DNA of 64,000 bases from Microbacterium croceum. Its GTDB lineage: Bacteria > Actinomycetota > Actinomycetes > Actinomycetales > Microbacteriaceae. The notes under the pieces are model-generated. The model did no database searches. It was not told where the DNA came from and saw only the letters and a list, made by a program, of their open reading frames with translations. Position numbers and translations under genes: made by a program. Positions 1-64,000 of the stretch are shown in pieces (position 1 is the stretch's first letter; each line of letters opens with the position of its first letter). The stretch spans positions 124,001-188,000 of the forward strand of contig NZ_JAHWXN010000001.1 of the NCBI RefSeq assembly GCF_023091245.1. The letters run 5' to 3'.

Positions 1-957
1 ATCCCACAGCTCCTCCAGCTCGTCATCGAGCCAGAGCAGGGTGACCGAGACGCCTCCCATGTCGAGACTCGTGACCAACTCGCCACAGAGCGGACTCGTC
101 ACCGCGATGCCCGCCTGCTCGAGCTCGCGATGCAGGTGCCCGAAGAGCACGAAGAGCTCCTCGTACTTCACGGTCCCCAGCCCGTTCACCAGAAGCGCGA
201 CACGCGACTCCGCACCCTGCGGACGCTCGGCCAGCAGAGGCTCGAGGAGGGTTCGCGCCAGTTCCGGCGCCGCCTGCACGGGGACATCGCGGATGCCGGG
301 TTCGCCGTGGATGCCGAGCCCGATCGACATCATCCCCTCCGGCACCTCGAACAGCGGCTCGCTCGCACCCGGCACCGTGCATCCGGAGAAGGCGACGCCG
401 ATCGTGCGGGTGCGGTCGTTCGCATGCCGCGCGAGCCTCTCGACCGCGTCGAGGGAGTCGCCGCGTTCCGCTGCCGCACCGGCGATCCGGAACACGCACA
501 GGTCGCCGGCGATGCCCCGGCGCTGCGCGGCCTCTGCCGCCGGGGCGCTGGCGATGTCATCGGTCACCAGCACGGTGCGCACGTCAAGGCCCTCGTCGCG
601 CAGACGACGCTCGGCCTCCCCGAAATGGATGACGTCGCCGGCGTAGTTGCCGTAACTGAAGAGCACTCCCCCGCCCGCCTCGACCGCGCGGGCGACGCGC
701 ACCGCCTGCCCTGCCGATGGCGACGAGAAGATGTTGCCGCACACGGCCGCCGCCGGCATCCCGACGCCGACGATCCCGGCGAAGGCGGGGTAATGACCGG
801 ATCCACCCCCGACGACGACCGCGACCTGTCCCGACGAGAGCGGCGAGCGCCGAGCGACACCCCCGTCGACGCGGCGCAGCTCCTGCGAGTGCGCGAGCAC
901 GAGACCGTCCAGCGCCTCGGCGACGAAGGTGTCCGGATCCGAGACGATGCGCGTCAT
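1..957 (-). CDS. DhaK-type dihydroxyacetone/ketose kinase, partial (C-terminus beyond left edge)
   Basis: Kinase of the Dak1/DhaK family, which phosphorylates dihydroxyacetone or small ketoses such as erythrulose. About 319 N-terminal residues are visible. Family motifs read in order: GGGSGHYP, GNIFSSPSA, a YGNYAGD segment, and GLGIHGEPG, whose histidine binds the substrate carbonyl covalently in known DhaK enzymes. Start ATG at 957 overlaps the stop of the upstream isomerase gene by 4 nt (ATGA), so the two are translated together. Whether an ATP-binding DhaL domain is fused or separate cannot be seen because the gene runs off the window. The isomerase partner suggests a tetrose or similar ketose rather than plain dihydroxyacetone; that is inference. 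Confidence 0.85.
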   Translation of the reverse strand, partial: MTRIVSDPDTFVAEALDGLVLAHSQELRRVDGGVARRSPLSSGQVAVVVGGGSGHYPAFAGIVGVGMPAAAVCGNIFSSPSAGQAVRVARAVEAGGGVLFSYGNYAGDVIHFGEAERRLRDEGLDVRTVLVTDDIASAPAAEAAQRRGIAGDLCVFRIAGAAAERGDSLDAVERLARHANDRTRTIGVAFSGCTVPGASEPLFEVPEGMMSIGLGIHGEPGIRDVPVQAAPELARTLLEPLLAERPQGAESRVALLVNGLGTVKYEELFVLFGHLHRELEQAGIAVTSPLCGELVTSLDMGGVSVTLLWLDDELEELWD

Positions 958-1937
958 GAGGCGACCCTCTCCGCGTGCTGGGCGACCCGGCTCGTTCCGG
1001 GCTCGTACGGGCGGCGCGGCAGGATCCGGCTGCGCAGATAGTCACGGTTCGCGGCACTCATGCTCAGCCCGTCACCGCCGTAGTGCTCGGTGCAGATGAC
1101 TCCCTGGAATCCGTTCTCGATCGCGACGCGGAACGCGGAGCGGTAGTCGATGAGCCCGCTCTCCAGATACGTGGGCGCCGTCGTGATCACCCCTGATGCC
1201 GGGTCCTCATCACGCGTGTAGTTCTTGACGTGCCAGAAGTTGGTGAACGGCGCGGTCAGCGCCACGACCTCCCGCCAGTCCTCGATCGGCTCGTGCAGCC
1301 GGATCAGGTTTCCCACGTCGGGGTTCAATCCGACCTCACGCATGCCGATCTCCTCGACCATGCGCACGGCCGATGCCGCCGTGCCCAGGAACGTGTGCTC
1401 GTACATCTCGAGAGACAGCAGGATGCCGAGGTCGGCGGCGTGTGCGCCGAGCTCGCGGAATCGACGGACGGCCAGCGCCCACGCCTCGGCGTCATCCGGA
1501 CGATCGCGGTGGCCCTCCACCGTCCAGAACCACAGCTGTTCCCGCTGCCGGGGCGTCAGCGCCTGATGCAGCCCGACCGAGACGACGTCGATCCCGAACT
1601 CGGCGGCGAAATCGAGCGTGCGGTGGCTGTAGGCGAGATTCTCCTCCCCGGCGCCCTGCTCGATCACGCTGCGCCGGATCGCCGAGACCGAGCTCGCGCG
1701 CAGACCCGCGTCCGCCAGCGCTGCGCGCAGCGCCTCGCGGCCTCGCGCATCCAGGTCGCCGTAGCGCAGCCAGGAGTCGGTGAGGTCGACGTGCGCGAAA
1801 CCCGCATCGGCGACCTCCTGCAGCGTCGTCGACCACTCGCGCCGCAGCGCGTCTTGCCCTGCACCGATGGGCAGGTGCGCCGTGAAAGGCAGCATGGCGG
1901 CCGCGATCGGCCAGTCTTCGGCAGTGAACGCCATCAT
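954..1937 (-). CDS. Sugar phosphate isomerase/epimerase, TIM barrel
   Basis: A 327-residue member of the xylose-isomerase-like TIM-barrel family (AP-endonuclease 2 fold), which isomerises or epimerises sugars or sugar phosphates using a divalent metal. Candidate metal ligands appear in order: Glu in SLEMYEH, Asp in GLNPDVGN, His in FWHVKN and Glu in CTEHYGG. The two adjacent ATG codons at 1935-1937 and 1932-1934 follow a GGAG about 7 nt upstream. The stop overlaps the start of the DhaK-type kinase gene, so the pair probably isomerises and phosphorylates one substrate. A 16-bp palindrome lies 22 bp upstream of the start. The exact substrate is unknown. Confidence 0.85.
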   Translation of the reverse strand: MMAFTAEDWPIAAAMLPFTAHLPIGAGQDALRREWSTTLQEVADAGFAHVDLTDSWLRYGDLDARGREALRAALADAGLRASSVSAIRRSVIEQGAGEENLAYSHRTLDFAAEFGIDVVSVGLHQALTPRQREQLWFWTVEGHRDRPDDAEAWALAVRRFRELGAHAADLGILLSLEMYEHTFLGTAASAVRMVEEIGMREVGLNPDVGNLIRLHEPIEDWREVVALTAPFTNFWHVKNYTRDEDPASGVITTAPTYLESGLIDYRSAFRVAIENGFQGVICTEHYGGDGLSMSAANRDYLRSRILPRRPYEPGTSRVAQHAERVAS

Positions 1938-1958
1938 CCATCAACTCCATTGAATCCG

Positions 1959-1974
1959 GTATCATGCACGATAC
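1959..1974. promoter_or_regulatory. Palindromic operator candidate GTATCrTGCAyGATAC
   Basis: The sequence GTATCATGCACGATAC is an inverted repeat with two symmetric mismatches. It lies 22 bp before the isomerase-kinase operon start, in the 239-bp gap beside a GntR/FCD regulator gene. GntR/FCD proteins commonly bind short palindromes of this size, so the neighbour at 2177-2872 is the likely ligand-responsive repressor. The rest of the 1938-2176 gap shows nothing I can name. Confidence 0.5.
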
Positions 1975-2176
1975 ACGGTTTGAGCAGATCGACGAGCGCT
2001 TTCTCGCGAGCGGGCGCGCCGGACTGCGATCGCCACGGGACGCGTGCCGCACGTCTGCGGCCGGTGCGCATCATCGACGGGCCGTGCGACCGCCGCCCCA
2101 CTGCGGGAGAGTCACTGGCCGTCAGCGGGAGCGAGACTGCGGCAGGGATCGCCGCGAACGGATGGTCCGGGTGGGA

Positions 2177-2872
2177 TCAGTCGTGGATCTCGGCCAGCGC
2201 GCGGGTCCGCACGCCGACGAGGTGAGCCTGCATGGCCTGTGACGCCGCATCCGCGTCCCCTGCCGCGATCGCGAGCGCGATGGCCCGGTGTTCGGAGACG
2301 GTCGCCTCGGCGTCGGTCACGCCTCGCCCGGAGAACAGGCGGAAGCGCTGCACGTGACTGCCGAGCGCGTCGTAGGCATGCACCAGGAAACGGTTGTGCG
2401 TACCGGCCACGATCGCCCGATGGAACTCGCGATCGGCGTCGTAGTAGGCACGGAAGGAGTCGAACTGCTCGCCGCGCGGCGCCGCCGCCAGTGCGACGAC
2501 GCTCGCCTCGAGCTCGTCGACCAGGCCTTCCCTGGCCGGACGGAGCGCGGCCGCCGCCGCCACTGCCGGCTCCAGAAGCAGACGCGCGTCGATCAGATCA
2601 GCCAGTTCGTCGGCGGTGAGCGCGGGCGCGACGCGGTAGCCCCGCAATGCCAGGCGCTGGACCAGGCCCGTCGACTCCAGCCGGGTGAGCGCCTCGCGCA
2701 CCGGGCTGGACGAGACGCCGAACTCGCGGGCGAGCGCGTCGATGCTCAGCGGAGAGTCGGCAGGAAGGTGCCCGTCGATGATCAGGCGCAGCAGCTGGTC
2801 GTGAACGTCGTCGACGACAAGACGAGGACTGATCCGCTCGGGGCGGACGGGTCGGCGCTGCTCGGTCGGCAT
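2177..2872 (-). CDS. GntR family regulator, FCD-type
   Basis: A 231-residue regulator. An N-terminal winged helix (about residues 17-85, with SSPVREALTRLESTGLV in the recognition region) is followed by an all-helical FCD ligand domain. Its metal-site signature is Asp-x-x-x-His in DADREFHRAIV plus histidines in GTHNRFL and SEHRAIA. Such proteins usually repress a nearby catabolic operon and are released by a sugar acid or sugar phosphate. It is transcribed in the same direction as the isomerase-kinase pair downstream, and the palindrome at 1959-1974 is its probable site. Confidence 0.88.
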   Translation of the reverse strand: MPTEQRRPVRPERISPRLVVDDVHDQLLRLIIDGHLPADSPLSIDALAREFGVSSSPVREALTRLESTGLVQRLALRGYRVAPALTADELADLIDARLLLEPAVAAAAALRPAREGLVDELEASVVALAAAPRGEQFDSFRAYYDADREFHRAIVAGTHNRFLVHAYDALGSHVQRFRLFSGRGVTDAEATVSEHRAIALAIAAGDADAASQAMQAHLVGVRTRALAEIHD

Positions 2873-2999
2873 TGCGCCATCTTACGGTCACCGGAAGCGC
2901 CGGAGCCGACCGAACCGCGCTCCGCAGCGTCGCGCAGCACGGAAGCTAGAGTATGGGGAATGTGCCGCAGCGGCGGTGCGAACTGCGATGGGCGGGATC

Positions 3000-4031
3000 A
3001 TGGGTTCGACGATGCACGACGTCGCGCGCCTCGCCGGCGTGTCGATCAAGACCGTGTCGAACGTGATCAACGACTTCCCGCACGTGCGGCCGGACACCCG
3101 CGAGCGCGTACAGGCCGCGATCGATGAGCTCGACTACCGCCCCAACCTCTCGGCCCGCGGGCTCCGCTCCGGCAAGACCGGGGTGATCGGCCTCGCGGTG
3201 CCGGCGCTCCGGGAGAACTACTTCGCCGAGCTGGCGGATGCGGTCATCCGCGCCGCTGATGTGCGGGGCCTCGGCGTCGTGGTCGAGCAGACCAGCGGCG
3301 AGCGCACCCGGGAACTCCAGGCCGTCAGCGGAGGGCGACTGCGCCTGACCGACGGACTGGTCTTCAGCCCGTCCGCGCTCGGGCAGAGCGACGCCGACGC
3401 GCTCGGCACCGACTTCCCGCTGGTGCTGCTCGGCGAGCGGATCTTCAACGGCCCCACCGACCATGTCGCCATGCACAACACGACTTCGGCGCGCGCAGCC
3501 GTCGAGCACCTCATCGACACCGGCCGCCGGCGCATCGCGATCATCGGGGCAGAAGAGCAGCGCGGCGCCGAGGTCAGCTCGGCGAGCCTGCGTCTGGACG
3601 GGTATCTCGAAGCACTCGATCAGGCGGGCATCCCGATCGATCCACGCCTCATCCGCCCCAGCATCCACTGGAACCATGCCGCGGGTGCCGACACCACTCG
3701 GCAGCTCATCGAAGAGGGCGTCGCGTTCGACGCCGTCTTCGCGCTGAACGACACCATGGGTCTGGGCGCGCTGCGCGCACTCGGCGAAGCCGGCCTGCGC
3801 GTTCCGGAAGACGTCGCCGTGATCGGATTCGACAACACCGACGAGGCGCACTTCTCGGTGCCGTCGCTGTCGAGCGTCGACGTCGGTCGCGAGCAGATCG
3901 CCGTCGCCGCCGTCGACCTGCTGATCGAACGCATCGAGGAGAAGGGCGTGCGCCGCCCCCCACGCACCATCACGCCCGACTTCCGCATCGTGCGCCGCGA
4001 GTCCACCGGTTTCCCCGGGAACCGCCGCTGA
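3000..4031 (+). CDS. LacI family transcriptional regulator
   Basis: A 343-residue LacI/GalR repressor. The N-terminal helix-turn-helix and hinge read MHDVARLAGVSIKTVSNVIN and RPNLSARGLRSG; a periplasmic-binding-protein-like sensor domain follows, ending with the typical VIGFDNTDEAHFSVPSLSSV segment. I chose the ATG at 3000 because GGGCGGG precedes it and the DNA-binding domain begins directly after; an in-frame GTG at 2976 is possible. It points toward the DUF916/esterase genes. No operator is evident in its own 127-bp upstream gap, but LacI-like palindromes precede the esterase at 8044-8123, which may be its target. Confidence 0.88.
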   Translation: MGSTMHDVARLAGVSIKTVSNVINDFPHVRPDTRERVQAAIDELDYRPNLSARGLRSGKTGVIGLAVPALRENYFAELADAVIRAADVRGLGVVVEQTSGERTRELQAVSGGRLRLTDGLVFSPSALGQSDADALGTDFPLVLLGERIFNGPTDHVAMHNTTSARAAVEHLIDTGRRRIAIIGAEEQRGAEVSSASLRLDGYLEALDQAGIPIDPRLIRPSIHWNHAAGADTTRQLIEEGVAFDAVFALNDTMGLGALRALGEAGLRVPEDVAVIGFDNTDEAHFSVPSLSSVDVGREQIAVAAVDLLIERIEEKGVRRPPRTITPDFRIVRRESTGFPGNRR

Positions 4032-4065
4032 CCCTCCTCCACGTCGCGTCCGGTGCCGTCGTCGC

Positions 4066-5157
4066 TCAGGCGCGATCAGCGCCCTGCGCGGCTGCGACGG
4101 CCTCGTCGATCCGCGCCTGCACGCGCGCCGCCGAGCGGGTGCGGAGGCGCCGGAACAGCAGCACGCCTCCGACGACGAGCACGATCAGCGCCAGCTGTGC
4201 CCACGGCACGGTCCACACGGTGAACGCCTCCTCCGACGCCGCGAGCGCGCCCTCGATCTCATCGTCTCCGACCGCGGCCGGGGACGCGATGACCCGACCG
4301 TCCGCGAGGAACAGCGGCCACACCGGGACCCTGACCTCTGCGGGGCTCGACTGGCCCGGCAGCAGCTCCCGCTGCGCGAGCGCAGGCGACTCGTCTGACA
4401 GCAGACCGAACGGCCCCGCCGTCCCGACCACCGTCTCGGCCCCCAGCCGCACGTTGCCCGTGTTGGCCAGGTCGTAGCGCACCACCAGCGTTCCGGGGGC
4501 GAAGGGATTCCACGAGGGCTCGTACGTCGCCTGCACCCCATCGGGACGCACTCCCGCCACGATGTCGCCGGACACCCGCAGATGCACCCGCACGCCGACG
4601 CGCGAGGCGAGCTGCACCTCCGAGGCGGCATCCGGCAGCAGCTCGGCGACGATTCCCGCCGGATGGTCGCCCGGAGCGGCATCCGCGGGGACCTCGATGT
4701 GCACGGGGAAGACGACGCTCTCCCCCGCGGGAACGCTCACGGCGAAGCCGCCGTCGTCGCGCGGCGCCGCGCCATCGACGGCGCCGAGCGCCACCCACGC
4801 GCCACCGCCCGTCGACTCCTGGCCGGCGGGGATGAGGTCGAAGCTGCCATCGCCGCCGACCGTTCCGTCGCTCGCATAGACCGCGAAGGTCGCAGGCTGG
4901 GCGCTGAAGTTCGACAGCGCGAGGCTCTCCTCCACCGACGCGCCGGGATCGACCCGGTGCCGCAGGGACACCCGCCCGTCCGGCGCGCCATCGACGGCCG
5001 GTTGCAGCGCCCAGGTGATTCCCGCGGCGGGATCGGGAGCTGGGTCGGCTTCGGCGGGAACGGGCAGGGGATGCGCGCCCGCAGCGGCCGGATGCCCGAT
5101 AGCGAGCAACAGCGCCAGTGCGGTCGCGCCCAGCAGCGAGAGGGGATGCAGGTTCAT
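4066..5157 (-). CDS. Secreted membrane-anchored DUF916-like (WxL-interacting) protein
   Basis: A 363-residue protein with an N-terminal signal peptide (LLGATALALLLAIGHPAAAGAH, given in part), a long beta-rich extracellular part, one transmembrane helix near residues 320-342 (LALIVLVVGGVLLF) and a short basic cytosolic tail. The extracellular part resembles DUF916 proteins: repeated Ig-like segments such as VEESLALSNFSAQPATFAVYASDG. In Gram-positives such proteins are encoded beside WxL-domain surface proteins and hold them at the peptidoglycan. The ATG at 5157 places the signal peptide correctly; the longer open frame upstream is not coding. The neighbour downstream of its promoter region, the esterase at 5222-7936, ends in a WxL-like domain. 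Confidence 0.75.
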   Translation of the reverse strand: MNLHPLSLLGATALALLLAIGHPAAAGAHPLPVPAEADPAPDPAAGITWALQPAVDGAPDGRVSLRHRVDPGASVEESLALSNFSAQPATFAVYASDGTVGGDGSFDLIPAGQESTGGGAWVALGAVDGAAPRDDGGFAVSVPAGESVVFPVHIEVPADAAPGDHPAGIVAELLPDAASEVQLASRVGVRVHLRVSGDIVAGVRPDGVQATYEPSWNPFAPGTLVVRYDLANTGNVRLGAETVVGTAGPFGLLSDESPALAQRELLPGQSSPAEVRVPVWPLFLADGRVIASPAAVGDDEIEGALAASEEAFTVWTVPWAQLALIVLVVGGVLLFRRLRTRSAARVQARIDEAVAAAQGADRA

Positions 5158-5221
5158 GGTGCTCCAAGCCGTCGTGCGGCCGGCCGACGGATCGACCGGC
5201 CGCACGGGGTGAGGTTCCGGG

Positions 5222-7936
5222 TCAGTCGACCGGGAACAGCGAGATGGACAGAACGCTGGAGTACGACCCCGGCTGCGTGTCGACCGGCACCTCCAGCTGC
5301 AGACCGGCCCCGAGCTTCGCGGACCCGAAGCGCCCCTCGGTGGAGGCACTCGCCAGCTCACCGGCGGTCGAGAGGCCCGAACCGCCGTCGAGTGCGGTCG
5401 CCAACGCGTCTCCGGCCGCGAGGCCGGCACGCGGCGTGAGCACCTTCGGCACCCAGCCGAGGTGATCGGCCTGGATGGTCTGGCCCCCAGAGGTGAACGG
5501 CTGCGCCTGAGCCGCGACGGTCCATCCGCCCAGGCCCGCCTGCTGCGCCGTGCGGGAGTCCGTCACTGCGACCTCCGGCAGCTCACCGGTGAACCGGAGC
5601 CGGTCACCCACGTTCTGCGGAGCGGACAGGGCGATCCCGGCGCCGAACTCCGCGACGGTCATCGCGAGCACGCCGTTCTCCCCCTCGGCGATCGCTGCGG
5701 TCACGGGGATACCGGATGCCGTGTCAGCGGCGAACAGCTTCGGCGCGAAGTCGATCAACGCCTTCTGCCAGACGTCCCAGCTGTGCGGCCCGGGGATCGG
5801 CGCGTGGAACTCGTGCGTGATGCCACGGGCCTCGAGCGCACTGATGAGCGACATCGTGTTCTGGTACGTGAAGTCCTGGATGTCACCGGTGTAGACGGCC
5901 AGGAGCTTCGTGCCGGCGTTGATCGCGTCGACGTCGGCGCTGGCCGGCGGGGCGCTGAATGCCGAGAAGGCACCGATGTACGCGAACTCTCCGGGGTGCG
6001 CGTAGAGCGTGCTCAGCGCGTGACCCGAGCCCATCGAGAGACCGGCCAGTGCGCGCTGCGCCGGATCGGAGCTGACGTTGTACGCCGCCTCGGTGGCCGG
6101 AACGATGTTCTGCAGGATCTCCTTCGGATAATCGACGCCGTTGCCGTTCGCCATCACGACGACCATCGGACGGATGGTGCCCTTGGCGTAGTGGTTGTCG
6201 AGGATCTGCGCGGCGCGTCCGACCTGGATCCAGTCGCTCCAGGTCTGCCCGCCGCCATGCTGGAGGAAGAACACCGGGTACGGCTCTTCGCGGTCGGGGT
6301 CGTATCCCGGCGGGGTCCAGACGTAGGCCGAGCGATCCTGCGCACCGGCGAGGGTCGGGTAGTCCATGGTCTCGACCGCGCCGCGCAGCTCCGGCGCCAC
6401 GTCGCCGGTGAACTCGCCGCGTACGCCGCTTCCCGCCACGAAGAACGTGCTCCACTTGGACTCCGAGGTGACCACGGTCGGGTTCCCCGCATCCTTGTGG
6501 TCCACGCGATCCACGACGAACTTGTAGTAGTACGAGCCGCCCTCGAGCGGCCCGAGGGTGAGGCGCCAGCGGTCGCCGACCTTCTCCATCGGAATGCGGA
6601 GCCAGTTGCCGGCCGGTGCCCAGTTCGCCCAGATCGTGACGTTCTTCGCGGCACTGAACTCCGTGCCGGTCTCGAAGGTCACGACGCCGTGCTCGTCGAC
6701 CCAGGGGGTGGGCGTGGTGCCGGTCGCGGGGAGCGAGTGCGCGCCGTTCAGGGCGCGGTGCCCTTCGCTCATCCCGGGGTCGTCGACATCGTGGAAGAGC
6801 CGGGAGGCGAAGTCGTGCAGCGACTCCCGCCAGGTCTCCCAGATGCCGCCGTAGCTCGGGTTGACCCCGTCGAACTCATACTCCACGCCGGCGGCGTCGA
6901 GCTTGGCGGTCAGGGCGACGTTCTGGTTGTAGGACCGGTCGGTGGTGTTGCCGACATAGAGCCGGATCAGGTCGGTGCCCTCATTGATCTGGGTGGCCTT
7001 AGCCGCGCTGATGCTGCTGACCAGGTTCCCCGAGAAGGACCCGACCTTCGAGAACTCCCCGGGGTCGGTGACCATGAGGTTCAGCGCCTGCGAAGCGCCG
7101 CGGCCGATGCCGGCGATGGCCTGGTCCGCGGCGTCATCCGAGATGTGGAACTCCTCGCGCGCCGCAGGCAGCAGACCGTCGAGCACCTCGGAGCGCACAT
7201 CGGTCGAGTTGCCGTCGCCCATCACGACGACCATCGGCTCCATGGCGCCTTCGACCGCGAGGTTGTCGAGGATCTGAGCGGCGCGCCCGAGCTCGGTCCA
7301 CTCGCTGTACGCCTGGCCGGCATCCTGCAGCAGGTAGAGCACCGGGTACTCGTCGGCGCGGTTCGCGTCGTAGCTCGGAGGCGTCCACACCTGGGCGGAG
7401 CGCTCCTCGCCGGCGGTGGCGCTGTCGTAGGTCAGCGTGTGCAGCTCGCCGCCCGCGGGGACGTCCGCCTGCCATGCCGCCGATGCTCCTCCGACGAAGA
7501 ACGTGTTGTACGACGGCTTCGCGGTGACCGGCTGCTCGGTGGCCGGGTTGCGGAACGTGACGAGCTGTTCGGTGCCCGCGATCGTCGCCTTGTACTGGAA
7601 GGAGTACTGTCCGGGCTCGAGCGGCCCGATCGTGGCGGTCCAGGAACCGCCGCTGAGGCCGAGGTTCAGCTGGGACCAGCTATGGCCAGGGCCGAAGTTG
7701 CCCTCCACCGCCAGCGATGCCGGCGCGCTGCCGACCTGGCTGCGCACCACCGAGTCCGGCACCGTGAACCGGTAGAGACCGTCGGCGGGTTGGGATATCC
7801 ATGGATCCGCCGGGGTATCGGCAGCCGCAGCGGGCTGCGCGGCCAGCAGCGAGCCGGCCCCCACCGCCGTCGCCGCCAGCAGTGCGACCCAGCGGCTGCG
7901 ACCGCCGCGGGGGGAGGCACTCGTTCGAGTTCTCAT
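5222..7936 (-). CDS. Secreted tandem esterase (CE1/esterase D-like) with WxL-like C-terminal domain
   Basis: A 904-residue exported protein: signal peptide (residues 1-39, ending PAAAA), then two copies of an N-terminal carbohydrate-binding-like beta domain plus an alpha/beta-hydrolase esterase, then a C-terminal WxL-like surface domain (about 785-904). The second hydrolase copy has a nucleophile Ser634 in AGLSMGSG and a His718 in GPHSW. In the first copy the aligned residues are Gly278 (AGIGRGAS) and Gly364, so that copy is probably catalytically dead. The C-terminus has VTDSRT..GGWTV near W805 and ends YSSVLSISLFPVD, as in WxL domains. Start ATG 7936 follows GAGAGGA. It likely acts on esterified polysaccharide at the cell surface with the adjacent DUF916 protein. 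Confidence 0.82.
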   Translation of the reverse strand: MRTRTSASPRGGRSRWVALLAATAVGAGSLLAAQPAAAADTPADPWISQPADGLYRFTVPDSVVRSQVGSAPASLAVEGNFGPGHSWSQLNLGLSGGSWTATIGPLEPGQYSFQYKATIAGTEQLVTFRNPATEQPVTAKPSYNTFFVGGASAAWQADVPAGGELHTLTYDSATAGEERSAQVWTPPSYDANRADEYPVLYLLQDAGQAYSEWTELGRAAQILDNLAVEGAMEPMVVVMGDGNSTDVRSEVLDGLLPAAREEFHISDDAADQAIAGIGRGASQALNLMVTDPGEFSKVGSFSGNLVSSISAAKATQINEGTDLIRLYVGNTTDRSYNQNVALTAKLDAAGVEYEFDGVNPSYGGIWETWRESLHDFASRLFHDVDDPGMSEGHRALNGAHSLPATGTTPTPWVDEHGVVTFETGTEFSAAKNVTIWANWAPAGNWLRIPMEKVGDRWRLTLGPLEGGSYYYKFVVDRVDHKDAGNPTVVTSESKWSTFFVAGSGVRGEFTGDVAPELRGAVETMDYPTLAGAQDRSAYVWTPPGYDPDREEPYPVFFLQHGGGQTWSDWIQVGRAAQILDNHYAKGTIRPMVVVMANGNGVDYPKEILQNIVPATEAAYNVSSDPAQRALAGLSMGSGHALSTLYAHPGEFAYIGAFSAFSAPPASADVDAINAGTKLLAVYTGDIQDFTYQNTMSLISALEARGITHEFHAPIPGPHSWDVWQKALIDFAPKLFAADTASGIPVTAAIAEGENGVLAMTVAEFGAGIALSAPQNVGDRLRFTGELPEVAVTDSRTAQQAGLGGWTVAAQAQPFTSGGQTIQADHLGWVPKVLTPRAGLAAGDALATALDGGSGLSTAGELASASTEGRFGSAKLGAGLQLEVPVDTQPGSYSSVLSISLFPVD

Positions 7937-8043
7937 CACCTTTGATTCCTCTCGTGTCATCCGCGCGCAGAACCGCACACGGTGCGGACCGTGCCCTGGG
8001 GAGCCGGTCCTTCGCGAGATCACGACGCCGCGAGAAGAGCAGG

Positions 8044-8123
8044 TTTACAACGTCGTAATACCGCTGCCTGACAGCATGTCGCGCCAATATTCCGATGTCA
8101 AGGCAAATTTACGACGTTGTAAA
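8044..8123. promoter_or_regulatory. Twin LacI-type operators TTTACAACGTCGTAAA
   Basis: Site 1 (8044-8059) reads TTTACAACGTCGTAAT and site 2 (8108-8123) reads TTTACGACGTTGTAAA, the reverse complement of site 1 apart from one end base. Both are symmetric around a central CG as in LacI-family operators. Centres are 64 bp apart, close to six helical turns, and both precede the esterase gene. The LacI protein at 3000-4031 is the nearest candidate regulator. Confidence 0.55.
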
Positions 8124-8158
8124 CACAAGCCCTGTGAGCGCGACCCTCCTGCCCGGCC

Positions 8159-8291
8159 GGCATCCACCGAGATCGCCGGCATCCACCGACGCCGGCATCC
8201 ACCGAGATCGCCGAGACCCACCGACGACGCCGAGACCCACCCCCGCCGACGTCGGCGGGGGTGGGTCTCGGTGCCGATGATGGGTCTCGGG
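8159..8291. repeat. Short tandem repeats and a 42-bp perfect palindrome
   Basis: Three units of GGCATCCACCG begin at 8159, 8178 and 8194, followed by related GAGACCCACCG units at 8213 and 8232. The last leads into a perfect palindrome at 8230-8271 (arms GAGACCCACCCCCGCCGAC plus two flanking bases, no loop). A further GATGGGTCTCGG follows at 8279. The palindrome lies 46 bp beyond the prpC stop and could end prpC transcription, though no T-run follows. A related GAGACCCATCA/TGATGGGTCTC pair occurs at 53280-53357. Confidence 0.7.
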
Positions 8292-8316
8292 GCTTCACAA
8301 CCCCGGGCGAACCGTG

Positions 8317-9507
8317 TCAGCCGGCAGCTTCCTCCGGACGTTCGAGCACCTCGATCGCCGAGGTGTCGGGCTCGTACTCGTCGATGTGCCGCTCGTCCGG
8401 ACCGTCGTACAGCGACAGCGGACGGATCAGCGCGTTCGACGCCTGCTGTTCGACGATGTGCGCGGTCCATCCGGTGATGCGTGCGGCAACGAACAGCGGG
8501 GTGAAGGTGAGCGTGTCGAAGCCGATCAGGTTGTACGCCGGGCCCGAGGGGTAGTCCAGGTTCGGGTAGATGCCCTTGCGCCCGACGAACTCGCTCTCGA
8601 GCTTGTCGTACAGCTCGCCCACCTCCGGCCTGTCGTAGTGCGCGATGAGCGAGTCCAGCGCAGCCTTCATGGTCGGCACCCGTGAGTCGCCGCGCTTGTA
8701 CACGCGGTGGCCGAACCCCATGATCTTGCGCTTCTCGGCGAGCGCGGCATCGAGCCAGCCCTCGACCTGGTCGGCCGTGCCGATCTCGTCGAAGATGTGC
8801 ATGACGGCCTCGTTCGCGCCTCCGTGCAGCGGCCCCTTGAGCGCGCCGATCGCACCGACGACCGCCGAGTACAGGTCGCTGAGAGTCGACGTGATCACGC
8901 GGGCCGTGAACGTGGAGGCGTTGAAGGAGTGCTCCGCGTAGAGGATCATCGAGCGGTTGAACGCGTCGACCACCACCGGGTCCGGCTCCTCGCCGAACGT
9001 GAGCCAGAGGAAGTTCGCGGCGTAGTCGAGGTCGTCGCGCGGCTCGACGGGGGCGAGTCCCCGGCGACGCCGCTGCCCGTACGACACGATCGCGGGGAGC
9101 GCGGCGAACAGCGTGAGGCTGCGCTCCTGGTTCTGCTCCGGCGTGCCGACGGCATCGAGCACATTGGCGATGCCCGCGGTCTCGATCGCGCCGATCACGC
9201 TCACCGCGGTGCGCACCTCGTCCATCGGATGCGAGTCCAGGGGCAGCCGGTCGATCGCGTCCTTGACCGCGGGCGAGAGGGCGCGGTGCTGCCGCTCGGT
9301 CAGCCGGAACGCGGCCAGCTCTTCGCGTGTGGGCAGCTCGCCGTGCCACAGCAGGTACGCCACGGCCTCGAAGGACTGCGTCGCCGCCAGCTCCTGCACG
9401 GGGTAGCCGCGGTAGAGCAGGCTGTTCGTCTCGGGGTTGACCTTCGAGATCGCCGTCGTGTCGACGACGACGCCCGCGAGGCCCTTCTTGATGTCCGGCT
9501 CGGTCAT
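8317..9507 (-). CDS. prpC: 2-methylcitrate synthase / citrate synthase
   Basis: A 396-residue type II citrate synthase-family enzyme that condenses propionyl-CoA (or acetyl-CoA) with oxaloacetate, the first step of the methylcitrate cycle. Active-site segments are present: LKGPLHGGANE (His), MGFGHRVYK (His) and YPNLDYPSG (Asp). Its short length and the TEPDIKKGLAGVVVDTTAIS start match PrpC rather than the longer housekeeping GltA. The ATG at 9507 is 16 bp beyond the prpB stop, and it is the last gene of the regulator-prpD-prpB-prpC series, so propionate use is the assigned role. Confidence 0.93.
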   Translation of the reverse strand: MTEPDIKKGLAGVVVDTTAISKVNPETNSLLYRGYPVQELAATQSFEAVAYLLWHGELPTREELAAFRLTERQHRALSPAVKDAIDRLPLDSHPMDEVRTAVSVIGAIETAGIANVLDAVGTPEQNQERSLTLFAALPAIVSYGQRRRRGLAPVEPRDDLDYAANFLWLTFGEEPDPVVVDAFNRSMILYAEHSFNASTFTARVITSTLSDLYSAVVGAIGALKGPLHGGANEAVMHIFDEIGTADQVEGWLDAALAEKRKIMGFGHRVYKRGDSRVPTMKAALDSLIAHYDRPEVGELYDKLESEFVGRKGIYPNLDYPSGPAYNLIGFDTLTFTPLFVAARITGWTAHIVEQQASNALIRPLSLYDGPDERHIDEYEPDTSAIEVLERPEEAAG

Positions 9508-9523
9508 GTCACTCCTTCGTGGG

Positions 9524-10423
9524 TTACCGCTCGAGTGTGAAGTTGAAGACCCCGGAGTCGAAGTGGTTGTACGACTCGTAGTCGATGAGGTCGTAGAGAT
9601 CGGCGCGGTGCTGCATCTCGCCGAGCTTCGAGGTCAGATGCCCCTCGTCGTTCAGCGTATCGAGAGCACGGCCCGCCGCGCCCATCGCGATGCGCAGCAG
9701 CGACACGGGCCAGATCACGATCCGCACCCCGGCGCTCTGCAGCTGCGCGCTCGAGAAGAGCTCGCTCTTGCCGAACTCCGTCATGTTCGCCAGGATCGGC
9801 ACGTCCAGCGCGTTCGCCATGACCTCGAACTCGTCGAGCGTGCGCATGGCCTCAGGGAAGATCGCGTCGGCCCCGGCATCCACCAGCGCCTTGGCACGGT
9901 CGATCGCGGCGTCAAGTCCCTCCACGGCCCGGATGTCGGTGCGCGCCATCAGCAGGAAGTTCTCGTCGCGGCGCGCGTCGGCGGCGGCACGGATGCGCTT
10001 GACCGCCGTGTCCTCGTCGACCACGCTCTTGCCGTCGAGGTGCCCGCAGCGCTTGGGGTTGACCTGGTCCTCGATGTGCATGCCGGCGAGGCCCGCATCC
10101 TCGAGCTCCTGGATCGTGCGCGCGACGTTCATCGGTTCGCCGAAGCCGGTGTCGGCATCGACGATCGCGGGCAGGTCGGTCATGCGGGCGATCTGCTTGG
10201 CTCGACCGGCGACCTCGGTCAGGGTCGTGAGGCCGATGTCGGGGAGCCCGAGGTCGGCGGCGAGCACGGCGCCGGAGATGTAGACGCCGTCGAAGCCCTT
10301 CTGCTCGATGAGGCGGGCGCTCAGCGGATTGAACGCCCCGGGGAAGCGCAGCAGCTCGCCGCTCGCGAGCCGCTCCCGGAACAGCCGCCGCTTCTCGGCC
10401 GGGGTGGTGGTGGAGTACAGCAT
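9524..10423 (-). CDS. prpB: 2-methylisocitrate lyase
   Basis: A 299-residue isocitrate lyase-superfamily enzyme that splits 2-methylisocitrate into pyruvate and succinate. The catalytic KRCGH loop is present, with Mg-binding VDADTGFGEP and HIEDQ segments. The ATG at 10423 follows a strong GAGAGGAGAG site; the open frame continues upstream only into a spacer repeat. It stands 145 bp from the prpD stop, and that gap holds a dispersed inverted repeat (10450-10546), unusual inside a catabolic operon. Confidence 0.95.
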   Translation of the reverse strand: MLYSTTTPAEKRRLFRERLASGELLRFPGAFNPLSARLIEQKGFDGVYISGAVLAADLGLPDIGLTTLTEVAGRAKQIARMTDLPAIVDADTGFGEPMNVARTIQELEDAGLAGMHIEDQVNPKRCGHLDGKSVVDEDTAVKRIRAAADARRDENFLLMARTDIRAVEGLDAAIDRAKALVDAGADAIFPEAMRTLDEFEVMANALDVPILANMTEFGKSELFSSAQLQSAGVRIVIWPVSLLRIAMGAAGRALDTLNDEGHLTSKLGEMQHRADLYDLIDYESYNHFDSGVFNFTLER

Positions 10424-10449
10424 CAGTTCTCTCCTCTCGGTGCGGCTCG

Positions 10450-10546
10450 GTTCACAACTCCGCAAGAATCATTGCCTACGAGGAGAGCGACGACGAGATC
10501 ACGCGGATCATGCGCGCTGCACGCCGATCTTTGAGGAGTTGTGAAC
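10450..10546. repeat. Dispersed inverted repeat, GTTCACAACTCC family, copy A (97 bp)
   Basis: Starts GTTCACAACTCCGCAAGA and ends with the near-reverse-complement TTTGAGGAGTTGTGAAC, leaving an unrelated centre of about 55 nt. It sits between prpD and prpB, both on the minus strand. Three other copies in this window (30777, 37184, 41879) share the arms but not the centre. No target-site duplication is visible. Confidence 0.85.
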
Positions 10547-10568
10547 AGCTCCCCGATCCGCGCCCGCA

Positions 10569-12095
10569 TCAGAACAGCCCGGACGGCGCCGGGGCGGCCT
10601 CGAGCAGCCCGGGCTTCGCGACGATGGACAGCTCGCCGACCTCCGCGGCCGTGAGCTCCGGCAGACGCTGCACGAGCGCGAGGAACCGCTCGATCTCGGC
10701 CGGCTCCAGCACCGGCTCCGCCAGCAGACGGAACTTCGCGATGTAGTTCTCGCGGGCGAACGGCCGGGCGCCGAGCGGATGTGCGTCCGCCACCGCGATC
10801 TCGTCGACCACGGTCGAGCCGTCGGTGAGGCGGAACTCCACCCGACCGCCGAACGCCTTCACGTCAGGGTCCTCGGAGTGGTATCGGCGGGTCCACTCGG
10901 CATCCTCCGCCGTGGTGATCTTGTGCCACAGCGCGACCGTGTCGGGCCGCGCCGCACGCTCAGGGGCGTAGGAGTCGACGTGGTGCCACCCGCCGTCCTG
11001 CAGCGCGACCGCGAAGATGTACGGGATCGAGTGATCGAGCGTCTCGCGCGACGCCGTGGGGTCGTACTTCTGCGGGTCGTTGGCGCCCGAGCCGATCACG
11101 TAGTGCGTGTGGTGGCTGGTGTGCAGCACGACCTGTGCGATGTTCGCGGGGTCGCGCAGCGCAGGGTTCTCGGTGCCGAGCTTGCGGGCCAGGTCGATCC
11201 ACGCCTGCGCCTGGTACTCGGCCGAGTGCTCCTTCGTGTAGGAGTCCAGGATCGCCCGCTTGGGCTCGCCCGGCGCAGGCAGCGGCACCTCGTACGCGGC
11301 ATCCTTGCCGTCGAGCATCCAGGCGATCACGCCGTCTTCGCCCTCGTAGATCGGAGCGGGGCTGGTCTGTCCGCGCATCGCCCTGTCGACCGCTTCGACG
11401 GCCATCTTGCCGGCGAAGGCGGGGGCGTGCGCCTTCCAGGTGGAGATCTCGCCCTTGCGGCTCTGCCTGGTCGCCGTGGTCGTGTGCAGCGCCTGGCCGA
11501 CGGCCTGGTAGATCGTCTCGACGTCGAGGCCGAGCAGGGTGCCGATACCGGCGGCGGCCGACGGGCCGAGGTGCGCGACATGATCGATCTTGTGCTTGTG
11601 CAGGCAGATCGCACGCACCAGGTCCATCTGGATCTCGTAGCCCGTCGCGATGCCGCGGACCAGCGCACGGCCGTCCTTGCCGGTGTGCTGCGCGACCGCC
11701 AGGATCGGCGGGATGTTGTCGCCGGGGTGCGAGTACTCCGCCGCCAGGAACGTGTCGTGGTAGTCGAGCTCACGCACGGCCACACCGTTGGCCCAGGCCG
11801 CCCACTCGGGGCTGGTGCGGTGGTCGAGAGCGGCACCGTACAGGTTCGCGCCCACGCCGCCCGTCGAGACCGGGTGGCTGAACGCCTGCGCACGCGCCGC
11901 GTTGATCGGGCCGCGGGTGAGAGACGCCGCCGCCACCGCGGCGTTATCGATGATGCGGTTGATGATCATGTCGACCACGGGCTGCTCGACCTCGACCTGG
12001 TCGGCGGCGACCTCGGCGATCTTCCAGGCGAGCTGCTCGGAGCGTGCGAGGTTCTCTTCGCTGCGGTGGACGCGGACGTGATGCGTGACGGTCAT
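10569..12095 (-). CDS. prpD: 2-methylcitrate dehydratase
   Basis: A 508-residue MmgE/PrpD-family enzyme that dehydrates 2-methylcitrate to 2-methyl-cis-aconitate without an iron-sulfur cluster. Family segments include [37 protein letters not shown] (in parts) and [20 protein letters not shown] (in parts). Its ATG overlaps the stop of the upstream GntR gene (ATGA at 12092-12095), so regulator and enzyme are translated together. No acnD or prpF is present, fitting the PrpD-type rather than AcnD-type cycle; hydration back to 2-methylisocitrate would fall to a housekeeping aconitase. Confidence 0.95.
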
Positions 12096-12760
12096 TTCAC
12101 ACCTTCGGGGTTGGCTGTCAGGGAGTCGAGGATGCCGGTGAGCGCGTTGTGCAGGTGCACGTGCGTGGCGTGGGCGGCGAGGTCGCCGTCGCGGGCGGCG
12201 AGCGCCTGGGCGATCGTGCGGTGCTCGGAGGCGGATGCGGCGAGCCGGTCGGGCTTGTCGCGCGCCATGCGCCGCACCCGTACGAGGTGCGTGCGCACGG
12301 TGCGCAGAGCCGAGGCGATGTAGTCGTTGGCCACGGCCTCATCGAGGGCCGCGTCGAAGCGCGCGATCAGGGCGTAGTACGCGTCGCGCCCCGCGTCAGC
12401 CGTCAGGTCGACGTGCGCGAACTCCTCGGCGAGCGCCGCGAACAGAGCGGCGTCGCCGCGGGAGGCGGCGAGACGCGCGGAGGTCTCCTCCAATGCGCGG
12501 CGGATCTCGAACAGGGCGCGGATGTCGTCGGCATCCAGTCCCGCCACGACGGTGACGCGCGGCGACTGCTGCACGACGAGTCCGTCGGCTGCGAGTCGGC
12601 GCAGCGCCTCGCGCATCGGCGTGCGGCTGACGCCGAGCCGCTCGGCCTGCTCCACCTCGCCCAGCACGGTGCCGGCGGCGAGCGCTCCGGACTGGATGCC
12701 GTCGAGCAGCGCCGCGTAGGCACGATCGCCGGCCGTGGTGCGCTCGACGGGAAGGGTCAT
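12092..12760 (-). CDS. GntR/FCD regulator of the methylcitrate operon
   Basis: A 222-residue GntR regulator: winged helix in residues 1-75 ([20 protein letters not shown]) and an FCD sensor with the metal-site histidines in [10 protein letters not shown] and HVDLTADAG. It is the first gene of the prp operon and is translationally coupled to prpD. Two GTATAC-centred palindromes lie just upstream of its start at 12768-12828. It probably represses its own operon until a methylcitrate-cycle intermediate is bound; this differs from the sigma-54 type PrpR of enterobacteria. Confidence 0.88.
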
Positions 12761-12767
12761 CCCCTCA

Positions 12768-12828
12768 GTGTATACACAATGGCGCCCATCAGGGGGTTGT
12801 GGTCCGAGAATTACCCCATGCCGTATAC
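12768..12828. promoter_or_regulatory. Paired GTATAC operators before the prp operon
   Basis: GTGTATACAC at 12768-12777 is a perfect 10-bp palindrome eight bases above the regulator start codon. A second GTATAC core lies at 12823-12828. Centres are 53 bp apart, close to five helical turns. GntR/FCD proteins often bind TnGTATACnA-like sites, so autoregulation by the adjacent GntR is likely. Confidence 0.55.
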
Positions 12829-12841
12829 ATTCAGAACGCGA

Positions 12842-13391
12842 TCATGCTTTCTGCCGCGAGTACGGATGCCAGTGCTCCATGAGCGCCGAGATCATCACCC
12901 CGCCAGCCGGCGTCGCCGCGGGCACGGGCTCGAAGACGATCCCGTCAGCGGCGAGATCGGCGAGCACCGCCGCCCGCAGTGCAACGATGCGCGCGCGGGC
13001 GCCACCCGGCGACGACGAGGACGACGAGATCCGCCAGCGCAGAGAAGCCCACGAGCACCGCGAGCAGCACCTCCGTCTTGGCTGGTTCGCTGCGGAACCC
13101 GCTGGCGACCGCGGCGGACACAGCTCCCGCGAGGAGTGCGACGAACAGCACCGGGACCGTCCAGCCGCCATGCGGACTCCGGGCGCCGTACTCCCGCCTC
13201 ATCCGACGTCGGCACTCGCGCCAGGCTTCGACGGCCGCCTCATTCGCGTCCGCCCAGATCCGGAGTGCGAGGTCCCTGTGCCCGACGACGCCGAAGACCG
13301 CGCGCTCGACCTCTTTCGCATCGATGTGCGCGCGATTGGTCGGCAGATTCGAGCGCGTATGCGCGACCTGCTCGGTGAGCCCCTCAGGCAT
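12842..13391 (-). pseudogene. Broken paralogue of the adjacent four-helix membrane protein
   Basis: The frame from ATG 13391 gives a region matching residues 25-130 of the neighbouring 13384-14184 protein (DLALRIWADANEAAVEAW versus DLALEAWHSAREAAEKAR; EYGARSPHGGW versus QYGARNPHWGW; two membrane helices). It then reaches a stop at 12945. The homologous C-terminus (ATPAGGVMISALMEHW versus TTPAGGVIITVILGTW) continues in another frame to 12842. About 100 residues of the middle, including two membrane helices, are missing. This is best explained by internal deletion plus frameshift of a tandem duplicate. The front half, 148 residues, could still be made because its start overlaps the upstream stop by 8 nt. 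Confidence 0.75.
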
Positions 13392-14184
13392 CCGATTCTC
13401 GGAGCACCTCGGGTATCCAGGTCCCCAGGATCACGGTGATGATCACGCCGCCCGCCGGTGTCGTTTCGTCGACCGGCGCCCCGGCCGGCAGCTGACCGCG
13501 GGCCCCTGTGATCGCCGCACGCTCCGGCTCGCTCAATCGATCGGTGAGATCCGCCTGCATCCGCTCGCCGATCGCCGCGACCTCTGGACGCATGCGCGCG
13601 AGCGCCACGTTGATGGCGGTGTCGATCTCTTCGGCGCCTTCGGGATCGGCCGCACGCGCGGCGAAGTAGGCGATGAGTGCTCCGGCCCCGATCACCGCAG
13701 CACCGATCACCGCGGGAGCAGTCGACAGACCGTGAGAGACCTGGAACGCGGCGGCAGCGACAAGGGCGACCGTGACGATCACCTGCGAGCGAAACGCTCC
13801 CCGACTCATCGGACGGAATCGACTCGCGAGGATGACGATGAGGTCACCGAATGCGGCGACCGCAGCGAGCGCTGTCGCGGCCGCCGCCGTCTCTGCGGGG
13901 TCGAATCGGAACCCGCTGGTGAGCACGGCCGCCGCAGCCGCGCACAGCGCCGCGCCGAGCAGGACGAACGAAGCCCATCCCCAGTGCGGGTTCCGCGCAC
14001 CGTACTGAGCCCGCAACCACGCCCAGCAATCCTTCCGCGCCTTCTCGGCCGCCTCTCGGGCGGAATGCCAGGCCTCGAGAGCAAGGTCCTTGCGACCGAT
14101 GCTCTCGAAGGCGTTCATCTCCGCCGTCGCGGCGTCGAGGAGCTCGCGCTGCGTGGGACGGGCCGAGGTCCGTTCAGCCGACAT
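13384..14184 (-). CDS. Hypothetical four-helix membrane protein in a type VII-like cassette
   Basis: A 266-residue protein: an N-terminal helical soluble part (about 1-68), two membrane helices near 70-120, two more near 130-175, and a cytosolic or exposed C-terminal part ending TTPAGGVIITVILGTWIPEVL. I picked ATG 14184, six bases after AGAAGGAG. It overlaps the end of the upstream gene by 11 nt. I recognise no named family. Its duplicated relative directly downstream, and its place in a run of genes led by a WXG100-like protein, suggest a structural or accessory role in that cassette. Confidence 0.7.
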   Translation of the reverse strand: MSAERTSARPTQRELLDAATAEMNAFESIGRKDLALEAWHSAREAAEKARKDCWAWLRAQYGARNPHWGWASFVLLGAALCAAAAAVLTSGFRFDPAETAAAATALAAVAAFGDLIVILASRFRPMSRGAFRSQVIVTVALVAAAAFQVSHGLSTAPAVIGAAVIGAGALIAYFAARAADPEGAEEIDTAINVALARMRPEVAAIGERMQADLTDRLSEPERAAITGARGQLPAGAPVDETTPAGGVIITVILGTWIPEVLRESDA

Positions 14185-14743
14185 GCTCATCTCCTTCTGC
14201 GACATCGAACGTCGCCACCACCTGCTCGGCCAGCCCCTGGGCCACGGCCGCGGCGAGGGGCGTGAGCGACGACAGAGCGGCCACGACACAGCGCCCGCGC
14301 ACCTCCGCCACGTACACCGTCGACACCGTCTGGGGCAGCGCGATGGTCTCGTCGCCGAGGGAGCCCTGCTCATCGAGGAGGGTCACCCGCCAACCGGCGA
14401 CGCCATCAAGATCGAACGACAGCGATTCCCCTGGCCACGGACTCGGCACGAGCGCCTCGGCGATGCCGACCGCACCCTCGCCGCTCGCGGGAGCGGGGAC
14501 GCCGTCGAGAGCCGCGATACCGAGCATCGCGTACAGCTCAGCGGCCGGGTCGCACAGCAGGAGAACCGCGCTCAGATCGGTGTCGACGCGTGCACCGATC
14601 GCCAGCGCGGATGCCGTCGCCACCGCTTCCCGCGCAGCCTCGGGCGCCGTGGCGACCTGCCGCTCGTACCAGGCGGCGACCTCGTCCGGCCCCGGAACGG
14701 TCTGCCAGATATCAGGATCGGCCCGCATCGTCAGCTCAGCCAC
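14174..14743 (-). CDS. Hypothetical protein of the type VII-like cassette
   Basis: A 189-residue soluble protein with no signal peptide or membrane helix that I can see. It has an alpha/beta pattern (SAVLLLCDPAAELYAMLGIAAL; GWRVTLLDEQGSLGDET). Together with the similarly sized next protein it has the look of a secretion accessory or adaptor, but I do not recognise a family. It overlaps the genes on both sides (8 nt upstream, 11 nt downstream), so it is part of the same transcript as the WXG100-like gene. Confidence 0.65.
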   Translation of the reverse strand: MAELTMRADPDIWQTVPGPDEVAAWYERQVATAPEAAREAVATASALAIGARVDTDLSAVLLLCDPAAELYAMLGIAALDGVPAPASGEGAVGIAEALVPSPWPGESLSFDLDGVAGWRVTLLDEQGSLGDETIALPQTVSTVYVAEVRGRCVVAALSSLTPLAAAVAQGLAEQVVATFDVAEGDEHVG

Positions 14744-15344
14744 GACGCCACCTCACGCTGGCCACGATGCCGTCGCACAGCAGCGAGATCGCCCGCAGAC
14801 CCTCGTCGGGAACCTGCGCTCCCGCGGCGCCGCGCAGGATCTGCGAGCGGAACATCAGTCCGACGGCCGGGTGCCCGGGCACCGGGATCAGGTATCCGAC
14901 ACCTGCGACATCGACCTCTCCCCCCTCGACCGCGCTCTTCGCGTCCATCTGCCAGCGCAGGATCGTGCCGGAGGGGTCGAGTGGGGTCGCACCGCGGTTC
15001 GCGATCAGGCCGCTCCCGACATCCTGCAGCAACCCACCGACGGGCGCGCGAAGCCAGGAAGCGACGAGGCTCACCGGCACGAAGTCCTCAGGGTCGGCCC
15101 CCGCGGGCGCGAACACGCGAACGATCTCAGCACGCGAGGCCTCGGCGCCTGCGGCCTGCATCATCTCGTCGACCCGGGCGCGCATCATGGCGCGATTCGC
15201 GACCGGGAAGCGATCTAGCATCGCGTCGAGACGCGGTCGCATCGAGGTGAAGGAGGCGTCCGTCGCCTCCCACCCGGCCGGCAGCAGGACGGCGAAGGCA
15301 GGCATGCCCGCAGATCCCCCGACGAGTTCGGCGCGCAACGACAT
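14736..15344 (-). CDS. Hypothetical protein of the type VII-like cassette
   Basis: A 202-residue protein beginning MSLRAELVGGSAGMPAFAVLLPAGWE. It appears soluble, with a central segment ASWLRAPVGGLLQDVGSGL and a closing beta-rich part around VAGVGYLIPVPGHPAVGLMF. Composition and layout are compatible with an adaptor-like protein, but no family can be named. It follows the 403-residue helical protein by 54 bp and overlaps the next gene by 8 nt. Confidence 0.65.
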   Translation of the reverse strand: MSLRAELVGGSAGMPAFAVLLPAGWEATDASFTSMRPRLDAMLDRFPVANRAMMRARVDEMMQAAGAEASRAEIVRVFAPAGADPEDFVPVSLVASWLRAPVGGLLQDVGSGLIANRGATPLDPSGTILRWQMDAKSAVEGGEVDVAGVGYLIPVPGHPAVGLMFRSQILRGAAGAQVPDEGLRAISLLCDGIVASVRWRRG

Positions 15345-15398
15345 CGGAGCCTCCCTGGAATCGACCGGCGTCGAATGCCGGTATCGAGCCTAACGGCA

Positions 15399-16610
15399 CT
15401 AGCTCAGCGCGCTGTTGACACCGGCGAGGGTGCCGAGGAACCTCACGTAGACGTCGGCCGCCCCGCCGATCGCCTGCGCGGCGTTGGTCGGATTCCCCGC
15501 GAGCGCCTGCCATCCTGCACGCCACCCGTCGACGCGTACGTTGCCTTGAAGGAGGAACTTGGGAGTGTAGAGAACTCGCATGAGGTTCTGCGAGTTCAGA
15601 CCATGCGCCCCCTCGAAGAGATCCGGGATCCGGGTCTTCAGGAAGTCATCGAGCTTGCTGCCGTACTGGGCGAAGTCGTCTCCGGCGATCCGGAAGACCG
15701 CCGTGAGCTGCGGGAACTTGCCGGGGTTGACGAACGTCGCGAACTTGGCGAGCTTGCCGAACGGGATGATGCCGACCGCAGCGAGCGCGACGCTCTGCCA
15801 GTCGCCACGACCGGCGTTCAGCTTGGCGATCTCGCCGAGCAGACTGAGCACGCCCGCGACCGCCGCGAGCACGCCGGCGAGGAGGGCGAGCGGCCCCGTG
15901 ACGACGAACGCGACGATGATGAGGAGGATACCGACGACGAGGAGCACCGCGAGCATCGCCTCGACGAACGGCATCGAGTTGTCCCAGAAGCTGTCGGAGA
16001 CGCCGTCCTCGTTGACCTTCTCGAGGCCGGAGCACGCCGCCTCATAGGCCCCCTCCCACGTCTCGGTCGGCGCATCGAAGCCTGACCAGTAGTACTCCCA
16101 GTCCTCGACCGCCGCATCGAAGGCTGCCTGCTCCGAGGCGTCACTGGGCGCCGTACCGGTCTGCTCGACATCGTTGCGCTCGTTGCGCTCCCACTCGCGC
16201 TTCTCCGCCGTGGCACCTCCGAGCGCGAGAGATGCAGCGCGCACCTCTTCCCAGGTCCGCTCGGCCCCGCTGACTCTCCACCCCGTCGCACCCTGGGCCG
16301 TCTCCAGGCTGCGTCCGTATGCGGCGAGCGCCTCCCCGCTCGGGCGGTACCTCTTGGCCGCGGTCGACAGGTCGGCGTGCACCTTCTTCGCCTGTTCGCG
16401 GATCGCCTCGAAGGACTCCCCCTTGCCGACGGTGCCGTCGGCGAAGAGCTCGAGCGTGAGGGCTGCGCTCGCCATCTTCTGGCCCAGGTCCTCGATGGCG
16501 GTGGCGTGCGCGGCGATCGAGGACGGCGAACCGTCGATCGACCTGACTTCACGTCCGCCGGGCGTGTGCGGCATGTCCGCCCGTGAGTAGAGGAAGGAGT
16601 TCTCGGTCAC
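15399..16610 (-). CDS. Large helical membrane protein, type VII secretion substrate-like
   Basis: A 403-residue protein. Residues 25-110 are helical and WXG100/LXG-like (SIAAHATAIEDLGQKMASAAL, then a second long helix). Residues 115-210 are charged and partly coiled coil. Two hydrophobic helices follow at about 218-260 (LAVLLVVGILLIIVAFVV; LLAGVLAAVAGVLSLL). The tail, 265-403, is soluble. The layout, an Esx-like head, a membrane part and a variable tail, resembles secreted effectors or pore-forming substrates of type VII systems. Its start overlaps the stop of the WXG100-like gene by 4 nt, the usual partner arrangement. No toxin motif is recognised in the tail. Confidence 0.7.
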   Translation of the reverse strand: MTENSFLYSRADMPHTPGGREVRSIDGSPSSIAAHATAIEDLGQKMASAALTLELFADGTVGKGESFEAIREQAKKVHADLSTAAKRYRPSGEALAAYGRSLETAQGATGWRVSGAERTWEEVRAASLALGGATAEKREWERNERNDVEQTGTAPSDASEQAAFDAAVEDWEYYWSGFDAPTETWEGAYEAACSGLEKVNEDGVSDSFWDNSMPFVEAMLAVLLVVGILLIIVAFVVTGPLALLAGVLAAVAGVLSLLGEIAKLNAGRGDWQSVALAAVGIIPFGKLAKFATFVNPGKFPQLTAVFRIAGDDFAQYGSKLDDFLKTRIPDLFEGAHGLNSQNLMRVLYTPKFLLQGNVRVDGWRAGWQALAGNPTNAAQAIGGAADVYVRFLGTLAGVNSALS

Positions 16611-16915
16611 TTCTTCGGCTCCATGCTCCTGGCGAGCTCGAGGTCGGCCTCACGCCACCCCTCGCGCGCGTCATCGATGCGGGTCTTCATCTCTTCGAGC
16701 TCACGGCGCAGCGTCTCGCGCTTGTCGTCCCAGGCGGACTCGAACTCGTCGGCGGCGCGAGCAAGTCTCGTGTCCCCCATCGGCTCGCCGATCGCCTCGA
16801 GGAGCCTGCTGGTGCGCGCGCCGGCACCCTCGTCGCCGAACTCGCCCATGATCACGCCGAGCGCCTCACTCAGCGCCCGCATCGACTCGAGCGGGATGTC
16901 CACTCCATCTGCCAT
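16607..16915 (-). CDS. WXG100-like (ESAT-6 family) small helical protein
   Basis: A 102-residue, fully helical protein with two long helices split near residue 45 and an FESAWDDK turn where the WXG motif normally sits; the Gly is replaced by Asp. Size, hairpin layout and 4-nt overlap with the larger downstream protein fit an Esx-type partner that is secreted as a heterodimer. The gene opens a compact minus-strand series down to 13384. No EccC ATPase or other secretion machinery lies in the window, so the apparatus must be elsewhere if this is a true substrate. Confidence 0.65.
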   Translation of the reverse strand: MADGVDIPLESMRALSEALGVIMGEFGDEGAGARTSRLLEAIGEPMGDTRLARAADEFESAWDDKRETLRRELEEMKTRIDDAREGWREADLELARSMEPKK

Positions 16916-17001
16916 GTCGCCCCCTCCGTACTGCCGAGGCCAGCATAAGTGGTGCCTCCGAACGCCCGCGATGGGGAGAAGGACCCATCGCGGCCCCTCG
17001 G

Positions 17002-18003
17002 TCAGGCCGCAGCGCCCTCCGGCTCCACGTCCGACAGGCCCGCCTCCGGCAGCGGCTCCACGAACTCCGCCGGCGCAGGCTCCCCGAGCTTCACGACCAC
17101 GACCCCGGCGAGCACGAGCACGCCGCCGAACATCTGCAGCAGGTCAGGGAGCTGACCGAGCAGCAGCCAGCCGAACAGCAGCGCGGCGACGACCTCGGCC
17201 AGCGCGATGAACGAGGCCAGGCGCGAGCCGAGCATCCGGGTCGAGACGATCCCCAGCAGGTACGCGAGCGCGGTGGCGATGAGGCCGATCGCCAGCACCG
17301 GCACGAACCACGGCACGCTGCCGAAGCGATAGGTGATGTCATCCGTGGTCCAGGCGATCGGCAGCACGCCCACGAGCCCTGCGACGGTGAGCCCGATCGC
17401 ACCGAGCAGCAATCCGCCACCGGCGAGGGCGAGGGGCGGGAGTCCGGTGTCGGCCCTCGCGGAGAGGAGGAAGTAGGTCGCGGCGCCGATCATCGCGCCG
17501 AGCGCCCAGAGGATGCCGGCGCCGTTCACGGTCGCGCCGGTGAGGATGTCGAGCATCAGCACGAGCCCGACGAACGCGATCGCCGCGCCCAGGATGCTGC
17601 GGCGACTGGGCCTTTCGCCGCGGCGGAGCCACAGCCACAGCACGACCGCCACCGGGGCCGTGTACTCGATGAGCAGGGCGATGCCGACGTCCATCACGGC
17701 GACCGCCTGGAAGTAGCAGAGCTGTGTGGCGGCGACGGCGAGGAGTCCGTATGCGGCGATCATGCCGATGTTGCGGCGGAGCACACCCCACTGCCCTCGG
17801 AGCGACAGGATCGCCGGGATCAGCAGCACGAGAGCCGCCACCCAGATCCGCGCCGTGACAGCAGCACCGGGCGTCCAGCCGGCGTCGATCAGGCCCCGTG
17901 CCCACCCGCCCGACATCCCGAAGGCGAACGCGGCGCCGATCGCGAGCGGCAGCCCGAGGCGCACGCCCCGGCTCGCGATGACGTCATTGCTCACCGTGCT
18001 CAT
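17002..18003 (-). CDS. EamA/DMT family transporter
   Basis: A 333-residue inner-membrane protein with about ten hydrophobic helices arranged as two EamA repeats (GMSGGWARGLIDAGWTPG in the first, ALGAMIGAATYFLLSARAD in the second). This family exports or imports metabolites and drugs; the substrate is not predictable. The gene is divergent from the CGNR gene at 18043, leaving a 39-bp gap that must hold both promoters. Confidence 0.88.
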   Translation of the reverse strand: MSTVSNDVIASRGVRLGLPLAIGAAFAFGMSGGWARGLIDAGWTPGAAVTARIWVAALVLLIPAILSLRGQWGVLRRNIGMIAAYGLLAVAATQLCYFQAVAVMDVGIALLIEYTAPVAVVLWLWLRRGERPSRRSILGAAIAFVGLVLMLDILTGATVNGAGILWALGAMIGAATYFLLSARADTGLPPLALAGGGLLLGAIGLTVAGLVGVLPIAWTTDDITYRFGSVPWFVPVLAIGLIATALAYLLGIVSTRMLGSRLASFIALAEVVAALLFGWLLLGQLPDLLQMFGGVLVLAGVVVVKLGEPAPAEFVEPLPEAGLSDVEPEGAAA

Positions 18004-18042
18004 GGCATGTGACGCTACTCGCGGCGAATGTAAGATGTCAAC

Positions 18043-18579
18043 ATGATCTTCACCGATGACACGGAAGAAGGACTCCGGGCCGCCGTCTGGCTCGTGAACT
18101 CCGCGGAGGATCCCGACACGCTCACCGACCTCGTCGAGGAGCGTGCGTTCCTCGAGGAGTTCCCCTACACCGGCCGTCTCGACCGCGATGAGGCGGAGCT
18201 CGCATCACTGCGCGACCTGCGTCCACACCTGCGCGCCATGCTGCTGGCCCCGCGCGACGAGATGGCCGCGCACGTCAACCGCGCCCTCGCCGCCGCACAT
18301 CTCTCCCCCCACCTGGTGCGCCACGGCGACATGGACTGGCACCTGCATGCGGTCGCCGACGAGCGTCCGCTCTCGGAGCGCGTGCTGATCGAGACCGCGA
18401 TGGCGCTGATCGACGTCATCCGCGCCGACGAGGGCTCGCGCATCTCGGTGTGCGCCGACGACACCTGCGAGGCGCTCGCTCTCGACCTCTCGCGCAACCG
18501 CTCGAAGCGCTACTGCTCGACCGCGTGCGCGAACCGCAACGCCGTCGCCGCCTACCGCGCCCGTCGCGCCGAGGCCTAG
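18043..18579 (+). CDS. CGNR zinc finger protein (ABATE domain)
   Basis: A 178-residue protein. The N-terminal part matches the ABATE-like domain of putative stress regulators, and the C-terminus is a CGNR-type zinc finger with paired cysteines (CADDTCEALALD; YCSTACANRNAVAAYRARR). Such proteins are thought to be DNA-binding regulators. It is divergent from the EamA transporter, which is therefore a plausible target; this pairing is common in actinobacteria. Confidence 0.88.
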   Translation: MIFTDDTEEGLRAAVWLVNSAEDPDTLTDLVEERAFLEEFPYTGRLDRDEAELASLRDLRPHLRAMLLAPRDEMAAHVNRALAAAHLSPHLVRHGDMDWHLHAVADERPLSERVLIETAMALIDVIRADEGSRISVCADDTCEALALDLSRNRSKRYCSTACANRNAVAAYRARRAEA

Positions 18580-18603
18580 CCCGCTCGCAGACGGAACCCG
18601 CGG

Positions 18604-18969
18604 TCAGTCCATCGACACGACACCGTCGAACAATCCGATGTGGTTGCCGTCGGGGTCGACGATCACGGCCCAGGCGCTCGTCTCGGTGATGGGCTGCTTC
18701 TGCATCGCGACCGATCCCCCCGCAGCGAGCGCGGCGGCGATCGTGTCGTCGATCGAATCGACCTCGACGTAGGAGCGGGGCTGCGTGAAGCCCTCGCTCC
18801 GGGGCGCGAGTCCGCCACCCGAGAGCTCGTTGGGCGCCCGCCACATGGGATACCCCTCGAAGCCGGGCGGCTCGGAGATGCTCCAGCCGAACAGCTGGCT
18901 GTAGAACGCCGTCGCCGCTCCCAGATCGCTCACCGGGATGTCGATGTGGGTGATGTCTCCGTGCGCCAT
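18604..18969 (-). CDS. VOC family (glyoxalase-like) protein
   Basis: A 121-residue vicinal-oxygen-chelate fold protein (THIDIPVSDLGAATAFYSQLFGW at the start, VIVDPDGNHIGLF near the end). The conserved metal-ligand positions are partly kept (His near the start, Asp in VDPDGN). It could be a lyase, isomerase or binding protein; no substrate can be assigned. Start ATG 18969 has AAGGGAG upstream. Confidence 0.85.
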   Translation of the reverse strand: MAHGDITHIDIPVSDLGAATAFYSQLFGWSISEPPGFEGYPMWRAPNELSGGGLAPRSEGFTQPRSYVEVDSIDDTIAAALAAGGSVAMQKQPITETSAWAVIVDPDGNHIGLFDGVVSMD

Positions 18970-19124
18970 GATGCTCCCTTTCGCCGAACCGACGCAGTCA
19001 GTATGCGCCGCCCCTCCGACTCTCGAAACCCCCTTCTCCGCACACCCCTCGCGCAGAGCGGATGCCGCGCACCGCGCAGGTGCGCACCGCCGTCTGCGCG
19101 GATGTGCGCTTCTGTCTGGACGGC

Positions 19125-19162
19125 ACCTGTCATAACAGGTATGCTCACTTGTTATTACAGGT
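19125..19162. promoter_or_regulatory. Tandem operators ACCTGTnnTnACAGGT before the six-gene operon
   Basis: Site 1 (19125-19140) is ACCTGTCATAACAGGT, a palindrome with perfect 6-bp arms; site 2 (19147-19162) is ACTTGTTATTACAGGT. Their centres are 22 bp apart, two helical turns, so two dimers could bind on one face. The same core TGTnATnACA occurs at 28624, 37975, 38003 and 60251. The HutC-type GntR at 39481-40329 is the candidate binder. Nothing else is recognised in the 18970-19199 gap. Confidence 0.65.
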
Positions 19163-19199
19163 TGCGCAGCGCCGCAGCATCCGCCACGAGGAGCACCGC

Positions 19200-19808
19200 A
19201 TGCCCGAGTTCCACACCCCGCCGATCTCCCCGATGGCGATCGCCTTCGACGCCGAGAGGCTCACGCTCTCCCCCGAAGGGCCCACGCTCACACGGCGGAT
19301 GTCCGACCTCGAAGGGCTCTTCCTCGACGGCGACGCGTGGGCCGCGGCATCCGCAGGCGACAACCCGGTCGTGTACACCGTGGTCAGCTCCCCGGTGCCC
19401 GAGATCGACCGCGAGCTCCCCCAGTCGATCACCACGATCATGCCGGGCGACACCTCCGGCGAGCTGTGGATGACGAAGGGCCACCAGCATCCGAACCACC
19501 AGGGCGAGATCTACCTCGCGCTGAAGGGCCGCGGCGGACTGCTGATGTTCGACGGCGAGCGCACCGAATGGCTCGACATGCTCCCCGGCACGATCGGCTA
19601 CATCCCGCCGGGCTGGGCGCACCGCTCGGTCAACACGGGCGACGAGCCCTACGCGTTCCTCGCGGTCTACCCGGGAGGCGCCGGCCACGACTACGGCTGG
19701 GTGCTCGATCACGGCATGGGTTCCCGGGCCTACCGCGGCGCAGAGGGCGCCGTCGACCTGCGTCCGTACTCGGCGCCCGCCGACTCGACCTCCGCCCCCA
19801 CGGCATAG
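19200..19808 (+). CDS. Cupin-type glucose-6-phosphate isomerase-like enzyme
   Basis: A 202-residue protein of the cupin-fold phosphoglucose isomerase family (GPI of archaea and some bacteria), which interconverts an aldose and ketose 6-phosphate with a bound metal. Metal ligands are visible in KGHQHPNHQGEIYLALKG (two His and one Glu) and PPGWAHRSVN (His). The ATG at 19200 follows ACGAGGAG; a longer frame upstream would run through the operators and is not used. It is the first gene of a compact plus-strand operon. Since the genome surely has a housekeeping GPI, this copy may act on a different sugar phosphate. Confidence 0.85.
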   Translation: MPEFHTPPISPMAIAFDAERLTLSPEGPTLTRRMSDLEGLFLDGDAWAAASAGDNPVVYTVVSSPVPEIDRELPQSITTIMPGDTSGELWMTKGHQHPNHQGEIYLALKGRGGLLMFDGERTEWLDMLPGTIGYIPPGWAHRSVNTGDEPYAFLAVYPGGAGHDYGWVLDHGMGSRAYRGAEGAVDLRPYSAPADSTSAPTA

Positions 19809-19817
19809 CCTGCGACC

Positions 19818-21308
19818 ATGCTCATCGCGCACGACCTCGGCACGACCGGGAACAAGGCCTCGCTCCACCATGACGACGGCCGTCTGATCGCTGCGGTCAC
19901 GGTCCCCTACCCTGCGCACTTCGCGGCCGGCGGCATCGCCGAGCAGAACCCGACCGACTGGTGGGAGGCCGTCGTCGCCGCCACCCGCGACCTGCTCGCC
20001 CGCACGGACACGGCGCCGAGCGCGGTCGCCGGTCTCGTGGTGAGCGGGCAGATGATGGGCGCCGTGCTGCTCGACGCCGACGGCGAGCCCGCGCGCCCGG
20101 CGATCATCTGGGCCGACACACGCGCCGGCGCGCAGCAGCGCGAGCTCGAGGCCGCCCTCGGCGCCGAGCACGCGTACGGCATCCTCGGCCACCGGCTGAA
20201 CCCGACGTACTCGGTCGAGAAGATCATGTGGGTGCGCGACAACGAGCCCGACGTCTGGGCCCGCGTGCGTCGCGTCTGCGTGGCGAAGGACTTCATCGTG
20301 CTGCGGCTCACCGGCCGCCTGGCGACCGACCGCTCCGACGCCTCCGGCACGAACGCCTACGACCAGCAGACCGGCACCTGGTCGGACGAGGTGCTGCAGG
20401 CCGCCCGTCTCGACCCCTCGCTGTTCCCCGAGGTGCGGGAGTCCACCGCGATCGCCGGGACCCTGACGGATGCCGCGGCCGCTGCCCTCGGACTGCACAC
20501 CGGCGTGCGCGTGGTGATGGGCGGCGGCGACGGCCCCATCGCGGCGGTGGGCTCCGGCGTGGTCGCACCCGAGGACGGCGCCTACGTGTGCCTGGGCACC
20601 TCGTCGTGGATCTCGTTCGCCGCCGACCAGCCCCTCCACGACCCCGCGATGCGCACCTTCACGTTCGACAACGTGGTGCCCGGCTCGTTCGTGCCGACCG
20701 CCACGATGCAGGCCGGCGGAGCATCCGTGCAGTGGATCGCCGAGGCCCTCTCGGCCGATCCCGCCCACCCCGAGACCGGCCACCTCACCGCCGAGGCCTC
20801 GGCGGACGTCGACACCGAGGGCCTGTACTTCCTCCCCTACCTGCTGGGCGAGCGCTCACCGCTCTGGGACCCCGACGCCCGCGGAGCCTTCGTCGGCCTC
20901 GCGCGCCACCACACCAGGGCGCACCTCATGCGCGCGGTCCTGGAGGGCACGGCGTTCAATCTGCTCACCTGCATCCAGGCCTTCCGGGCGTCCGGCGCCG
21001 TGATCGACCGCATCGATGCGGTCGGCGGCGGCGCGCAGAGTGACGTGTACCTCTCGGTGCTCGCCGATGTGTGGGGTGTTCCCGTGCGGCGACGCACGAT
21101 CGTGGAGGAGGCCAACAGCCTCGGCGCCGCCGTCACGGGCGCGGTCGGGCTCGGGCTGGCGGACTTCGCGGCCGCGCGCGCGCTCAGCGAGGTGACCGAT
21201 GAGTTCACCCCGGATGCCGGGCGCCACGCGGTCTACGCCGAGCGTCACGCCCGGTTCGCCGACGCCTACACGGCACTCGCGCCCTGGTTCGCCGGCGGGT
21301 CGCGCTGA
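19818..21308 (+). CDS. FGGY family carbohydrate kinase (xylulokinase-like)
   Basis: A 496-residue sugar kinase with the two FGGY ATPase-fold domains: phosphate-1 loop HDLGTTGNKAS, sugar-contact segment ASGTNAYDQQTGTWSD, and the C-terminal LLGERSPLWDPDARGAFVGL plus VGGGAQSDVYLSVLADVW. It phosphorylates a pentose, hexose or polyol in the cytosol; closest in layout to xylulokinases, but these motifs do not fix the substrate. It begins 9 bp after the cupin isomerase and its stop overlaps the next start by one base. Confidence 0.9.
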   Translation: MLIAHDLGTTGNKASLHHDDGRLIAAVTVPYPAHFAAGGIAEQNPTDWWEAVVAATRDLLARTDTAPSAVAGLVVSGQMMGAVLLDADGEPARPAIIWADTRAGAQQRELEAALGAEHAYGILGHRLNPTYSVEKIMWVRDNEPDVWARVRRVCVAKDFIVLRLTGRLATDRSDASGTNAYDQQTGTWSDEVLQAARLDPSLFPEVRESTAIAGTLTDAAAAALGLHTGVRVVMGGGDGPIAAVGSGVVAPEDGAYVCLGTSSWISFAADQPLHDPAMRTFTFDNVVPGSFVPTATMQAGGASVQWIAEALSADPAHPETGHLTAEASADVDTEGLYFLPYLLGERSPLWDPDARGAFVGLARHHTRAHLMRAVLEGTAFNLLTCIQAFRASGAVIDRIDAVGGGAQSDVYLSVLADVWGVPVRRRTIVEEANSLGAAVTGAVGLGLADFAAARALSEVTDEFTPDAGRHAVYAERHARFADAYTALAPWFAGGSR

Positions 21309-22261
21309 TGGGCGTCATCCTGGTCACCAGCCGTTCCTTCTCCGACGGCGACCTCGACCTGGTCGAGCGCGCCAGCCGCGCCGGGCACCGGATCCTGCGC
21401 GGGCCGGCCCACCACGACCTCGACGAACTCCGCTCCCTGCTCCACGGCGCCGATGCGTGGATCGCGGGCACCGGCGAAGTCGCAGAGGCGCATCTCGCCG
21501 TCGCCCCCAAGCTCAAGGTCATCGCCCGCTACGGCGTGGGCACCGAGGCCGTCGACCTCGACGCGGCGCGTCGCCGCGGCATCCCGGTCACCAACACCCC
21601 CGGGGCGAATGCGGATGCCGTCGCCGACCACGCGGTCGGCCTCATGCTCTCGATGCTGCGCTTCATCCCCGACGGCGACCGCCGCGTGCGCGACGGCGAC
21701 TGGTCCGTACGACGAGGGCGCGAGCTGGGCGCGGCGACGGTCGGCATCGTCGGGTTCGGGCGCATCGGCCAGGGCGTCGCGAAGCGGCTGAGCGGTTTCG
21801 GATCGCGCATCGTCGCGGCCGACCCGTACCTCCCCGCCGACCTCGTACGCGCGAACGGTGCCGAGCCGGTCGAGCTCGACGAACTGTTCCGCATCGCCGA
21901 CGTCATCACGCTGCACGCCCCCGGCGGTCAGCTGCTCGTGGATGCCGGTCGCCTCAGCGGCATGCGCCGCGGCACGGTGCTGGTGAACACGGCCCGCGGC
22001 GACCTCGTCGAGGAGGCGGCGATCGCCGACGCCCTGCGCGACGGCATCCTCGCCGGGTTCGCCGCCGACACGCTCTACGGAGACACCGCCGCGACCCACA
22101 GTCCGCTGCTGGCCGCCGACCTCGCCGACCGCGTGATCGTCACGCCGCACCTCGGCGCGCAGACCACCCAGGCCGTCGACAACATGGGCTCCCTCTCGCT
22201 CGACGACGTCATCGCCGTGCTCAAGGGCGCCGAGCCCGCCCACCCCGTGACCGCTCGCTAG
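21308..22261 (+). CDS. D-isomer-specific 2-hydroxyacid dehydrogenase
   Basis: A 317-residue NAD-dependent dehydrogenase of the D-3-phosphoglycerate dehydrogenase group. The dinucleotide fold reads VGIVGFGRIGQGVAKRL, followed by the family signature with Arg in NTARGDLVEE, then TPHLGAQT (catalytic His). It oxidises or reduces an alpha-hydroxy or alpha-keto acid. It is translationally coupled to the kinase and lies 9 bp before the next gene. In this setting a phosphorylated sugar acid is a reasonable but unproven substrate; no regulatory serine-binding domain is present. Confidence 0.9.
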   Translation: MGVILVTSRSFSDGDLDLVERASRAGHRILRGPAHHDLDELRSLLHGADAWIAGTGEVAEAHLAVAPKLKVIARYGVGTEAVDLDAARRRGIPVTNTPGANADAVADHAVGLMLSMLRFIPDGDRRVRDGDWSVRRGRELGAATVGIVGFGRIGQGVAKRLSGFGSRIVAADPYLPADLVRANGAEPVELDELFRIADVITLHAPGGQLLVDAGRLSGMRRGTVLVNTARGDLVEEAAIADALRDGILAGFAADTLYGDTAATHSPLLAADLADRVIVTPHLGAQTTQAVDNMGSLSLDDVIAVLKGAEPAHPVTAR

Positions 22262-22270
22262 GAGTCCCCG

Positions 22271-23236
22271 ATGTCCTCTTCCCTCACCACCGACGCGCCC
22301 CCGGCGCCGGATGCCGCGACCGCCGACTACATGGGCTTCGTCGGCGTCAGCACCGGCTCCTCGTCGATCATGCAGGTGTTCCCGCGCTGGGCCGAGGTGC
22401 TGGGGTTGCCCACGCGCAACCTCGTCGGACACGATCTGCCGATGGACGCGACCCCGGCGCAGTACATCGCGATGGTCGAGCAGATCCGCGACGACCCCCG
22501 TCACCGCGGTGCCCTGGTCACCACGCACAAGATGAACGTGTACGCCGCGGCATCCGGCCTGTTCGACGAGCTCGACCCGTTCGCGGTGTCGTGCAGCGAG
22601 ATCTCCAGCATCTCCAAGCGCGGCGACCGGCTGATCGGCCGGGCCAAGGATCCGCTCACGGTCGACCTCGCCCTGAACGACTTCCTGCCGGCCGACCACT
22701 TCGCCCGCACCGGAGCGGAGGTCGTCATCCTCGGTGCCGGCGGCTCGGGCACCGCGCTGAGCTGGGCCCTCGCCGAGCGTGCGGATACCCCGTCGAAGGT
22801 CACCGTCACGGCCCGCGACGACGAGAAGCTCACGCACCTCCGCGAGGTCCACGCGCAGCACGGCACCCCTGAGGGACTCATCACCTCCGTCCGCACCGAC
22901 ACCGCGGAGCACGCAGCCGCCCTCGTCGCCGCGGCTCCGGCCGGCTCGCTGATCGTCAACGCCACCGGCCTCGGAAAGGACCGCCCCGGCTCGCCCCTGA
23001 CGGATGACGTGGTGTTCCCCGAGAACGCGGTCGTGTGGGAGTTCAACTACCGCGGATCGCTGGAGTTCCTGCACCAGGCGCGCGCGCAGGAGGCCGCGCG
23101 CGCGCTGCACGTGGTCGACGGATGGCGCTACTTCATCCACGGCTGGTCGCAGGTCGTCGCCGACGTGTTCGAGCTCGAGCTCACGCCCGAGATCGTCGAA
23201 CAGCTCGCCGACGCCGCGGAGTTCGCCCGCCGATGA
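22271..23236 (+). CDS. Shikimate dehydrogenase-like NAD(P) oxidoreductase
   Basis: A 321-residue enzyme with the shikimate/quinate dehydrogenase architecture: substrate domain with catalytic Lys in VTTHKMNVY, and a Rossmann domain with GAGGSGTALSWAL. The length is 40 residues more than typical AroE, and the substrate-domain motif differs (THK rather than the usual PHK). A role in aromatic amino-acid synthesis is unlikely because it sits in a sugar operon; it probably oxidises a polyol, cyclitol or sugar acid. Its stop overlaps the next start by 4 nt. Confidence 0.85.
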   Translation: MSSSLTTDAPPAPDAATADYMGFVGVSTGSSSIMQVFPRWAEVLGLPTRNLVGHDLPMDATPAQYIAMVEQIRDDPRHRGALVTTHKMNVYAAASGLFDELDPFAVSCSEISSISKRGDRLIGRAKDPLTVDLALNDFLPADHFARTGAEVVILGAGGSGTALSWALAERADTPSKVTVTARDDEKLTHLREVHAQHGTPEGLITSVRTDTAEHAAALVAAAPAGSLIVNATGLGKDRPGSPLTDDVVFPENAVVWEFNYRGSLEFLHQARAQEAARALHVVDGWRYFIHGWSQVVADVFELELTPEIVEQLADAAEFARR

Positions 23237-24180
23237 TCCGCACGGTCCTCGGAGACATCGACCCGTCGCTGCTCGGGCCGACGAACTATCACGAGCACCT
23301 GTTCCAGATCACCCCGCTCCTGCCGGGTGACGAGCTCGACGACGAGACGCGGTCGACGACCGAGGCCGGACTGCTGCGCGACAGCGGATTCGCCGCCATG
23401 GTCGACGCGACCCCGTTCGGGCTCGGTCGCAACCCCGAGGCGGTCGCGCGCATCAGCACCGCGACCGGACTGCACGTGGTGGCGACGACCGGACGCCACC
23501 GTGAGGCGCACTACGACGCGCACCATCCGACCCGGTCGCAGGACGCCGATCAGCTCGCGCAGCAGTTCATCACCGAGATCACCGAGGGGATGCCGCAGAC
23601 GGATGCCGCAGCGCACGGCCCCCGCGCCCAGGCGCCGGACGGCTCGACCGTGCGCGCCGGCATCCTCAAGGGCGGCATCGACTACTGGCGCATCAGCGAC
23701 TTCGAGCGCACGACCCTGCGGGCACTGGCCGCGGCCCACCGCGCGACCGGCGCCGCGATCATGGTGCACCTGGAGTTCTGCACGGCCGCGCACGAGGTGC
23801 TCGACCTGCTCGCCGCCGAGGGTGTGACCGCAGAGCGGGTGGTGCTCGCCCACGCCGACCGTGACCCCGACGCCGGTCTGCATGCCTCGCTCGCGGAGCG
23901 CGGCGCCTACCTCGGCTACGACGGATTCGCGCGGCCGCGCACCCGCTCCGACGCCGAGCTGCTCGTGCTCACCGCCGCGGCGGTCGACCGGGGTGCCGGC
24001 GAGCGGATCGTGCTCGGCGGCGACGTCGCGCGCCGCACGCGGTACAGCGCCTACGGCGGCATGCCCGGACTCGCCTACCTCGGCGAACGCTACCTGCCTC
24101 GCCTGCGCGACCTGATCGGCGGTGCGGCGGTGGAACGGATGCTCATCACCAATCCCGCACGCCTGTTGACGCTGTCCTGA
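23233..24180 (+). CDS. Phosphotriesterase-family lactonase-like hydrolase
   Basis: A 315-residue amidohydrolase-superfamily TIM barrel. The binuclear metal site is visible: His20 and His22 in NYHEHLF, a Lys in GILKGGIDYW that is carboxylated in family members, His in IMVHLEF, His in VLAHADRD, and Asp in LGGDVARR. PTE relatives in sugar operons are known to open phosphorylated sugar lactones, which would fit a route in which a sugar phosphate is oxidised to a lactone. The ATG at 23233 overlaps the previous stop; the longer upstream frame is a shadow of the preceding gene. Confidence 0.85.
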   Translation: MIRTVLGDIDPSLLGPTNYHEHLFQITPLLPGDELDDETRSTTEAGLLRDSGFAAMVDATPFGLGRNPEAVARISTATGLHVVATTGRHREAHYDAHHPTRSQDADQLAQQFITEITEGMPQTDAAAHGPRAQAPDGSTVRAGILKGGIDYWRISDFERTTLRALAAAHRATGAAIMVHLEFCTAAHEVLDLLAAEGVTAERVVLAHADRDPDAGLHASLAERGAYLGYDGFARPRTRSDAELLVLTAAAVDRGAGERIVLGGDVARRTRYSAYGGMPGLAYLGERYLPRLRDLIGGAAVERMLITNPARLLTLS

Positions 24181-24239
24181 CCCCTGCCTCCCTCCCCTGC
24201 CTCCCTCCCCTGCCCGCTCGAGCCACCACGAGGAGCCTC

Positions 24240-24536
24240 ATGTCCGAGCCGACCATCCTGCACGCGACGTTCACCGCACGCCCCGGAGCCGGGGATCAGG
24301 TCGCCGCACTCCTGCGCGACTTCGCCGAGGGCGTGCGCGCGGAGGAGGGCAACATCGTCTTCGACGCCACCCGCCTGGTCGACGACTCCGACCGCTTCTT
24401 CGTCTATGAGGTCTACCGTGACGACGCGGCGTTCCAGGCGCACCTGGCCTCTCCCGCTGGCGTGCCCTTCAACGCCGCGCTGCAGGAGCTCATCGTCGAG
24501 CCCTCGTCGCAGCTCACCTTCCTCCGCCGCATCTGA
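24240..24536 (+). CDS. ABM-fold (antibiotic biosynthesis monooxygenase/LsrG-like) protein
   Basis: A 98-residue dimeric alpha/beta-barrel ferredoxin-like protein. It keeps the family pattern: ILHATFTARPGAGDQVAALL, NIVFDATRLVDDSDRFFVYEVYRDDAAFQAHL. Members include small monooxygenases and LsrG, an isomerase of phosphorylated AI-2. The operon also has an FGGY kinase, as the lsr operon does, but lsrF is absent, so an AI-2 role is only a thought. RBS CGAGGAG precedes the ATG. The 59-bp gap before it has a short CCCCTGCCTCCCT tandem repeat. Confidence 0.82.
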   Translation: MSEPTILHATFTARPGAGDQVAALLRDFAEGVRAEEGNIVFDATRLVDDSDRFFVYEVYRDDAAFQAHLASPAGVPFNAALQELIVEPSSQLTFLRRI

Positions 24537-24648
24537 GTCGCGGCGCGGGCTCGGCCTCCCGCCCGACGGCCCGGCTCGGCCCGGCCCTCTGCCCCTCTGG
24601 CCCGCGGCCCGCGGCCTGGCCTGGCCCAGCCCCCTGCACCGCCCTCTG

Positions 24649-24724
24649 CCCACGTGCAGGACGATCCGCCACGTGCAGGACCGAACCCCGCATCCGCTCC
24701 TGCAACCGGCATCCCCTCCTGCAA
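24649..24724. repeat. Direct and inverted TGCAGGA repeats in a 271-bp spacer
   Basis: CCACGTGCAGGAC occurs at 24650 and 24669, and its partial reverse complement CTCCTGCAA at 24697 and 24716, so two direct copies face two inverted ones. The arms could form alternative hairpins in the tail of the six-gene transcript. The preceding 24537-24648 stretch is very C-rich and has no open frame I would support. Confidence 0.55.
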
Positions 24725-24760
24725 ACCGCGCGCCCTCCCCACACACACCACCCCCACACA

Positions 24761-24796
24761 GAAGAAGCCCCCCACCCGAAGGTGAGGGGCTTCTTC
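24761..24796. terminator. Bidirectional hairpin terminator between convergent operons
   Basis: GAAGAAGCCCC (24761-24771) pairs with GGGGCTTCTTC (24786-24796), with an inner CACC/GGTG pair and a CGAA loop. It lies between the ABM gene on the plus strand and the binding-protein gene on the minus strand. There is a TTCTTC tract on both strands, so it can serve both operons. Confidence 0.8.
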
Positions 24797-24807
24797 ATCC
24801 ACTCAGA

Positions 24808-25803
24808 TCACTCGTAGAGAACTGCCGCGATCTTCGGGTCGTCGATGTTCGTCTTGTCGTACCAGTACGAACCGGTGTCGTAGAACTCCTCGACGTCCTT
24901 GCCGTTGGCGGCGTCGTACGCTGCCTGCACGACCTGTGCGCCGATGCCGATCGGGTCCTGCGTGATGGCGCCGGCCATCGTGCCGTCCTTGATCGCATTG
25001 ATCTGCGCTGCGCCGGAGTCGAAGCCGACGATCGTGAGCTTGCCCTTCTCGAGGCCGAGCTCGTTGACCGCGTTCACGACGCCGATCGCGGAACCCTCGT
25101 TGGTGCCGTAGATGCCCTTGAGGTCAGGGTGCGCCGCGATCATGGCCTTCGCGATGTCCGCCGACTTCAGGTGGTCGCCGTCGCCGTACTGGATGTCGAC
25201 GATCTTGATGTCGGGGTAGTCCGCCTCGATCTTCTCGACGAAGCCGTCACGACGCTCGACACCGGTCGAGTTGATCTGCGAGTGACCGACGATGCCGACC
25301 TCGCCCTTGCCGCCGATGAGCTCGGCCATGTGCTCTGCCGCCAGCGCGCCGGCGACCTTGCTGTCGGTGGCGGAGAGGCTCAGCCCCACGTCGCCATCGC
25401 ACGGTGCGTCGAAGTACACCACGGGGATGTCCTTGGCCTTGGCCTGCTCGAGCGGGGTAACGCAGGCCTCGGGGTCGAGGGCGGCGTACGCGATGGCATC
25501 CGGTCCCTTGTCGATCGCGGTCTGCAGCATCTGCAGCTGCGCGTCGATCTCGGTCTCGGCGGCGGGGCCTTCGAAGGTGATGTCGACGCCGAGCTCGGCG
25601 GCGCGCTCCTCCGCGCCCTTCTTGACGGCCTGCCAGAACTGGTGCTGGAAGCCCTTCGAGACGAGTGCGATGTACATCTTGTCGCCGCTGCCGCCGTCGC
25701 CACTGCCGGCGTCGCCGCCGCCCGTGTCGCCCGCGCATCCGGCCATGACGAGTGCCGCCGAGGCGACGAGTGCCGCGAATGCGGTCTTCTTGCCGAACTT
25801 CAT
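24808..25803 (-). CDS. Ribose-type ABC importer, sugar-binding lipoprotein
   Basis: A 331-residue periplasmic-binding-protein-like lipoprotein of the RbsB/pentose family. The signal peptide ends in the lipobox LVMAGC. A Gly-rich linker (GGGDAGSGDGGSGD) is followed by the two-lobe sugar-binding domain (ALVSKGFQHQFWQAVKKGAEE; KGIYGTNEGSAIGVVNAV). It is the last gene of the importer operon, 145 bp after the permease. Sugar specificity is not readable; the operators in front of the operon point to both the L-fucose and the TGTnATnACA regulons. Confidence 0.92.
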   Translation of the reverse strand: MKFGKKTAFAALVASAALVMAGCAGDTGGGDAGSGDGGSGDKMYIALVSKGFQHQFWQAVKKGAEERAAELGVDITFEGPAAETEIDAQLQMLQTAIDKGPDAIAYAALDPEACVTPLEQAKAKDIPVVYFDAPCDGDVGLSLSATDSKVAGALAAEHMAELIGGKGEVGIVGHSQINSTGVERRDGFVEKIEADYPDIKIVDIQYGDGDHLKSADIAKAMIAAHPDLKGIYGTNEGSAIGVVNAVNELGLEKGKLTIVGFDSGAAQINAIKDGTMAGAITQDPIGIGAQVVQAAYDAANGKDVEEFYDTGSYWYDKTNIDDPKIAAVLYE

Positions 25804-25947
25804 GGAAACTCCGTTGTTTGTGAGTGCCGACTGCGTCGACGGTGTGGACATACCTGGTGCTGTGTGCCGTGCGGATCGCTCCGCGGTCTCGGCTGGTGCC
25901 GATCGGAGGGTGGCGGGCACGGGTGCCACGCTCCGTGGTTCAGAGGG

Positions 25948-26982
25948 TCAGGTGCGGGTGCGGTTGCGCAGCGAGTCGAAGAAGACGGCGATCAGCACGA
26001 CGATGCCGACGACGATGTTCTGCCACTCGGACTGGATCGACAGGATGCGCAGGCCGTTGACGAGCACGCTCATGATGAGGGCGCCGATCACGGTGCCGAG
26101 GATCGATCCGCGGCCACCGAGCAGCGAGGTGCCGCCGATGATGACGGCCGCGATCGCCTGCAGCTCGTAGCCGGTGCCGATCTGCGGCTGCGCTGAGCCG
26201 AGTCGGGCGGCGATCACGACGCCCGCGATGCCGGTGAAGGCGCCGGCGAACATGTAGACGAGGATCGTCCAGCGACGCGTGTTCACGCCGGAGAGGCGGG
26301 TCGCCTCTTCGTTGGAGCCGATCGCGAACGTGTAGCGCCCCAGCAGCGTCTTCGACAGCACGAGCCAGGCGACGACCGCCAGGATGCCGGTGATGAGCAC
26401 CGCGTTGGGGAGGCCGGGGATCAGCGTGCCGATGGCGAAGGCCTGCTGGAATCCGTTGTCCGCCGCGAAGTAGATCGGCGCGACACCCGAGATCACGAGG
26501 GCCAGACCGCCGGCGATCATCATCATCGCGAGCGTCGCGATGAACGGGGGCAGCCGGAGGAAGGTGATGTTGACGCCGTTGATCAGGCCCATCAGCACAC
26601 CTGTCGCGATGCCGCCGATCACGCCGACCCACACGGGCAACCCCATCTTGGTGACGAAGACACCGGTCATCACGGCGGCCAGCGCCATGCCGGTGCCCAG
26701 CGACAGGTCGATGCCGCCGGTGATGATGACGAAGGTGGTGCCGAGCGCGAGGATCGCGATCACGGCTGTCGAGAGCAGAACGGTGGTGATGTTGCTCACC
26801 GTGAAGAAGCTGGGGCTGGCGATCGCGAAGAAGACCACCAGCACGACGAGCGTGCCGAAGGCGAGCGACTGCTGGGCCTGCTTCTTGAGGAACCCGACGA
26901 TGTCGCGCTTGTCGGTGTTCTCCGAGACCGCCGTCTGGATGATCGTCGTCGTCGACGATCCGGGCTGCTGTGGAGCGCTCAT
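25948..26982 (-). CDS. Ribose-type ABC importer, permease
   Basis: A 344-residue inner-membrane permease of the RbsC/XylH type with about ten helices. It has the typical segments GLPVWVGVIGGIATGVLMGL (in part) and the C-terminal RGSILGTVIGALIMSVLVNGL. Its start overlaps the ATPase stop by one base. It forms the channel for the binding protein at 24808-25803. Confidence 0.93.
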   Translation of the reverse strand: MSAPQQPGSSTTTIIQTAVSENTDKRDIVGFLKKQAQQSLAFGTLVVLVVFFAIASPSFFTVSNITTVLLSTAVIAILALGTTFVIITGGIDLSLGTGMALAAVMTGVFVTKMGLPVWVGVIGGIATGVLMGLINGVNITFLRLPPFIATLAMMMIAGGLALVISGVAPIYFAADNGFQQAFAIGTLIPGLPNAVLITGILAVVAWLVLSKTLLGRYTFAIGSNEEATRLSGVNTRRWTILVYMFAGAFTGIAGVVIAARLGSAQPQIGTGYELQAIAAVIIGGTSLLGGRGSILGTVIGALIMSVLVNGLRILSIQSEWQNIVVGIVVLIAVFFDSLRNRTRT

Positions 26983-28484
26983 CAGTCTTCCTCCCCGTGT
27001 GCTGCGAGTTGCATGATCTTCTCCTGGCTTGCTTCCTCGTTGCGGAGGGTTCCCGTGATCCGGCCGTTGGCGAAGACCGCGATGCGGTTCGCCACGCGAA
27101 GGATCTCCGGCAGCTCCGACGAGATGACGATGATGGATTTGCCCTGCTCGGCGAGCAGCTGCATGAGGCGGTAGATCTCTTCCTTCGCGCCGACGTCGAT
27201 CCCTCGGGTCGGCTCGTCGAAGATCAGGACGTCGCAGTCGCGCATCAGCCAGCGGGCGATGACGACCTTCTGCTGGTTGCCGCCGGAGAGCAGTTTGACG
27301 ACCTGGTTGACCGAGGGCGTCTTGACCCGCAGCTGCTGGACGTACTCCTTGGTGCGGTTCTTCGCCTTGCCGTCGCCCATCCAGCCGATGGCGTTGGCGT
27401 AGGAGCCGAGCGAGGCGAGCACCGTGTTGAAGGTGACGTCCTGCTCGAGCATGAGGCCGAGGAGCTTGCGGTCCTCGGAGAGGTAGCCGACGCCGTGCTT
27501 GACGGCATCCGCGGGCTGGCTGATCTTGGTCGCCCGCCCGCCGATCGTGACCGTGCCTCCGTCACGGGGGTCGGCGCCGATCACCGCACGAGCGGTCTCG
27601 GTGCGACCGGCGCCCATGAGACCGGCGAAGCCGAGGATCTCCCCCTTGTGCAGCTCGAAGGAGACGTCCTTGAGCAGCGCCTTGGTGGAGAGCCCTTCGA
27701 CCTTCAGCACGACGGGGTCGCCTTCATGTTCGCGCGCCTGCGGACGGGTTCCCTCGTCGATCGGACGTCCGACCATCATCTCGATGATCTTCGGGATGCT
27801 GACCTCGGACTTGTCGAGTGATCCGATGTATGTGCCATCGCGGAGCACGGTGACCCGGTCGGCGAGGCGACGCAGCTCGTCCATGCGGTGCGAGATGTAG
27901 ACGATGCCCGTCCCGCGCGCCTTGAGCTGCTCGATCAGTACGAACAGCGTCTCGACCTCGGAGTCGGTGAGCGCGGATGTCGGCTCGTCCATGATCAGGA
28001 CCTTGGCGTTGAACGACAGCGCCTTGGCGATCTCGACCATCTGCTGCTCGGCGACCGTGAGCTCCCCGACGAGCTGGCGGGGGTTCAAGCGGATGTCGAG
28101 GCGCGTGAGCAGCTCCGTGGTCTGCGCGTTGAGCTTGCGCTCCGACAGGAACGGGCCCGTCTTGGGCTCACGGCCTACGAAGATGTTCTGCGCGACGGTC
28201 AGATCCGGCATCAGGTTGAGCTCCTGATGGATGATCGTGACCCCCAGTTCCTGCGCCTGGAGCGGGCTGGTGAGCTCGACCTCCTGGCCCTCGAACGTGA
28301 TCGTGCCCTCGTCTTTGGTGTAGATCCCGGAGAGGATCTTCATGAGCGTCGACTTGCCGGCGCCGTTCTCGCCCACGAGCACGAGCACCTCGCCGGCGCG
28401 CACCTCGAGGTGCACATCCTTCAGCGCCTGCACACCGGGGAAGCCCTTGCTGATTCCCTCGACTCTGAGAATGGGATCGCTCAT
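26982..28484 (-). CDS. Ribose-type ABC importer, double ATPase
   Basis: A 500-residue RbsA-like protein with two fused nucleotide-binding domains. The first has a good Walker A GENGAGKSTLMK, and an LTVAEQQMVEIAKAL signature. The second has GLMGAGRTETAR as the degenerate P-loop, with LSGGNQQKVVIARWL and a Walker B LIFDEPTRGID, as is normal for this family. It drives sugar import. It is the first gene of the importer operon; two different operator types occur within 160 bp of its start. Confidence 0.94.
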   Translation of the reverse strand: MSDPILRVEGISKGFPGVQALKDVHLEVRAGEVLVLVGENGAGKSTLMKILSGIYTKDEGTITFEGQEVELTSPLQAQELGVTIIHQELNLMPDLTVAQNIFVGREPKTGPFLSERKLNAQTTELLTRLDIRLNPRQLVGELTVAEQQMVEIAKALSFNAKVLIMDEPTSALTDSEVETLFVLIEQLKARGTGIVYISHRMDELRRLADRVTVLRDGTYIGSLDKSEVSIPKIIEMMVGRPIDEGTRPQAREHEGDPVVLKVEGLSTKALLKDVSFELHKGEILGFAGLMGAGRTETARAVIGADPRDGGTVTIGGRATKISQPADAVKHGVGYLSEDRKLLGLMLEQDVTFNTVLASLGSYANAIGWMGDGKAKNRTKEYVQQLRVKTPSVNQVVKLLSGGNQQKVVIARWLMRDCDVLIFDEPTRGIDVGAKEEIYRLMQLLAEQGKSIIVISSELPEILRVANRIAVFANGRITGTLRNEEASQEKIMQLAAHGEED

Positions 28485-28542
28485 GTGCTCACCTGCTTCC
28501 TTGGAGGTTCCGTTGTGATGCCGGCAGTTCGGGCTGCCGTAA

Positions 28543-28553
28543 ACATCGGATCA
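28543..28553. promoter_or_regulatory. ACATCsGATsw operator candidate upstream of the importer
   Basis: The site ACATCGGATCA lies 59 bp before the importer ATPase gene. It matches ACATCCGATGT at 33679 and ACATCCGATCA at 36475, both within promoters of the L-fucose genes. The latter pair flank a FadR-type GntR gene, so this operon is probably in the same regulon. Confidence 0.5.
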
Positions 28554-28623
28554 ATTCTGTAGCCTACGCCGCATCATGCGCAAGTTGTATCTAAATGTAT
28601 CTAACGTCGGGTCGGATGGGAAG

Positions 28624-28639
28624 ACCTGTAATAACATCT
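28624..28639. promoter_or_regulatory. TGTnATnACA-type operator upstream of the importer
   Basis: ACCTGTAATAACATCT keeps the left arm ACCTGT and the core TGTAATAACA of the 19125 and 37975 sites, with a degenerate right arm. It is 140 bp above the importer start and 48 bp below the epimerase stop. A HutC-type GntR is the candidate binder. Confidence 0.45.
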
Positions 28640-28686
28640 TGGCCACAGGTTCCGATCCGGACCGGTTTCCGCCGCTTCCGGCGAAC

Positions 28687-29556
28687 TCAGTGCAGTCGGA
28701 TCGAGTCCACCGCGACGAGCTTGTCGCGGATGAACGCGTTCGCGTGCACCCCCAGTTCGGCGTTGTCCGTCCAGAGGTTGCGCCAGATGCCGAGCATCCG
28801 ACTCAGGTCCGGGGCGACCACGGCCGACGAGAACGACTCGAACACGATCGGACCGTCGTAGCCGATCCGACCGAGCGCCTTGAAGAACGTGTCGAAGTCG
28901 ACGGTTCCCGTACCGAGGTAGCCGCGGTGGCTCTCGCCGATGTGCACGTAGTGCAGGCTCGGCTCGGCATCCAGAACCGGCGCGAACATGTCCGACTCCT
29001 CGATGTTCATGTGGTACGTGTCGAGGTGGATGCCGAGGTTCGGACGATCGACCTCGGCGAGGTACTCGATCGCCTGCCGCGCGGTGTTCAGCACATTGGT
29101 CTCGTAGCGGTTCACGACCTCCAGGGCGACGGACACCCCTCGCGCGGCTGCATGATCGGCGACCTTGGCGATCGCCCGGCGACTGCTCACGAGCCCCGCG
29201 GGCGTGACCGGCTCCATGTACTTCTTCATGGCGCTGTAGATCACTCCGCAGAAGTGCTGTCCGCCCAGGTCGGCGAGCACGTCCACAGCCCGCAGCAGCA
29301 GCGCCTCACCCGCCGCGACGACGGCCGGATCGGAACTGGTGACATCGGTCGCCTCGGAGAGTCCGAGCGACGCGCTCACGGCGAGGTCGTGCTCCTCGAG
29401 CGACTCCTTCGCCGCCTGCACGTCGAAGGCGAACGGGTCCATGAGCGGGAACTCGATGAGGTCGAAACCAGCCTCTCTGGTCTTCTCCACCGAGAGCCGG
29501 ATGCCGTCGGCGTCGAAGTTCCCTGTCCAGACGAGCCCGTGGCAGCCGATGTTCAT
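28687..29556 (-). CDS. Ketose 3-epimerase-like TIM-barrel enzyme
   Basis: A 289-residue enzyme resembling D-tagatose/D-allulose 3-epimerases. The metal site reads ALEVVNRYE (Glu), IHLDTYHMNIEE (Asp), YVHIGESHRGYLGTGTVD (His) and VFESFS (Glu). The HLDTYHMN and GESHRG stretches are characteristic of this group. It would epimerise a free ketose at C3 in the cytosol. Start ATG 29556 follows GAGGGA. It is divergent from a LacI regulator; two perfect 14-bp palindromes lie between them, so this enzyme is probably the target. Confidence 0.85.
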   Translation of the reverse strand: MNIGCHGLVWTGNFDADGIRLSVEKTREAGFDLIEFPLMDPFAFDVQAAKESLEEHDLAVSASLGLSEATDVTSSDPAVVAAGEALLLRAVDVLADLGGQHFCGVIYSAMKKYMEPVTPAGLVSSRRAIAKVADHAAARGVSVALEVVNRYETNVLNTARQAIEYLAEVDRPNLGIHLDTYHMNIEESDMFAPVLDAEPSLHYVHIGESHRGYLGTGTVDFDTFFKALGRIGYDGPIVFESFSSAVVAPDLSRMLGIWRNLWTDNAELGVHANAFIRDKLVAVDSIRLH

Positions 29557-29600
29557 GAGATCCCTCGGAGGCGGGTGTGCGGCACCGTCGCCTCGATCAA

Positions 29601-29681
29601 TTGGCACGTGCCAAGTTGAGCTGGGTCACACGCTACGTCGGCCCGTGGCGACGTGTCAAGAACTTTCTTGGCACGTGCCAA
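29601..29681. promoter_or_regulatory. Two LacI operators TTGGCACGTGCCAA
   Basis: Perfect 14-bp palindromes TTGGCACGTGCCAA occur at 29601-29614 and 29668-29681, centres 67 bp apart, in the divergent promoter of the epimerase and the LacI gene. The CG-centred shape is typical for LacI-family sites. The second site overlaps a TTCTTGGCAC stretch likely used as a promoter element for lacI. Confidence 0.75.
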
Positions 29682-29749
29682 GTCTGCGCGATAGTGTGAT
29701 GCGGACCGCTCATCTGCGCACGTGCGGCCACCGAGACGAAGGAGTTCCG

Positions 29750-30751
29750 ATGCCCGCCAGCGTCAAAGACGTCGCCGCGCTCGCCGGGGTCTCCTCCTCG
29801 ACCGTGTCGAACTACCTCAACCACCCGCACGTGCTCGGCGAGGCCAGCCGGGAGCGCGTGCGTGCCGCGATCGCGCAGCTCGGCTACGTCCCCAACGAGT
29901 CGGCGCGCCAGCTGCGCGCCGGTTCCAGCAAGGCGCTCGCGCTGATCCTGCTCGACGCCTGGCTGCCCTACTTCCACGACCTGTCCCGCGGGGTCGAGGA
30001 CGTCACCCGCGAGGGCGGCTGGTCGCTGTTCTTCAGCAACAGCAACCGCGACAGCGCGCAGGAGCGGCGCAACATCGAGATGTTCGAGGCGCACCGGGTG
30101 CAGGGCATCGTGATCTACCCGCTCGACGACGTGGTGCCGCAGCTCGAGCGCCTCGCCGACCGCGGCATCCGCTCGGTGGTCGTCGGTCCCATCCGGCCCT
30201 CGTCGAAGGTGGCCTCGGTGCTCTTCGACGACGTCGGCGGCGGGCGCCTCGCCGGCGAGCACCTGCTGTCGATCGGGCGCCGACGGATCGTGTTCCTCGG
30301 CAGCCCGACCGTGAGCCAGTCGAACGACCGGCTGCAGGGCCTGCGCGAGGCCGTCGCGGGCTCCGACGCGTCGATCACCGTGCTCGACGTGCCGCACCTC
30401 ATCACCGAGGACGGGCTGCGCGTCGCCGAGCAGATCGTCGCGATGGCGCCCGAAGACCGCCCCGATGCCGTGTTCGCCGCGAACGACATGGTGGCCGTCG
30501 GCGTGCTCACGCAGTTCCTGCGCCACGGCATCCGCGTGCCGGAGGACATCGCCCTCGTCGGGTTCGACGACGTGGACCAGGCGCACCAGGGCGTGGTGCC
30601 GCTGACGAGCGTGCGTCAGCCCGGCTACGCGATCGGCCGCGCGGCGGGCGCCGCCCTGCTGCAGCAGCTCGCCGATCCGACCGCGCCGCCGCCCGCGCCG
30701 ACGCCGTTCTCGGCCGAGCTCGTGGTGCGCGAGTCGACCGTCGGGCACTGA
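29750..30751 (+). CDS. LacI family transcriptional regulator
   Basis: A 333-residue LacI/GalR protein: helix-turn-helix SVKDVAALAGVSSSTVSNYL, hinge PNESARQLRAGSS, sensor domain with FFSNSNRDSAQE and VGFDDVDQAHQGVVPLTSVRQP. The start ATG 29750 follows GAAGGAG. It faces away from the epimerase gene with twin operators in between, so it likely represses both itself and the epimerase. Confidence 0.9.
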   Translation: MPASVKDVAALAGVSSSTVSNYLNHPHVLGEASRERVRAAIAQLGYVPNESARQLRAGSSKALALILLDAWLPYFHDLSRGVEDVTREGGWSLFFSNSNRDSAQERRNIEMFEAHRVQGIVIYPLDDVVPQLERLADRGIRSVVVGPIRPSSKVASVLFDDVGGGRLAGEHLLSIGRRRIVFLGSPTVSQSNDRLQGLREAVAGSDASITVLDVPHLITEDGLRVAEQIVAMAPEDRPDAVFAANDMVAVGVLTQFLRHGIRVPEDIALVGFDDVDQAHQGVVPLTSVRQPGYAIGRAAGAALLQQLADPTAPPPAPTPFSAELVVRESTVGH

Positions 30752-30776
30752 TCCCGCCGGGGTGCCCGCGCCGCGC

Positions 30777-30884
30777 GTTCACAACTCCTCAAGAACTCTG
30801 CCACCCAGCCGTCAGGGCTCCGCCGCAGGGCACGACTCCGAGCCGACGGACCGAGCGCCCCGGGACTATTGAGGAGTTGTGAAC
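30777..30884. repeat. Dispersed inverted repeat, GTTCACAACTCC family, copy B (108 bp)
   Basis: Left arm GTTCACAACTCCTCAAGA, right arm TTGAGGAGTTGTGAAC. It fills the gap between the convergent LacI and fucU genes. The centre is unrelated to the other three copies. Confidence 0.85.
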
Positions 30885-30899
30885 ACCGCCCGCCAGCAC

Positions 30900-31319
30900 T
30901 CAGGCCGAGGCGTGCCCCACGACGCCCTTGCGCAGCAGCGCGTTGCCGTATTTGCGGGTCTCGCCCGTGCGCACCATGAGGTACGCGCTCTTCGCCACCT
31001 CGTAGTACGCGAAGCGCTCGACGAAACGGGTCGTGTCGAGCGTGGTTCCCGCGGCCGCCATGAGCTCGTGCTGCACGTCGAGCACGGCGCCGTCGGCCGA
31101 GGTCATCAGGTCGATGCCCGGCGCGTCGTCGAGCGGCAGCACGCTGCGGATCGCGGCCACGACCTCCGGCGTCGACGTGCCGGGCAGATCGACCACCCGC
31201 GCGCCGAGCGCCCAGGCCGGGAAGTGCGCGTCGGCGATCACCACGGAGTCGGAGTGCCCCATCCGGTCCAGGTGCAGCAGCAGCTCGCCGGTGAGCAGCG
31301 GATTGATTCCTTCGAGCAC
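30900..31319 (-). CDS. fucU: L-fucose mutarotase-like protein (RbsD/FucU family)
   Basis: A 139-residue protein of the FucU/RbsD fold that speeds anomer exchange of a free sugar. It keeps the FucU pattern GHSDSVVIADAHFPA with the conserved histidine, and the FAYYEVAKSAYLMVRTGE and YGNALLRKGVV stretches. The gene starts with GTG at 31319 behind GAGAGGAG. It lies 44 bp after the dehydrogenase in the L-fucose operon, matching a role in supplying the proper anomer to that enzyme. Confidence 0.85.
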   Translation of the reverse strand: MLEGINPLLTGELLLHLDRMGHSDSVVIADAHFPAWALGARVVDLPGTSTPEVVAAIRSVLPLDDAPGIDLMTSADGAVLDVQHELMAAAGTTLDTTRFVERFAYYEVAKSAYLMVRTGETRKYGNALLRKGVVGHASA

Positions 31320-31362
31320 GACGGCTCCTCTCTCGGTCGGGTCGGTCTGGTCGGATGCGGCC

Positions 31363-32343
31363 TCAGCGCGCGGGGATCAGTCTCTCGGCCGCCAGCTCCT
31401 GCCAGAGCGCGGTCGGGATATCGAGTGCCGCGTACTCCGCATTCTGCACCAGCTGCGCCGGACGGCTGCCGCCGACGACCACCGCGCGCACCTCGGCGGC
31501 CTGCAGCGGGAACTGGATCGCGGCCGCCGGCAGGGGCACGTCGTGTGCGGCGCAGACCGCGGCGATGCGCACCAGCCGGTCCCACAGCGCATCGGGCAGC
31601 TGGCCGTACTCGTAGCGCGCGTCGCGGCGGGGCTCGCTCGCGGCGAGCAGTCCGGAGTTGAAGACGGATGCCGCGACGATCCCGGTCCCGGTCTCCCGGC
31701 AGGCCGGCAGCACGTCGACCGCGGCGGGCTGTTCGAGCAGCGTGTACCGGCCGGCGACCATGATCAGGTCGAGGTCGGCCGAGCGCACGGCCGCGGCGAG
31801 CGCCTCCGACACCATCGATCCGATGCCGATCGCGGTCACGCCGCCCTCGTCGCGCAGCTGCTGCATCGCGGGCAGCGCCTCGGCGAGCGCGAGGTCGAGG
31901 TCGTGCCGCTCCGGGTCGTGCAGGTAGAGCAGGTCGATGCGCTCAATCCCCAGACGCTCGCGCGACTCCTCGACGCTGGCGCGGATGCCGTCGGCTGAGA
32001 AGTCCCAGACGCGCTGCAGGTCGTCCGGCACGTGGAAGTCGTTCGCGGTGTCGAGGCCTCCCGCGTGCTCCGGGTTCGGCCGCAGCAGACGCCCGGCCTT
32101 GGTCGACAGCACGTACTCCTCGCGGGGCTTGGTCTGCAGGAACGAGCCGAGCCGACGCTCGGACAGCCCGAGTCCGTAGTGCGGGGCGGTGTCGTAGTAG
32201 CGGATGCCGCTCTCCCACGCCGCGTCCAGCACGGCCCAGGACTCCTCATCGCTGAGCGGGCGGAAGAGGTTGCCGACGTTCGCGGCGCCGTAGCCGAGCG
32301 TCGGGATGCGAAGGCGGGGCGTACCGGACTCAGGCGACGACAT
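31363..32343 (-). CDS. L-fucose dehydrogenase-like aldo/keto reductase
   Basis: A 326-residue aldo/keto reductase of the D-threo-aldose/L-fucose 1-dehydrogenase type. The catalytic tetrad is recognisable: Asp in YDTAPHYG, Tyr of the same segment, Lys in STKAGRLL, His in LYLHDPER. It oxidises L-fucose to L-fucono-lactone with NAD(P). The ATG at 32343 overlaps the fuconate dehydratase gene by 14 nt; a GTG at 32349 is an alternative. Neighbouring lactonase, dehydratase, SDR and FAH enzymes complete the pathway, which is the main basis for the substrate call. Confidence 0.85.
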
Positions 32344-33625
32344 GCGCACCCGTCCACGTGTAGGCGGCGATGCTCTCGGCCTTCATCTGCATGCTCGCGC
32401 CGGGCGCGGTCGGCGCCATGTAGGAGCCGCCCTGGATGTCGGTGGGGACGACGAAGTGCTCGTGCAGGTGGTCGACGAACTCGATCATGCGGCCTTCGCG
32501 CGTGCCGGTGACGGCGACGAAGTCGAACATCGACAGGTGCTGCACGGCTTCGCACAGACCGACGCCGCCCGCGTGCGGGCACACCGGCACCCCGAACTTC
32601 GCGGCGAGCAGCAGGTTGGCGATGTTCTCGTTCACGCCGGCGACGCGCACCGCGTCGATCTGCATCACCGAGATCGCGTCGGCCTGCAGCAGCTGCTTGA
32701 AGATCACGCGGTTCTGCGCGTGCTCGCCGGTGGCGACGCGGATCGGCGCGATGCCGCGGGCGATCTCGGCGTGGCCGAGCACGTCGTCGGGGCTCGTGGG
32801 CTCCTCGATCCAGGCGGGATGGAACTCGGCAAGGGCGTTCACCCATTCGATCGCCTCGGACACCTCCCAGCGCTGGTTCGCGTCGATCGCGATGGGGAAG
32901 TCGGGGCCGCACACCTCGCGCGCCTTGCGGAAACGGCGGATGTCGTCGTCGAGGTCGGCGCCGACCTTGAGCTTGATCTGCGTGAATCCGTCGGCCATGG
33001 CCTCGCGGGCGAGTCGTTCGAGCTTCTCGTCGGAGTAGCCGAGCCAGCCGGGGCTGGTGGTGTAGCCGGGGTAGCCGGTGGCGAGCAGCTCCTGCTCGCG
33101 CGCGGCACGGCCGGGTTCGGCCGCGCGCAGGATCTCGAGCGCGTCCTCGCGGGTCAGCGCGTTGGTGAGGTAGCGGAAGTCGACCAGGTCGACGAGCTCC
33201 TCCGGCGTCATCCGGGCGAGGAGCTGCCACAGCGGCAGCCCGGCGCGCTTGGCCTTGATGTCCCACAGCGCGTTGATGACCGCGCCGATGGCCATGTGCA
33301 TGACGCCCTTCTCCGGGCCGAGCCAGCGCAGCTGCGAGTCGCCGATGATGTCGCGGAAGGTGCCGCCCATGTCATCCAGCAGCGGCTCGATCTCGCGCCC
33401 GACCAGGTGTCCGGCCAACGCATCGATCGCGGCGACCTGCACATCGTTGCCGCGACCGATCGTGAACACGAACGCGTGTCCTTCGATGCCGTCGGCGGCG
33501 TCGGTGCGCACGATCACGTAGGCCGCGGAGTAGTCGGGGTCGGGGTTCATGGCATCCGAGCCGTCGAGACTGAGCGACGTGGGGAAGCGGATGTCGGTGG
33601 TGTCGAGTGCGACGATACGGCTCAC
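32330..33625 (-). CDS. fucD: L-fuconate dehydratase (enolase superfamily)
   Basis: A 431-residue enolase-superfamily dehydratase that removes water from L-fuconate to give 2-keto-3-deoxy-L-fuconate. Active-site landmarks follow the FucD order: KLKVGAD (Lys), AIDANQRW (metal Asp), [10 protein letters not shown] (metal Glu), TGEHAQNR (Glu), [14 protein letters not shown] and CPHAGGVGL (catalytic His). I chose the GTG at 33625 behind GAGAGGA. It opens the minus-strand operon with the dehydrogenase and FucU, and faces away from the FAH/SDR genes across a 122-bp promoter with an ACATCsGATsw site. Confidence 0.93.
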
Positions 33626-33678
33626 GGGGGTTCCTCTCCATGCACGGAGAAATCCCGTGCAGACCTCTTGGAGTGTAA

Positions 33679-33689
33679 ACATCCGATGT
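33679..33689. promoter_or_regulatory. ACATCCGATGT operator in the divergent fucose promoter
   Basis: A perfect 11-bp palindrome with a central C between fuconate dehydratase (minus) and the FAH gene (plus). The matching sites at 28543 and 36475 suggest one regulator, the FadR-type GntR at 36503. Confidence 0.6.
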
Positions 33690-33747
33690 CTATACTGTCA
33701 ACGAGACAGGCCGTCGCACGGCGGCTCCCCGACGAATCAGGAGAATC

Positions 33748-34608
33748 ATGAAGTTCGCGCGGCTTGGCGACCCAGGGAGCGAGATTCCCGTCCTCATCGA
33801 GGGCGATCGCCACCTCGACCTCCGCCCTCTGACATCCGATGTAGACGGCGACTTCCTCGCCGGCGACTTCCGCGCTCGCGTCGCCGCAGCGCTGGCCGCC
33901 GACGAGCTCCCCGAACTCGAGGATGCCGCATCCCTCCGCATCGGCGCTCCGATCGCGCGACCGAGCGCCGTGATCTGCATCGGCATGAACTACGCCGCCC
34001 ATGCGGCCGAGTCCGGCTCGGAGCCGCCGACCATCCCGATCATCTTCCTGAAGACCCCGAACACGGTGGTCGGGCCGAATGATGCGGTGACGATCCCGCG
34101 CGGCAGCGAGAAGACGGACTGGGAGGTCGAGCTCGGCATCGTGATCGGCACCCGTGCCGCCTACCTCGACTCCCCCGAGGAATCTCTCGCCCACGTCGCC
34201 GGCTTCGTCGCCGCGAACGACGTCTCCGAGCGCGCCTTCCAGATGGAGGTCTCCGGCGGCCAGTGGTCCAAGGGCAAGATCGCTCCCGGGTTCAACCCGA
34301 CCGGCCCCTGGCTGGTCACCCCCGACGAGGTGGACCACCACTCCCTCGGCCTGCGCAGCTTCGTGAACGGCGAGCCGCGGCAGGACTCGAACACGAGCGA
34401 CATGATCTTCCCGGTCGAGCACATCGTGCACCATCTGTCGCAGTACGTGACCCTGGAGCCGGGCGACCTCATCCTCACCGGCACCCCGCAGGGCGTCGCA
34501 CTGTCGGGCAAGTACCCCTACCTCGCCGCCGGCGACGTGGTCGAGATCGAGATCGACGGCCTCGGCCGTCAGCGCCAGGAGTTCGTGGCATGGGAGGCAC
34601 AGAGATGA
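33748..34608 (+). CDS. Fumarylacetoacetate hydrolase-family 2,4-diketo-3-deoxy-L-fuconate hydrolase
   Basis: A 286-residue FAH-family enzyme. Metal ligands show in SEKTDWEVELGIVIG (two Glu) and ANDVSERAFQMEVSG (Asp). The C-terminal TGTPQGVALSGKYPYLAAGD is typical. In the non-phosphorylating L-fucose pathway this enzyme splits the 2,4-diketo acid into pyruvate and L-lactate. It is translationally coupled by ATGA to the SDR that would make its substrate. Confidence 0.88.
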   Translation: MKFARLGDPGSEIPVLIEGDRHLDLRPLTSDVDGDFLAGDFRARVAAALAADELPELEDAASLRIGAPIARPSAVICIGMNYAAHAAESGSEPPTIPIIFLKTPNTVVGPNDAVTIPRGSEKTDWEVELGIVIGTRAAYLDSPEESLAHVAGFVAANDVSERAFQMEVSGGQWSKGKIAPGFNPTGPWLVTPDEVDHHSLGLRSFVNGEPRQDSNTSDMIFPVEHIVHHLSQYVTLEPGDLILTGTPQGVALSGKYPYLAAGDVVEIEIDGLGRQRQEFVAWEAQR

Positions 34609-35357
34609 CCGCACCACTGGACGGACTCGTGGCGATCGTCACGGGCGGGGCATCCGGGCTCGGAGCCGCGATCGCGGAGCGCCTGCACGATGACGGCGCG
34701 CAGATCGCCGTGCTCGACCGCGACACCACTCATGCGGATGAGAAGTTCGCCGCGTTCACCGCCGACGTCTCCGACCGCGCCAGCGTCGACGCCGCAGTCG
34801 CCGCTGTCGCCGCGCAGTTCGGCCGCATCGACATCGTCGTCAACAACGCGGGCATCGGCGCCCAGGGCGACATCGCCGCGAACGATGACGACGAGTGGGC
34901 CCGCGTGCTGTCGATCAACGTCACCGGTATCGCCCGGGTCACCGCGGCCGCACTGCCCTGGTTGCGCGAGTCGCCCGCCGCGGCGATCTGCAACACTGCA
35001 TCCATCGCGTCGACGACCGGACTCCCGCAGCGCGCCCTGTACAGCGCGTCGAAGGGGGCCGTGTCCGCGCTCACCCGCGCGATGGCCACCGACCACCTGC
35101 GCGAGGGCATCCGCGTGAACGCCGTGAACCCCGGCACCGCCGACACCCCCTGGGTCGGACGCCTGCTGGACTCGGCCACCGATCCCGCCGCCGAGCGCGC
35201 CGCGCTGGCCGCTCGCCAGCCGCACGGCCGTCTGGTCAGCCCGGACGAGGTCGCCGGAGCCGTCGCCTACCTGGTGTCGCCGGCATCGGGTTCGACGACC
35301 GGCACCTTCCTCGAGGTCGACGGCGGCATGGCGTCGCTGCGACCGCGACCGGAGTAG
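34605..35357 (+). CDS. 2-keto-3-deoxy-L-fuconate dehydrogenase (SDR)
   Basis: A 250-residue short-chain dehydrogenase: cofactor site VTGGASGLG, NNAGIG motif, catalytic Ser and YSASK (Tyr, Lys). It would oxidise 2-keto-3-deoxy-L-fuconate at C4. The frame from ATG 34605 overlaps the FAH stop by 4 nt. A perfect 23-bp-stem hairpin follows 21 bp after the stop. Confidence 0.88.
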   Translation: MTAPLDGLVAIVTGGASGLGAAIAERLHDDGAQIAVLDRDTTHADEKFAAFTADVSDRASVDAAVAAVAAQFGRIDIVVNNAGIGAQGDIAANDDDEWARVLSINVTGIARVTAAALPWLRESPAAAICNTASIASTTGLPQRALYSASKGAVSALTRAMATDHLREGIRVNAVNPGTADTPWVGRLLDSATDPAAERAALAARQPHGRLVSPDEVAGAVAYLVSPASGSTTGTFLEVDGGMASLRPRPE

Positions 35358-35378
35358 CGCCGCGAAGCATCCCTCTCT

Positions 35379-35440
35379 CGCGAGGGGTCAAGACACGCCG
35401 CGCCGCACGTTCGTGCTGCGGCGTGTCTTGACCCCTCGCG
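35379..35440. repeat. Perfect 23-bp hairpin, GGTCAAGACACGCCGC family, copy 1
   Basis: Arms 35379-35401 and 35418-35440 are fully complementary with a 16-nt loop. The core GGTCAAGACACGCCGC recurs at 49581 and 51480. Here it lies between the convergent SDR and lactonase genes, so it may end both transcripts, though no T-run is present. Confidence 0.85.
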
Positions 35441-35487
35441 ACCTGGAGAGCTCTTCGCGACGTGGCGGATGACCGGAGCGGATGCGC

Positions 35488-36456
35488 TCAGCCGCGGAGC
35501 CACCCGAGGATGCCGCGGCGACGCGGGGCCGCATCAGACACCGCCGTGGGGCGCGCGTCCGTCCGGTAGAAGCGTTCGGCGTTCGACCACATGACGGCGT
35601 CGACGTCGTGACCCCTGTCCGCGGCCCACGCGGCGACGGCATCGGCCCAGCGCGACCTGGCCGTGTACTGGTAGGTCGGCGCGCCGTCGGCCGGAGCGTG
35701 CGGGTCTCCGTCTTCCGCGGGGCCGATGACGGACACGGGCCAGTCGCTCCCCCACATCAGTCGCTCGGGCCCGAAGGCGTCGGCGGCGGCATCGAGGAAC
35801 GGCTCCAGCTGCGCGGCATCCCAGTCGCCGCCGGCCTCGCCAGGAAGGCCGGAGAGCTTGCAGAACACCTCCGCATGCCGCGACAGCTCGTCGAGGTCGC
35901 GCACCCACTCGGTCGTCGGGGCGAGCGGAGCCGCGGCCGTGCCCACCGCGGGCTTGCCGAGGTGGTCGAGCACCATCCGCAGCTCGGGGATCGCTCCGGC
36001 CAAGCGCGCGATCTCGGGCAGCTGCTCGGCGCGGACGCAGGCATCGAAGCTCCACCCGCGGTTCGCCACCTCACGGGCACCTGTGACGAACGCGGCCGAC
36101 ACCGCCATCCCGTCCGGCTCACCCTGCAGGTTGTGCCGCACGCCGACCACGAGCGGCTCGGCGGCCAGACCGTCGAGATGCGCGACCGTATCGGAACCGC
36201 GATCGAGCCGCGCCCCGGCGACGATCCCGACGACACCCACCGCCTCCGCCATGTCCGCCACCCAGCGCACCTCGTCGAGGAAGCGGTCCTCGACCGTCTC
36301 CGCCTGCACGAACACCGCCCTCTCGGTCGTGGCGCGCTCCACGCGGGCGTGCGCGAGCTCGGTGTCGGCGAATCGGAACGCGAGCGGACCTTCCAACCAG
36401 TCATACGCGAGAAGCTCCGGATCCCAGAGGTGCAGGTGTGAATCGAGAACGCGCAT
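35488..36456 (-). CDS. L-fuconolactonase-like amidohydrolase
   Basis: A 322-residue amidohydrolase-superfamily lactonase. The metal site starts with DSHLHLWDPELLAYDWL (His-x-His); further residues are in VRHNLQGE, VLDHLGKP and the C-terminal WGSDWPV (Asp). It would hydrolyse L-fucono-1,5-lactone to L-fuconate, filling the step between the dehydrogenase and the dehydratase. The ATG at 36456 fits the family start; the frame runs on upstream without a ribosome site. It is divergent from the FadR-type GntR. Confidence 0.85.
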   Translation of the reverse strand: MRVLDSHLHLWDPELLAYDWLEGPLAFRFADTELAHARVERATTERAVFVQAETVEDRFLDEVRWVADMAEAVGVVGIVAGARLDRGSDTVAHLDGLAAEPLVVGVRHNLQGEPDGMAVSAAFVTGAREVANRGWSFDACVRAEQLPEIARLAGAIPELRMVLDHLGKPAVGTAAAPLAPTTEWVRDLDELSRHAEVFCKLSGLPGEAGGDWDAAQLEPFLDAAADAFGPERLMWGSDWPVSVIGPAEDGDPHAPADGAPTYQYTARSRWADAVAAWAADRGHDVDAVMWSNAERFYRTDARPTAVSDAAPRRRGILGWLRG

Positions 36457-36474
36457 GCGACCATCCTGCCCCAG

Positions 36475-36485
36475 ACATCCGATCA
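36475..36485. promoter_or_regulatory. ACATCCGATCA operator between lactonase and GntR genes
   Basis: This site matches the palindrome at 33679 in nine of eleven bases and lies in a 46-bp divergent promoter, 18 bp above the GntR start codon. It is the third occurrence of ACATCsGATsw near L-fucose or importer genes. Confidence 0.55.
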
Positions 36486-36502
36486 ATCGCTAGGATGACG
36501 CC

Positions 36503-37180
36503 ATGGCTGTCACAGACGATGCGATCGAGAAGATCAAGGCGATGATCGTGTCGGGCGAGCTGGCCCCCGGCGATCGGCTGCCGCCGGAGAAGGAGCTGTC
36601 CGAACGCCTCGGCCTCTCACGCAACTCGATGCGCGAGGCCGTGAAGGCGCTCGAAGTCATCCGCATCCTCGACGTGCGCCGCGGCGACGGCACTTATGTG
36701 ACGAGCCTGGAGCCGCACCTGCTGCTCGAGGCGATCTCGTTCGTGGTCGACATGCACGACGACGACTCGATGCTCGAGATCTTCGCCGTGCGGCGCATGC
36801 TGGAGTCGCAGGCCACCGGCCTCGCCGCGACGCTGGGCAGCGATGACGAGATCGCGGCCCTGGTGCAGGAGGTGGCCAGCATCGATGCCTCGGTCAGCAT
36901 CGAGGCGCTGGTCGAGCACGACATCCGCTTCCACCGCGAGATCGTGCGCATGGCGGGCAACTCCTACCTCGCGAGCCTCATCGAGCACCTGAGCAGCCAG
37001 ACCGTCCGCGCGCGGGTGTGGCGCGGGCTCACCGAGGGCGGCGTGGTCGAGCGCACGCTGTCGGAGCACCGCGCCATCGCCGACGCGATCGCCCTGCGCG
37101 ACCCCTCGCTCGCGACATCGCTCGCCACGGCCCACATCGCCGGTGTCGAGCGCTGGTTGCGGCAGGCGGCATCCGCATAG
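36503..37180 (+). CDS. FadR-type GntR regulator of L-fucose use
   Basis: A 225-residue GntR/FCD protein: winged helix LPPEKELSERLGLSRNSMREA, FCD domain with the metal-site motif EHDIRFHREIVRMAGN and SEHRAIADAI. It begins 46 bp from the divergent lactonase gene, and its promoter carries ACATCCGATCA. By position it is the regulator of the surrounding L-fucose genes; the ligand is likely L-fuconate or a keto-deoxy derivative, which is inference. Confidence 0.88.
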   Translation: MAVTDDAIEKIKAMIVSGELAPGDRLPPEKELSERLGLSRNSMREAVKALEVIRILDVRRGDGTYVTSLEPHLLLEAISFVVDMHDDDSMLEIFAVRRMLESQATGLAATLGSDDEIAALVQEVASIDASVSIEALVEHDIRFHREIVRMAGNSYLASLIEHLSSQTVRARVWRGLTEGGVVERTLSEHRAIADAIALRDPSLATSLATAHIAGVERWLRQAASA

Positions 37181-37183
37181 CCG

Positions 37184-37280
37184 GTTCACAACTCCTCCAG
37201 AATCCGCACCGGGTTGCCCCGCGCCGCGCGATTCCGGCACCGATCCGAGCGAACCGCCCGATCTTTGCGGAGTTATGAAC
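37184..37280. repeat. Dispersed inverted repeat, GTTCACAACTCC family, copy C (97 bp)
   Basis: Left arm GTTCACAACTCCTCCAGA, right arm TTTGCGGAGTTATGAAC. It begins 4 bp after the GntR stop and ends 14 bp before the stop of the convergent transaldolase gene, so it fills that gap almost exactly. Confidence 0.85.
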
Positions 37281-37294
37281 GCGAGCTGCGCTCC

Positions 37295-37957
37295 TCAGGC
37301 CCCGAGACGCACCATGGCCGCGTCGAACTCGGCGGCCGAGCTGTCGCTGACCCCGTGGAACATCACCTGGTCGATCACGTCGGGGGCCGCGGTGAAATAG
37401 GGCACTCCGGCCAGACGCAGTCCGGTGATGTCATCCGCCGAGCGCAGCGATGCCGCGAGCACGTTCGATCCACTGCCCGCGCACACCTCCTGCATCCGGG
37501 CGATCACGAAGTCCCCGTCGATGCCGGCGTCCCGCATGCGACCGAGGTAGGGCGCGATGTAGTGCGCTCCGATCGAGGCGCAGGCCAGTGCCTGCGCGAT
37601 CGAGTAGACGGCGGTGACGAGCACCGTGGCGCCGTCGCGGACCAGAGCGGATGCCGCAGCGAAACCGTCGGCGGTCGCCGGCACCTTCACGGCCACCCGG
37701 TCGCCGAGCGCGCGGATGCCCTCGGCGTTGCGCAGGAAGGAGGCGGTGTCCCCTCCCCAGGTCTGGAAGAAGATCTCGCGCGCTCCCTCCTCCGCCCAAC
37801 GCGCATAGAGGTCGGGGATCTCGGCGGCAGCGCGTCCGCCGCGCTCGAGGATCGTGGGGTTGGTCGTCACACCGTGAACGACCCCTGCCCTGAGGAGCCG
37901 GGAGACGCGATCGACGTCTGCGCTGTCGACATAGAGGCGGGGCGCGATCGCGGTCAT
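37295..37957 (-). CDS. Transaldolase-family aldolase
   Basis: A 220-residue transaldolase/fructose-6-phosphate aldolase-family TIM barrel. The Schiff-base lysine is in DRVAVKVPATADG. Start LYVDSADVDRVSRLL and VTTNPTILERGG are typical. The short length is that of the FSA/TalC subgroup, which can cleave or transfer dihydroxyacetone units. It is divergent from the ribokinase group with two operator-like sites in between. The substrate cannot be read. Confidence 0.88.
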   Translation of the reverse strand: MTAIAPRLYVDSADVDRVSRLLRAGVVHGVTTNPTILERGGRAAAEIPDLYARWAEEGAREIFFQTWGGDTASFLRNAEGIRALGDRVAVKVPATADGFAAASALVRDGATVLVTAVYSIAQALACASIGAHYIAPYLGRMRDAGIDGDFVIARMQEVCAGSGSNVLAASLRSADDITGLRLAGVPYFTAAPDVIDQVMFHGVSDSSAAEFDAAMVRLGA

Positions 37958-37974
37958 CGGGTCTCCTTGCGAGC

Positions 37975-38018
37975 AACCTGTCGTTACAGGTTCAGCTTCG
38001 GCTAATGTAATGACAGCC
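37975..38018. promoter_or_regulatory. AACCTGTCGTTACAGGTT and TGTAATGACA operators
   Basis: A perfect 7-bp-arm palindrome at 37975-37992 and a second, weaker site with the core TGTAATGACA (38006-38015) lie in the 123-bp divergent promoter of the transaldolase and ribokinase genes. The latter operon ends with the HutC-type GntR, the natural candidate for binding. Confidence 0.7.
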
Positions 38019-38080
38019 GCCGACGATGTCAAAGACACAGATGGCGTACCCGCATGCTGTCGAAGAAGATCAGGAGCGAC

Positions 38081-39043
38081 ATGTCTCTCGCACACCCCGC
38101 CGACCGCTCAGGCGTCGTCATCATCGGAAGCGTCACCGCCGATGTGACCACCTTCTCGCAGCGGCTCCCCGCTCGCGGAGAGACCATCCTGGGCGATGAG
38201 TTCACCCTGATGCTGGGCGGCAAGGGCGCGAACCAGGCCGTCGCGGCCGGGCGCTCCGGGGCACGCACGAGCTTCGTCGGCTGCGTCGGAGACGATCTGT
38301 TCCACGACCTCGTCGTGAACGGGCTCAGCGACGCGGGTGTCGACCTGGCCCACCTGCGCACCGTGCCGGGTCCGACCGGCATCGCCCACATCCGCGTCGA
38401 CTCCTCCGCGCAGAACGACATCGTCATGGTGCCGCTCGCGAACGCCGCGCTGAGCACCGAGCAGATCGACACCGCGCTCGCCGCCCTCTCCTCGACCACC
38501 TCTGTACTGCTCACCCAGCTCGAGACCCCCTCGGCGCTGACGGCCCACATCACCGCGCGCGGACGCGAGCACGGCATGACCGTGATCCTCGATCCCGCAC
38601 CGGCGGCTCCCCTCCCCGCGGAGGTCTGGAGCAGCATCGACATCGTCACGCCGAACGAGACCGAGGCCACGCTCATCAGCGGCATCGAGGTCACCGATGC
38701 GGACTCCGCCGAGCGCGCGGGCCGCTGGTTCCTGGAGCAGGGCGTCGGCGCCGCGGTCATCACCCTCGCCGGTCAGGGCTCGTGCGTCGTGACGGCCGAC
38801 GGCTCGACCGTGGTGCCGCCGTTCCCGGTGGAGGCCGTCGACACGACCGCCGCCGGCGACGCCTACGCGGGCTACCTCGGGGCCGCCCTTGCGAACGGGA
38901 GCACGCTCACGGATGCCGTGCGCCTCGCGACCGCCGCCGGCGCGCTCACGGTGACCAAGCAGGGAGCCTCGCCCAGCCTGCCGCTGCGGGTCGAGGTCGA
39001 CGCCTTCCTCGCCGCGCGCGAATCCGCGCCCGTGGCGAACTGA
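38081..39043 (+). CDS. rbsK: Ribokinase-like PfkB sugar kinase
   Basis: A 320-residue PfkB-family kinase: N-terminal GSVTADVTTF, LGGKGANQAVAAGRSG and the C-terminal catalytic DTTAAGDAYAGYLGAAL (Asp base). It phosphorylates D-ribose or a similar sugar. The ATG at 38081 follows TCAGGAGCGAC; an earlier in-frame ATG at 38054 has no such site. An RbsD-type pyranase follows 31 bp downstream. Confidence 0.9.
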   Translation: MSLAHPADRSGVVIIGSVTADVTTFSQRLPARGETILGDEFTLMLGGKGANQAVAAGRSGARTSFVGCVGDDLFHDLVVNGLSDAGVDLAHLRTVPGPTGIAHIRVDSSAQNDIVMVPLANAALSTEQIDTALAALSSTTSVLLTQLETPSALTAHITARGREHGMTVILDPAPAAPLPAEVWSSIDIVTPNETEATLISGIEVTDADSAERAGRWFLEQGVGAAVITLAGQGSCVVTADGSTVVPPFPVEAVDTTAAGDAYAGYLGAALANGSTLTDAVRLATAAGALTVTKQGASPSLPLRVEVDAFLAARESAPVAN

Positions 39044-39074
39044 TCCGCATACGCGGCCGACGGAGGAACACCCG

Positions 39075-39479
39075 ATGCGCAAGACAGCCACGACGATCAA
39101 CCCGGCGCTCTCGCGCGTGATCAGTGAGACCGGACACACCGACCTGCTGGTCGTGACGGATGCCGGCCTGCCGATCCCCCCGTCGTCGGAGCGGATCGAC
39201 CTCGCCTACCGCCCTGGCGCACCGGCGTTCCTCGACGTCCTCGACACCGTGCTCGCCGAGCTCGTGGTCGAGGGCGCGACGGTCTCGGCCGAAGTCGCGG
39301 AGAAGAGCCCAGAGGTGCTCGAAGCGCTGCGCGAGCGCTTCGCCGGCATGGGGTTCGAGATCGAGCTCATCCCGCACGTCGAGTTCAAGAAGCTGACCCA
39401 CCAGGCCCGCGCGTTCGTGCGCTCGGGGGAGTTCACCCCCTATGCGAACGTGATCCTCCACGCGGGGGTCGCGTACTGA
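39075..39479 (+). CDS. rbsD: D-ribose pyranase-like protein
   Basis: A 134-residue RbsD-family protein that catalyses pyranose/furanose exchange of ribose. It has the RbsD landmarks NPALSRVISETGHTDLLVVTDAGLPIP (in parts), with the catalytic His in GHTD and the C-terminal EFTPYANVILHAGV. It sits between ribokinase and the HutC-type regulator. The importer for this sugar may be the ribose-type system at 24808-28484, which has a similar operator. Confidence 0.92.
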   Translation: MRKTATTINPALSRVISETGHTDLLVVTDAGLPIPPSSERIDLAYRPGAPAFLDVLDTVLAELVVEGATVSAEVAEKSPEVLEALRERFAGMGFEIELIPHVEFKKLTHQARAFVRSGEFTPYANVILHAGVAY

Positions 39480-39480
39480 C

Positions 39481-40329
39481 ATGAGCGAGACGATCACCAG
39501 GAGCGACACCGTGTCCGACGCCACCGGCGTCGACGCGATCGACCGCCACTCGGCGGCCCCGATGTACGACCAGCTGCGCCAGCTCATCATCGACGGCATC
39601 GCCCGCGACGGTCTGCAGCCGGGCGACCCGCTGCCCGGGGAGCACCGGCTCTGCGAGCGCTACGGCATCTCGCGCACGGTCGTGCGCCAGGCCCTCGCGC
39701 AGCTGGAGCACGAGGGCCTGGTCGAGCGGGTGAAGGGCAAGGGCACGTTCGTGTCGCGCCCGCGCACGAGCGAGAGCCTGGTGCACACGCTGGTCGGCCT
39801 GTACGACGACGTCGAGCGGCGCGGCGGCCACGTGCACAGCGACGTGCTGCGCCACGAGCGCACGACCGCCGACGAGGAGATCGCCCTGGCCCTCGACGTG
39901 CCGGTCGGATCTCCGGTCGTCGTGCTCGAACGCCTGCGGCACGTCGACGGCGAGCCGTGGTCGCTCTCCACGACCTGGATGCCGGAAGTTGTCGGCACCC
40001 TCACCCTCGGCGTCGACCTCGCCGAGCGCTCGCTGTACCGACTGCTGGCCGAGAACGGCATCGTCGCGACGAGCGGCGTGCGCTCGGCAGAGGCCACCGT
40101 GGCCACGCACGAGCAGGCGCAGCACCTCGGCGTCAGCGCCGGCTCGGCTCTGCTCCGCCTGCGCAGTGTCAGCCGCGGCGAGGACGGCGCACCGATCGAG
40201 TACTTCGTGGCCTACCACCGCGGCGATCGCTCGCGCTTCGAGTTCCAGCTGCAGCAGGAGCAGTCGCAGGCCTCGCTGCTGCACATCGACGGCGACGGCG
40301 GCACCTCGCGCGCCGGCACGGTGAGCTGA
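39481..40329 (+). CDS. HutC-type GntR regulator
   Basis: A 282-residue GntR protein with a winged helix at residues 20-90 ([40 protein letters not shown]) and a UTRA ligand-binding domain (about 105-270, [14 protein letters not shown] near the end). HutC/UTRA proteins bind sugar phosphates or related effectors. It is coupled to rbsD (one base between stop and start). The TGTnATnACA sites at 19125, 28624, 37975 and 60251 are its likely regulon. Confidence 0.88.
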
Positions 40330-40394
40330 GCGGTCGACTGCACGCGCTCCAAGTACCCCTGACCATCGCGCCGTCGCGGGTGTACCGTCGCCGC

Positions 40395-40748
40395 ATGATC
40401 ACCGACGATCCCACCCTCACCAACCCCGATCACTACCGCACTCTCTGGGAGAACGAGCACGTCCGCGTGCTCGAATACACCGACCAGCCCGGCGACAGGA
40501 CGACGCCGCACGACCATCCGAACAGTGTGATGGTCACCCTCAGCGACTTCTCCCGCCGACTCAGTGCGGGCGAGCGCACCTTCGACACCGCGCTCACCGC
40601 CGGGCAGGCCGTGTGGCTCGCGGCGCAGCGCCATTCCGGAGAGAACACCGGCACCACGCCCACCCACACGATCCTCATCGAGCTCAAGGGCGATGCGGCG
40701 GGCGAGCCGAGCGCCGCGGTGCTGGGACCCGAGCACCCGCGGGAGTGA
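40395..40748 (+). CDS. Small cupin-fold protein
   Basis: A 117-residue single-domain cupin. The metal-binding histidines are seen in [15 protein letters not shown] and a later His in QRHSGENTG. The C-terminus [10 protein letters not shown] is the final barrel strand. No catalytic role can be assigned. The next gene begins 23 bp after its stop. Confidence 0.75.
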
Positions 40749-40771
40749 GCGGGCGCGTTACCCTCGAGATC

Positions 40772-41830
40772 ATGACCTCCTGGACCAGCACCGCGATCGC
40801 CCTGCTGGAGGCCGACGCCAACCGCAGCGCCGACACGCACCTGCATCTGTTCCCGCTGCCACCCGAGTGGGGCATCGACCTGTATCTGAAGGACGAGTCG
40901 GTGCATCCCACCGGCTCGCTCAAGCACCGGCTCGCCCGCTCGCTGCTGCTGTACGGCCTGGTGAACGGCCGCATCCGTGAGGACACCACGCTGGTCGAGT
41001 CGTCCAGCGGCTCCACGGCGGTGTCCGAGGCGTACTTCGCACGGATGCTGGGACTGCCGTTCGTGACGGTCGTCCCCCGCTCGACCAGCCAGGAGAAGAT
41101 CGACCTCATCGAGTTCTACGGCGGCCGCTGCCACTTCGTCGACCGCGCGGAGGACATGTCGCCCGAGGCCCAGCGGCTCGCCGCCGACTGCCACGGCCAC
41201 TACCTCGACCAGTTCACGTTCGCCGAGCGCGCGACCGACTGGCGCGGCAACAACAACATCGCCGAGAGCGTGTTCAGCCAGCTGGCGCAGGAGCGGCATC
41301 CGATCCCGCGCTGGATCGTCGTGGGCGCGGGCACCGGCGGCACGAGCGCGACCTTCGGCCGGTACGTGAGGTACCGCCGCCACGAGACGCAGATCGCCGT
41401 GGTCGACCCGGAGGGCTCCGCCTTCTACGACGGCTGGAAGGGCACGCCGGATGCTCCGGCGGGACGCCCGAGTCGCATCGAGGGCATCGGCCGACCGCGG
41501 GTGGAGGCGTCGTTCGTGCCGAGCGTGATCGACGAGATGATCCAGGTGCCCGACGCCGGCTCCATCGCCGCCATCCGCCTGCTGCGGGAGCGCACGCTGC
41601 ACTGGGCGGGCGGCTCGACCGGCACCAACCTGTACGGTGCGTTCCAGCTGATCGCGCGGATGCGGGCGGCCGGAGAGACGGGCAGCGTCGTGACGCTCAT
41701 CTGCGACAGCGGCATCCGCTACGCCGGCACCTACTTCAACGACGAATGGGTCGCCGACCAGGGCTGGGACCTCGCCCCGCACCGCGCGCGACTCGACGCG
41801 TTCCTGGAGTCCGGCGTCTGGGTCGAGTAG
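40772..41830 (+). CDS. PLP-dependent cysteine synthase-fold enzyme (Cds1/desulfhydrase-like)
   Basis: A 352-residue fold type II PLP enzyme. The PLP lysine is in [14 protein letters not shown]; the phosphate-binding Gly loop is [23 protein letters not shown] is the substrate-binding asparagine/serine loop. Length and the [13 protein letters not shown] segment fit the mycobacterial Cds1 cysteine desulfhydrase group better than biosynthetic CysK. It would release sulfide and pyruvate from cysteine; the synthase direction is the alternative. Confidence 0.75.
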
Positions 41831-41842
41831 CCGCACGCCCTG

Positions 41843-41864
41843 GGTCCCCGAGCCTGTCGAAGGG
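41843..41864. repeat. CTGAGCCTGTCGAAGGG simple repeat, intergenic copy
   Basis: GGTCCCCGAGCCTGTCGAAG followed by GG, 13 bp after the stop at 41830. The CGAGCC/GGCTCG ends can form a small hairpin. Copies of the same 22-mer lie inside the genes at 51560-53182 and 58342-59601. Confidence 0.8.
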
Positions 41865-41878
41865 CTCGCGTCCCGCCG

Positions 41879-41964
41879 GTTCACAACTCCTCAAGACCGC
41901 GCCTGATCGAACCGCTTGCGGGCAACTGAGGTCCCTGAACCTCCGTCCTTGAGGAGTTATGAAC
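41879..41964. repeat. Dispersed inverted repeat, GTTCACAACTCC family, copy D (86 bp)
   Basis: Left arm GTTCACAACTCCTCAAGA, right arm CTTGAGGAGTTATGAAC. It lies between two plus-strand genes, 26 bp before the start of the ACT protein, so it cannot simply be a terminator for convergent genes. Confidence 0.85.
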
Positions 41965-41990
41965 AGCGACCCGCGGGCTACGCTGGCCGC

Positions 41991-42506
41991 ATGACTACTC
42001 TGATCCTCACCGTCGCCGGCGCCGACCGCCCCGGCCTGGTGGCAGCCGTCGCCGATGTCGTCGACGCGCACGGCGGAAACTGGGAGAACAGCTCGCTGGC
42101 CGAGCTCGCCGGCACCTTCGCCGGAGTGATCGAGGTCTCGGTCCCGGCCGAGCGCTCCGACGAGCTGCAGTCGGCACTGCGGGGACTGCAGGGACAGGGA
42201 CTGCTGACCCTCGCCGTGCTCACCGGCACGGCCGACACCGCGGGCGTCGACGACCAGCTGCTCGAGATCCGAGTCCTCGGCAACGACCGCCCCGGCATCG
42301 TGCGCGATGTCTCCGGCGTCCTCAGCGCCCATGCCCTCAGCATCGAGGAGCTGGCCACGGAGACGCGGGATGCGGCGATGGCCGGTGGGCGCCTGTTCGA
42401 GGCCTCCGTCACGGCCCGCGTTCCGTCGTCGGTCGACCTCGACGCGCTGCGCGACGATCTCGAGCGCCTGGCCGCCGAGATCCAGGTCGACATCACGCTC
42501 GGCTGA
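41991..42506 (+). CDS. Double-ACT-domain protein (GcvR-like)
   Basis: A 171-residue protein with two ACT domains (LTVAGADRPGLVAAVADVVDAHGGNW, then IRVLGNDRPGIVRDVSGVLSAH, in parts). This GcvR-like layout binds small molecules, often amino acids, and regulates a partner protein. No enzymatic domain is present. The start has no clear Shine-Dalgarno. Confidence 0.85.
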   Translation: MTTLILTVAGADRPGLVAAVADVVDAHGGNWENSSLAELAGTFAGVIEVSVPAERSDELQSALRGLQGQGLLTLAVLTGTADTAGVDDQLLEIRVLGNDRPGIVRDVSGVLSAHALSIEELATETRDAAMAGGRLFEASVTARVPSSVDLDALRDDLERLAAEIQVDITLG

Positions 42507-42530
42507 GCCGCCTCCGCGCTCAGCGCACCG

Positions 42531-42605
42531 AAACCCAGACGATCCCGCATCCGGGCGGCGCGCCGTCGGCCGACGCGCTGACCTCATCGCACCTCGTCTG
42601 GGTTT
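42531..42605. terminator. Inverted repeat AAACCCAGACGA, long loop
   Basis: AAACCCAGACGA (42531-42542) is perfectly complementary to TCGTCTGGGTTT (42594-42605), with a 51-nt loop. It follows the ACT gene on the plus strand and the end of the convergent GntR gene lies 26 bp beyond. TTTT follows the right arm, so it may end the ACT transcript. Confidence 0.6.
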
Positions 42606-42630
42606 TCGCGCGCCCTCGGCGAGAAGCTCC

Positions 42631-43314
42631 TCAGTCCTCGACGTCGGTGTACCGGCGCACCCAGTACTCGGTGTACGCCACGTGCGACGAGGCCGCGGCA
42701 CTCGCAGCGACAGGGTCGGCGGCGGCGAGTCCGCGCAGGATGGCGCGGTGGCCCGCATCCGAATGCAGCTTGAGCTCGGCGGCATCGTGCGCGTCGGGGA
42801 TGCGGTACGCCCGCGATCGGGAGCGCAGCACATCGATCAGGCTCGTCAGCGCCTCGTTGCCGGCGACGCGCGAGATCGTCATGTGGAAGTCGTGGTCCAG
42901 CCGTGAGTGATCCTCGAAGTCGTCGCTCGCCTCGATCTCCTTGAGGATGCCGTCGAGCCGCTCGATGGTCTCGGCGTCGATGCGGGCCGCGGCGAGCGCG
43001 GCGGCATGCGGCTCGAGCACCCGGCGCAGCTCGGTGAGCTCCAGCACCCCGGCCATCGGCAGCAGTCCGACCGTGAGCGACAGGCTGCCGATCAGATCCG
43101 CGGCCCTCAGTTCGCTGACGTAGCTTCCCGATCCGTGGCGCGTGTCGAGCACCCCGAGCGCCGCGAGCATCCGGATCGCCTCACGCAGCGATCCGCGCGA
43201 GACTCCGAGTCGTTCGCAGAGCTCGCCCTCGCTCGGCAGGCGGTCGCCCGGGCGCAGCGCACCGTCGGCGATCAGCGCCCGCAGCCCGTGCAGCGCCGTG
43301 TCCAGTGCGCTCAT
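42631..43314 (-). CDS. FadR-type GntR regulator
   Basis: A 227-residue GntR/FCD protein: winged helix LPSEGELCERLGVSRGSLREA, FCD metal-site motif SRLDHDFHMTISRVAGN and HSDAGHRAIL. Start ATG 43314 follows GGGGAGG by 6 nt. It is divergent from the aminotransferase and sugar importer operon, probably its target. Confidence 0.88.
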   Translation of the reverse strand: MSALDTALHGLRALIADGALRPGDRLPSEGELCERLGVSRGSLREAIRMLAALGVLDTRHGSGSYVSELRAADLIGSLSLTVGLLPMAGVLELTELRRVLEPHAAALAAARIDAETIERLDGILKEIEASDDFEDHSRLDHDFHMTISRVAGNEALTSLIDVLRSRSRAYRIPDAHDAAELKLHSDAGHRAILRGLAAADPVAASAAASSHVAYTEYWVRRYTDVED

Positions 43315-43380
43315 CGCCATCCTCCCCGACGCCGTCCACCCTTCTGCGAGTCTGGCGGATGACGTCGTCTCGGCAAATTC

Positions 43381-43453
43381 GTATGACAACTATGTTTCAT
43401 CTTCACCTTTTCGTGGCGGTTTCGGAACTCCTATGGCAAAGTTGTGCAACAAC
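43381..43453. promoter_or_regulatory. GTTGT-type operator candidates before the aminotransferase operon
   Basis: GTTGTGCAACAAC at 43441-43453 is a perfect palindrome with 5-bp arms. GTATGACAAC (43381-43390) upstream carries one similar half-site. Both are in the 164-bp gap between the GntR gene and the operon it faces. Confidence 0.4.
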
Positions 43454-43478
43454 TCGCCACTCTCCCCGATGAGGACCT

Positions 43479-44714
43479 ATGCCCGTCTCGCCCTTCCCCG
43501 CTCCGCTCACGCTGCACTCCGGCGTCAGGGCCCGGGATGCGTGGCCGCTGGATCCCGGTGTGATCCACCTCAACCACGGGTCGTTCGGCGCGGTGCCCAC
43601 CGCCGTCGTCACCCACCAGGACGCGCTGCGTCGTCAGGCCGACCTGAGCCCCGTCGAGTGGTTTCCCCGCATCGGCGAGCGCGTGCGCGCAGCCCGCGAG
43701 CGGACCGCCCCCTTCGTCGGCGCGCGTGCCGACGACAGCGTCTTCGTGCCGAACGCCTCTGCCGCCGCGACCGTGGTGTATAACGCGCTGCAGCTGGAGC
43801 ACGACGACGAGATCCTGGTGACCGACCAGGGCTACGGGGCGATCACGATGGGCGCGCAGCGTCTCGCGCGCCGCTTCGGTGCCACCGTCCGCACGGTCGA
43901 GCTTCCGCTGCTCGCCTCCGACGACGAGGTGGTGCAGCGCTTCGACGACGCCTTCACCCCGCGCACCCGGCTGATCGTGGTCGACCAGATCACCTCCCCC
44001 ACAGCCCGCCTGCTGCCCACCCGCCGCATCGCCGAGCTCGCGGCCACCCGCGGAGTGCGCACGCTCGTCGACGGCGCGCACGCCCCCGGCCTGATCGCCG
44101 ATGCGGCCGCGGTCGCCGGTGGTGACTGGTGGTTCGGCAACCTGCACAAGTGGCCCTGCGCCCCGCGGGGCTCGGCGCTCCTCGTCACGAACGCCTCCGA
44201 CCGCGACGAACTGTGGCCGCTGATCGACTCCTGGGCCGCGAACGAGCCCTATCCCGTGCGCTTCGACACCCAGGGCACCATCGATGCGACGACCTATCTG
44301 AGCACACCGGTGGCGATCGACTACATCGAGGGCGAGTTCGGCTGGGCGAACGCCCGCACGGCCATGTCGGAGCGGGCGGATGCCGGCGCCGAGATCATCG
44401 CCGAGGCCCTGCGCCCCTACGGCGACGAGGACCCGCTGACCCCGCTGCCGTCCGCTGTGCCGTCGATGCGTCTCGTGCGGCTGCCGCTCGGACTCGGCGC
44501 CTCCCGCGAAGAGGCCGACGAGCTGCGCATGCAGCTGCTCGACGAGACCGGCGTAGAGACGGCGTTCACCAGCTTCCGCGGCATCGGCTACTTCCGCCTG
44601 TCGGCGCACCTGTACACCGAGGCCTCCGACTTCGAGGCCTTCGTGGAGCGCTGCATCCCGCAGATCCTGCAGCGCGCCGGCATCCGCCCTGCCCCCTCCC
44701 TCGTCATCCCCTGA
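43479..44714 (+). CDS. Class V aminotransferase (isopenicillin N epimerase-like)
   Basis: A 411-residue PLP fold type I enzyme of the class V group. The PLP lysine is in GNLHKWPCAPRG; the PLP-aspartate segment is LVDGAHAPG. Similar to isopenicillin N epimerase-like enzymes whose substrates are mostly unknown. Start ATG 43479 follows GATGAGGA. An ABC importer follows 54 bp downstream, so the imported compound may be an amino-sugar or amino-acid-conjugate substrate; inference. Confidence 0.85.
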   Translation: MPVSPFPAPLTLHSGVRARDAWPLDPGVIHLNHGSFGAVPTAVVTHQDALRRQADLSPVEWFPRIGERVRAARERTAPFVGARADDSVFVPNASAAATVVYNALQLEHDDEILVTDQGYGAITMGAQRLARRFGATVRTVELPLLASDDEVVQRFDDAFTPRTRLIVVDQITSPTARLLPTRRIAELAATRGVRTLVDGAHAPGLIADAAAVAGGDWWFGNLHKWPCAPRGSALLVTNASDRDELWPLIDSWAANEPYPVRFDTQGTIDATTYLSTPVAIDYIEGEFGWANARTAMSERADAGAEIIAEALRPYGDEDPLTPLPSAVPSMRLVRLPLGLGASREEADELRMQLLDETGVETAFTSFRGIGYFRLSAHLYTEASDFEAFVERCIPQILQRAGIRPAPSLVIP

Positions 44715-44768
44715 CGCGCGTCATCGCGCACCCAGACCCGCACCACCCACCCAACTGAGAGGCACATC

Positions 44769-46079
44769 GTGAAGCACAAGATCTTGACGACCGCCGCGGG
44801 GTTCGGCACCGTCGCCGTCCTCGCGCTCACCGGCTGTTCGGCAGGAGGCGGCCCGTCCGCCGACGGCACCGTCACCCTGCAGATGGTCGAGAGCCTGACC
44901 AATCCCGCTCGCACGGAGCTGATCCGCGGCATGCTCGACGAGTTCGAGAAGGAGAACCCGAAGATCAAGGTCAACCTGGTCTCCCCTCCCACCGAGCAGG
45001 CGGACCAGAAGATCCAGCAGATGCTGCAGTCCGGCAAGGGTGTCGACCTCCTCGAGGTCCGCGACATCACGGTCGGCCCGTTCGCGAACAACGGCTGGCT
45101 CTACGACCTCGGCCCCGACCTCGAGAAGTGGGACGGCTGGGATGCCCTGACCGACAACGCGCAGTCCGCCTCGGTCGCCGCGGACGGCAAGAGCTACTTC
45201 GTCCCCTACGGCTTCTACGGCCTGTCGCTGTTCTACCGCACCGACCTCGTGAAGGATGCGGGCTTCGACGGCCCTCCGCACAGCTGGAAGGATCTGCTCG
45301 AGCAGGCCAGCGCGATCCAGGATCCGTCGAACAACATCTACGGCTACGCCTTCCGTGGCGGCGCGAACGCCAACAGCAACGTGGTCGCCGCGATCGAGGC
45401 GTACACGATCGACGGCCTCGACGTCGACGACGCGTTCCTGATGGAGGACGGTTCGACGATCTTCGCCGCCCCCGAGGCGCAGGATGCCGTCGACGACTAC
45501 TTCGACCTGTTCACCAAGGCCTCCCCGCCTTCCGCCGTGTCGTGGGGCTACCCCGAGATGGTCGCCGGCTTCACGAACGGCACCACCGCTTTCCTGTTGC
45601 AGGATCCCGAGGTCATCGCGACCGTGCAGGACTCCTCGCTGACCGAGGATCAGTGGGACACGGCACCCCTGCTGGTCGGCCCCTCCGGCAAGGCTGCGCA
45701 GCCTCTGGCCGTGGCCGGCTGGGGCGTCGCCGAGAAGAGCGAGAACAAGGAGGCGGCCGTGAAGCTGGTCGAGTTCCTGTCGTCGGCGGAGCCCGCGACC
45801 GAGTTCGCGCAGGCCAACAGCCTGGTGCCGATCATCGCCTCCGCCGCGGATGACGACTTCTACTCGACCGGCCCCTGGACGAGCTACGTCACCATGACGG
45901 AGGACCCCGAGACCTACGTCAACGTGCGTCAGCCGCGCGGGGTCAGCTGGTGGACCGAGTGGATCCAGAAGTCCGACCAGGATGTGCAGAACGTGCTGCT
46001 CGGCAACATGTCGACCAGCGACCTGCTCGCCTCCTGGGACACCTTCTGGACCGAGAAGTACGCCGCGGAGAAGGGGTGA
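44769..46079 (+). CDS. Family 1 extracellular solute-binding lipoprotein
   Basis: A 436-residue binding protein of the MalE/oligosaccharide type. It starts at GTG 44769 after AGAGGCACATC, with a signal peptide ending at the lipobox LALTGC. The mature domain has NPARTELIRGMLDEFEKENP and ends TFWTEKYAAEKG. It delivers a carbohydrate or related solute to the two permeases directly downstream. No ATPase gene is present here; a shared MsiK-type ATPase elsewhere is usual for such importers in actinobacteria. Confidence 0.92.
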   Translation: MKHKILTTAAGFGTVAVLALTGCSAGGGPSADGTVTLQMVESLTNPARTELIRGMLDEFEKENPKIKVNLVSPPTEQADQKIQQMLQSGKGVDLLEVRDITVGPFANNGWLYDLGPDLEKWDGWDALTDNAQSASVAADGKSYFVPYGFYGLSLFYRTDLVKDAGFDGPPHSWKDLLEQASAIQDPSNNIYGYAFRGGANANSNVVAAIEAYTIDGLDVDDAFLMEDGSTIFAAPEAQDAVDDYFDLFTKASPPSAVSWGYPEMVAGFTNGTTAFLLQDPEVIATVQDSSLTEDQWDTAPLLVGPSGKAAQPLAVAGWGVAEKSENKEAAVKLVEFLSSAEPATEFAQANSLVPIIASAADDDFYSTGPWTSYVTMTEDPETYVNVRQPRGVSWWTEWIQKSDQDVQNVLLGNMSTSDLLASWDTFWTEKYAAEKG

Positions 46080-46082
46080 TCC

Positions 46083-47030
46083 GTGGCATCCGCACTTCGT
46101 GAAGGGGGCTCCGTCGGCACGTCCGGCGGAGCCCCCCGCGGCCCGCGCCGCCGGCCGTTCCGCGGACGTCACGCGCTGACGCTGCTGGCCTTCATGGCCC
46201 CGGCGATCGTGTTCGTGTGCTGGTTCACGTACTGGCCGATGCTGCAGGGCGCCCGCATGGCGTTCCACGACTGGAACCTGTGGGACCTCACGTCGACCCC
46301 GTTCGTGGGGTTCGACAACTTCGTGGCCGTGTTCCAGGACCCCGCCTTCCCGGTCGTGGCGTGGAACTCGATCCTCTGGGTGGTCGGCTCGCTCGTGCCG
46401 CAACTGGTGATCGGGTTCCTGATCGCCCTGGCCCTGCGCAAGCGGTTCCGCTTCCGCGGGCTCTACCAGGCGCTCGTGTTCTTCCCGTGGGCGGTGTCGG
46501 GCTTCCTGATCGGGATGCTGTTCCGCTGGATGTTCAACGCCGAGTTCGGTGTGGTCAACGACCTGCTGATGAAGGTCGGGCTGATCGACGCACCGCTGCC
46601 CTGGCTGGCGGATCCGAAGCTCGCGATGTTCGCGGTGATCGTGGCGAACATCTGGTACGGCGTGACGTTCTTCGCGATCATGATCCTCGCAGCTCTCCAG
46701 TCCGTGCCGGACGAGATGCTCGAGGCGGCGAGCCTCGACGGCGCAGGCAAGGCGCGCCAGCTGTTCTCGATCATCATCCCGTACATCTCCGTGACGCTCC
46801 TGCTCACGGTGCTGCTGCGCGTGATCTGGATCTTCAACTTCCCCGACATCATCTACGCGATGACAGGCGGCGGACCGGCCAACCAGACCCACATCATCAC
46901 GACGTGGATGATCAACTACACCCAGCAGGGCAACTACGGCATTGCGAGCGCGATCGGCCTCATCGTGGTCGCCTTCCTGTTCGTGTTCTGCGCGTTCTAC
47001 CTGATGGCGATGCGGAGGGCGCAGCGATGA
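46083..47030 (+). CDS. Sugar ABC importer permease (MalF-type)
   Basis: A 315-residue permease with six membrane helices and the EAA loop AASLDGAGKARQLFSIIIP. It begins at GTG 46083, 3 bp after the binding protein, and overlaps the second permease by 4 nt. Confidence 0.93.
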   Translation: MASALREGGSVGTSGGAPRGPRRRPFRGRHALTLLAFMAPAIVFVCWFTYWPMLQGARMAFHDWNLWDLTSTPFVGFDNFVAVFQDPAFPVVAWNSILWVVGSLVPQLVIGFLIALALRKRFRFRGLYQALVFFPWAVSGFLIGMLFRWMFNAEFGVVNDLLMKVGLIDAPLPWLADPKLAMFAVIVANIWYGVTFFAIMILAALQSVPDEMLEAASLDGAGKARQLFSIIIPYISVTLLLTVLLRVIWIFNFPDIIYAMTGGGPANQTHIITTWMINYTQQGNYGIASAIGLIVVAFLFVFCAFYLMAMRRAQR

Positions 47031-47932
47031 CGATCACCGGAACCACCGTCACGGAGACACGACGTCTGACCGTCCCCGATCTGGCCAGGGCCCCTCGCCC
47101 GAAGCGGAAGTTCACCGTGGGCGGTGTGGTGCGCGTCGTGGGTCTCGGTCTCTGGCTCGTCATCACGCTGTTCCCGCTGTATTGGATCGCCCTGACCTCG
47201 TTCAAGTCGCCCGGAACGATCAACAGCTTCCCGCTCGAGTACTGGCCGAGCGAGCCGTCACTCGAGAACTACGTCAGCCTGTTCCAGCAGAGCTCCTTCG
47301 GGGTGTTCCTGGGCAACTCGGCGCTGGTCGCGATCGTCGCCGGCGCCGTGGCGACGCTGATCGCCCTGCTGAGCGCGTACGTGATCGCCCGCTTCGAGTT
47401 CCGCGGAAAGGGGGCGGTGCTGATCGCCTTCCTGCTGACGCAGATGATCCCGGCGTTCATCGCGCTCGGACCGCTGTACTCGATGATGACCGACCTCGGG
47501 CTCGTCGACACCAAGCCGGGTCTGATCCTGGTCTACATCGCGGTCTGCATCCCGTTCTCGACCGTGATGCTGCGGGGCTTCTTCGAGAACGTGCCCGACG
47601 CGCTGGAGGAGGCCGCCATGATCGACGGATGCTCCCGCCTCGGCGCGCTGTTCCGGGTGCTGGTGCCGGTCATGACCCCTGGCATCATCGCGGCGTTCAT
47701 CTTCAACTTCGTCAACTGCTGGAACGAGCTGTTCCTGTCGGTCGTGTTGATGAACACCGATGCGAACCGCACCGTGCCGTCGGCGCTGAACGGGTTCATC
47801 TCGACCTTCAACATCGACTGGGGCTCCATGAGCGCCGCCGCCGTGCTGACGATCCTGCCGACGATGGTGATGTTCGCGCTCGCGAGCCGCTGGATCGTGC
47901 AGGGGCTGACCGCAGGCGCCGTGAAGGAGTAA
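47027..47932 (+). CDS. Sugar ABC importer permease (MalG-type)
   Basis: A 301-residue permease with six helices and EAA loop EEAAMIDGCSRLGALFRVLVP. It completes the importer and is followed at 20 bp by a strong hairpin terminator. Confidence 0.93.
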   Translation: MTITGTTVTETRRLTVPDLARAPRPKRKFTVGGVVRVVGLGLWLVITLFPLYWIALTSFKSPGTINSFPLEYWPSEPSLENYVSLFQQSSFGVFLGNSALVAIVAGAVATLIALLSAYVIARFEFRGKGAVLIAFLLTQMIPAFIALGPLYSMMTDLGLVDTKPGLILVYIAVCIPFSTVMLRGFFENVPDALEEAAMIDGCSRLGALFRVLVPVMTPGIIAAFIFNFVNCWNELFLSVVLMNTDANRTVPSALNGFISTFNIDWGSMSAAAVLTILPTMVMFALASRWIVQGLTAGAVKE

Positions 47933-47951
47933 GACGGCCGCACCGCGCAGC

Positions 47952-47987
47952 AAGAAGGCCGCCGTTCCGAGGAACGGCGGCCTTCTT
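47952..47987. terminator. Bidirectional hairpin terminator
   Basis: AAGAAGGCCGCCGTTCC and GGAACGGCGGCCTTCTT form a 17-bp perfect stem around GA, between the importer operon and the convergent aldo/keto reductase. The A-rich and T-rich ends suit termination on both strands. Confidence 0.88.
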
Positions 47988-47998
47988 CGTGAGAGCCC

Positions 47999-49012
47999 TC
48001 AGACCAGGCGCGACTTCGGCGAGGTCGAGTACGTGGCCTCGGCGTCGCGGTTGACCGTGTCGCCCAGTGCCGCGTCGATCGCGGCCAGGGTGTCGGCGTC
48101 GAGCTTGACGCCCGAGGCCTTGACGGTCTCGGCGAGCTGCTCCGGACGGGATGCTCCGACCAGTGCGGCGGCGACGTTCGGGTTCTGCAGCACCCACGCG
48201 ATCGCGAGCTGCGGCATCGACAGCCCCGCCTCGTCGGCGATGGGCTTCAGGCGCTGCACGGCGGTGAGGATGTCGTCCTGCAGGAAGCTCTTGATGAAGT
48301 CGGCGCCGCTGTGCGGGTCGGTCGCGCGCGAGCCCTCCGGCACCGGCTGGCCGGGGAGGTACTTGCCGCTGAGCACGCCCTGTGCCATCGGCGACCAGAC
48401 GATCTGCGAGATGCCGAGCTCCTCGGAGGCCGGCACGACCTTGCCCTCGATCACGCGCCACAGCATCGAGTACTGGGGCTGGTTCGAGATGAGCTGGATG
48501 CCGAGCTGCTTCGCCAGCGCGTGCCCCTCGCGCAGCTGCTCCGCGGTCCACTCCGAGACACCGATGTAGAGCGCCTTGCCCTGGCGGACGATGTCGGCGA
48601 AGGCCTGGAACGTCTCCTCGAGCGGGGTCTCGTAGTCGAAGCGGTGCGCCTGGTACAGGTCGACGTAGTCGGTGCCGAGGCGGGAGAGAGAGCCGTTGAT
48701 CGACTCGAGGATGTGCTTGCGGCTCAGGCCGGTGTCGTTGGGGCCCTTGGCACCGGTCGGGAAGTAGACCTTCGTGAAGATCTCCAGGCCCTCACGGCGC
48801 TGGCCGGCGAGGGCCTTGCCGAGCACGACCTCGGCGGCAGTGTTCGCGTAGGTGTCGGCGGTGTCGAACGTGGTGATGCCCGCGTCGAGCGCTGCGTGGA
48901 CCGTCTTGACGGCGGCGTCGTCGCCGACCTGAGAGGCGTGCGTGACCCAGTTGCCGTAGGTGATCTCCGAGACCTTGAGGCCGCTGTTTCCGAGATAGCG
49001 ATAGTTGACCAT
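47999..49012 (-). CDS. Aldo/keto reductase (Kv-beta-like group)
   Basis: A 337-residue NADPH-dependent reductase. The tetrad shows as Asp/Tyr in FDTADTYAN, Lys in IFTKVYF and His in YQAHRFDY. GISQIVWSPMAQGVLSGKY is typical of the potassium-channel beta/YghZ-like group. It acts on aldehydes of unknown identity. The start is ATG 49012. Confidence 0.88.
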   Translation of the reverse strand: MVNYRYLGNSGLKVSEITYGNWVTHASQVGDDAAVKTVHAALDAGITTFDTADTYANTAAEVVLGKALAGQRREGLEIFTKVYFPTGAKGPNDTGLSRKHILESINGSLSRLGTDYVDLYQAHRFDYETPLEETFQAFADIVRQGKALYIGVSEWTAEQLREGHALAKQLGIQLISNQPQYSMLWRVIEGKVVPASEELGISQIVWSPMAQGVLSGKYLPGQPVPEGSRATDPHSGADFIKSFLQDDILTAVQRLKPIADEAGLSMPQLAIAWVLQNPNVAAALVGASRPEQLAETVKASGVKLDADTLAAIDAALGDTVNRDAEATYSTSPKSRLV

Positions 49013-49065
49013 GGTCCAACGCTAGTCGGTGCCATGGACACCGAGGCCGGAATCCGTGACCGGTC

Positions 49066-49557
49066 TCAGGCGAGTGCCGGCGCGGCAGGAGAGCGGAGGG
49101 CGATGACGACCGCGCCGATGACCGCGACCAGCAGCGACAGCGCACTGGTCAGGTGGAGCACGAGGGCCCAGTGCGAGGCGTCGGCGCCGCTGATCATGAA
49201 GGTGTCGGCGAGTGCCATCCCCGGCCCGAAGGAGGCGACGAAGTACGCCGGTGTTCCCCCGGTCAGCACCGCGAGGAAGGCCATCGCCGTGACGAGCGGA
49301 CGTGACTTCTGCCGGATCGCGACCGCTGCCACGCCGATCGCGAGCACGACGCCCGCACCGAGGATGCCGAGGACCATCGACGGACCGAGCGACTCCCCCT
49401 CGTCCGACATGCGCGCGTGGATCTCGTCGAGCGTGAGTCCCGGAGCGGCGGCGAGGGGATTCAGCACGAGGATCTGCACGGCCGCGAACGCTGCGTACAG
49501 CGTCACCGCCGCCACCCCCGCGAGTGCCACCCACACGGTCTGTCGACGTCGACTCAT
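49066..49557 (-). CDS. Hypothetical four-helix membrane protein
   Basis: A 163-residue protein with four predicted membrane helices and no recognised family. An extracytoplasmic segment EIHARMSDEGESLGPS lies between the first two helices. The start at ATG 49557 follows AAGGTG. Its upstream side is occupied by an inverted repeat. Confidence 0.75.
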   Translation of the reverse strand: MSRRRQTVWVALAGVAAVTLYAAFAAVQILVLNPLAAAPGLTLDEIHARMSDEGESLGPSMVLGILGAGVVLAIGVAAVAIRQKSRPLVTAMAFLAVLTGGTPAYFVASFGPGMALADTFMISGADASHWALVLHLTSALSLLVAVIGAVVIALRSPAAPALA

Positions 49558-49580
49558 GCCCACACCTTAGACACGCTCGC

Positions 49581-49638
49581 TGAGAGGTCACGACACGCCG
49601 CGCCCCACCCCTCCGGCGCGGCGTGTCGTGACTCCTCA
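49581..49638. repeat. Hairpin, GGTCAAGACACGCCGC family, copy 2
   Basis: TGAGAGGTCACGACACGCCG plus CGCC pairs with the right arm ending GACTCCTCA, 22 of 24 bases complementary, with a 10-nt loop. It includes the stop codon of the MocR gene at 49636. Confidence 0.8.
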
Positions 49639-51126
49639 GGAGAGAGCATCCCGATACTCCCGCCACGCGGCGCCGAGGCGGCGGATACCCTCGGCGAGCA
49701 CGTCGTCCGGAGCCGTGAACGGGATGCGGATGTGGTCGTCGGGCGACGCGGATGCGGCGAACGCCGCGCTCCCCGCGATCGAGACGCCGTGGGTCGCCGC
49801 GACCCGCACCAGCGCGGCAGACGAGCCGACCGGCAGCGCGACCCACAGCGACAGCCCACCGCGCGGAGGGTCGTAGCGCCAGTCCGGGAGGTGCTCCGCC
49901 ATCAGCTGTTCCAGCAGGCGCAGCCGCTCCTGGTGGACTCTACTGTTCTCCCTGCGCAGATCGTCGGCGCGGGCAATGAGGTCGAGCGCGATCAGCTGCC
50001 CCGGCACGCTCGTGGACTGGTCGGCGAGCTGCCGAGCGCCGCGCAGCCGCCGCACGAGCACGGGGTCGGCCCGCAGCCAGCCGATCCGCAGCCCCGCCCA
50101 TGCCCACTTCGACACGGACTCGACAACGATCACCGGGGCGTCCGCCCGCTCGGCGGCGAGTGTGGGCGGCACGACGCCGTCGAAGGAGATGCCCGCGACC
50201 ACCCGGTCCTCGATCACCGGCACTCCGTACTGCGCGGCAAGCGTGGCGAGGCGGTGACGAGCGGCGGCGGGCAGACGTGTGCCCGTGGGGTTCTGATGGT
50301 GCGGGTTGACCGCGATGAGCACGGGGCGCAGCCGCGCGATGGCGACCTCGAGCGCGTCGACATCCAGGCCGTCCGCCCCCATCGGGATGCCGTGCACGGT
50401 GCCGCCGCGCAGCCCGACCGAATCCGTGACTCCCGGCCAGGTGACCTCCTCGGCGAGCACGACATCGCCGGGTCCCACCAGCGCGTTGACCACGAGGCTG
50501 ATCGCCTGCTGCGCGCCGTGCGTCACCAGGATCTGCTCCGGTGTGGTGGGGGTGCCCTCGGCGCGGTACATGTCGGCGATCAGTTCGCGCAGCACGGGGA
50601 GCCCCGCTGGGTCGGTCTCGGGCAGCAGTGCCAGATCGAGCCGGGGCTGATGGTCGCGGATCAGCTGCACCGCGAGCGCGGGGATCTGCGGCACCGTGCG
50701 CAGCAGGTCGATCGCGTTGGGCAGCGCCGAGAACAGGGCCTCGCCGCGGCCGGGGCGCTGTGCGGACGATGCAGGTCCCGTGGTCCCGGCGATGCGCGTG
50801 CCGCTGCCCTGCCGCCGCTCGACCAGACCGTTCTCGGCCAGCTCGGCATAGGCGGCGACCACGGTGCCGCGTGAGACCGAGCTCGCCGCGGCGAGTGCTC
50901 GCTCTGCGGGCAGCCGGTCTCCCGGCCGCAGCTCACCCCCGGCGATGAGGTCGGCGATCCCGCGGGACAGCCGCGCCGCGAGTGTGCCGTCGCCGTGCGT
51001 CCAGCGTCCGAGGCGCACCGACAGCCCCTCCGACGTGACCTCCCCGGCCCGCACCAGTACGACCGAGCCATCCGTGGTCGATCGATGATCCACTGGCCGC
51101 ACATTGGCCCTGCCATCCGTGCTCAT
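49636..51126 (-). CDS. MocR family regulator (GntR fused to aminotransferase)
   Basis: A 496-residue fusion: N-terminal winged helix (about 40-110, RPGDRLPAERALAAASSVSRGTVV) and a fold type I aminotransferase-like domain with the PLP lysine in ESVSKWAWAGLRIGW. MocR proteins use PLP or its amine as effector and control vitamin B6, amine or D-amino acid genes. The ATG at 51126 lies just behind three TGGACCA boxes. The usual target is a divergent gene, which here is a small unknown. Confidence 0.9.
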   Translation of the reverse strand: MSTDGRANVRPVDHRSTTDGSVVLVRAGEVTSEGLSVRLGRWTHGDGTLAARLSRGIADLIAGGELRPGDRLPAERALAAASSVSRGTVVAAYAELAENGLVERRQGSGTRIAGTTGPASSAQRPGRGEALFSALPNAIDLLRTVPQIPALAVQLIRDHQPRLDLALLPETDPAGLPVLRELIADMYRAEGTPTTPEQILVTHGAQQAISLVVNALVGPGDVVLAEEVTWPGVTDSVGLRGGTVHGIPMGADGLDVDALEVAIARLRPVLIAVNPHHQNPTGTRLPAAARHRLATLAAQYGVPVIEDRVVAGISFDGVVPPTLAAERADAPVIVVESVSKWAWAGLRIGWLRADPVLVRRLRGARQLADQSTSVPGQLIALDLIARADDLRRENSRVHQERLRLLEQLMAEHLPDWRYDPPRGGLSLWVALPVGSSAALVRVAATHGVSIAGSAAFAASASPDDHIRIPFTAPDDVLAEGIRRLGAAWREYRDALS

Positions 51127-51138
51127 GAGACCTGATTC

Positions 51139-51206
51139 TGGACCAATGGACACCTTCCTCGCCAACGAATCCCCCGATCTTGGACCAATCGACCTCGATT
51201 GGACCA
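51139..51206. promoter_or_regulatory. Three TGGACCA boxes upstream of the MocR gene
   Basis: TGGACCA occurs at 51139-51145, 51181-51187 and 51200-51206, two of them extended to TGGACCAAT. Spacings are 42 and 19 bp. MocR proteins commonly bind directly repeated half-sites spread over several turns. The second and third boxes fall inside the first codons of the small plus-strand gene. Confidence 0.5.
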
Positions 51207-51463
51207 TTGCTGAGCTCGTCGAATGGCTCAGCGATGACGTCCGCCAGCACGACGCGGCGCTGCACCAGCCGCTCACCCGCATCGAGGCCGCCGTCACCGG
51301 GTCGCGTTGGGGAGGCACCTCGTCGACGATCGCGTTGATCCGGTCGCTCGTGGACGCGGTCCGCGCCGACCCAGCGCTTCGCGCCGTCCGGATCCACGAT
51401 CTCGACCGGCAGGAACCTCAGGACACGTCGGCACTGCCCGAGCGGATCCCTCAGCTCGCCTGA
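51146..51463 (+). CDS. Small hypothetical protein divergent from MocR
   Basis: A 105-residue protein starting MDTFLANESPDLGPIDLDW. Third codon positions are overwhelmingly G or C in this frame, which supports real coding. It is soluble, acidic, mostly helical (TIAELVEWLSDDVRQHDAAL; STIALIRSLVDAVRADPALR). No family is recognised. The start could be farther upstream at 51104, but that would overlap the regulator. Confidence 0.55.
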   Translation: MDTFLANESPDLGPIDLDWTIAELVEWLSDDVRQHDAALHQPLTRIEAAVTGSRWGGTSSTIALIRSLVDAVRADPALRAVRIHDLDRQEPQDTSALPERIPQLA

Positions 51464-51479
51464 CCCGCCCGCTACTCCG

Positions 51480-51539
51480 GTGAGGAGTCGAGACACGCCG
51501 CGCGTCGAGCATCCGCTGCGGCATGTCTTGACCCCTCAC
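51480..51539. repeat. Hairpin, GGTCAAGACACGCCGC family, copy 3
   Basis: GTGAGGAGTCGAGACACGCC plus GC pairs with a right arm GCGGCATGTCTTGACCCCTC plus AC; three of 22 positions differ, two of which would still give G-U pairs in RNA. It fills the gap between convergent genes. Confidence 0.8.
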
Positions 51540-51559
51540 GCGCCGAGATACGCTCCGGA

Positions 51560-53182
51560 TCAGACGGCCGGCTGGACCAGCTGCTCCTGCTCCTCGAGCG
51601 TCTGCGCCTGTGCCCGCTTCTCCGCACGCTCGCGCTCGGCGGCCTCCCGGCGCTCCGCACGCGTCTGAGGCTCGCCCGAGCCGGCATCCGCCTGCATCTC
51701 CTGCGATTGCGAGGTCACGATGGCCGCGCGGTCGCGGAAGCCTTCCGCGGTGACCTTGTCGAGTGCGACCTGCTTGCGGATGGCTGCGGCCTTTTCATAC
51801 AGGCTCGGGTCGCCGTAGCTCGTGAGCACCTTCACCAGCACGGGCAGCAGTTCGATCATGAAGAACAGCGCCGCGATCAGGATGTGCGCCCACAGGATCG
51901 TCGACTCCTTCTCACTGAGCCGGTTCAGTCCGCTGATCTGGCTGAGCAGTCCGATTGCTCCGGCGTTGCCCTGCGCGACGGCATCCGCCCTGGCGTTGTA
52001 CGCAGCGAGCGCCTGGTCGTAGGTGTCGCGCGCAGCCGGCAGCTGCGCCTTCGCCTGCTCACGGTTCTGCGACTCGGACGAGCTGGTGTTCGCCTTGGCC
52101 GCGGTCCCGGCGGCGGCGAGCTCCTCGTTGGCGGTGCGCAGCTGGGCGGCCAGCGCGTCGTAGGTCTGCTGCGCTTCGGCGAGCTGGGCCTTCGCGGCGT
52201 CCGAGCTCGCGCCCTCGCCATTGACGCCGGTGCAGCCGGGGACGGTGCCGGCGCCTTCTCCGGTGAGCTCGCACTGATAGAGCGTGCGGGCCTGGTCGAT
52301 GACCTCCTGCTGTGCCGTCATCTTCGCGGTGACGTCGTCGACCGTGGCCTGTGCGGCCGCTTCGGTCGCCGACGACGAGTCGGTGCCGGCGACGATGCCG
52401 GTCGCGGCCTGGTTCTCCAGCTCGGCGACGCGGGCGGTCGCGGCGTCCAGCGCGATCTTCTCGGGGCCGCTCTCGAGCGCCTCCTGGTCGGACTGCGCCT
52501 GCGTGATGTTGGTCGAGGCCACCTCGCGCGCGATGTCGTTGTGGAAGATCTGCAGCACCAGCGGCTCGGCGACCACGAAGCCGATGATCGCGGCCATGAT
52601 CACTCGCGGGATCGCGAGACCGATGAGGCGCCAGACGTTCCTGGTCGAGCTCATGGTCGAGGTCAGGAAGCGGTCGAGGTTGAAGATGATCAGCGCCCAC
52701 ACGATCGCGAGCGGCACGGCCAGCCACATCGCGGCCTGCACCCCGGTCGTCAGGGCGAACAGCATCGAGATCGCCGAGACCAGCGCGGTGCCAGCCAGCA
52801 CGAAGAACATCTGCACGAAGCGCGGCGTCTCGCCGGGCACGCGGTCGAGGATCTCGCCCTCCGCTCCGCCGAGGATCGCGAGGGTCCTGGCGCGGGATCC
52901 CGGCGTGCGCGGCTTCCGCACGCGACGAGCGCGCGGCTGACGCGGCTTGCGTCCGCCGGGCGCTTCCTCATCGGGTCCCTGCGCCTGTCGAAGGGCGGAC
53001 TCCTCAGCCGGGGTCACGTCGGACGGCTCGGAGACCGGAGTCTCCCTGGTCTGATCCTCGGCGCCGGTGGGCTCGAACTCGCGCAGGAAGTCGAGGTCAT
53101 CCGTGTCGGCGTTCGGGTCGCTGTCGAGGATGATCCGACCCTGCGAGTCGAAGCGACCCGGTCGGTGGGCGGAATAGGGCAT
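51560..53182 (-). CDS. DUF4407 domain membrane protein
   Basis: A 540-residue protein. The N-terminal 110 residues are disordered and charged. Two membrane helices follow (FFVLAGTALVSAISMLFA; LAVPLAIVWALIIF), then LIGLAIPRVIMAAIIGFVVA, a long coiled-coil external region with two Cys (LYQCELTG, VPGCTG), another helix (ILIAALFFMIELLPVLV) and a charged tail. The function of DUF4407 proteins is unknown. Residues SALRQAQGPDE near position 63-73 are encoded by a dispersed 22-bp repeat. Start ATG 53182 is chosen by the hydrophilic beginning; 53203 is possible. Confidence 0.82.
   Translation of the reverse strand: MPYSAHRPGRFDSQGRIILDSDPNADTDDLDFLREFEPTGAEDQTRETPVSEPSDVTPAEESALRQAQGPDEEAPGGRKPRQPRARRVRKPRTPGSRARTLAILGGAEGEILDRVPGETPRFVQMFFVLAGTALVSAISMLFALTTGVQAAMWLAVPLAIVWALIIFNLDRFLTSTMSSTRNVWRLIGLAIPRVIMAAIIGFVVAEPLVLQIFHNDIAREVASTNITQAQSDQEALESGPEKIALDAATARVAELENQAATGIVAGTDSSSATEAAAQATVDDVTAKMTAQQEVIDQARTLYQCELTGEGAGTVPGCTGVNGEGASSDAAKAQLAEAQQTYDALAAQLRTANEELAAAGTAAKANTSSSESQNREQAKAQLPAARDTYDQALAAYNARADAVAQGNAGAIGLLSQISGLNRLSEKESTILWAHILIAALFFMIELLPVLVKVLTSYGDPSLYEKAAAIRKQVALDKVTAEGFRDRAAIVTSQSQEMQADAGSGEPQTRAERREAAERERAEKRAQAQTLEEQEQLVQPAV
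52974..52995. repeat. CTGAGCCTGTCGAAGGG simple repeat inside the DUF4407 gene
   Basis: One base differs from the 58982 copy. On the coding strand it reads as LRQAQGP, in a disordered linker. The reading frame is kept. Confidence 0.8.
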
Positions 53183-53279
53183 CAGACCAATGTAGGGAAG
53201 CATCCCTGTGCATCCGTTGGAAGAGTCCTGCGACCGCTCTCAGGTTTCTCCCTACCCGCTTCTTCCTCCCACCCCTTGT

Positions 53280-53357
53280 CGAGACCCATCATGCACGCCC
53301 ACACCCACCGCACGTGACGTCGGGATCGATGGGCCTCGGCGGGAGTGATGGGTCTCG
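53280..53357. repeat. Inverted repeat CGAGACCCATCA, long loop
   Basis: CGAGACCCATCA (53280-53291) and TGATGGGTCTCG (53346-53357) are perfectly complementary with a 54-nt centre. The arms resemble the GAGACCCAC and GATGGGTCTCGG units at 8213-8291. The 53183-53409 gap holds nothing else that I recognise. Confidence 0.65.
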
Positions 53358-53409
53358 GTAGGCATGCGCACTCCGCGATGCCCGTCGAGCCATCGCGACG
53401 GGAGGATGC

Positions 53410-53979
53410 TCACACTCCCAGCAGTCGGTCCACCGTCGAGGCGTGCGCTGCGAGAGCGTCGTCGAGCGTGAAGTGGCCGGCCGCGGCCAGCGTGCCCAGG
53501 CCGTGGATCAGTCCCCACAGCGAGACCACGTCGCCGGGGCGGTCGAGCCCCGCCGCGACGGCCGCCTCGGCGAGCACAGACTCGAGCCCCTCGATCAGCG
53601 GCGCCATGGTCACGGTCGGCGAACCCGGCACGCACACGGTCGGGTCGTAGACCGCGTCGAAGGCATGCGGATGCTCCACGGCGAAGCGGATGTACGCGGA
53701 GCCCCCGTCGATCAACAGCTCCCTGGGAGTCTTCGACTCGGATGCCGCGGCCCGCACCTGCGCGAGGAGATCGGCCATGCTGCGTTCGGCGATCGCCTTG
53801 AGCAGACCGAGCCGGTCGGCGAAGTGGTGGTACGGCGCGTTGTGGCTCACGTTCGCGGCTCTGGCGACTTCGCGCAGGCTGATGTCGGCTGCCGGCATCC
53901 GCTCCAGCAGCTGCATCGCGGCGTCCTCCAGCGCCCGGGCGAGGTCGCCGTGGTGGTAGCCGTCCTTCGAACTTGACAT
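53410..53979 (-). CDS. TetR family regulator
   Basis: A 189-residue TetR protein. The N-terminal HTH (ADISLREVARAANVSHNAPYHHF, in parts) is followed by a ligand domain with a C-terminal WHG-like segment (PGDVVSLWGLIHGLGTLAAAGHF). It faces the quinone reductase gene at 54045 across a 65-bp promoter holding two TTGACAGTGTCCA repeats, so that gene is the probable target. The ATG at 53979 has AGAGAGG upstream. Confidence 0.88.
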   Translation of the reverse strand: MSSSKDGYHHGDLARALEDAAMQLLERMPAADISLREVARAANVSHNAPYHHFADRLGLLKAIAERSMADLLAQVRAAASESKTPRELLIDGGSAYIRFAVEHPHAFDAVYDPTVCVPGSPTVTMAPLIEGLESVLAEAAVAAGLDRPGDVVSLWGLIHGLGTLAAAGHFTLDDALAAHASTVDRLLGV

Positions 53980-53999
53980 GCGCAACATCCTCTCTTATC

Positions 54000-54030
54000 T
54001 TGACAGTGTCCACCTACTTGACAGTGTCCA
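54000..54030. promoter_or_regulatory. Tandem TetR operators TTGACAGTGTCCA
   Basis: TTGACAGTGTCCA is repeated directly at 54000-54012 and 54018-54030, 18 bp apart. The inner GACAGTGTC is itself symmetric (GACA-n-TGTC), as expected of a TetR half-turn site. Each copy includes a consensus minus-35-like TTGACA, so binding would block transcription. Confidence 0.7.
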
Positions 54031-54044
54031 GATTGGAATCCCGC

Positions 54045-54605
54045 ATGTCCGCCCTCGTGATCGACGGCCATCCCGACGCCCGCTCCCTGACCGCCGCACT
54101 CGCACAGCGCTATGCCGAGGGGCACGGCGACGCCCGCGTGCTCGCGCTGCGGGATCTCGACTTCGATCCGCACCTGCGCTTCGGCTACCGCGAGCGGATG
54201 ACGCTCGAACCCGACCTCGTCGACGCCAAGCGCGCGCTCAGCGAGGCCGACACGGTCGTGGTCGCGACGCCGCTGTGGTGGGGATCTGTGCCCGCGGTGC
54301 TGAAAGGCTTCTTCGATCGAGCTCTGCTCCCCCAGCAGGAGTACCGCTACACGAAGCTCGGCCTCCCGGAGGGACTGCTGCCGGCACGGCGCGGACGCCT
54401 GCTCCTGCTCGCCGACACCCCGTGGTTCGCCGTGCCCTTCACCGGCCTGCCCGCGCAGACCCAGGTCGCTCGCAACACCATGCGCCTCTGCGGCATCCGC
54501 TCCGTGCGCACGCATCGGATGCTCGGGGTCAAGGCGGCCGCGGAACCCACCGTCACCCGGTGGCTCGACCGCGCCGAACGCCTCGGCGCCTCCGACTCAC
54601 GCTGA
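54045..54605 (+). CDS. NAD(P)H quinone oxidoreductase (flavodoxin fold)
   Basis: A 186-residue member of the KefF/MdaB/NQO1-like family. The flavin site is visible in VIDGHPDARSLTAALAQRY and TPLWWGSVPAVLKGFFDRAL. It reduces quinones or other electrophiles with NAD(P)H. Regulation by the divergent TetR protein suggests a response to quinones or similar compounds. Confidence 0.88.
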   Translation: MSALVIDGHPDARSLTAALAQRYAEGHGDARVLALRDLDFDPHLRFGYRERMTLEPDLVDAKRALSEADTVVVATPLWWGSVPAVLKGFFDRALLPQQEYRYTKLGLPEGLLPARRGRLLLLADTPWFAVPFTGLPAQTQVARNTMRLCGIRSVRTHRMLGVKAAAEPTVTRWLDRAERLGASDSR

Positions 54606-54623
54606 ACTCTGGAGGCCCCGCCC

Positions 54624-55691
54624 TCACACCCCGAGGTGCGCCGCCAGCTCGCGATCGAAGGTCTGCGGCTCGTCGAGGTGCGGCGCGTGCCCGGCCTCGG
54701 GGAGCGCGACCTCGCGGTACGTGCCGCCGGCAGCGGCGTAGCGGTCGAGCACGGCGCGCGTCTGCGTGACCATGGGCTGCGGGGGCGCGACATCGGCACC
54801 AGGCCACCCCGGGATCACTCCGAGCAGCCCCAGCTGGTTGAGGTCGAAGAACGAGGCATCCGACACGATCGCGTCCTTCTCCCCACGCACCCAGAGGATC
54901 GGCGGCTTCACGGCGAGGTCGACGATGCCCGAGAGGTCGAGGTACTGCGGGGCCATCGTGTTGAGCACCCCTCGGGTGCCGGCGGCGAATCCCGGCCAGT
55001 TCTCCGAGGCCACACCGTCGCCCGGGTAGTTGTCGACGCCGGTCTTGGTGGTGAGCATCGACGCCACCCAGGCGTCTTCGTTCGCCGCCTGCCGCTCGGG
55101 CTGCGCGACGTAGGCGGTGCGATACACCGTGCGCGGCGAGGTCTGCTCGTCTGCTGTGGTGTCGCCACCCGCGAGCCGCGCCACGAAGTCGGGGTTCGCA
55201 CCACCGCCACCCGTGCCGGCACCGTCGGCATTGTTGCGCACACCGTCGGCTCCGTGCGTACCACCGAAGCCGTATGGCGACACCGGCGACTCGAGTGTCA
55301 GCGACCGCACGCGTTCGGGAGCATCGAGCGCCACCTGCAGCACGACGCCGCCGCCCATGCTCCATCCCACGAGATGCACCGCGTCGAGGCCGAGCGCGTC
55401 GAGCACGGCCCGCACGTCGTCGGCGAAGTCGCGCAGCCCACGCGTGGCATCCACCGGCTTGGTCTCGCTGTCGCCGAATCCGCGCAGGTCGATCGCAAGC
55501 GCCCGCACGTCATCCGGCAGTGCGAGCATCGTCGGCTGGTAGAAGTGCGACGACGAGACGTTGCCGTGCACGAACACCACGGTGGCGGTCGGCGCCCCGG
55601 GGTCGGCCGCCGCGCGCTCCAGCACGTTCGCGGTGTAGCGGGCGGTCTCGATGCGGTGGGCATGGATGCCGTCGAACAGGGCAGTGGTCAT
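54624..55691 (-). CDS. Alpha/beta hydrolase
   Basis: A 355-residue hydrolase. The oxyanion loop is VFVHGNVSSSHFY; the nucleophile Ser is in VGWSMGGGV, and the late His in LPEAGHAPHLDEP. A Gly-rich insert (GADGVRNNADGAGTGGGG) sits in the lid. It overlaps the upstream hydrolase by 4 nt and so belongs to the three-gene SDR operon. Confidence 0.87.
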   Translation of the reverse strand: MTTALFDGIHAHRIETARYTANVLERAAADPGAPTATVVFVHGNVSSSHFYQPTMLALPDDVRALAIDLRGFGDSETKPVDATRGLRDFADDVRAVLDALGLDAVHLVGWSMGGGVVLQVALDAPERVRSLTLESPVSPYGFGGTHGADGVRNNADGAGTGGGGANPDFVARLAGGDTTADEQTSPRTVYRTAYVAQPERQAANEDAWVASMLTTKTGVDNYPGDGVASENWPGFAAGTRGVLNTMAPQYLDLSGIVDLAVKPPILWVRGEKDAIVSDASFFDLNQLGLLGVIPGWPGADVAPPQPMVTQTRAVLDRYAAAGGTYREVALPEAGHAPHLDEPQTFDRELAAHLGV

Positions 55692-56557
55692 GTCGACTCC
55701 TTCGTCGGGATCTCGGGTGCGGATGTGATCGCGGCCGCCGCGACCCGGGAAGCGCCCCGGTCGGCGAACAGGATCGTGTAGTGGTTCACGTCGTCGACCT
55801 CGACGATCGCGAGCTGGGGTACCAGCGCGCGGAAGGTCTCGAGAGCACCGACGGGATACAGCGGCTCGGCGTCGATCAGGCCGCGCGGGGCGCGCAGCAC
55901 GGTCACCGGCATCCGCAGCGAGCCGAGAGCGTCGAGGTACCAGCCGGGTCCGTAGAGCTCGGCCCCGTCCTGGAGCATCGCGCTGGCCACGGTGGAGGGC
56001 CTACGGTGCGGCGCCTCGCCGTCGAGGTCGTAGCGTGCGTAGGCCTCGACCGCGGGCGACCAGTCCCGCACGAACGCCGGATGCTGTCGCCAGAAATCGA
56101 GGTAGGCCTCGTCGTCGGCGAACTCCATCGACAGGCGCTGGGCAGCAGGGCCCAGCAGCGCGGCGACGTCGAGGTCTTCGGCACTGGTCGCGCCCGCCGG
56201 CAGCGCCAGGGGGAACCCGCCGTCGACCAGCACCAGTCGGGCGACGAGGTCGGGGCGCGCGACGGCCAGAGCGACCGCGACGAACGCGCCCATGGAGTGC
56301 CCGAGCACGATACGCGCGCCGCCACCGTCGGCATCGAGCACCGCGGCGAGGTCGAGCGCGTGCCGCCGGAGTCCGTAGGGTCCGGGAAGACCGTTGCTGC
56401 GACCGCGCCCACGCAGGTCCGGCGCGAGCAGACGACGCTGCGGCAGGTGCGCGGCGACCCGCTGCCACGAGAGGCCGTTCGCCGTGATGCCGTGGATCGC
56501 CAGCAGCGCCGGCCCGGCATCCGCGAGTCCGAAGGCCGAGACCGCGAGCCCGTTCAT
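55688..56557 (-). CDS. Alpha/beta hydrolase
   Basis: A 289-residue hydrolase with HGITANGLSWQRV (oxyanion loop), LGHSMGAFVA (nucleophile Ser), and a late His in VDDVNHYTILF. The start ATG 56557 overlaps the SDR stop by 4 nt. With the SDR it may act on a hydroxyacid ester or polyhydroxybutyrate fragment; not proven. Confidence 0.87.
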   Translation of the reverse strand: MNGLAVSAFGLADAGPALLAIHGITANGLSWQRVAAHLPQRRLLAPDLRGRGRSNGLPGPYGLRRHALDLAAVLDADGGGARIVLGHSMGAFVAVALAVARPDLVARLVLVDGGFPLALPAGATSAEDLDVAALLGPAAQRLSMEFADDEAYLDFWRQHPAFVRDWSPAVEAYARYDLDGEAPHRRPSTVASAMLQDGAELYGPGWYLDALGSLRMPVTVLRAPRGLIDAEPLYPVGALETFRALVPQLAIVEVDDVNHYTILFADRGASRVAAAAITSAPEIPTKEST

Positions 56558-57324
56558 CGCGCGCTCCATCCGCCGTCCATCGCGTACGAGGCCCCGGTCA
56601 CCGAGGCGGCGGTGTCGCCGCAGAGCCAGAGCGCGAGATCCGCGACCTCTCCCGGTTCCAGCAGTCGCTTGATGGCGGACTCGACGAGCATGACCTTCTC
56701 GATCACCTCGGACTCGGGGATGCCGTGCACGCGCGCCTGGTCGGCGATCTGCTTCTCGACCAGCGGCGTGCGCACATACCCGGGGTTGAGGCAGTTGCTG
56801 GTGACGCCGTGCACCGCGCCCTCCAGGGCGGTGACCTTCGAGAGGCCCTCGAGCGCGTGCTTGGCGGTCACGTAGGCGGACTTGAACTCGCTCGCGCGGA
56901 TGCCGTGCACCGAGCTGATGTTCACGATGCGCCCCCAGCCGCGGGCGTACATGCCCGGCAGCACCGCCCTGGTGAGCAGGAAGGGTGCGGTGACCATGAT
57001 GTCGAGCATCCGGCGGAAGACCAGCGGGTCGAAGTCGACGATCGGCGCGACGGTCTGGATGCCGGCGTTGTTGACCAGGATGTCCGCGTCGAACGTGCCG
57101 GCGGCGAGGGCGTCGAGGTCGCCGAGGTCGATCACCAGGGCTTCTCCGCCGATCGACGCGGCCACGCGCGCAGCGCCGTCGGCGTCGCGATCCGCGACCA
57201 GCACGTGCGCACCCGCTTCCGCGAACGACATGGCGCACGCGGCACCGATCCCACTGGCCGCTCCCGTGATGAGAGCGGTCCTGCCCTTCAGATCCGTGCC
57301 GCGTGCGGTCGCCGACAGCGTCAT
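56554..57324 (-). CDS. 3-hydroxybutyrate dehydrogenase-like SDR
   Basis: A 256-residue short-chain dehydrogenase: cofactor site ITGAASGIGAACA, NNAGIQTVAPIVDFD, SSVHGIRASEFKSAYVTAKH (Ser, Tyr, Lys) and the NPGYVRTPLVEKQIADQA segment. These match bacterial D-3-hydroxybutyrate dehydrogenases closely. It would convert 3-hydroxybutyrate to acetoacetate. It is divergent from a LysR regulator, so a 3-hydroxybutyrate-ester hydrolase/dehydrogenase operon under LysR is suggested. Confidence 0.85.
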   Translation of the reverse strand: MTLSATARGTDLKGRTALITGAASGIGAACAMSFAEAGAHVLVADRDADGAARVAASIGGEALVIDLGDLDALAAGTFDADILVNNAGIQTVAPIVDFDPLVFRRMLDIMVTAPFLLTRAVLPGMYARGWGRIVNISSVHGIRASEFKSAYVTAKHALEGLSKVTALEGAVHGVTSNCLNPGYVRTPLVEKQIADQARVHGIPESEVIEKVMLVESAIKRLLEPGEVADLALWLCGDTAASVTGASYAMDGGWSAR

Positions 57325-57416
57325 CGTCTGTGCACCTGTGCCGTCGCCATGAGGGGAGAGTAGTTCAGCTTCCAGCACAGGCGCCAGGGTGGCGGATATG
57401 CAAAACTGCAGATGTG

Positions 57417-58325
57417 ATGGCGCATTTCCCCGCACCGCCGCTGAGCGCGGATGACCTCCTGGTGCTCCTCGCGGTCGCGCGCACCGGCCGCTACACGACC
57501 GCCGGCCAGCAGCTGGGGCTCAACCACACCACGATCGCCCGACGCATCGCCGCGCTCGAGGCGCAGCTGGGTGGGCGGGTGCTCTCGCGCGAAGACGGCG
57601 GATGGGAGCTGACCCCGCTCGGCACCCGCGCCCTCGCCGCGGCGGAGAGCGTGGAGCGGGCGCTCGACGGCCTCGACGCCCGCGACGACGAGCGCGTGGC
57701 AGGGCTCATCCGCCTCTCAGCGACCGACGGCTTCAGCGGATTCGTCGCCGCACCGGCGATGGCGGAGCTGCAGGAGCGGCATCCCGATGTGCGCCTAGAG
57801 ATCATCACCGGCACGCGGCAGGCCTCGCAGCAGCGCACCGGAGCCGACCTCGAGGTCGTGGTGGGCCGCCCGCAGGTGCGTCGCGCCCGCGCCGTGCATC
57901 TCGCCGACTACGCGCTGGGGCTGTATGCGAGCCGCGACTATCTGCGCCGGCATCCGACGCCGCAGACGCTCGACGATCTCACCGGCAAGCCCCTCGTGTA
58001 CTTCATCGAATCGATGCTGCACGTCGACTCGCTCGACGATGCGCGTCGCGCCGTGCCGGGGATGACGGATGCCGTCGCCAGCACCAACGTGTACGTGCAC
58101 GTGGATGCGACCCGCGGCGGCGCCGGGTTCGGACTGCTCCCCGCGTTCCTCGCCGATCCGCACGACGACCTCGTGCGGCTGCTGCCCGATCTCGTCGCGC
58201 AGCGTCTGCCGTACTGGCTGGTCGCTCGCCCGGAGGCGCTGCGTCAGCCCGCGGTCGCCGCGTTCCTGGAGGCGCTCGATCGCCGACTGCAGGCGGTGCG
58301 CCCCCAGCTTCTCGGCGAGCGCTGA
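57417..58325 (+). CDS. LysR family transcriptional regulator
   Basis: A 302-residue LysR-type regulator. The N-terminal HTH reads TGRYTTAGQQLGLNHTTIARRIAALE (in parts), and the C-terminal substrate-binding fold follows. The ATG at 57417 is preceded by a GATGT stretch, not a clear RBS. It is divergent from the SDR/hydrolase operon across 92 bp and likely controls it. Confidence 0.87.
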   Translation: MAHFPAPPLSADDLLVLLAVARTGRYTTAGQQLGLNHTTIARRIAALEAQLGGRVLSREDGGWELTPLGTRALAAAESVERALDGLDARDDERVAGLIRLSATDGFSGFVAAPAMAELQERHPDVRLEIITGTRQASQQRTGADLEVVVGRPQVRRARAVHLADYALGLYASRDYLRRHPTPQTLDDLTGKPLVYFIESMLHVDSLDDARRAVPGMTDAVASTNVYVHVDATRGGAGFGLLPAFLADPHDDLVRLLPDLVAQRLPYWLVARPEALRQPAVAAFLEALDRRLQAVRPQLLGER

Positions 58326-58341
58326 GTCCGGCGCCCTGCGC

Positions 58342-59601
58342 TCAGGCCGTCGCGGCCGAGGCGGCCTCGTCCTCGGTGGTCGCGACGAGCTGCCCGCAGG
58401 CCCCGTCGATCTCCTTGCCTCGGGTGTCGCGCAAGGTCGTCGGGATGCCGGCGTCGTTGAGCCGACGCACGAACTCGTTGGTGACATCCTTCTCGGATGC
58501 CGTCCAGATCGATCCGGGCGTCGGGTTCAGCGGGATCGGGTTCACATGCACCCAGCCGCGGCCGCGCTCGTTGAGCTTCTCGGCGAGCAGGTCGGCGCGC
58601 CACGCGTGATCGTTCATGTCCTTGATCAGCGCGTACTCGATCGAGACGCGGCGACCGGTCTTCTCGTAGTAGTACCGGGCGGCGTCGAGGGCCTCGTCGA
58701 CCTTCCAGCGCGAGTTCACCGGGATGAGCTCATCGCGCAGATGGTCGTCGGGGGCATGCAGCGACAGTGCGAAGGTCACAGGGATGCCCTCGTCCGCGAG
58801 CTTCTTGATCGCGGGCACCAGGCCCACGGTCGAGACCGTGATGCCGCGGGCGCTCATGCCCAGGCCGTCGGGCTGCGGCGCGACCATGATGCGCACCGCG
58901 TCCATGACGCGCTTGTAGTTGGCGAGCGGCTCCCCCATGCCCATGAAGACGATATTGGAGACACGTTCCGGTGTCTGACCCGGTCCCTGAGCCTGTCGAA
59001 GGGTCTTGCCGCCGAGGCCGCCCTCGGCGATCAGCCGGTTCGCACGCACGATCTGCTCGACGATCTCGGCGGTCGACATGTTGCGCGTCAGGCCGGCCTG
59101 ACCGGTGGCGCAGAACGGGCAGTTCATGCCGCAGCCCGCCTGGCTCGACACGCACAGCGTGATGCGGCCGGGGTAGCGCATGAGCACGGACTCGACCAGC
59201 GCGCCGTCGTGCAGGCGCCACAGGAACTTGATGGTGTCGCCACGGTCGGTCTCGAGGCGCCGCACCTCGGTGAGCAGCGGCGGCAGCATCCCGGCGACGA
59301 GCTGCTCGCGGGTGTCGGCCGGGAGGTCGGTCATCTGCTCGGGGTCCGACGTGTAGTGACGGAAGTAATGGGTCGACAGCTGCTTGGCGCGGAAGCCGGG
59401 CAACCCGAGCTCCTTGACCTTCTCGACGCGCTCGGCGGGCGTGAGGTCGGCCAGGTGCACCGGCGGCTTGCCGCGCTTGGGGCTGGCGAACTGCAGGAGC
59501 GGACGCCCTTCGGCATCCTTCTGCTGGGTCCATCCCTCCGTCGCCGGGCGCACCTGCGGCGTGGCGGGACCCGTGGAACGGATGCGAGTGGGCTCAGTCA
59601 T
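58342..59601 (-). CDS. rlmN: 23S rRNA/tRNA adenine-C2 methyltransferase
   Basis: A 419-residue radical SAM enzyme that methylates A2503 of 23S rRNA and A37 of some tRNAs. The cluster motif is [11 protein letters not shown]. The later [12 protein letters not shown] segment and C-terminal catalytic Cys in [12 protein letters not shown] are intact. An extra LRQAQGP stretch, in a loop before [11 protein letters not shown], is encoded by a dispersed 22-bp repeat (58982-59003). It leaves the conserved core in frame and probably does not stop function. Confidence 0.95.
58982..59003. repeat. CTGAGCCTGTCGAAGGG simple repeat inside rlmN
   Basis: Copy with the consensus end CCTGAGCCTGTCGAAGGG. The gene reads it on the minus strand as LRQAQGP. 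It lies in a surface loop between two conserved blocks, not in the catalytic core. Confidence 0.85.
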
Positions 59602-59672
59602 ACCTTCCAGGGTACGGGGTTCCGCATGGGAGGGCCCTGGGGCAGCGGGTCCCGTCTCCGTAGACTGACGCC

Positions 59673-60230
59673 ATGGACATCGTCTGGGTCGTCGGGATCG
59701 TCATCGCGCTGATCGTGGTCGTGATCATCCTGAACGCCGCATTCAAGGGAATGCGGCCGAAGGCGCCGCAGGCTCAGGTGTACACGCCGACCGCCGCGAC
59801 GCCGCGTTCAGCTCCCGCAACCTCTGCGATGTCGACCGTCTCCGGCCTCACCCCGCCCGTGATCGCCGAGATCGATCGACTGGTGGCCGCGGGGCAGAAG
59901 ATCAATGCCATAAAGATGCTGCGCGACCACTCCGGCCTCGGTCTGAAGGATGCGAAGGACCGCATCGAGCACTGGTCGGTCAGCACCACCGCGCCCCACC
60001 TCGCCGCCGTCTCGAACGCCGGCGCCGCGTACTCCTCGATCACCCCGGCGGCGGCCACCCCCTCGTCGGTGCGCGCAGCGCTCCCGGCATCCGTGGTGGC
60101 GGAGATCGACAGGCTGGTCGCCGAAGGCCAGCCGATCGTCGCGATCAAGCTGGTGCGCGAGCACACGGGCCTGGGGCTGAAGGAGTCCAAGAACGTGATC
60201 GACGCCTGGGGCCCGCACCGCATCCGCTGA
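59673..60230 (+). CDS. Membrane-anchored protein with two L7/L12 C-terminal-domain-like repeats
   Basis: A 185-residue protein: one N-terminal membrane helix ([19 protein letters not shown]), an Ala/Thr/Pro linker, then two related segments near 58-100 and 135-180. Each reads like the ribosomal L7/L12 C-terminal domain ([23 protein letters not shown] and [23 protein letters not shown], each in part). That domain binds GTPase factors on the ribosome. This is not bL12 itself: it lacks the N-terminal dimer domain and is bound to the membrane. The role is unknown. Confidence 0.8.
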
Positions 60231-60250
60231 ACGACTCGCGAGATCGCGCA

Positions 60251-60266
60251 ACTTGTAATGACAGGT
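60251..60266. promoter_or_regulatory. TGTnATnACA operator before the aldolase
   Basis: ACTTGTAATGACAGGT resembles the 19147 site closely and lies 46 bp before the aldolase start. It extends the candidate HutC-type GntR regulon to this distant locus. Confidence 0.6.
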
Positions 60267-60311
60267 TAGGGTCAGGGAGAATGGACCTTGCCCACCCTGT
60301 GAAGGAGCTCC

Positions 60312-60950
60312 ATGTCTGATCGTCTCGACCGCGCCCGCACCACCGGCATTCTCGCGGTGCTCCGCGCGCCCTCCCCCGAGCTCGCGCTCGAGGCATCCGA
60401 GGCGATCATCCGCGGCGGCGTCACCGGCATCGAGGTCACCTTCTCGACCCCCGACGCCCCCGCCGTGATCCGCGAGCTCATCGCCCGCCACGGCGACGCG
60501 GCCTACATCGGCGCGGGTACCGTGACGACGCCGGAGCAGGCCGCTCTCGCCGCCGACGCCGGAGCCGAGTTCCTGGTCAGCCCCGGCACGCTCCCCGCCC
60601 TCACCCGGTCGATGCTCGACACCGGTCGTGTCGTGATGACCGGGGCGATGACCCCCACCGAGGTCATGGGCGCGCTCGAGCTCGGCGTCGACGTCGTGAA
60701 GATCTTCCCGGCGTCCCTCGGCGGCCCGTCGTACCTCGGCGCGCTGCGCGGCCCGTTCCCCGACGCTCCCCTCATGCCGACCGGCGGCGTGAGCCCCGAC
60801 AACCTCGCCGCCTGGTTCGCTGCCGGTGCCGTGGCGGTGGGTGCAGGCGGCGACCTGGCGAACGGCGCATCGATCACAGCCTCCGACTGGACAGACATCG
60901 AGCAGCGCGCGGCTCGCTTCACCGCTGCGCTCGCCGCCACACGCGGCTGA
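60312..60950 (+). CDS. KDPG/KDPGal aldolase
   Basis: A 212-residue class I aldolase of the 2-keto-3-deoxy-6-phosphogluconate group. Schiff-base lysine in VDVVKIFPASLGG, Glu in GGVTGIEVTFSTP, and the phosphate loop MPTGGVSPDN. It cleaves a 2-keto-3-deoxy sugar acid phosphate into pyruvate and a triose phosphate. Its operator is like those of the six-gene operon, so its substrate may be made there. The start follows GGAGCTCC. Confidence 0.88.
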   Translation: MSDRLDRARTTGILAVLRAPSPELALEASEAIIRGGVTGIEVTFSTPDAPAVIRELIARHGDAAYIGAGTVTTPEQAALAADAGAEFLVSPGTLPALTRSMLDTGRVVMTGAMTPTEVMGALELGVDVVKIFPASLGGPSYLGALRGPFPDAPLMPTGGVSPDNLAAWFAAGAVAVGAGGDLANGASITASDWTDIEQRAARFTAALAATRG

Positions 60951-60967
60951 CCCATGACCCTGCACCC

Positions 60968-61717
60968 GTGATCGGGCTCGAGCCCTGGGCCTGGGCGGCA
61001 CTCGCCCTCGCCGCGGTGACGATCGGCATCTCCAAGACCGCCCTGCCCGGCGGCAGCATCCTGGCGATCGCGCTGTTCGCGACCGTGCTGCCCGCGCGCA
61101 CCTCCACGGCCGCGATGCTGCTCCTGCTGATCGTCGGCGATGTGTTCGCGCTCATCACCTACCGGCGTCATGCGCACTGGCCGACCCTGCTGCGCCTGGC
61201 GCCCGCCGTCATCGCGGGGCTGATCGCGGGATTCGCGTTCCTGGCCCTCGCCGGCGACGGCATCGTCCGCCGCGCGATCGGCGTGATCCTGCTGCTGATG
61301 ATCGCGGTCACGCTGTGGCGCCGGTGGCGGCAGAATCGCACGGAAGTGGCCGCTCCCGCGCCCGGTGGCCTGGTGCTCTCCGGCGTCTACGGCACGCTCG
61401 GCGGCTTCACCACGATGGTCGCGAACGCGGGCGGCCCCGTGATGTCGATGTACTTCCTCGCCACTCGCACTCCGGTGCAGGTGTTCCTGGGCACCTCGGC
61501 CTGGTTCTTCGCGATCATCAACCTGATCAAGGTGCCGTTCCTGGCGGGCCTCGGTCTCTTCGAGGGACACGTACTGCTGATGGATGCCGTGCTGGCCCCG
61601 CTCGTGGTCATCGGCGCGCTCGCCGGCATCCGCCTGGCCCGGCGCATGGATCAGCGCCTGTTCGACCGCATCGTGATCGCCCTGACCATCGCGGGCGCGC
61701 TGTATCTGCTGTTCTGA
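60968..61717 (+). CDS. TSUP (TauE/SafE) family transporter
   Basis: A 249-residue membrane protein with about seven helices. It begins at GTG 60968, 17 bp after the aldolase stop. The family exports sulfite, sulfonates or other anions. Association with the aldolase may be accidental or may mean that a sulfonated or acidic by-product is exported. Confidence 0.85.
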   Translation: MIGLEPWAWAALALAAVTIGISKTALPGGSILAIALFATVLPARTSTAAMLLLLIVGDVFALITYRRHAHWPTLLRLAPAVIAGLIAGFAFLALAGDGIVRRAIGVILLLMIAVTLWRRWRQNRTEVAAPAPGGLVLSGVYGTLGGFTTMVANAGGPVMSMYFLATRTPVQVFLGTSAWFFAIINLIKVPFLAGLGLFEGHVLLMDAVLAPLVVIGALAGIRLARRMDQRLFDRIVIALTIAGALYLLF

Positions 61718-61724
61718 GCGCCCC

Positions 61725-62555
61725 TCAGTCCAGGAAGATGTCGGGGAACAGCGCGCTGTCCGGTGTGCCGGGGATCGCGGCGTACCCCGAGAAGTCCGTC
61801 ACTCCCTCGGCCTCGAGCACGTCCTCCACGATCAGCGTCTGCCCGGTGTACTCGCGCGCCGGCTTGCACAGCACCGCGTAGGCGGCATCCGCGTAGATGT
61901 CGGGAGTGCGGCTCGCGGCCATGACCTTGTCGCCGCCGAGCAGGTTCTGCACCGCCGCGGTGGCGATCGTGGTGCGCGGCCACAGCGTGTTCGCCGCGAT
62001 GCCGTCGCGCGCGAACTCTGCGGCGAGGCCCAACGTGGCCATCGTCATCCCGAACTTCGCAAGCGTGTAGCCGGTGTGCGCACCGAGCCACTTCGGCGTG
62101 GGGTTCAGCGGCGGCGAGAGCGAGAGGATGTGCGGGTTCTCGGCATCCTTGAGGATCGGCACCGCGGCGCGCGAGAGCATGAACGTCCCGCGCACGTTGA
62201 CGTCCTGCATGAGGTCGTACTTCTTCGCGCCGAGTTCGAGCGAACGCGAGAGGTCGATCACACTGGCGTTGTTGATGACGATGTCGATGCCGCCGAACTC
62301 GCCCTGCGTCTTCAGCACCGCTTCGGTGATGTCGTCGTCGTCGCGCACATCGCCCACGATCGGCAGGGCGTGGCCTCCCGCGGCGCGGATCTGGTCGGCC
62401 GCCGTGTGGATCGTGCCCTCGAGCTTCGGATGCGGGGTGTCGGTCTTCGCGAGCATCGCGATGTTCGCGCCGTCTGCCGCGGCACGCAACGCGATCGCGA
62501 GCCCGATGCCGCGGCTGCCGCCTGACATCAGGATGGTCTTGCCTGCAAGGGACAT
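61725..62555 (-). CDS. HSDL2-like short-chain dehydrogenase
   Basis: A 276-residue SDR: SGGSRGIGLAIALRAAADGANIAMLAK (in parts), INNASVIDL, YTLAKFG (Tyr, Lys). This subgroup resembles hydroxysteroid dehydrogenase-like 2 and acts in lipid metabolism, substrate unknown. Start ATG 62555 follows AGGAGA. A second SDR lies 47 bp upstream on the same strand. Confidence 0.85.
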   Translation of the reverse strand: MSLAGKTILMSGGSRGIGLAIALRAAADGANIAMLAKTDTPHPKLEGTIHTAADQIRAAGGHALPIVGDVRDDDDITEAVLKTQGEFGGIDIVINNASVIDLSRSLELGAKKYDLMQDVNVRGTFMLSRAAVPILKDAENPHILSLSPPLNPTPKWLGAHTGYTLAKFGMTMATLGLAAEFARDGIAANTLWPRTTIATAAVQNLLGGDKVMAASRTPDIYADAAYAVLCKPAREYTGQTLIVEDVLEAEGVTDFSGYAAIPGTPDSALFPDIFLD

Positions 62556-62602
62556 GGGTTCTCCTGGGTTCTCGATCGCGAAAGGGAAGGGCGGCCGCGG
62601 GG

Positions 62603-63361
62603 TCAGCGCGGTGCCATGCGGATGGCGCCGTCGAGGCGGATGGTCTCGCCGTTGAGATAGCCGTTCTCGACGATCTGCTGCACGAGCGCGGCGTACTCGT
62701 CGGGGCGGCCGAGCCGCGACGGGAAGGGGACCTGCTGACCCAGGGAGTCCTGCGCGGCCTGCGGGAGCCCCATCAGCATCGGCGTCTCCATGATGCCGGG
62801 AGCGATCGTGCAGACCCGGATGCCGTAGCGGGCGAGCTCGCGCGCCACGGGGAGGGTCATGGCGTGCACGCCGCCCTTGGAGGCGGAGTAGGCGGGCTGG
62901 CCGATCTGGCCGTCGAACGCGGCGACGCTCGCGGTGTTCACGATGACGCCGCGCTCCTCGTCGTGCAGCTCGCTCTTCGCGATCACGGCAGAGGCCTGTG
63001 AGATGACGTTGAACGTGCCGACGAGGTTGATGCGGATCACGCGTTCGAAGTCGGCGAGCACCGCAGGATTGCCCTCGCGGTCGAGCACCTTGGCCGGTGG
63101 GGCGATCCCTGCGCAGTTCACGACGATGCGCAGCGGCGCGGCGGCCTGCGCGGTGGCGACAGCGGCCTGGACCTCGTCGACGCTGGTCACGTCCGCCGCG
63201 ACGAAGAGCCCACCGAGCTCGTCCGCGATCTCGGCACCCCTCGACGAGGCGAGGTCGATGATCGTGACGTGTCCGCCGGCCGCGACGATCCGCCTGGCGG
63301 TGGCCAGCCCGAGCCCGGAGGCGCCTCCGGTGATGAGCGCGCCTTGACCGCTGATCTGCAT
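62603..63361 (-). CDS. SDR, 3-hydroxyacyl-CoA dehydrogenase-like
   Basis: A 252-residue SDR: ITGGASGLGLATA, NCAGIAPPAKVLDREG, YSASKGGVHAM. It resembles HSD17B10-type 3-hydroxyacyl-CoA dehydrogenases, which use short branched acyl-CoA substrates. Start ATG 63361 follows AGGGAGA. It probably works with the neighbouring HSDL2-like SDR in fatty acid breakdown. Confidence 0.85.
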   Translation of the reverse strand: MQISGQGALITGGASGLGLATARRIVAAGGHVTIIDLASSRGAEIADELGGLFVAADVTSVDEVQAAVATAQAAAPLRIVVNCAGIAPPAKVLDREGNPAVLADFERVIRINLVGTFNVISQASAVIAKSELHDEERGVIVNTASVAAFDGQIGQPAYSASKGGVHAMTLPVARELARYGIRVCTIAPGIMETPMLMGLPQAAQDSLGQQVPFPSRLGRPDEYAALVQQIVENGYLNGETIRLDGAIRMAPR

Positions 63362-63533
63362 CGTGTTCTCCCTTGAACGTCGTCGGCTGCTCTGTCCGAG
63401 GATAGTCGCGCGACGCAGTCTCAGCCAACGTGAACCTGAGTGGCAGATGCCCGTGCGGCCCCGTTCCGGGTGTGCACGGCTTCGGAGACCGGTGGACGAC
63501 ACTGTGAGAGGAGCGGGCTGCCAGGATGGGGCC

Positions 63534-64000
63534 ATGAGCATCCCCGCCCACGACATCGCCGTGCCGCACCGCGTGCGCGAGCTCGCCGCCGGCGCCGCCC
63601 TGACGCCGGTCTGGCGGAACGGCATCGGCGGGCTGACGTTCCGCACCGATGACGGGCGCTACATCAAGTGGGGCCCGCTCGACCTCGAGGCGTCCATGCG
63701 GGATGAAGCCGAGCGGATGGACTGGGCACGGCGCTGGATCGCCACCCCCGAGGTGATCGCGCAGGGACAGGACGACGCGCACGAGTGGCTCGTGACGGTC
63801 GCGATCGATGCGCGCAGCGCGGTCGACCCGCGCTGGGCCGCCGAACCGGAGACCGCAGTGCGAGCGGTCGGCGTCGGCCTTCGCGCGCTCCACGATGCAC
63901 TGCCGGTGGCCGAGTGCCCCTGGGAGTGGGGCACGCACCAGCGGATCGCCGACGCAGCCCAGCGCGGCACGATCGTGGCCGACGACCTGCACGATGCGCC
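63534..64000 (+). CDS. APH-type aminoglycoside/kinase-like phosphotransferase, partial
   Basis: The first 155 residues are visible; the end lies beyond the right edge. The N-terminal lobe (VWRNGIGGLTFRTDDGRYIKWGP) and the VGVGLRALHDALPVAECPWEWG stretch follow the aminoglycoside phosphotransferase (APH(3')) fold. The catalytic HGD motif would be off the window. Such chromosomal relatives in actinobacteria are often of unknown substrate, so I make no resistance call. Confidence 0.72.
   Translation, partial: MSIPAHDIAVPHRVRELAAGAALTPVWRNGIGGLTFRTDDGRYIKWGPLDLEASMRDEAERMDWARRWIATPEVIAQGQDDAHEWLVTVAIDARSAVDPRWAAEPETAVRAVGVGLRALHDALPVAECPWEWGTHQRIADAAQRGTIVADDLHDA

Follow-up and report, generated by a model that had tools for sequence, protein, structure and literature searches.

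A six-gene operon behind a paired operator

The window, a stretch of 64,000 nucleotides of the Microbacterium croceum genome, carries six tightly packed genes at 19200-24536 on the + strand. In order, these encode a cupin-type phosphoglucose-isomerase-like protein (19200..19808; 202 aa; PF06560, 68.6 bits, cut-off 20.7), an FGGY sugar kinase that is probably a ketose kinase (19818..21308; TIGR01312, 404.2 bits, cut-off 380.25), a D-isomer 2-hydroxyacid dehydrogenase (2HADH; 21308..22261; PF02826/PF00389), a shikimate-dehydrogenase (SDH)-fold oxidoreductase, probably a sugar-phosphate dehydrogenase (22271..23236), a PTE-family hydrolase, probably a sugar-lactone-phosphate lactonase (23233..24180; PF02126, 142.5 bits), and an ABM-domain protein (24240..24536; PF03992). 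Pfam and NCBIfam profile searches confirmed the families, and the gene order, overlaps of 1-4 nt and gaps of 9-59 nt described in an earlier sequence-only reading of this DNA were borne out by the coordinates (intergenic distances from cupin to ABM: 9, -1, 9, -4, and 59 nt). Third-position GC was 0.91-0.94 in every one of the six genes. The cupin gene starts at an ATG behind GAGGAG, its longest open reading frame beginning at 19062, upstream of the operator. The operon is not a chance arrangement, because its gene set was found again in distant bacteria, as described below.

The paired operator that had been reported ahead of the operon is present as two copies, CTGTCATAACAG at 19127..19138 and TTGTTATTACAG at 19149..19160, spaced 22 bp centre to centre; the full palindrome is about ACYTGTNATNACAGGT. 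With at most one mismatch, CTGTNATNACAG had 6 occurrences in the window, compared with a shuffle mean of 0.57 (0 of 100 shuffles reached 6), and a search for the pair with up to three mismatches returned 2 matches against 0.01 expected, namely the operon pair with 0 mismatches and a second at 8096 with 3. Further copies lie upstream of ABC importer genes (28626..28637), upstream of a KDPG-type aldolase gene (60253..60264), and as a double site (37978..37989 and 38005..38016) between two divergent genes: that of an FSA/TalC-like transaldolase-family aldolase (37295..37957, - strand; PF00923, 121.3 bits; TIGR00875, 125.4 bits, under the cut-off of 245.95) and that of a ribokinase-like PfkB kinase (38054..39043, + strand; TIGR02152, 295.2 bits, just under the cut-off of 299.65). 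The PfkB gene is followed on the + strand by genes for a D-ribose-pyranase-like RbsD protein (39075..39479; NF008761, 151.7 bits, cut-off 93) and a GntR/UTRA regulator (39481..40329; profile matches). The six genes of the original description stand, and the system is larger than described, with the importer, PfkB, RbsD, GntR and the FSA-like aldolase under the same operator. An orthologue of the GntR regulator was found in 16 of 17 operon-bearing Microbacterium genomes and in 0 of 62 others, which makes it the candidate binder of the operator. A genome-wide scan allowing one mismatch gave 26 sites, versus 10 with a reversed control, and no further convincing regulon member; the one operator-like site examined outside the window precedes another ABC binding-protein gene (L191) and lacks the full palindrome.

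The importer is encoded on the - strand by genes for a substrate-binding protein (24808..25851; PF13407), a permease (25948..26982; family assigned from position and gene clustering, in 61/88 sources) and an ATPase (26982..28484; family from gene clustering, in 57/88 sources), with the operator upstream of the ATPase gene in 25 of 34 loci. The nearest PDB chains of the binding protein are 4kqc, 4wut, 4rxt, and 5dkv, from which the sugar could not be named; the ligands of the last three we take to be D-fucose, D-arabinose, and D-tagatose. Next to the importer lies a ketose-3-epimerase-like TIM-barrel protein (28687..29556, - strand; PF01261; NF051856, 165.5 bits, under the cut-off of 300), whose gene is not preceded by an operator in the window and whose family is associated with the cluster (37/88 sources).

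Conservation of the gene set

The sequence-only reading had called for a comparison of gene neighbourhoods, and this revealed a recurring core of cupin, FGGY kinase, 2HADH, SDH-fold enzyme and PTE-type hydrolase in seven phyla, five of them represented only by metagenome-assembled genomes, which may contain stray contigs. Counted over loci whose gene families came from our own gene calling and clustering, and whose ends cut some clusters, FGGY, 2HADH, and cupin genes stood together beside the SDH-like gene in 64/87 loci; most such counts include both L019 and L063, which are the same genome. Named loci are the best 80 of 573 by similarity; in L025 the cluster contains the FGGY gene. Fisher values take no account of relatedness among the genomes, and we do not count them as evidence. 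The ABM gene, counted at first as a member of the set, is a lineage-specific accessory outside the core, since its family occurs in only 15/88 sources. In other bacteria a UlaG-like MBL protein stands in for the PTE-type hydrolase; one such stand-in, from L097, gives a weak match to the UlaG model (29 bits against a cut-off of 306).

The KDPG-type aldolase (60312..60950, + strand; TIGR01182, 186.7 bits, cut-off 156.05), which had been suggested to share a like operator and to catalyse the last cleavage, does have that site, adjoins the core in 36/71 relatives' loci, and carries the operator in 15/17 operon-bearing versus 0/6 operon-less Microbacterium genomes. Residues E41, T70, and K130, presumably catalytic, are present in 40/40 family members, as expected of a KDPG/KHG aldolase (Eda). 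Because it sits beside the core elsewhere and its operator co-occurs with the operon, the aldolase belongs to the operon's system, probably as its last step.

Many Microbacteriaceae loci have a probable L-fucose oxidation set next to the cluster, which in the window lies at about 30900-36486. We treated it as a neighbour and not as part of the system, since it is not seen beside many other clusters and the operator is absent from its genes for the aldo/keto reductase (0/26) and the enolase-type protein (0/15).

Catalytic residues and family membership

The cupin matches PfPGI chains at E of about 1e-40, and the window protein retains all six of the residues that define a phosphoglucose isomerase of this type: His88, His90, Glu97, and His136 (metal), and Tyr152 and His158 (catalytic). 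Across the family, the three His and the Glu are present in 69/69 members and Tyr152 in 67/69. The kinase reads GGDGP where xylulokinase 2itm has GGDN and 5vm1 has GDN, so it departs from the XylB motif; in its family the G and P of the D-G-P motif occur in 60/81 and 61/81 members. The 2HADH has phosphoglycerate dehydrogenase and glyoxylate reductase as its nearest relatives, and its R230, D/E259, and H281 are conserved.

The SDH-like protein fell far short of the AroE model (TIGR00507, 36.8 bits, cut-off 200.2) and gave no match to PF08501, the Shikimate_dh_N domain, at E 0.001, while the genome holds two PF08501 proteins elsewhere. In a structure model the shikimate dehydrogenase fold extends over the chain and the Lys-Asp pair is in place, and the structurally similar 7cok and 7col, at 18-19% identity, act on a keto-sugar. 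A family search returned at least 7994 protein clusters at E 1e-10 or better; among the 120 matches listed, nearly all that have a source name are called shikimate dehydrogenase. It looks as though the SDH-fold enzyme of this set is often mislabelled.

The best PDB chain for the PTE-type hydrolase is 3pnz. Its metal ligands are conserved, with Lys146, the metal-bridging lysine, in 66/66 members. At the positions of 3pnz Lys244, Arg275, and Tyr278, the probable phosphate contacts, the family has R/K in 61/66, R in 60/66 and R in 59/66 members, respectively.

A possible oxidative sugar-phosphate pathway

Our best explanation, to which we give slightly less than even confidence, is that the operon forms the core of a catabolic regulon, controlled by GntR, that degrades an uncommon sugar by an oxidative sugar-phosphate route. 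From the gene content, its conservation, the shared operator and the intact catalytic residues we infer the reactions, their order, the binding of GntR to the operator and the kind of sugar. The sugar would enter via the ABC importer and be brought to the ketose level, for which a ketose 3-epimerase, polyol dehydrogenases or a protein resembling fucose isomerase may serve elsewhere. FGGY would add a phosphate to the terminal hydroxyl of the ketose, and the cupin, which is related to the phosphoglucose isomerase of archaea, would convert the ketose phosphate to an aldose phosphate. The SDH-fold enzyme would then yield a lactone phosphate by oxidising the ring hemiacetal, PTE (or the unrelated MBL protein in other bacteria) would open the lactone, and 2HADH would oxidise C2. 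Finally, the KDPG-type aldolase would split the 2-keto-3-hydroxy-acid phosphate, giving hydroxypyruvate together with an aldehyde phosphate, which would be GAP from a hexose or glycolaldehyde phosphate from a pentose. The series proposed earlier (phosphorylation, lactone formation, ring opening and a second oxidation) is consistent with the conserved residues and with the exchange of PTE for MBL, its chemistry being predicted as before. If correct, two unrelated lactonase families would serve a single step, the large SDH-like family would gain a metabolic role (with gene-set membership seen only in the loci that were fetched), and the regulon would offer a direct handle, since the inducer of GntR would reveal the identity of the sugar.

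Several observations count against this explanation. None of FGGY, 2HADH, and cupin was found in 10/87 loci, five of which are stretches of at least 13.9 kb with the SDH-like gene well inside, and 13/87 loci have neither PTE nor MBL on the stretch. The aldolase family occurs in only 40/88 sources. KDPG-type aldolases are known to act on 3-deoxy substrates; splitting a 3-hydroxy compound to give hydroxypyruvate would be unusual for them. His158 of the cupin is kept in 40/69 members and replaced by Q in 27/69; the window PTE scored 106.7 bits against the phospho-furanose lactonase model NF045706 (cut-off 630). The importer is not uniform across loci: when 24 binding proteins of other loci were aligned with that of the window, 15 shared 60-89% with it and 9 only 27-30%. 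PfkB, RbsD, and the FSA-like aldolase are without a clear place in the scheme. Lastly, enzymes of the SDH fold normally oxidise a carbinol within the ring, which would make a 3-keto or 5-keto product as natural as the lactone.

In an unlikely alternative arrangement of the same genes, the SDH-fold enzyme makes a C3 or C5 keto-sugar phosphate, the hydrolase opens a lactone derived from it, and 2HADH, rather than oxidising the sugar acid, reduces hydroxypyruvate to D-glycerate. The nearest relatives of the 2HADH, the use of a keto-sugar by 7cok/7col (5-ketofructose reductase acts on C5) and a glycerate kinase encoded in the genome all fit such an order, but it leaves the 2-keto acid of the KDPG-type aldolase without a maker, the sole dehydratase type among the operator-counted families being the enolase-superfamily protein of the neighbouring set (0/15 with an operator).

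The sequence-only reading had also named a cyclitol as a possible substrate. A ketose is likelier, because the cupin retains the phosphoglucose-isomerase residues, and we regard as improbable a pathway of the cyclitol type, similar to the inositol route of Thermotoga, in which the ring is oxidised and a carbon-carbon bond then hydrolysed by PTE or MBL. Some loci do have an inositol-dehydrogenase-like GFO protein (283 bits against a cut-off of 355) and a zinc dehydrogenase resembling IolM (180.4 versus 450), and the epimerase resembles IolO (115.7 versus 300), but the zinc dehydrogenase and GFO families occur in only 15/88 and 6/88 sources, the cupin metal ligands are invariant, and the FGGY kinase and monosaccharide-type importer suit a ketose.

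That the operon serves ordinary xylulose or ribulose use through XylB, its remaining genes being accessory, is less probable again. The kinase exceeds the TIGR01312 cut-off, and the RbsD and ribokinase-like genes are under the same operator; against this, D-G-P replaces the D-N of 2itm, and the linkage of FGGY, 2HADH, and cupin beside the SDH-like gene in 64/87 loci is not needed of accessory genes. The case of a xylulose-only kinase, which the earlier reading had set against itself, is weakened by the motif change despite the XylB score. Processing of autoinducer-2 (DPD), in analogy with LsrK and with LsrG, itself an ABM protein, is very improbable, for although an FGGY kinase and an ABM protein are present, both models are missed by far (LsrG 34.9 versus 135 bits; LsrK 171.8 versus 528) and the ABM family is rare. 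Microbacterium arabinogalactanolyticum carries the cluster (L045), and for this reason D-arabinan utilisation was considered as the role of the operon; we rejected it, as this species is reported to convert D-arabinose to D-ribulose 5-phosphate by a putative isomerase and kinase encoded at a separate locus (PMC10509167).

Comparison with known systems

The earlier reading knew of no pathway that matches this operon, and we found none in the open-licence literature, nor any paper describing this gene combination there; a description may exist elsewhere. The Thermotoga inositol pathway proceeds through IolG-IolM-IolN-IolO. Zinc dehydrogenase, GFO and epimerase families somewhat similar to its enzymes lie beside some clusters, and its corresponding steps are not known to involve a kinase, a cupin or an SDH-fold enzyme. 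UlaG is an L-ascorbate-6-phosphate lactonase, whose model the L097 MBL protein matches at far under the cut-off. The 5-ketofructose reductase of Gluconobacter (7cok, 7col), which acts on a sugar, shares the SDH fold with the operon enzyme, a likeness of structure only. Among the phospho-furanose lactonases of the PTE family, the Mycoplasma enzymes are reported to use D-xylono- and L-arabino-1,4-lactone-5-phosphate (PMC10971088). The window PTE belongs to the same Pfam family, has 3pnz as its best solved relative and conserves the metal ligands, but stays under the curated NF045706 cut-off.

The proposed route resembles the Entner-Doudoroff pathway (Zwf, Pgl, Edd, Eda), in which a sugar phosphate likewise becomes first a lactone phosphate and then an acid phosphate before a KDPG-family aldolase acts. 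The operon has an SDH-fold enzyme in place of Zwf, PTE or MBL in place of Pgl and 2HADH in place of Edd, and the proposed route starts at a ketose via the cupin isomerase. Edd itself was not found in the genome, whose two PF00920 proteins both score over the IlvD cut-off and far under those for Edd. We tentatively suggest, as a possibility to be held with some reserve, that the gene set encodes a widespread and undescribed relative of the Entner-Doudoroff pathway, with isomerisation, oxidation by an SDH-fold enzyme, ring opening by PTE or MBL, oxidation of C2 in place of dehydration, and hydroxypyruvate as a product, one step being carried by so-called shikimate dehydrogenases; if true, this would add a route of sugar breakdown across several phyla.

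Organization and operator of the six-gene operon

The genes encoding a cupin (19200-19808), an FGGY sugar kinase (19818-21308), a D-2-hydroxyacid dehydrogenase (2HADH; 21308-22261), a shikimate-dehydrogenase-fold oxidoreductase (SDH-like; 22271-23236), a PTE-family protein (23233-24180) and an ABM protein (24240-24536) all lie on the + strand, spaced by 9, -1, 9, -4 and 59 nt, with a third-position GC of 0.91-0.94, which bears out the tight packing described in the sequence-only reading. The paired operator placed there ahead of the operon was also recovered, at 19127 and 19149 (22 bp centre-to-centre), as a palindrome of approximately ACYTGTNATNACAGGT. With at most one mismatch, CTGTNATNACAG matched six times in the 64 kb versus a shuffle mean of 0.57, and six matches were reached in 0 of 100 shuffles. 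The other operators precede the ABC importer genes (28626) and the KDPG-type aldolase gene (60312-60950; operator at 60253), or lie between the FSA-like aldolase and PfkB-RbsD-GntR genes (37978 and 38005). For the cupin, 19200 is the most likely start, with GAGGAG ahead of the ATG; a start at 19062, giving the longest ORF, would put the operator inside the gene.

We counted operators (at most one mismatch) upstream of genes in 36 stretches, namely the window and loci L026-L055, L059, L060, L063, L069 and L074. Matches preceded the cupin in 32/34 cases, the ABC ATPase in 25/34, the FSA-like gene in 5/9, PfkB in 5/10, FGGY in 10/38, the ketose-3-epimerase-like gene (28687-29556 in the window) in 7/32, the aldolase in 1/12, SDH-like in 1/36 and remaining genes in 7/316; none preceded 2HADH, PTE, GntR, binding-protein, LacI, aldo/keto reductase or enolase-type genes. 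The two cupin misses were L063 and the window's own, the latter only because the count used the 19062 start. The FGGY matches probably stem from ten loci with cupin divergent from FGGY, and many of the counted aldolases are located within the operon. The operon and its regulon are real and conserved.

Several other features were noted. An operator-pair match with three mismatches lies at 8096-8127. At 8317-12760 (- strand), citrate-synthase-like, methylisocitrate-lyase-like, PrpD-like and GntR genes, assigned by eye, form what we take to be a 2-methylcitrate (propionate) cluster. An adjacent - strand pair at 15399-16915 encodes 403 and 102 aa, the latter WXG100-like by eye. The segment 30900-36486, within which no operator matched, probably holds an L-fucose oxidation set: fucose-mutarotase-like, aldo/keto reductase and enolase-superfamily genes, plus genes that by eye look FAH-like, SDR and amidohydrolase-like. 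Elsewhere in the same genome (L191, ~4947), a one-mismatch site lies ~57 bp ahead of another ABC binding-protein gene; its outer palindrome bases are missing, and it is probably a chance match.

Spread of the cluster

Scanning named genomes with an SDH-like protein alignment gave at least 573 confirmed stretches, and the best 80 of these plus seven further stretches made up 87 loci. At least two of FGGY, 2HADH and cupin were present in 71/87 and all three in 64/87; none was found in 10/87, although the stretches of five of these ten are 13.9-20.9 kb long. The loci with two or more partners came from Actinomycetota and Pseudomonadota, and from one metagenome-assembled genome each of Bacillota (L103), Chloroflexota (L104), Verrucomicrobiota (L086), Planctomycetota (L092) and Deinococcota (L099), all phyla as inferred. 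Among 88 sources including the window, FGGY occurred in 74, 2HADH in 72, cupin in 69, PTE in 66, ABC permease in 61, aldolase in 40, the epimerase-like gene in 37, GntR in 31 and ABM in just 15, so that ABM, of the proposed six-gene set, is an extra. The importer varies: 15 of 24 aligned binding proteins of other loci share 60-89% with the window's and nine just 27-30%.

An SDH-like gene (E ≤1e-20) was found in 9 of 396 evenly drawn Actinomycetota genomes, the window's own included, and the protein matched 15 of 72,556 plasmid records. In five of these 15, annotated as deposited, FGGY-type kinase genes were always present. Cupin, SDH-like, 2HADH, an MBL protein and a SIS-type or other regulator stand in a row in Rhizobium (L193), Sinorhizobium (L194), Pararhizobium (L195) and Marinovum (L196); gene order differs in Shinella (L197). 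An aldolase lies between cupin and SDH-like in L194, L195 and L196, none being annotated there in L193, and dehydrogenases named as polyol-type occur in L193, L194, L195 and L197.

Other Microbacterium genomes hold a second cluster type (L186, L187, L190) in which cupin, SDH-like, FGGY, PTE, 2HADH and aldolase are joined by a DeoC-type aldolase, an SDR and an 810-818 aa glycosidase. The L187 DeoC-type aldolase scores 159 bits with TIGR00126 (cut-off 117.3), those of L186 and L190 being assigned by similarity; L187 also holds an RbsD protein, and its glycosidase has a GH2-type domain. The presence of a glycosidase may be a clue to where the sugar comes from.

The KDPG-type aldolase is linked to the operon

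SDH-like was found at E 1e-60 in 26 of 79 sampled Microbacterium genomes, closely (E ≤1e-110) in 17. A GntR orthologue was present in 16 of these 17 versus 0 of 62 others (the lone exception is 77% complete), and an aldolase orthologue (E ≤1e-80) in 17/17 versus 5/62. An operator (at most two mismatches) preceded the aldolase in 15 of the 17 operon-bearing genomes, starting 51-59 bp ahead of the gene (95 bp in one case). In genome G417 a three-mismatch site occupies the same place, and in G316 the aldolase adjoins SDH-like within the operon. By contrast, no operator preceded the six aldolases (five orthologues and a weaker match in G442) of Microbacterium genomes without SDH-like at E 1e-60, the best sites having 3-4 mismatches. 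Beyond Microbacterium, genera whose clusters include the aldolase gene are Cryobacterium, Mycetocola and Arthrobacter, as well as a Nocardioides and an Actinomadura, among others; overall, an aldolase is present in 36 of the 71 loci that have two or more partners. The proposed link through a like operator thus stands; the enzyme probably performs the last cleavage.

A TauE/SafE-type permease gene (by eye; 60968-61717) starts 17 nt behind the aldolase and is probably under its operator. The genome encodes three KDPG-family aldolases. Since both of its PF00920 proteins are IlvD, the KDPG-type aldolase is not supplied by Edd; it may be fed from other 2-keto-3-deoxy acid sources.

A proposed pathway and its lactonase step

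From the enzyme families of the cluster, the most likely, if unproven, route would have FGGY phosphorylate a ketose, the cupin convert it to an aldose phosphate, SDH-like oxidize this to a lactone, PTE or MBL open it to an acid, 2HADH yield a 2-keto acid and the aldolase release hydroxypyruvate and an aldehyde phosphate. We found no description of such a pathway in the open-access literature searched. The cluster neighbours in different lineages (polyol dehydrogenases, fucose-isomerase-like and ketose-3-epimerase-like proteins) would each yield a ketose, which suggests that the route is entered at this level; the fucose-isomerase-like protein of L069 scores 25.3 bits with PF02952, under the cut-off of 29.3, and the epimerase-like protein is also under its cut-off. 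Hydroxypyruvate could leave through glycerate and then the PF02595 glycerate kinase of the genome. The PfkB kinase, RbsD and the FSA-like aldolase might act on a by-product, or on another sugar, similar to ribose, whose use the same regulator would govern.

Across the 87 loci, PTE occurred in 64, MBL in nine, both in one and neither in 13. In L034, which has both, there are two SDH-like genes: PTE comes after one of them and MBL after the other. An SDH-like and MBL pair lies near transketolase halves in L034 (11899-20505, by Pfam) and L189 (437-9411, by similarity); the second L034 cluster has no cupin and 2HADH of its own. The pair looks like a module that can move.

According to a review (PMC10971088), lactonases of Mycoplasma act on D-xylono- and L-arabino-1,4-lactone-5-phosphate, which they hydrolyse. 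In our loci, PTE or MBL directly follows SDH-like in 60/89 cases, with a 1- or 4-nt overlap in 53. The Mycoplasma phospho-lactonases are members of the PTE family, and UlaG, which hydrolyses the lactone of ascorbate-6-phosphate, is an MBL protein. Because hydrolysis of phosphorylated sugar lactones is, to our knowledge, the activity common to both families, we read the PTE/MBL step as lactone opening.
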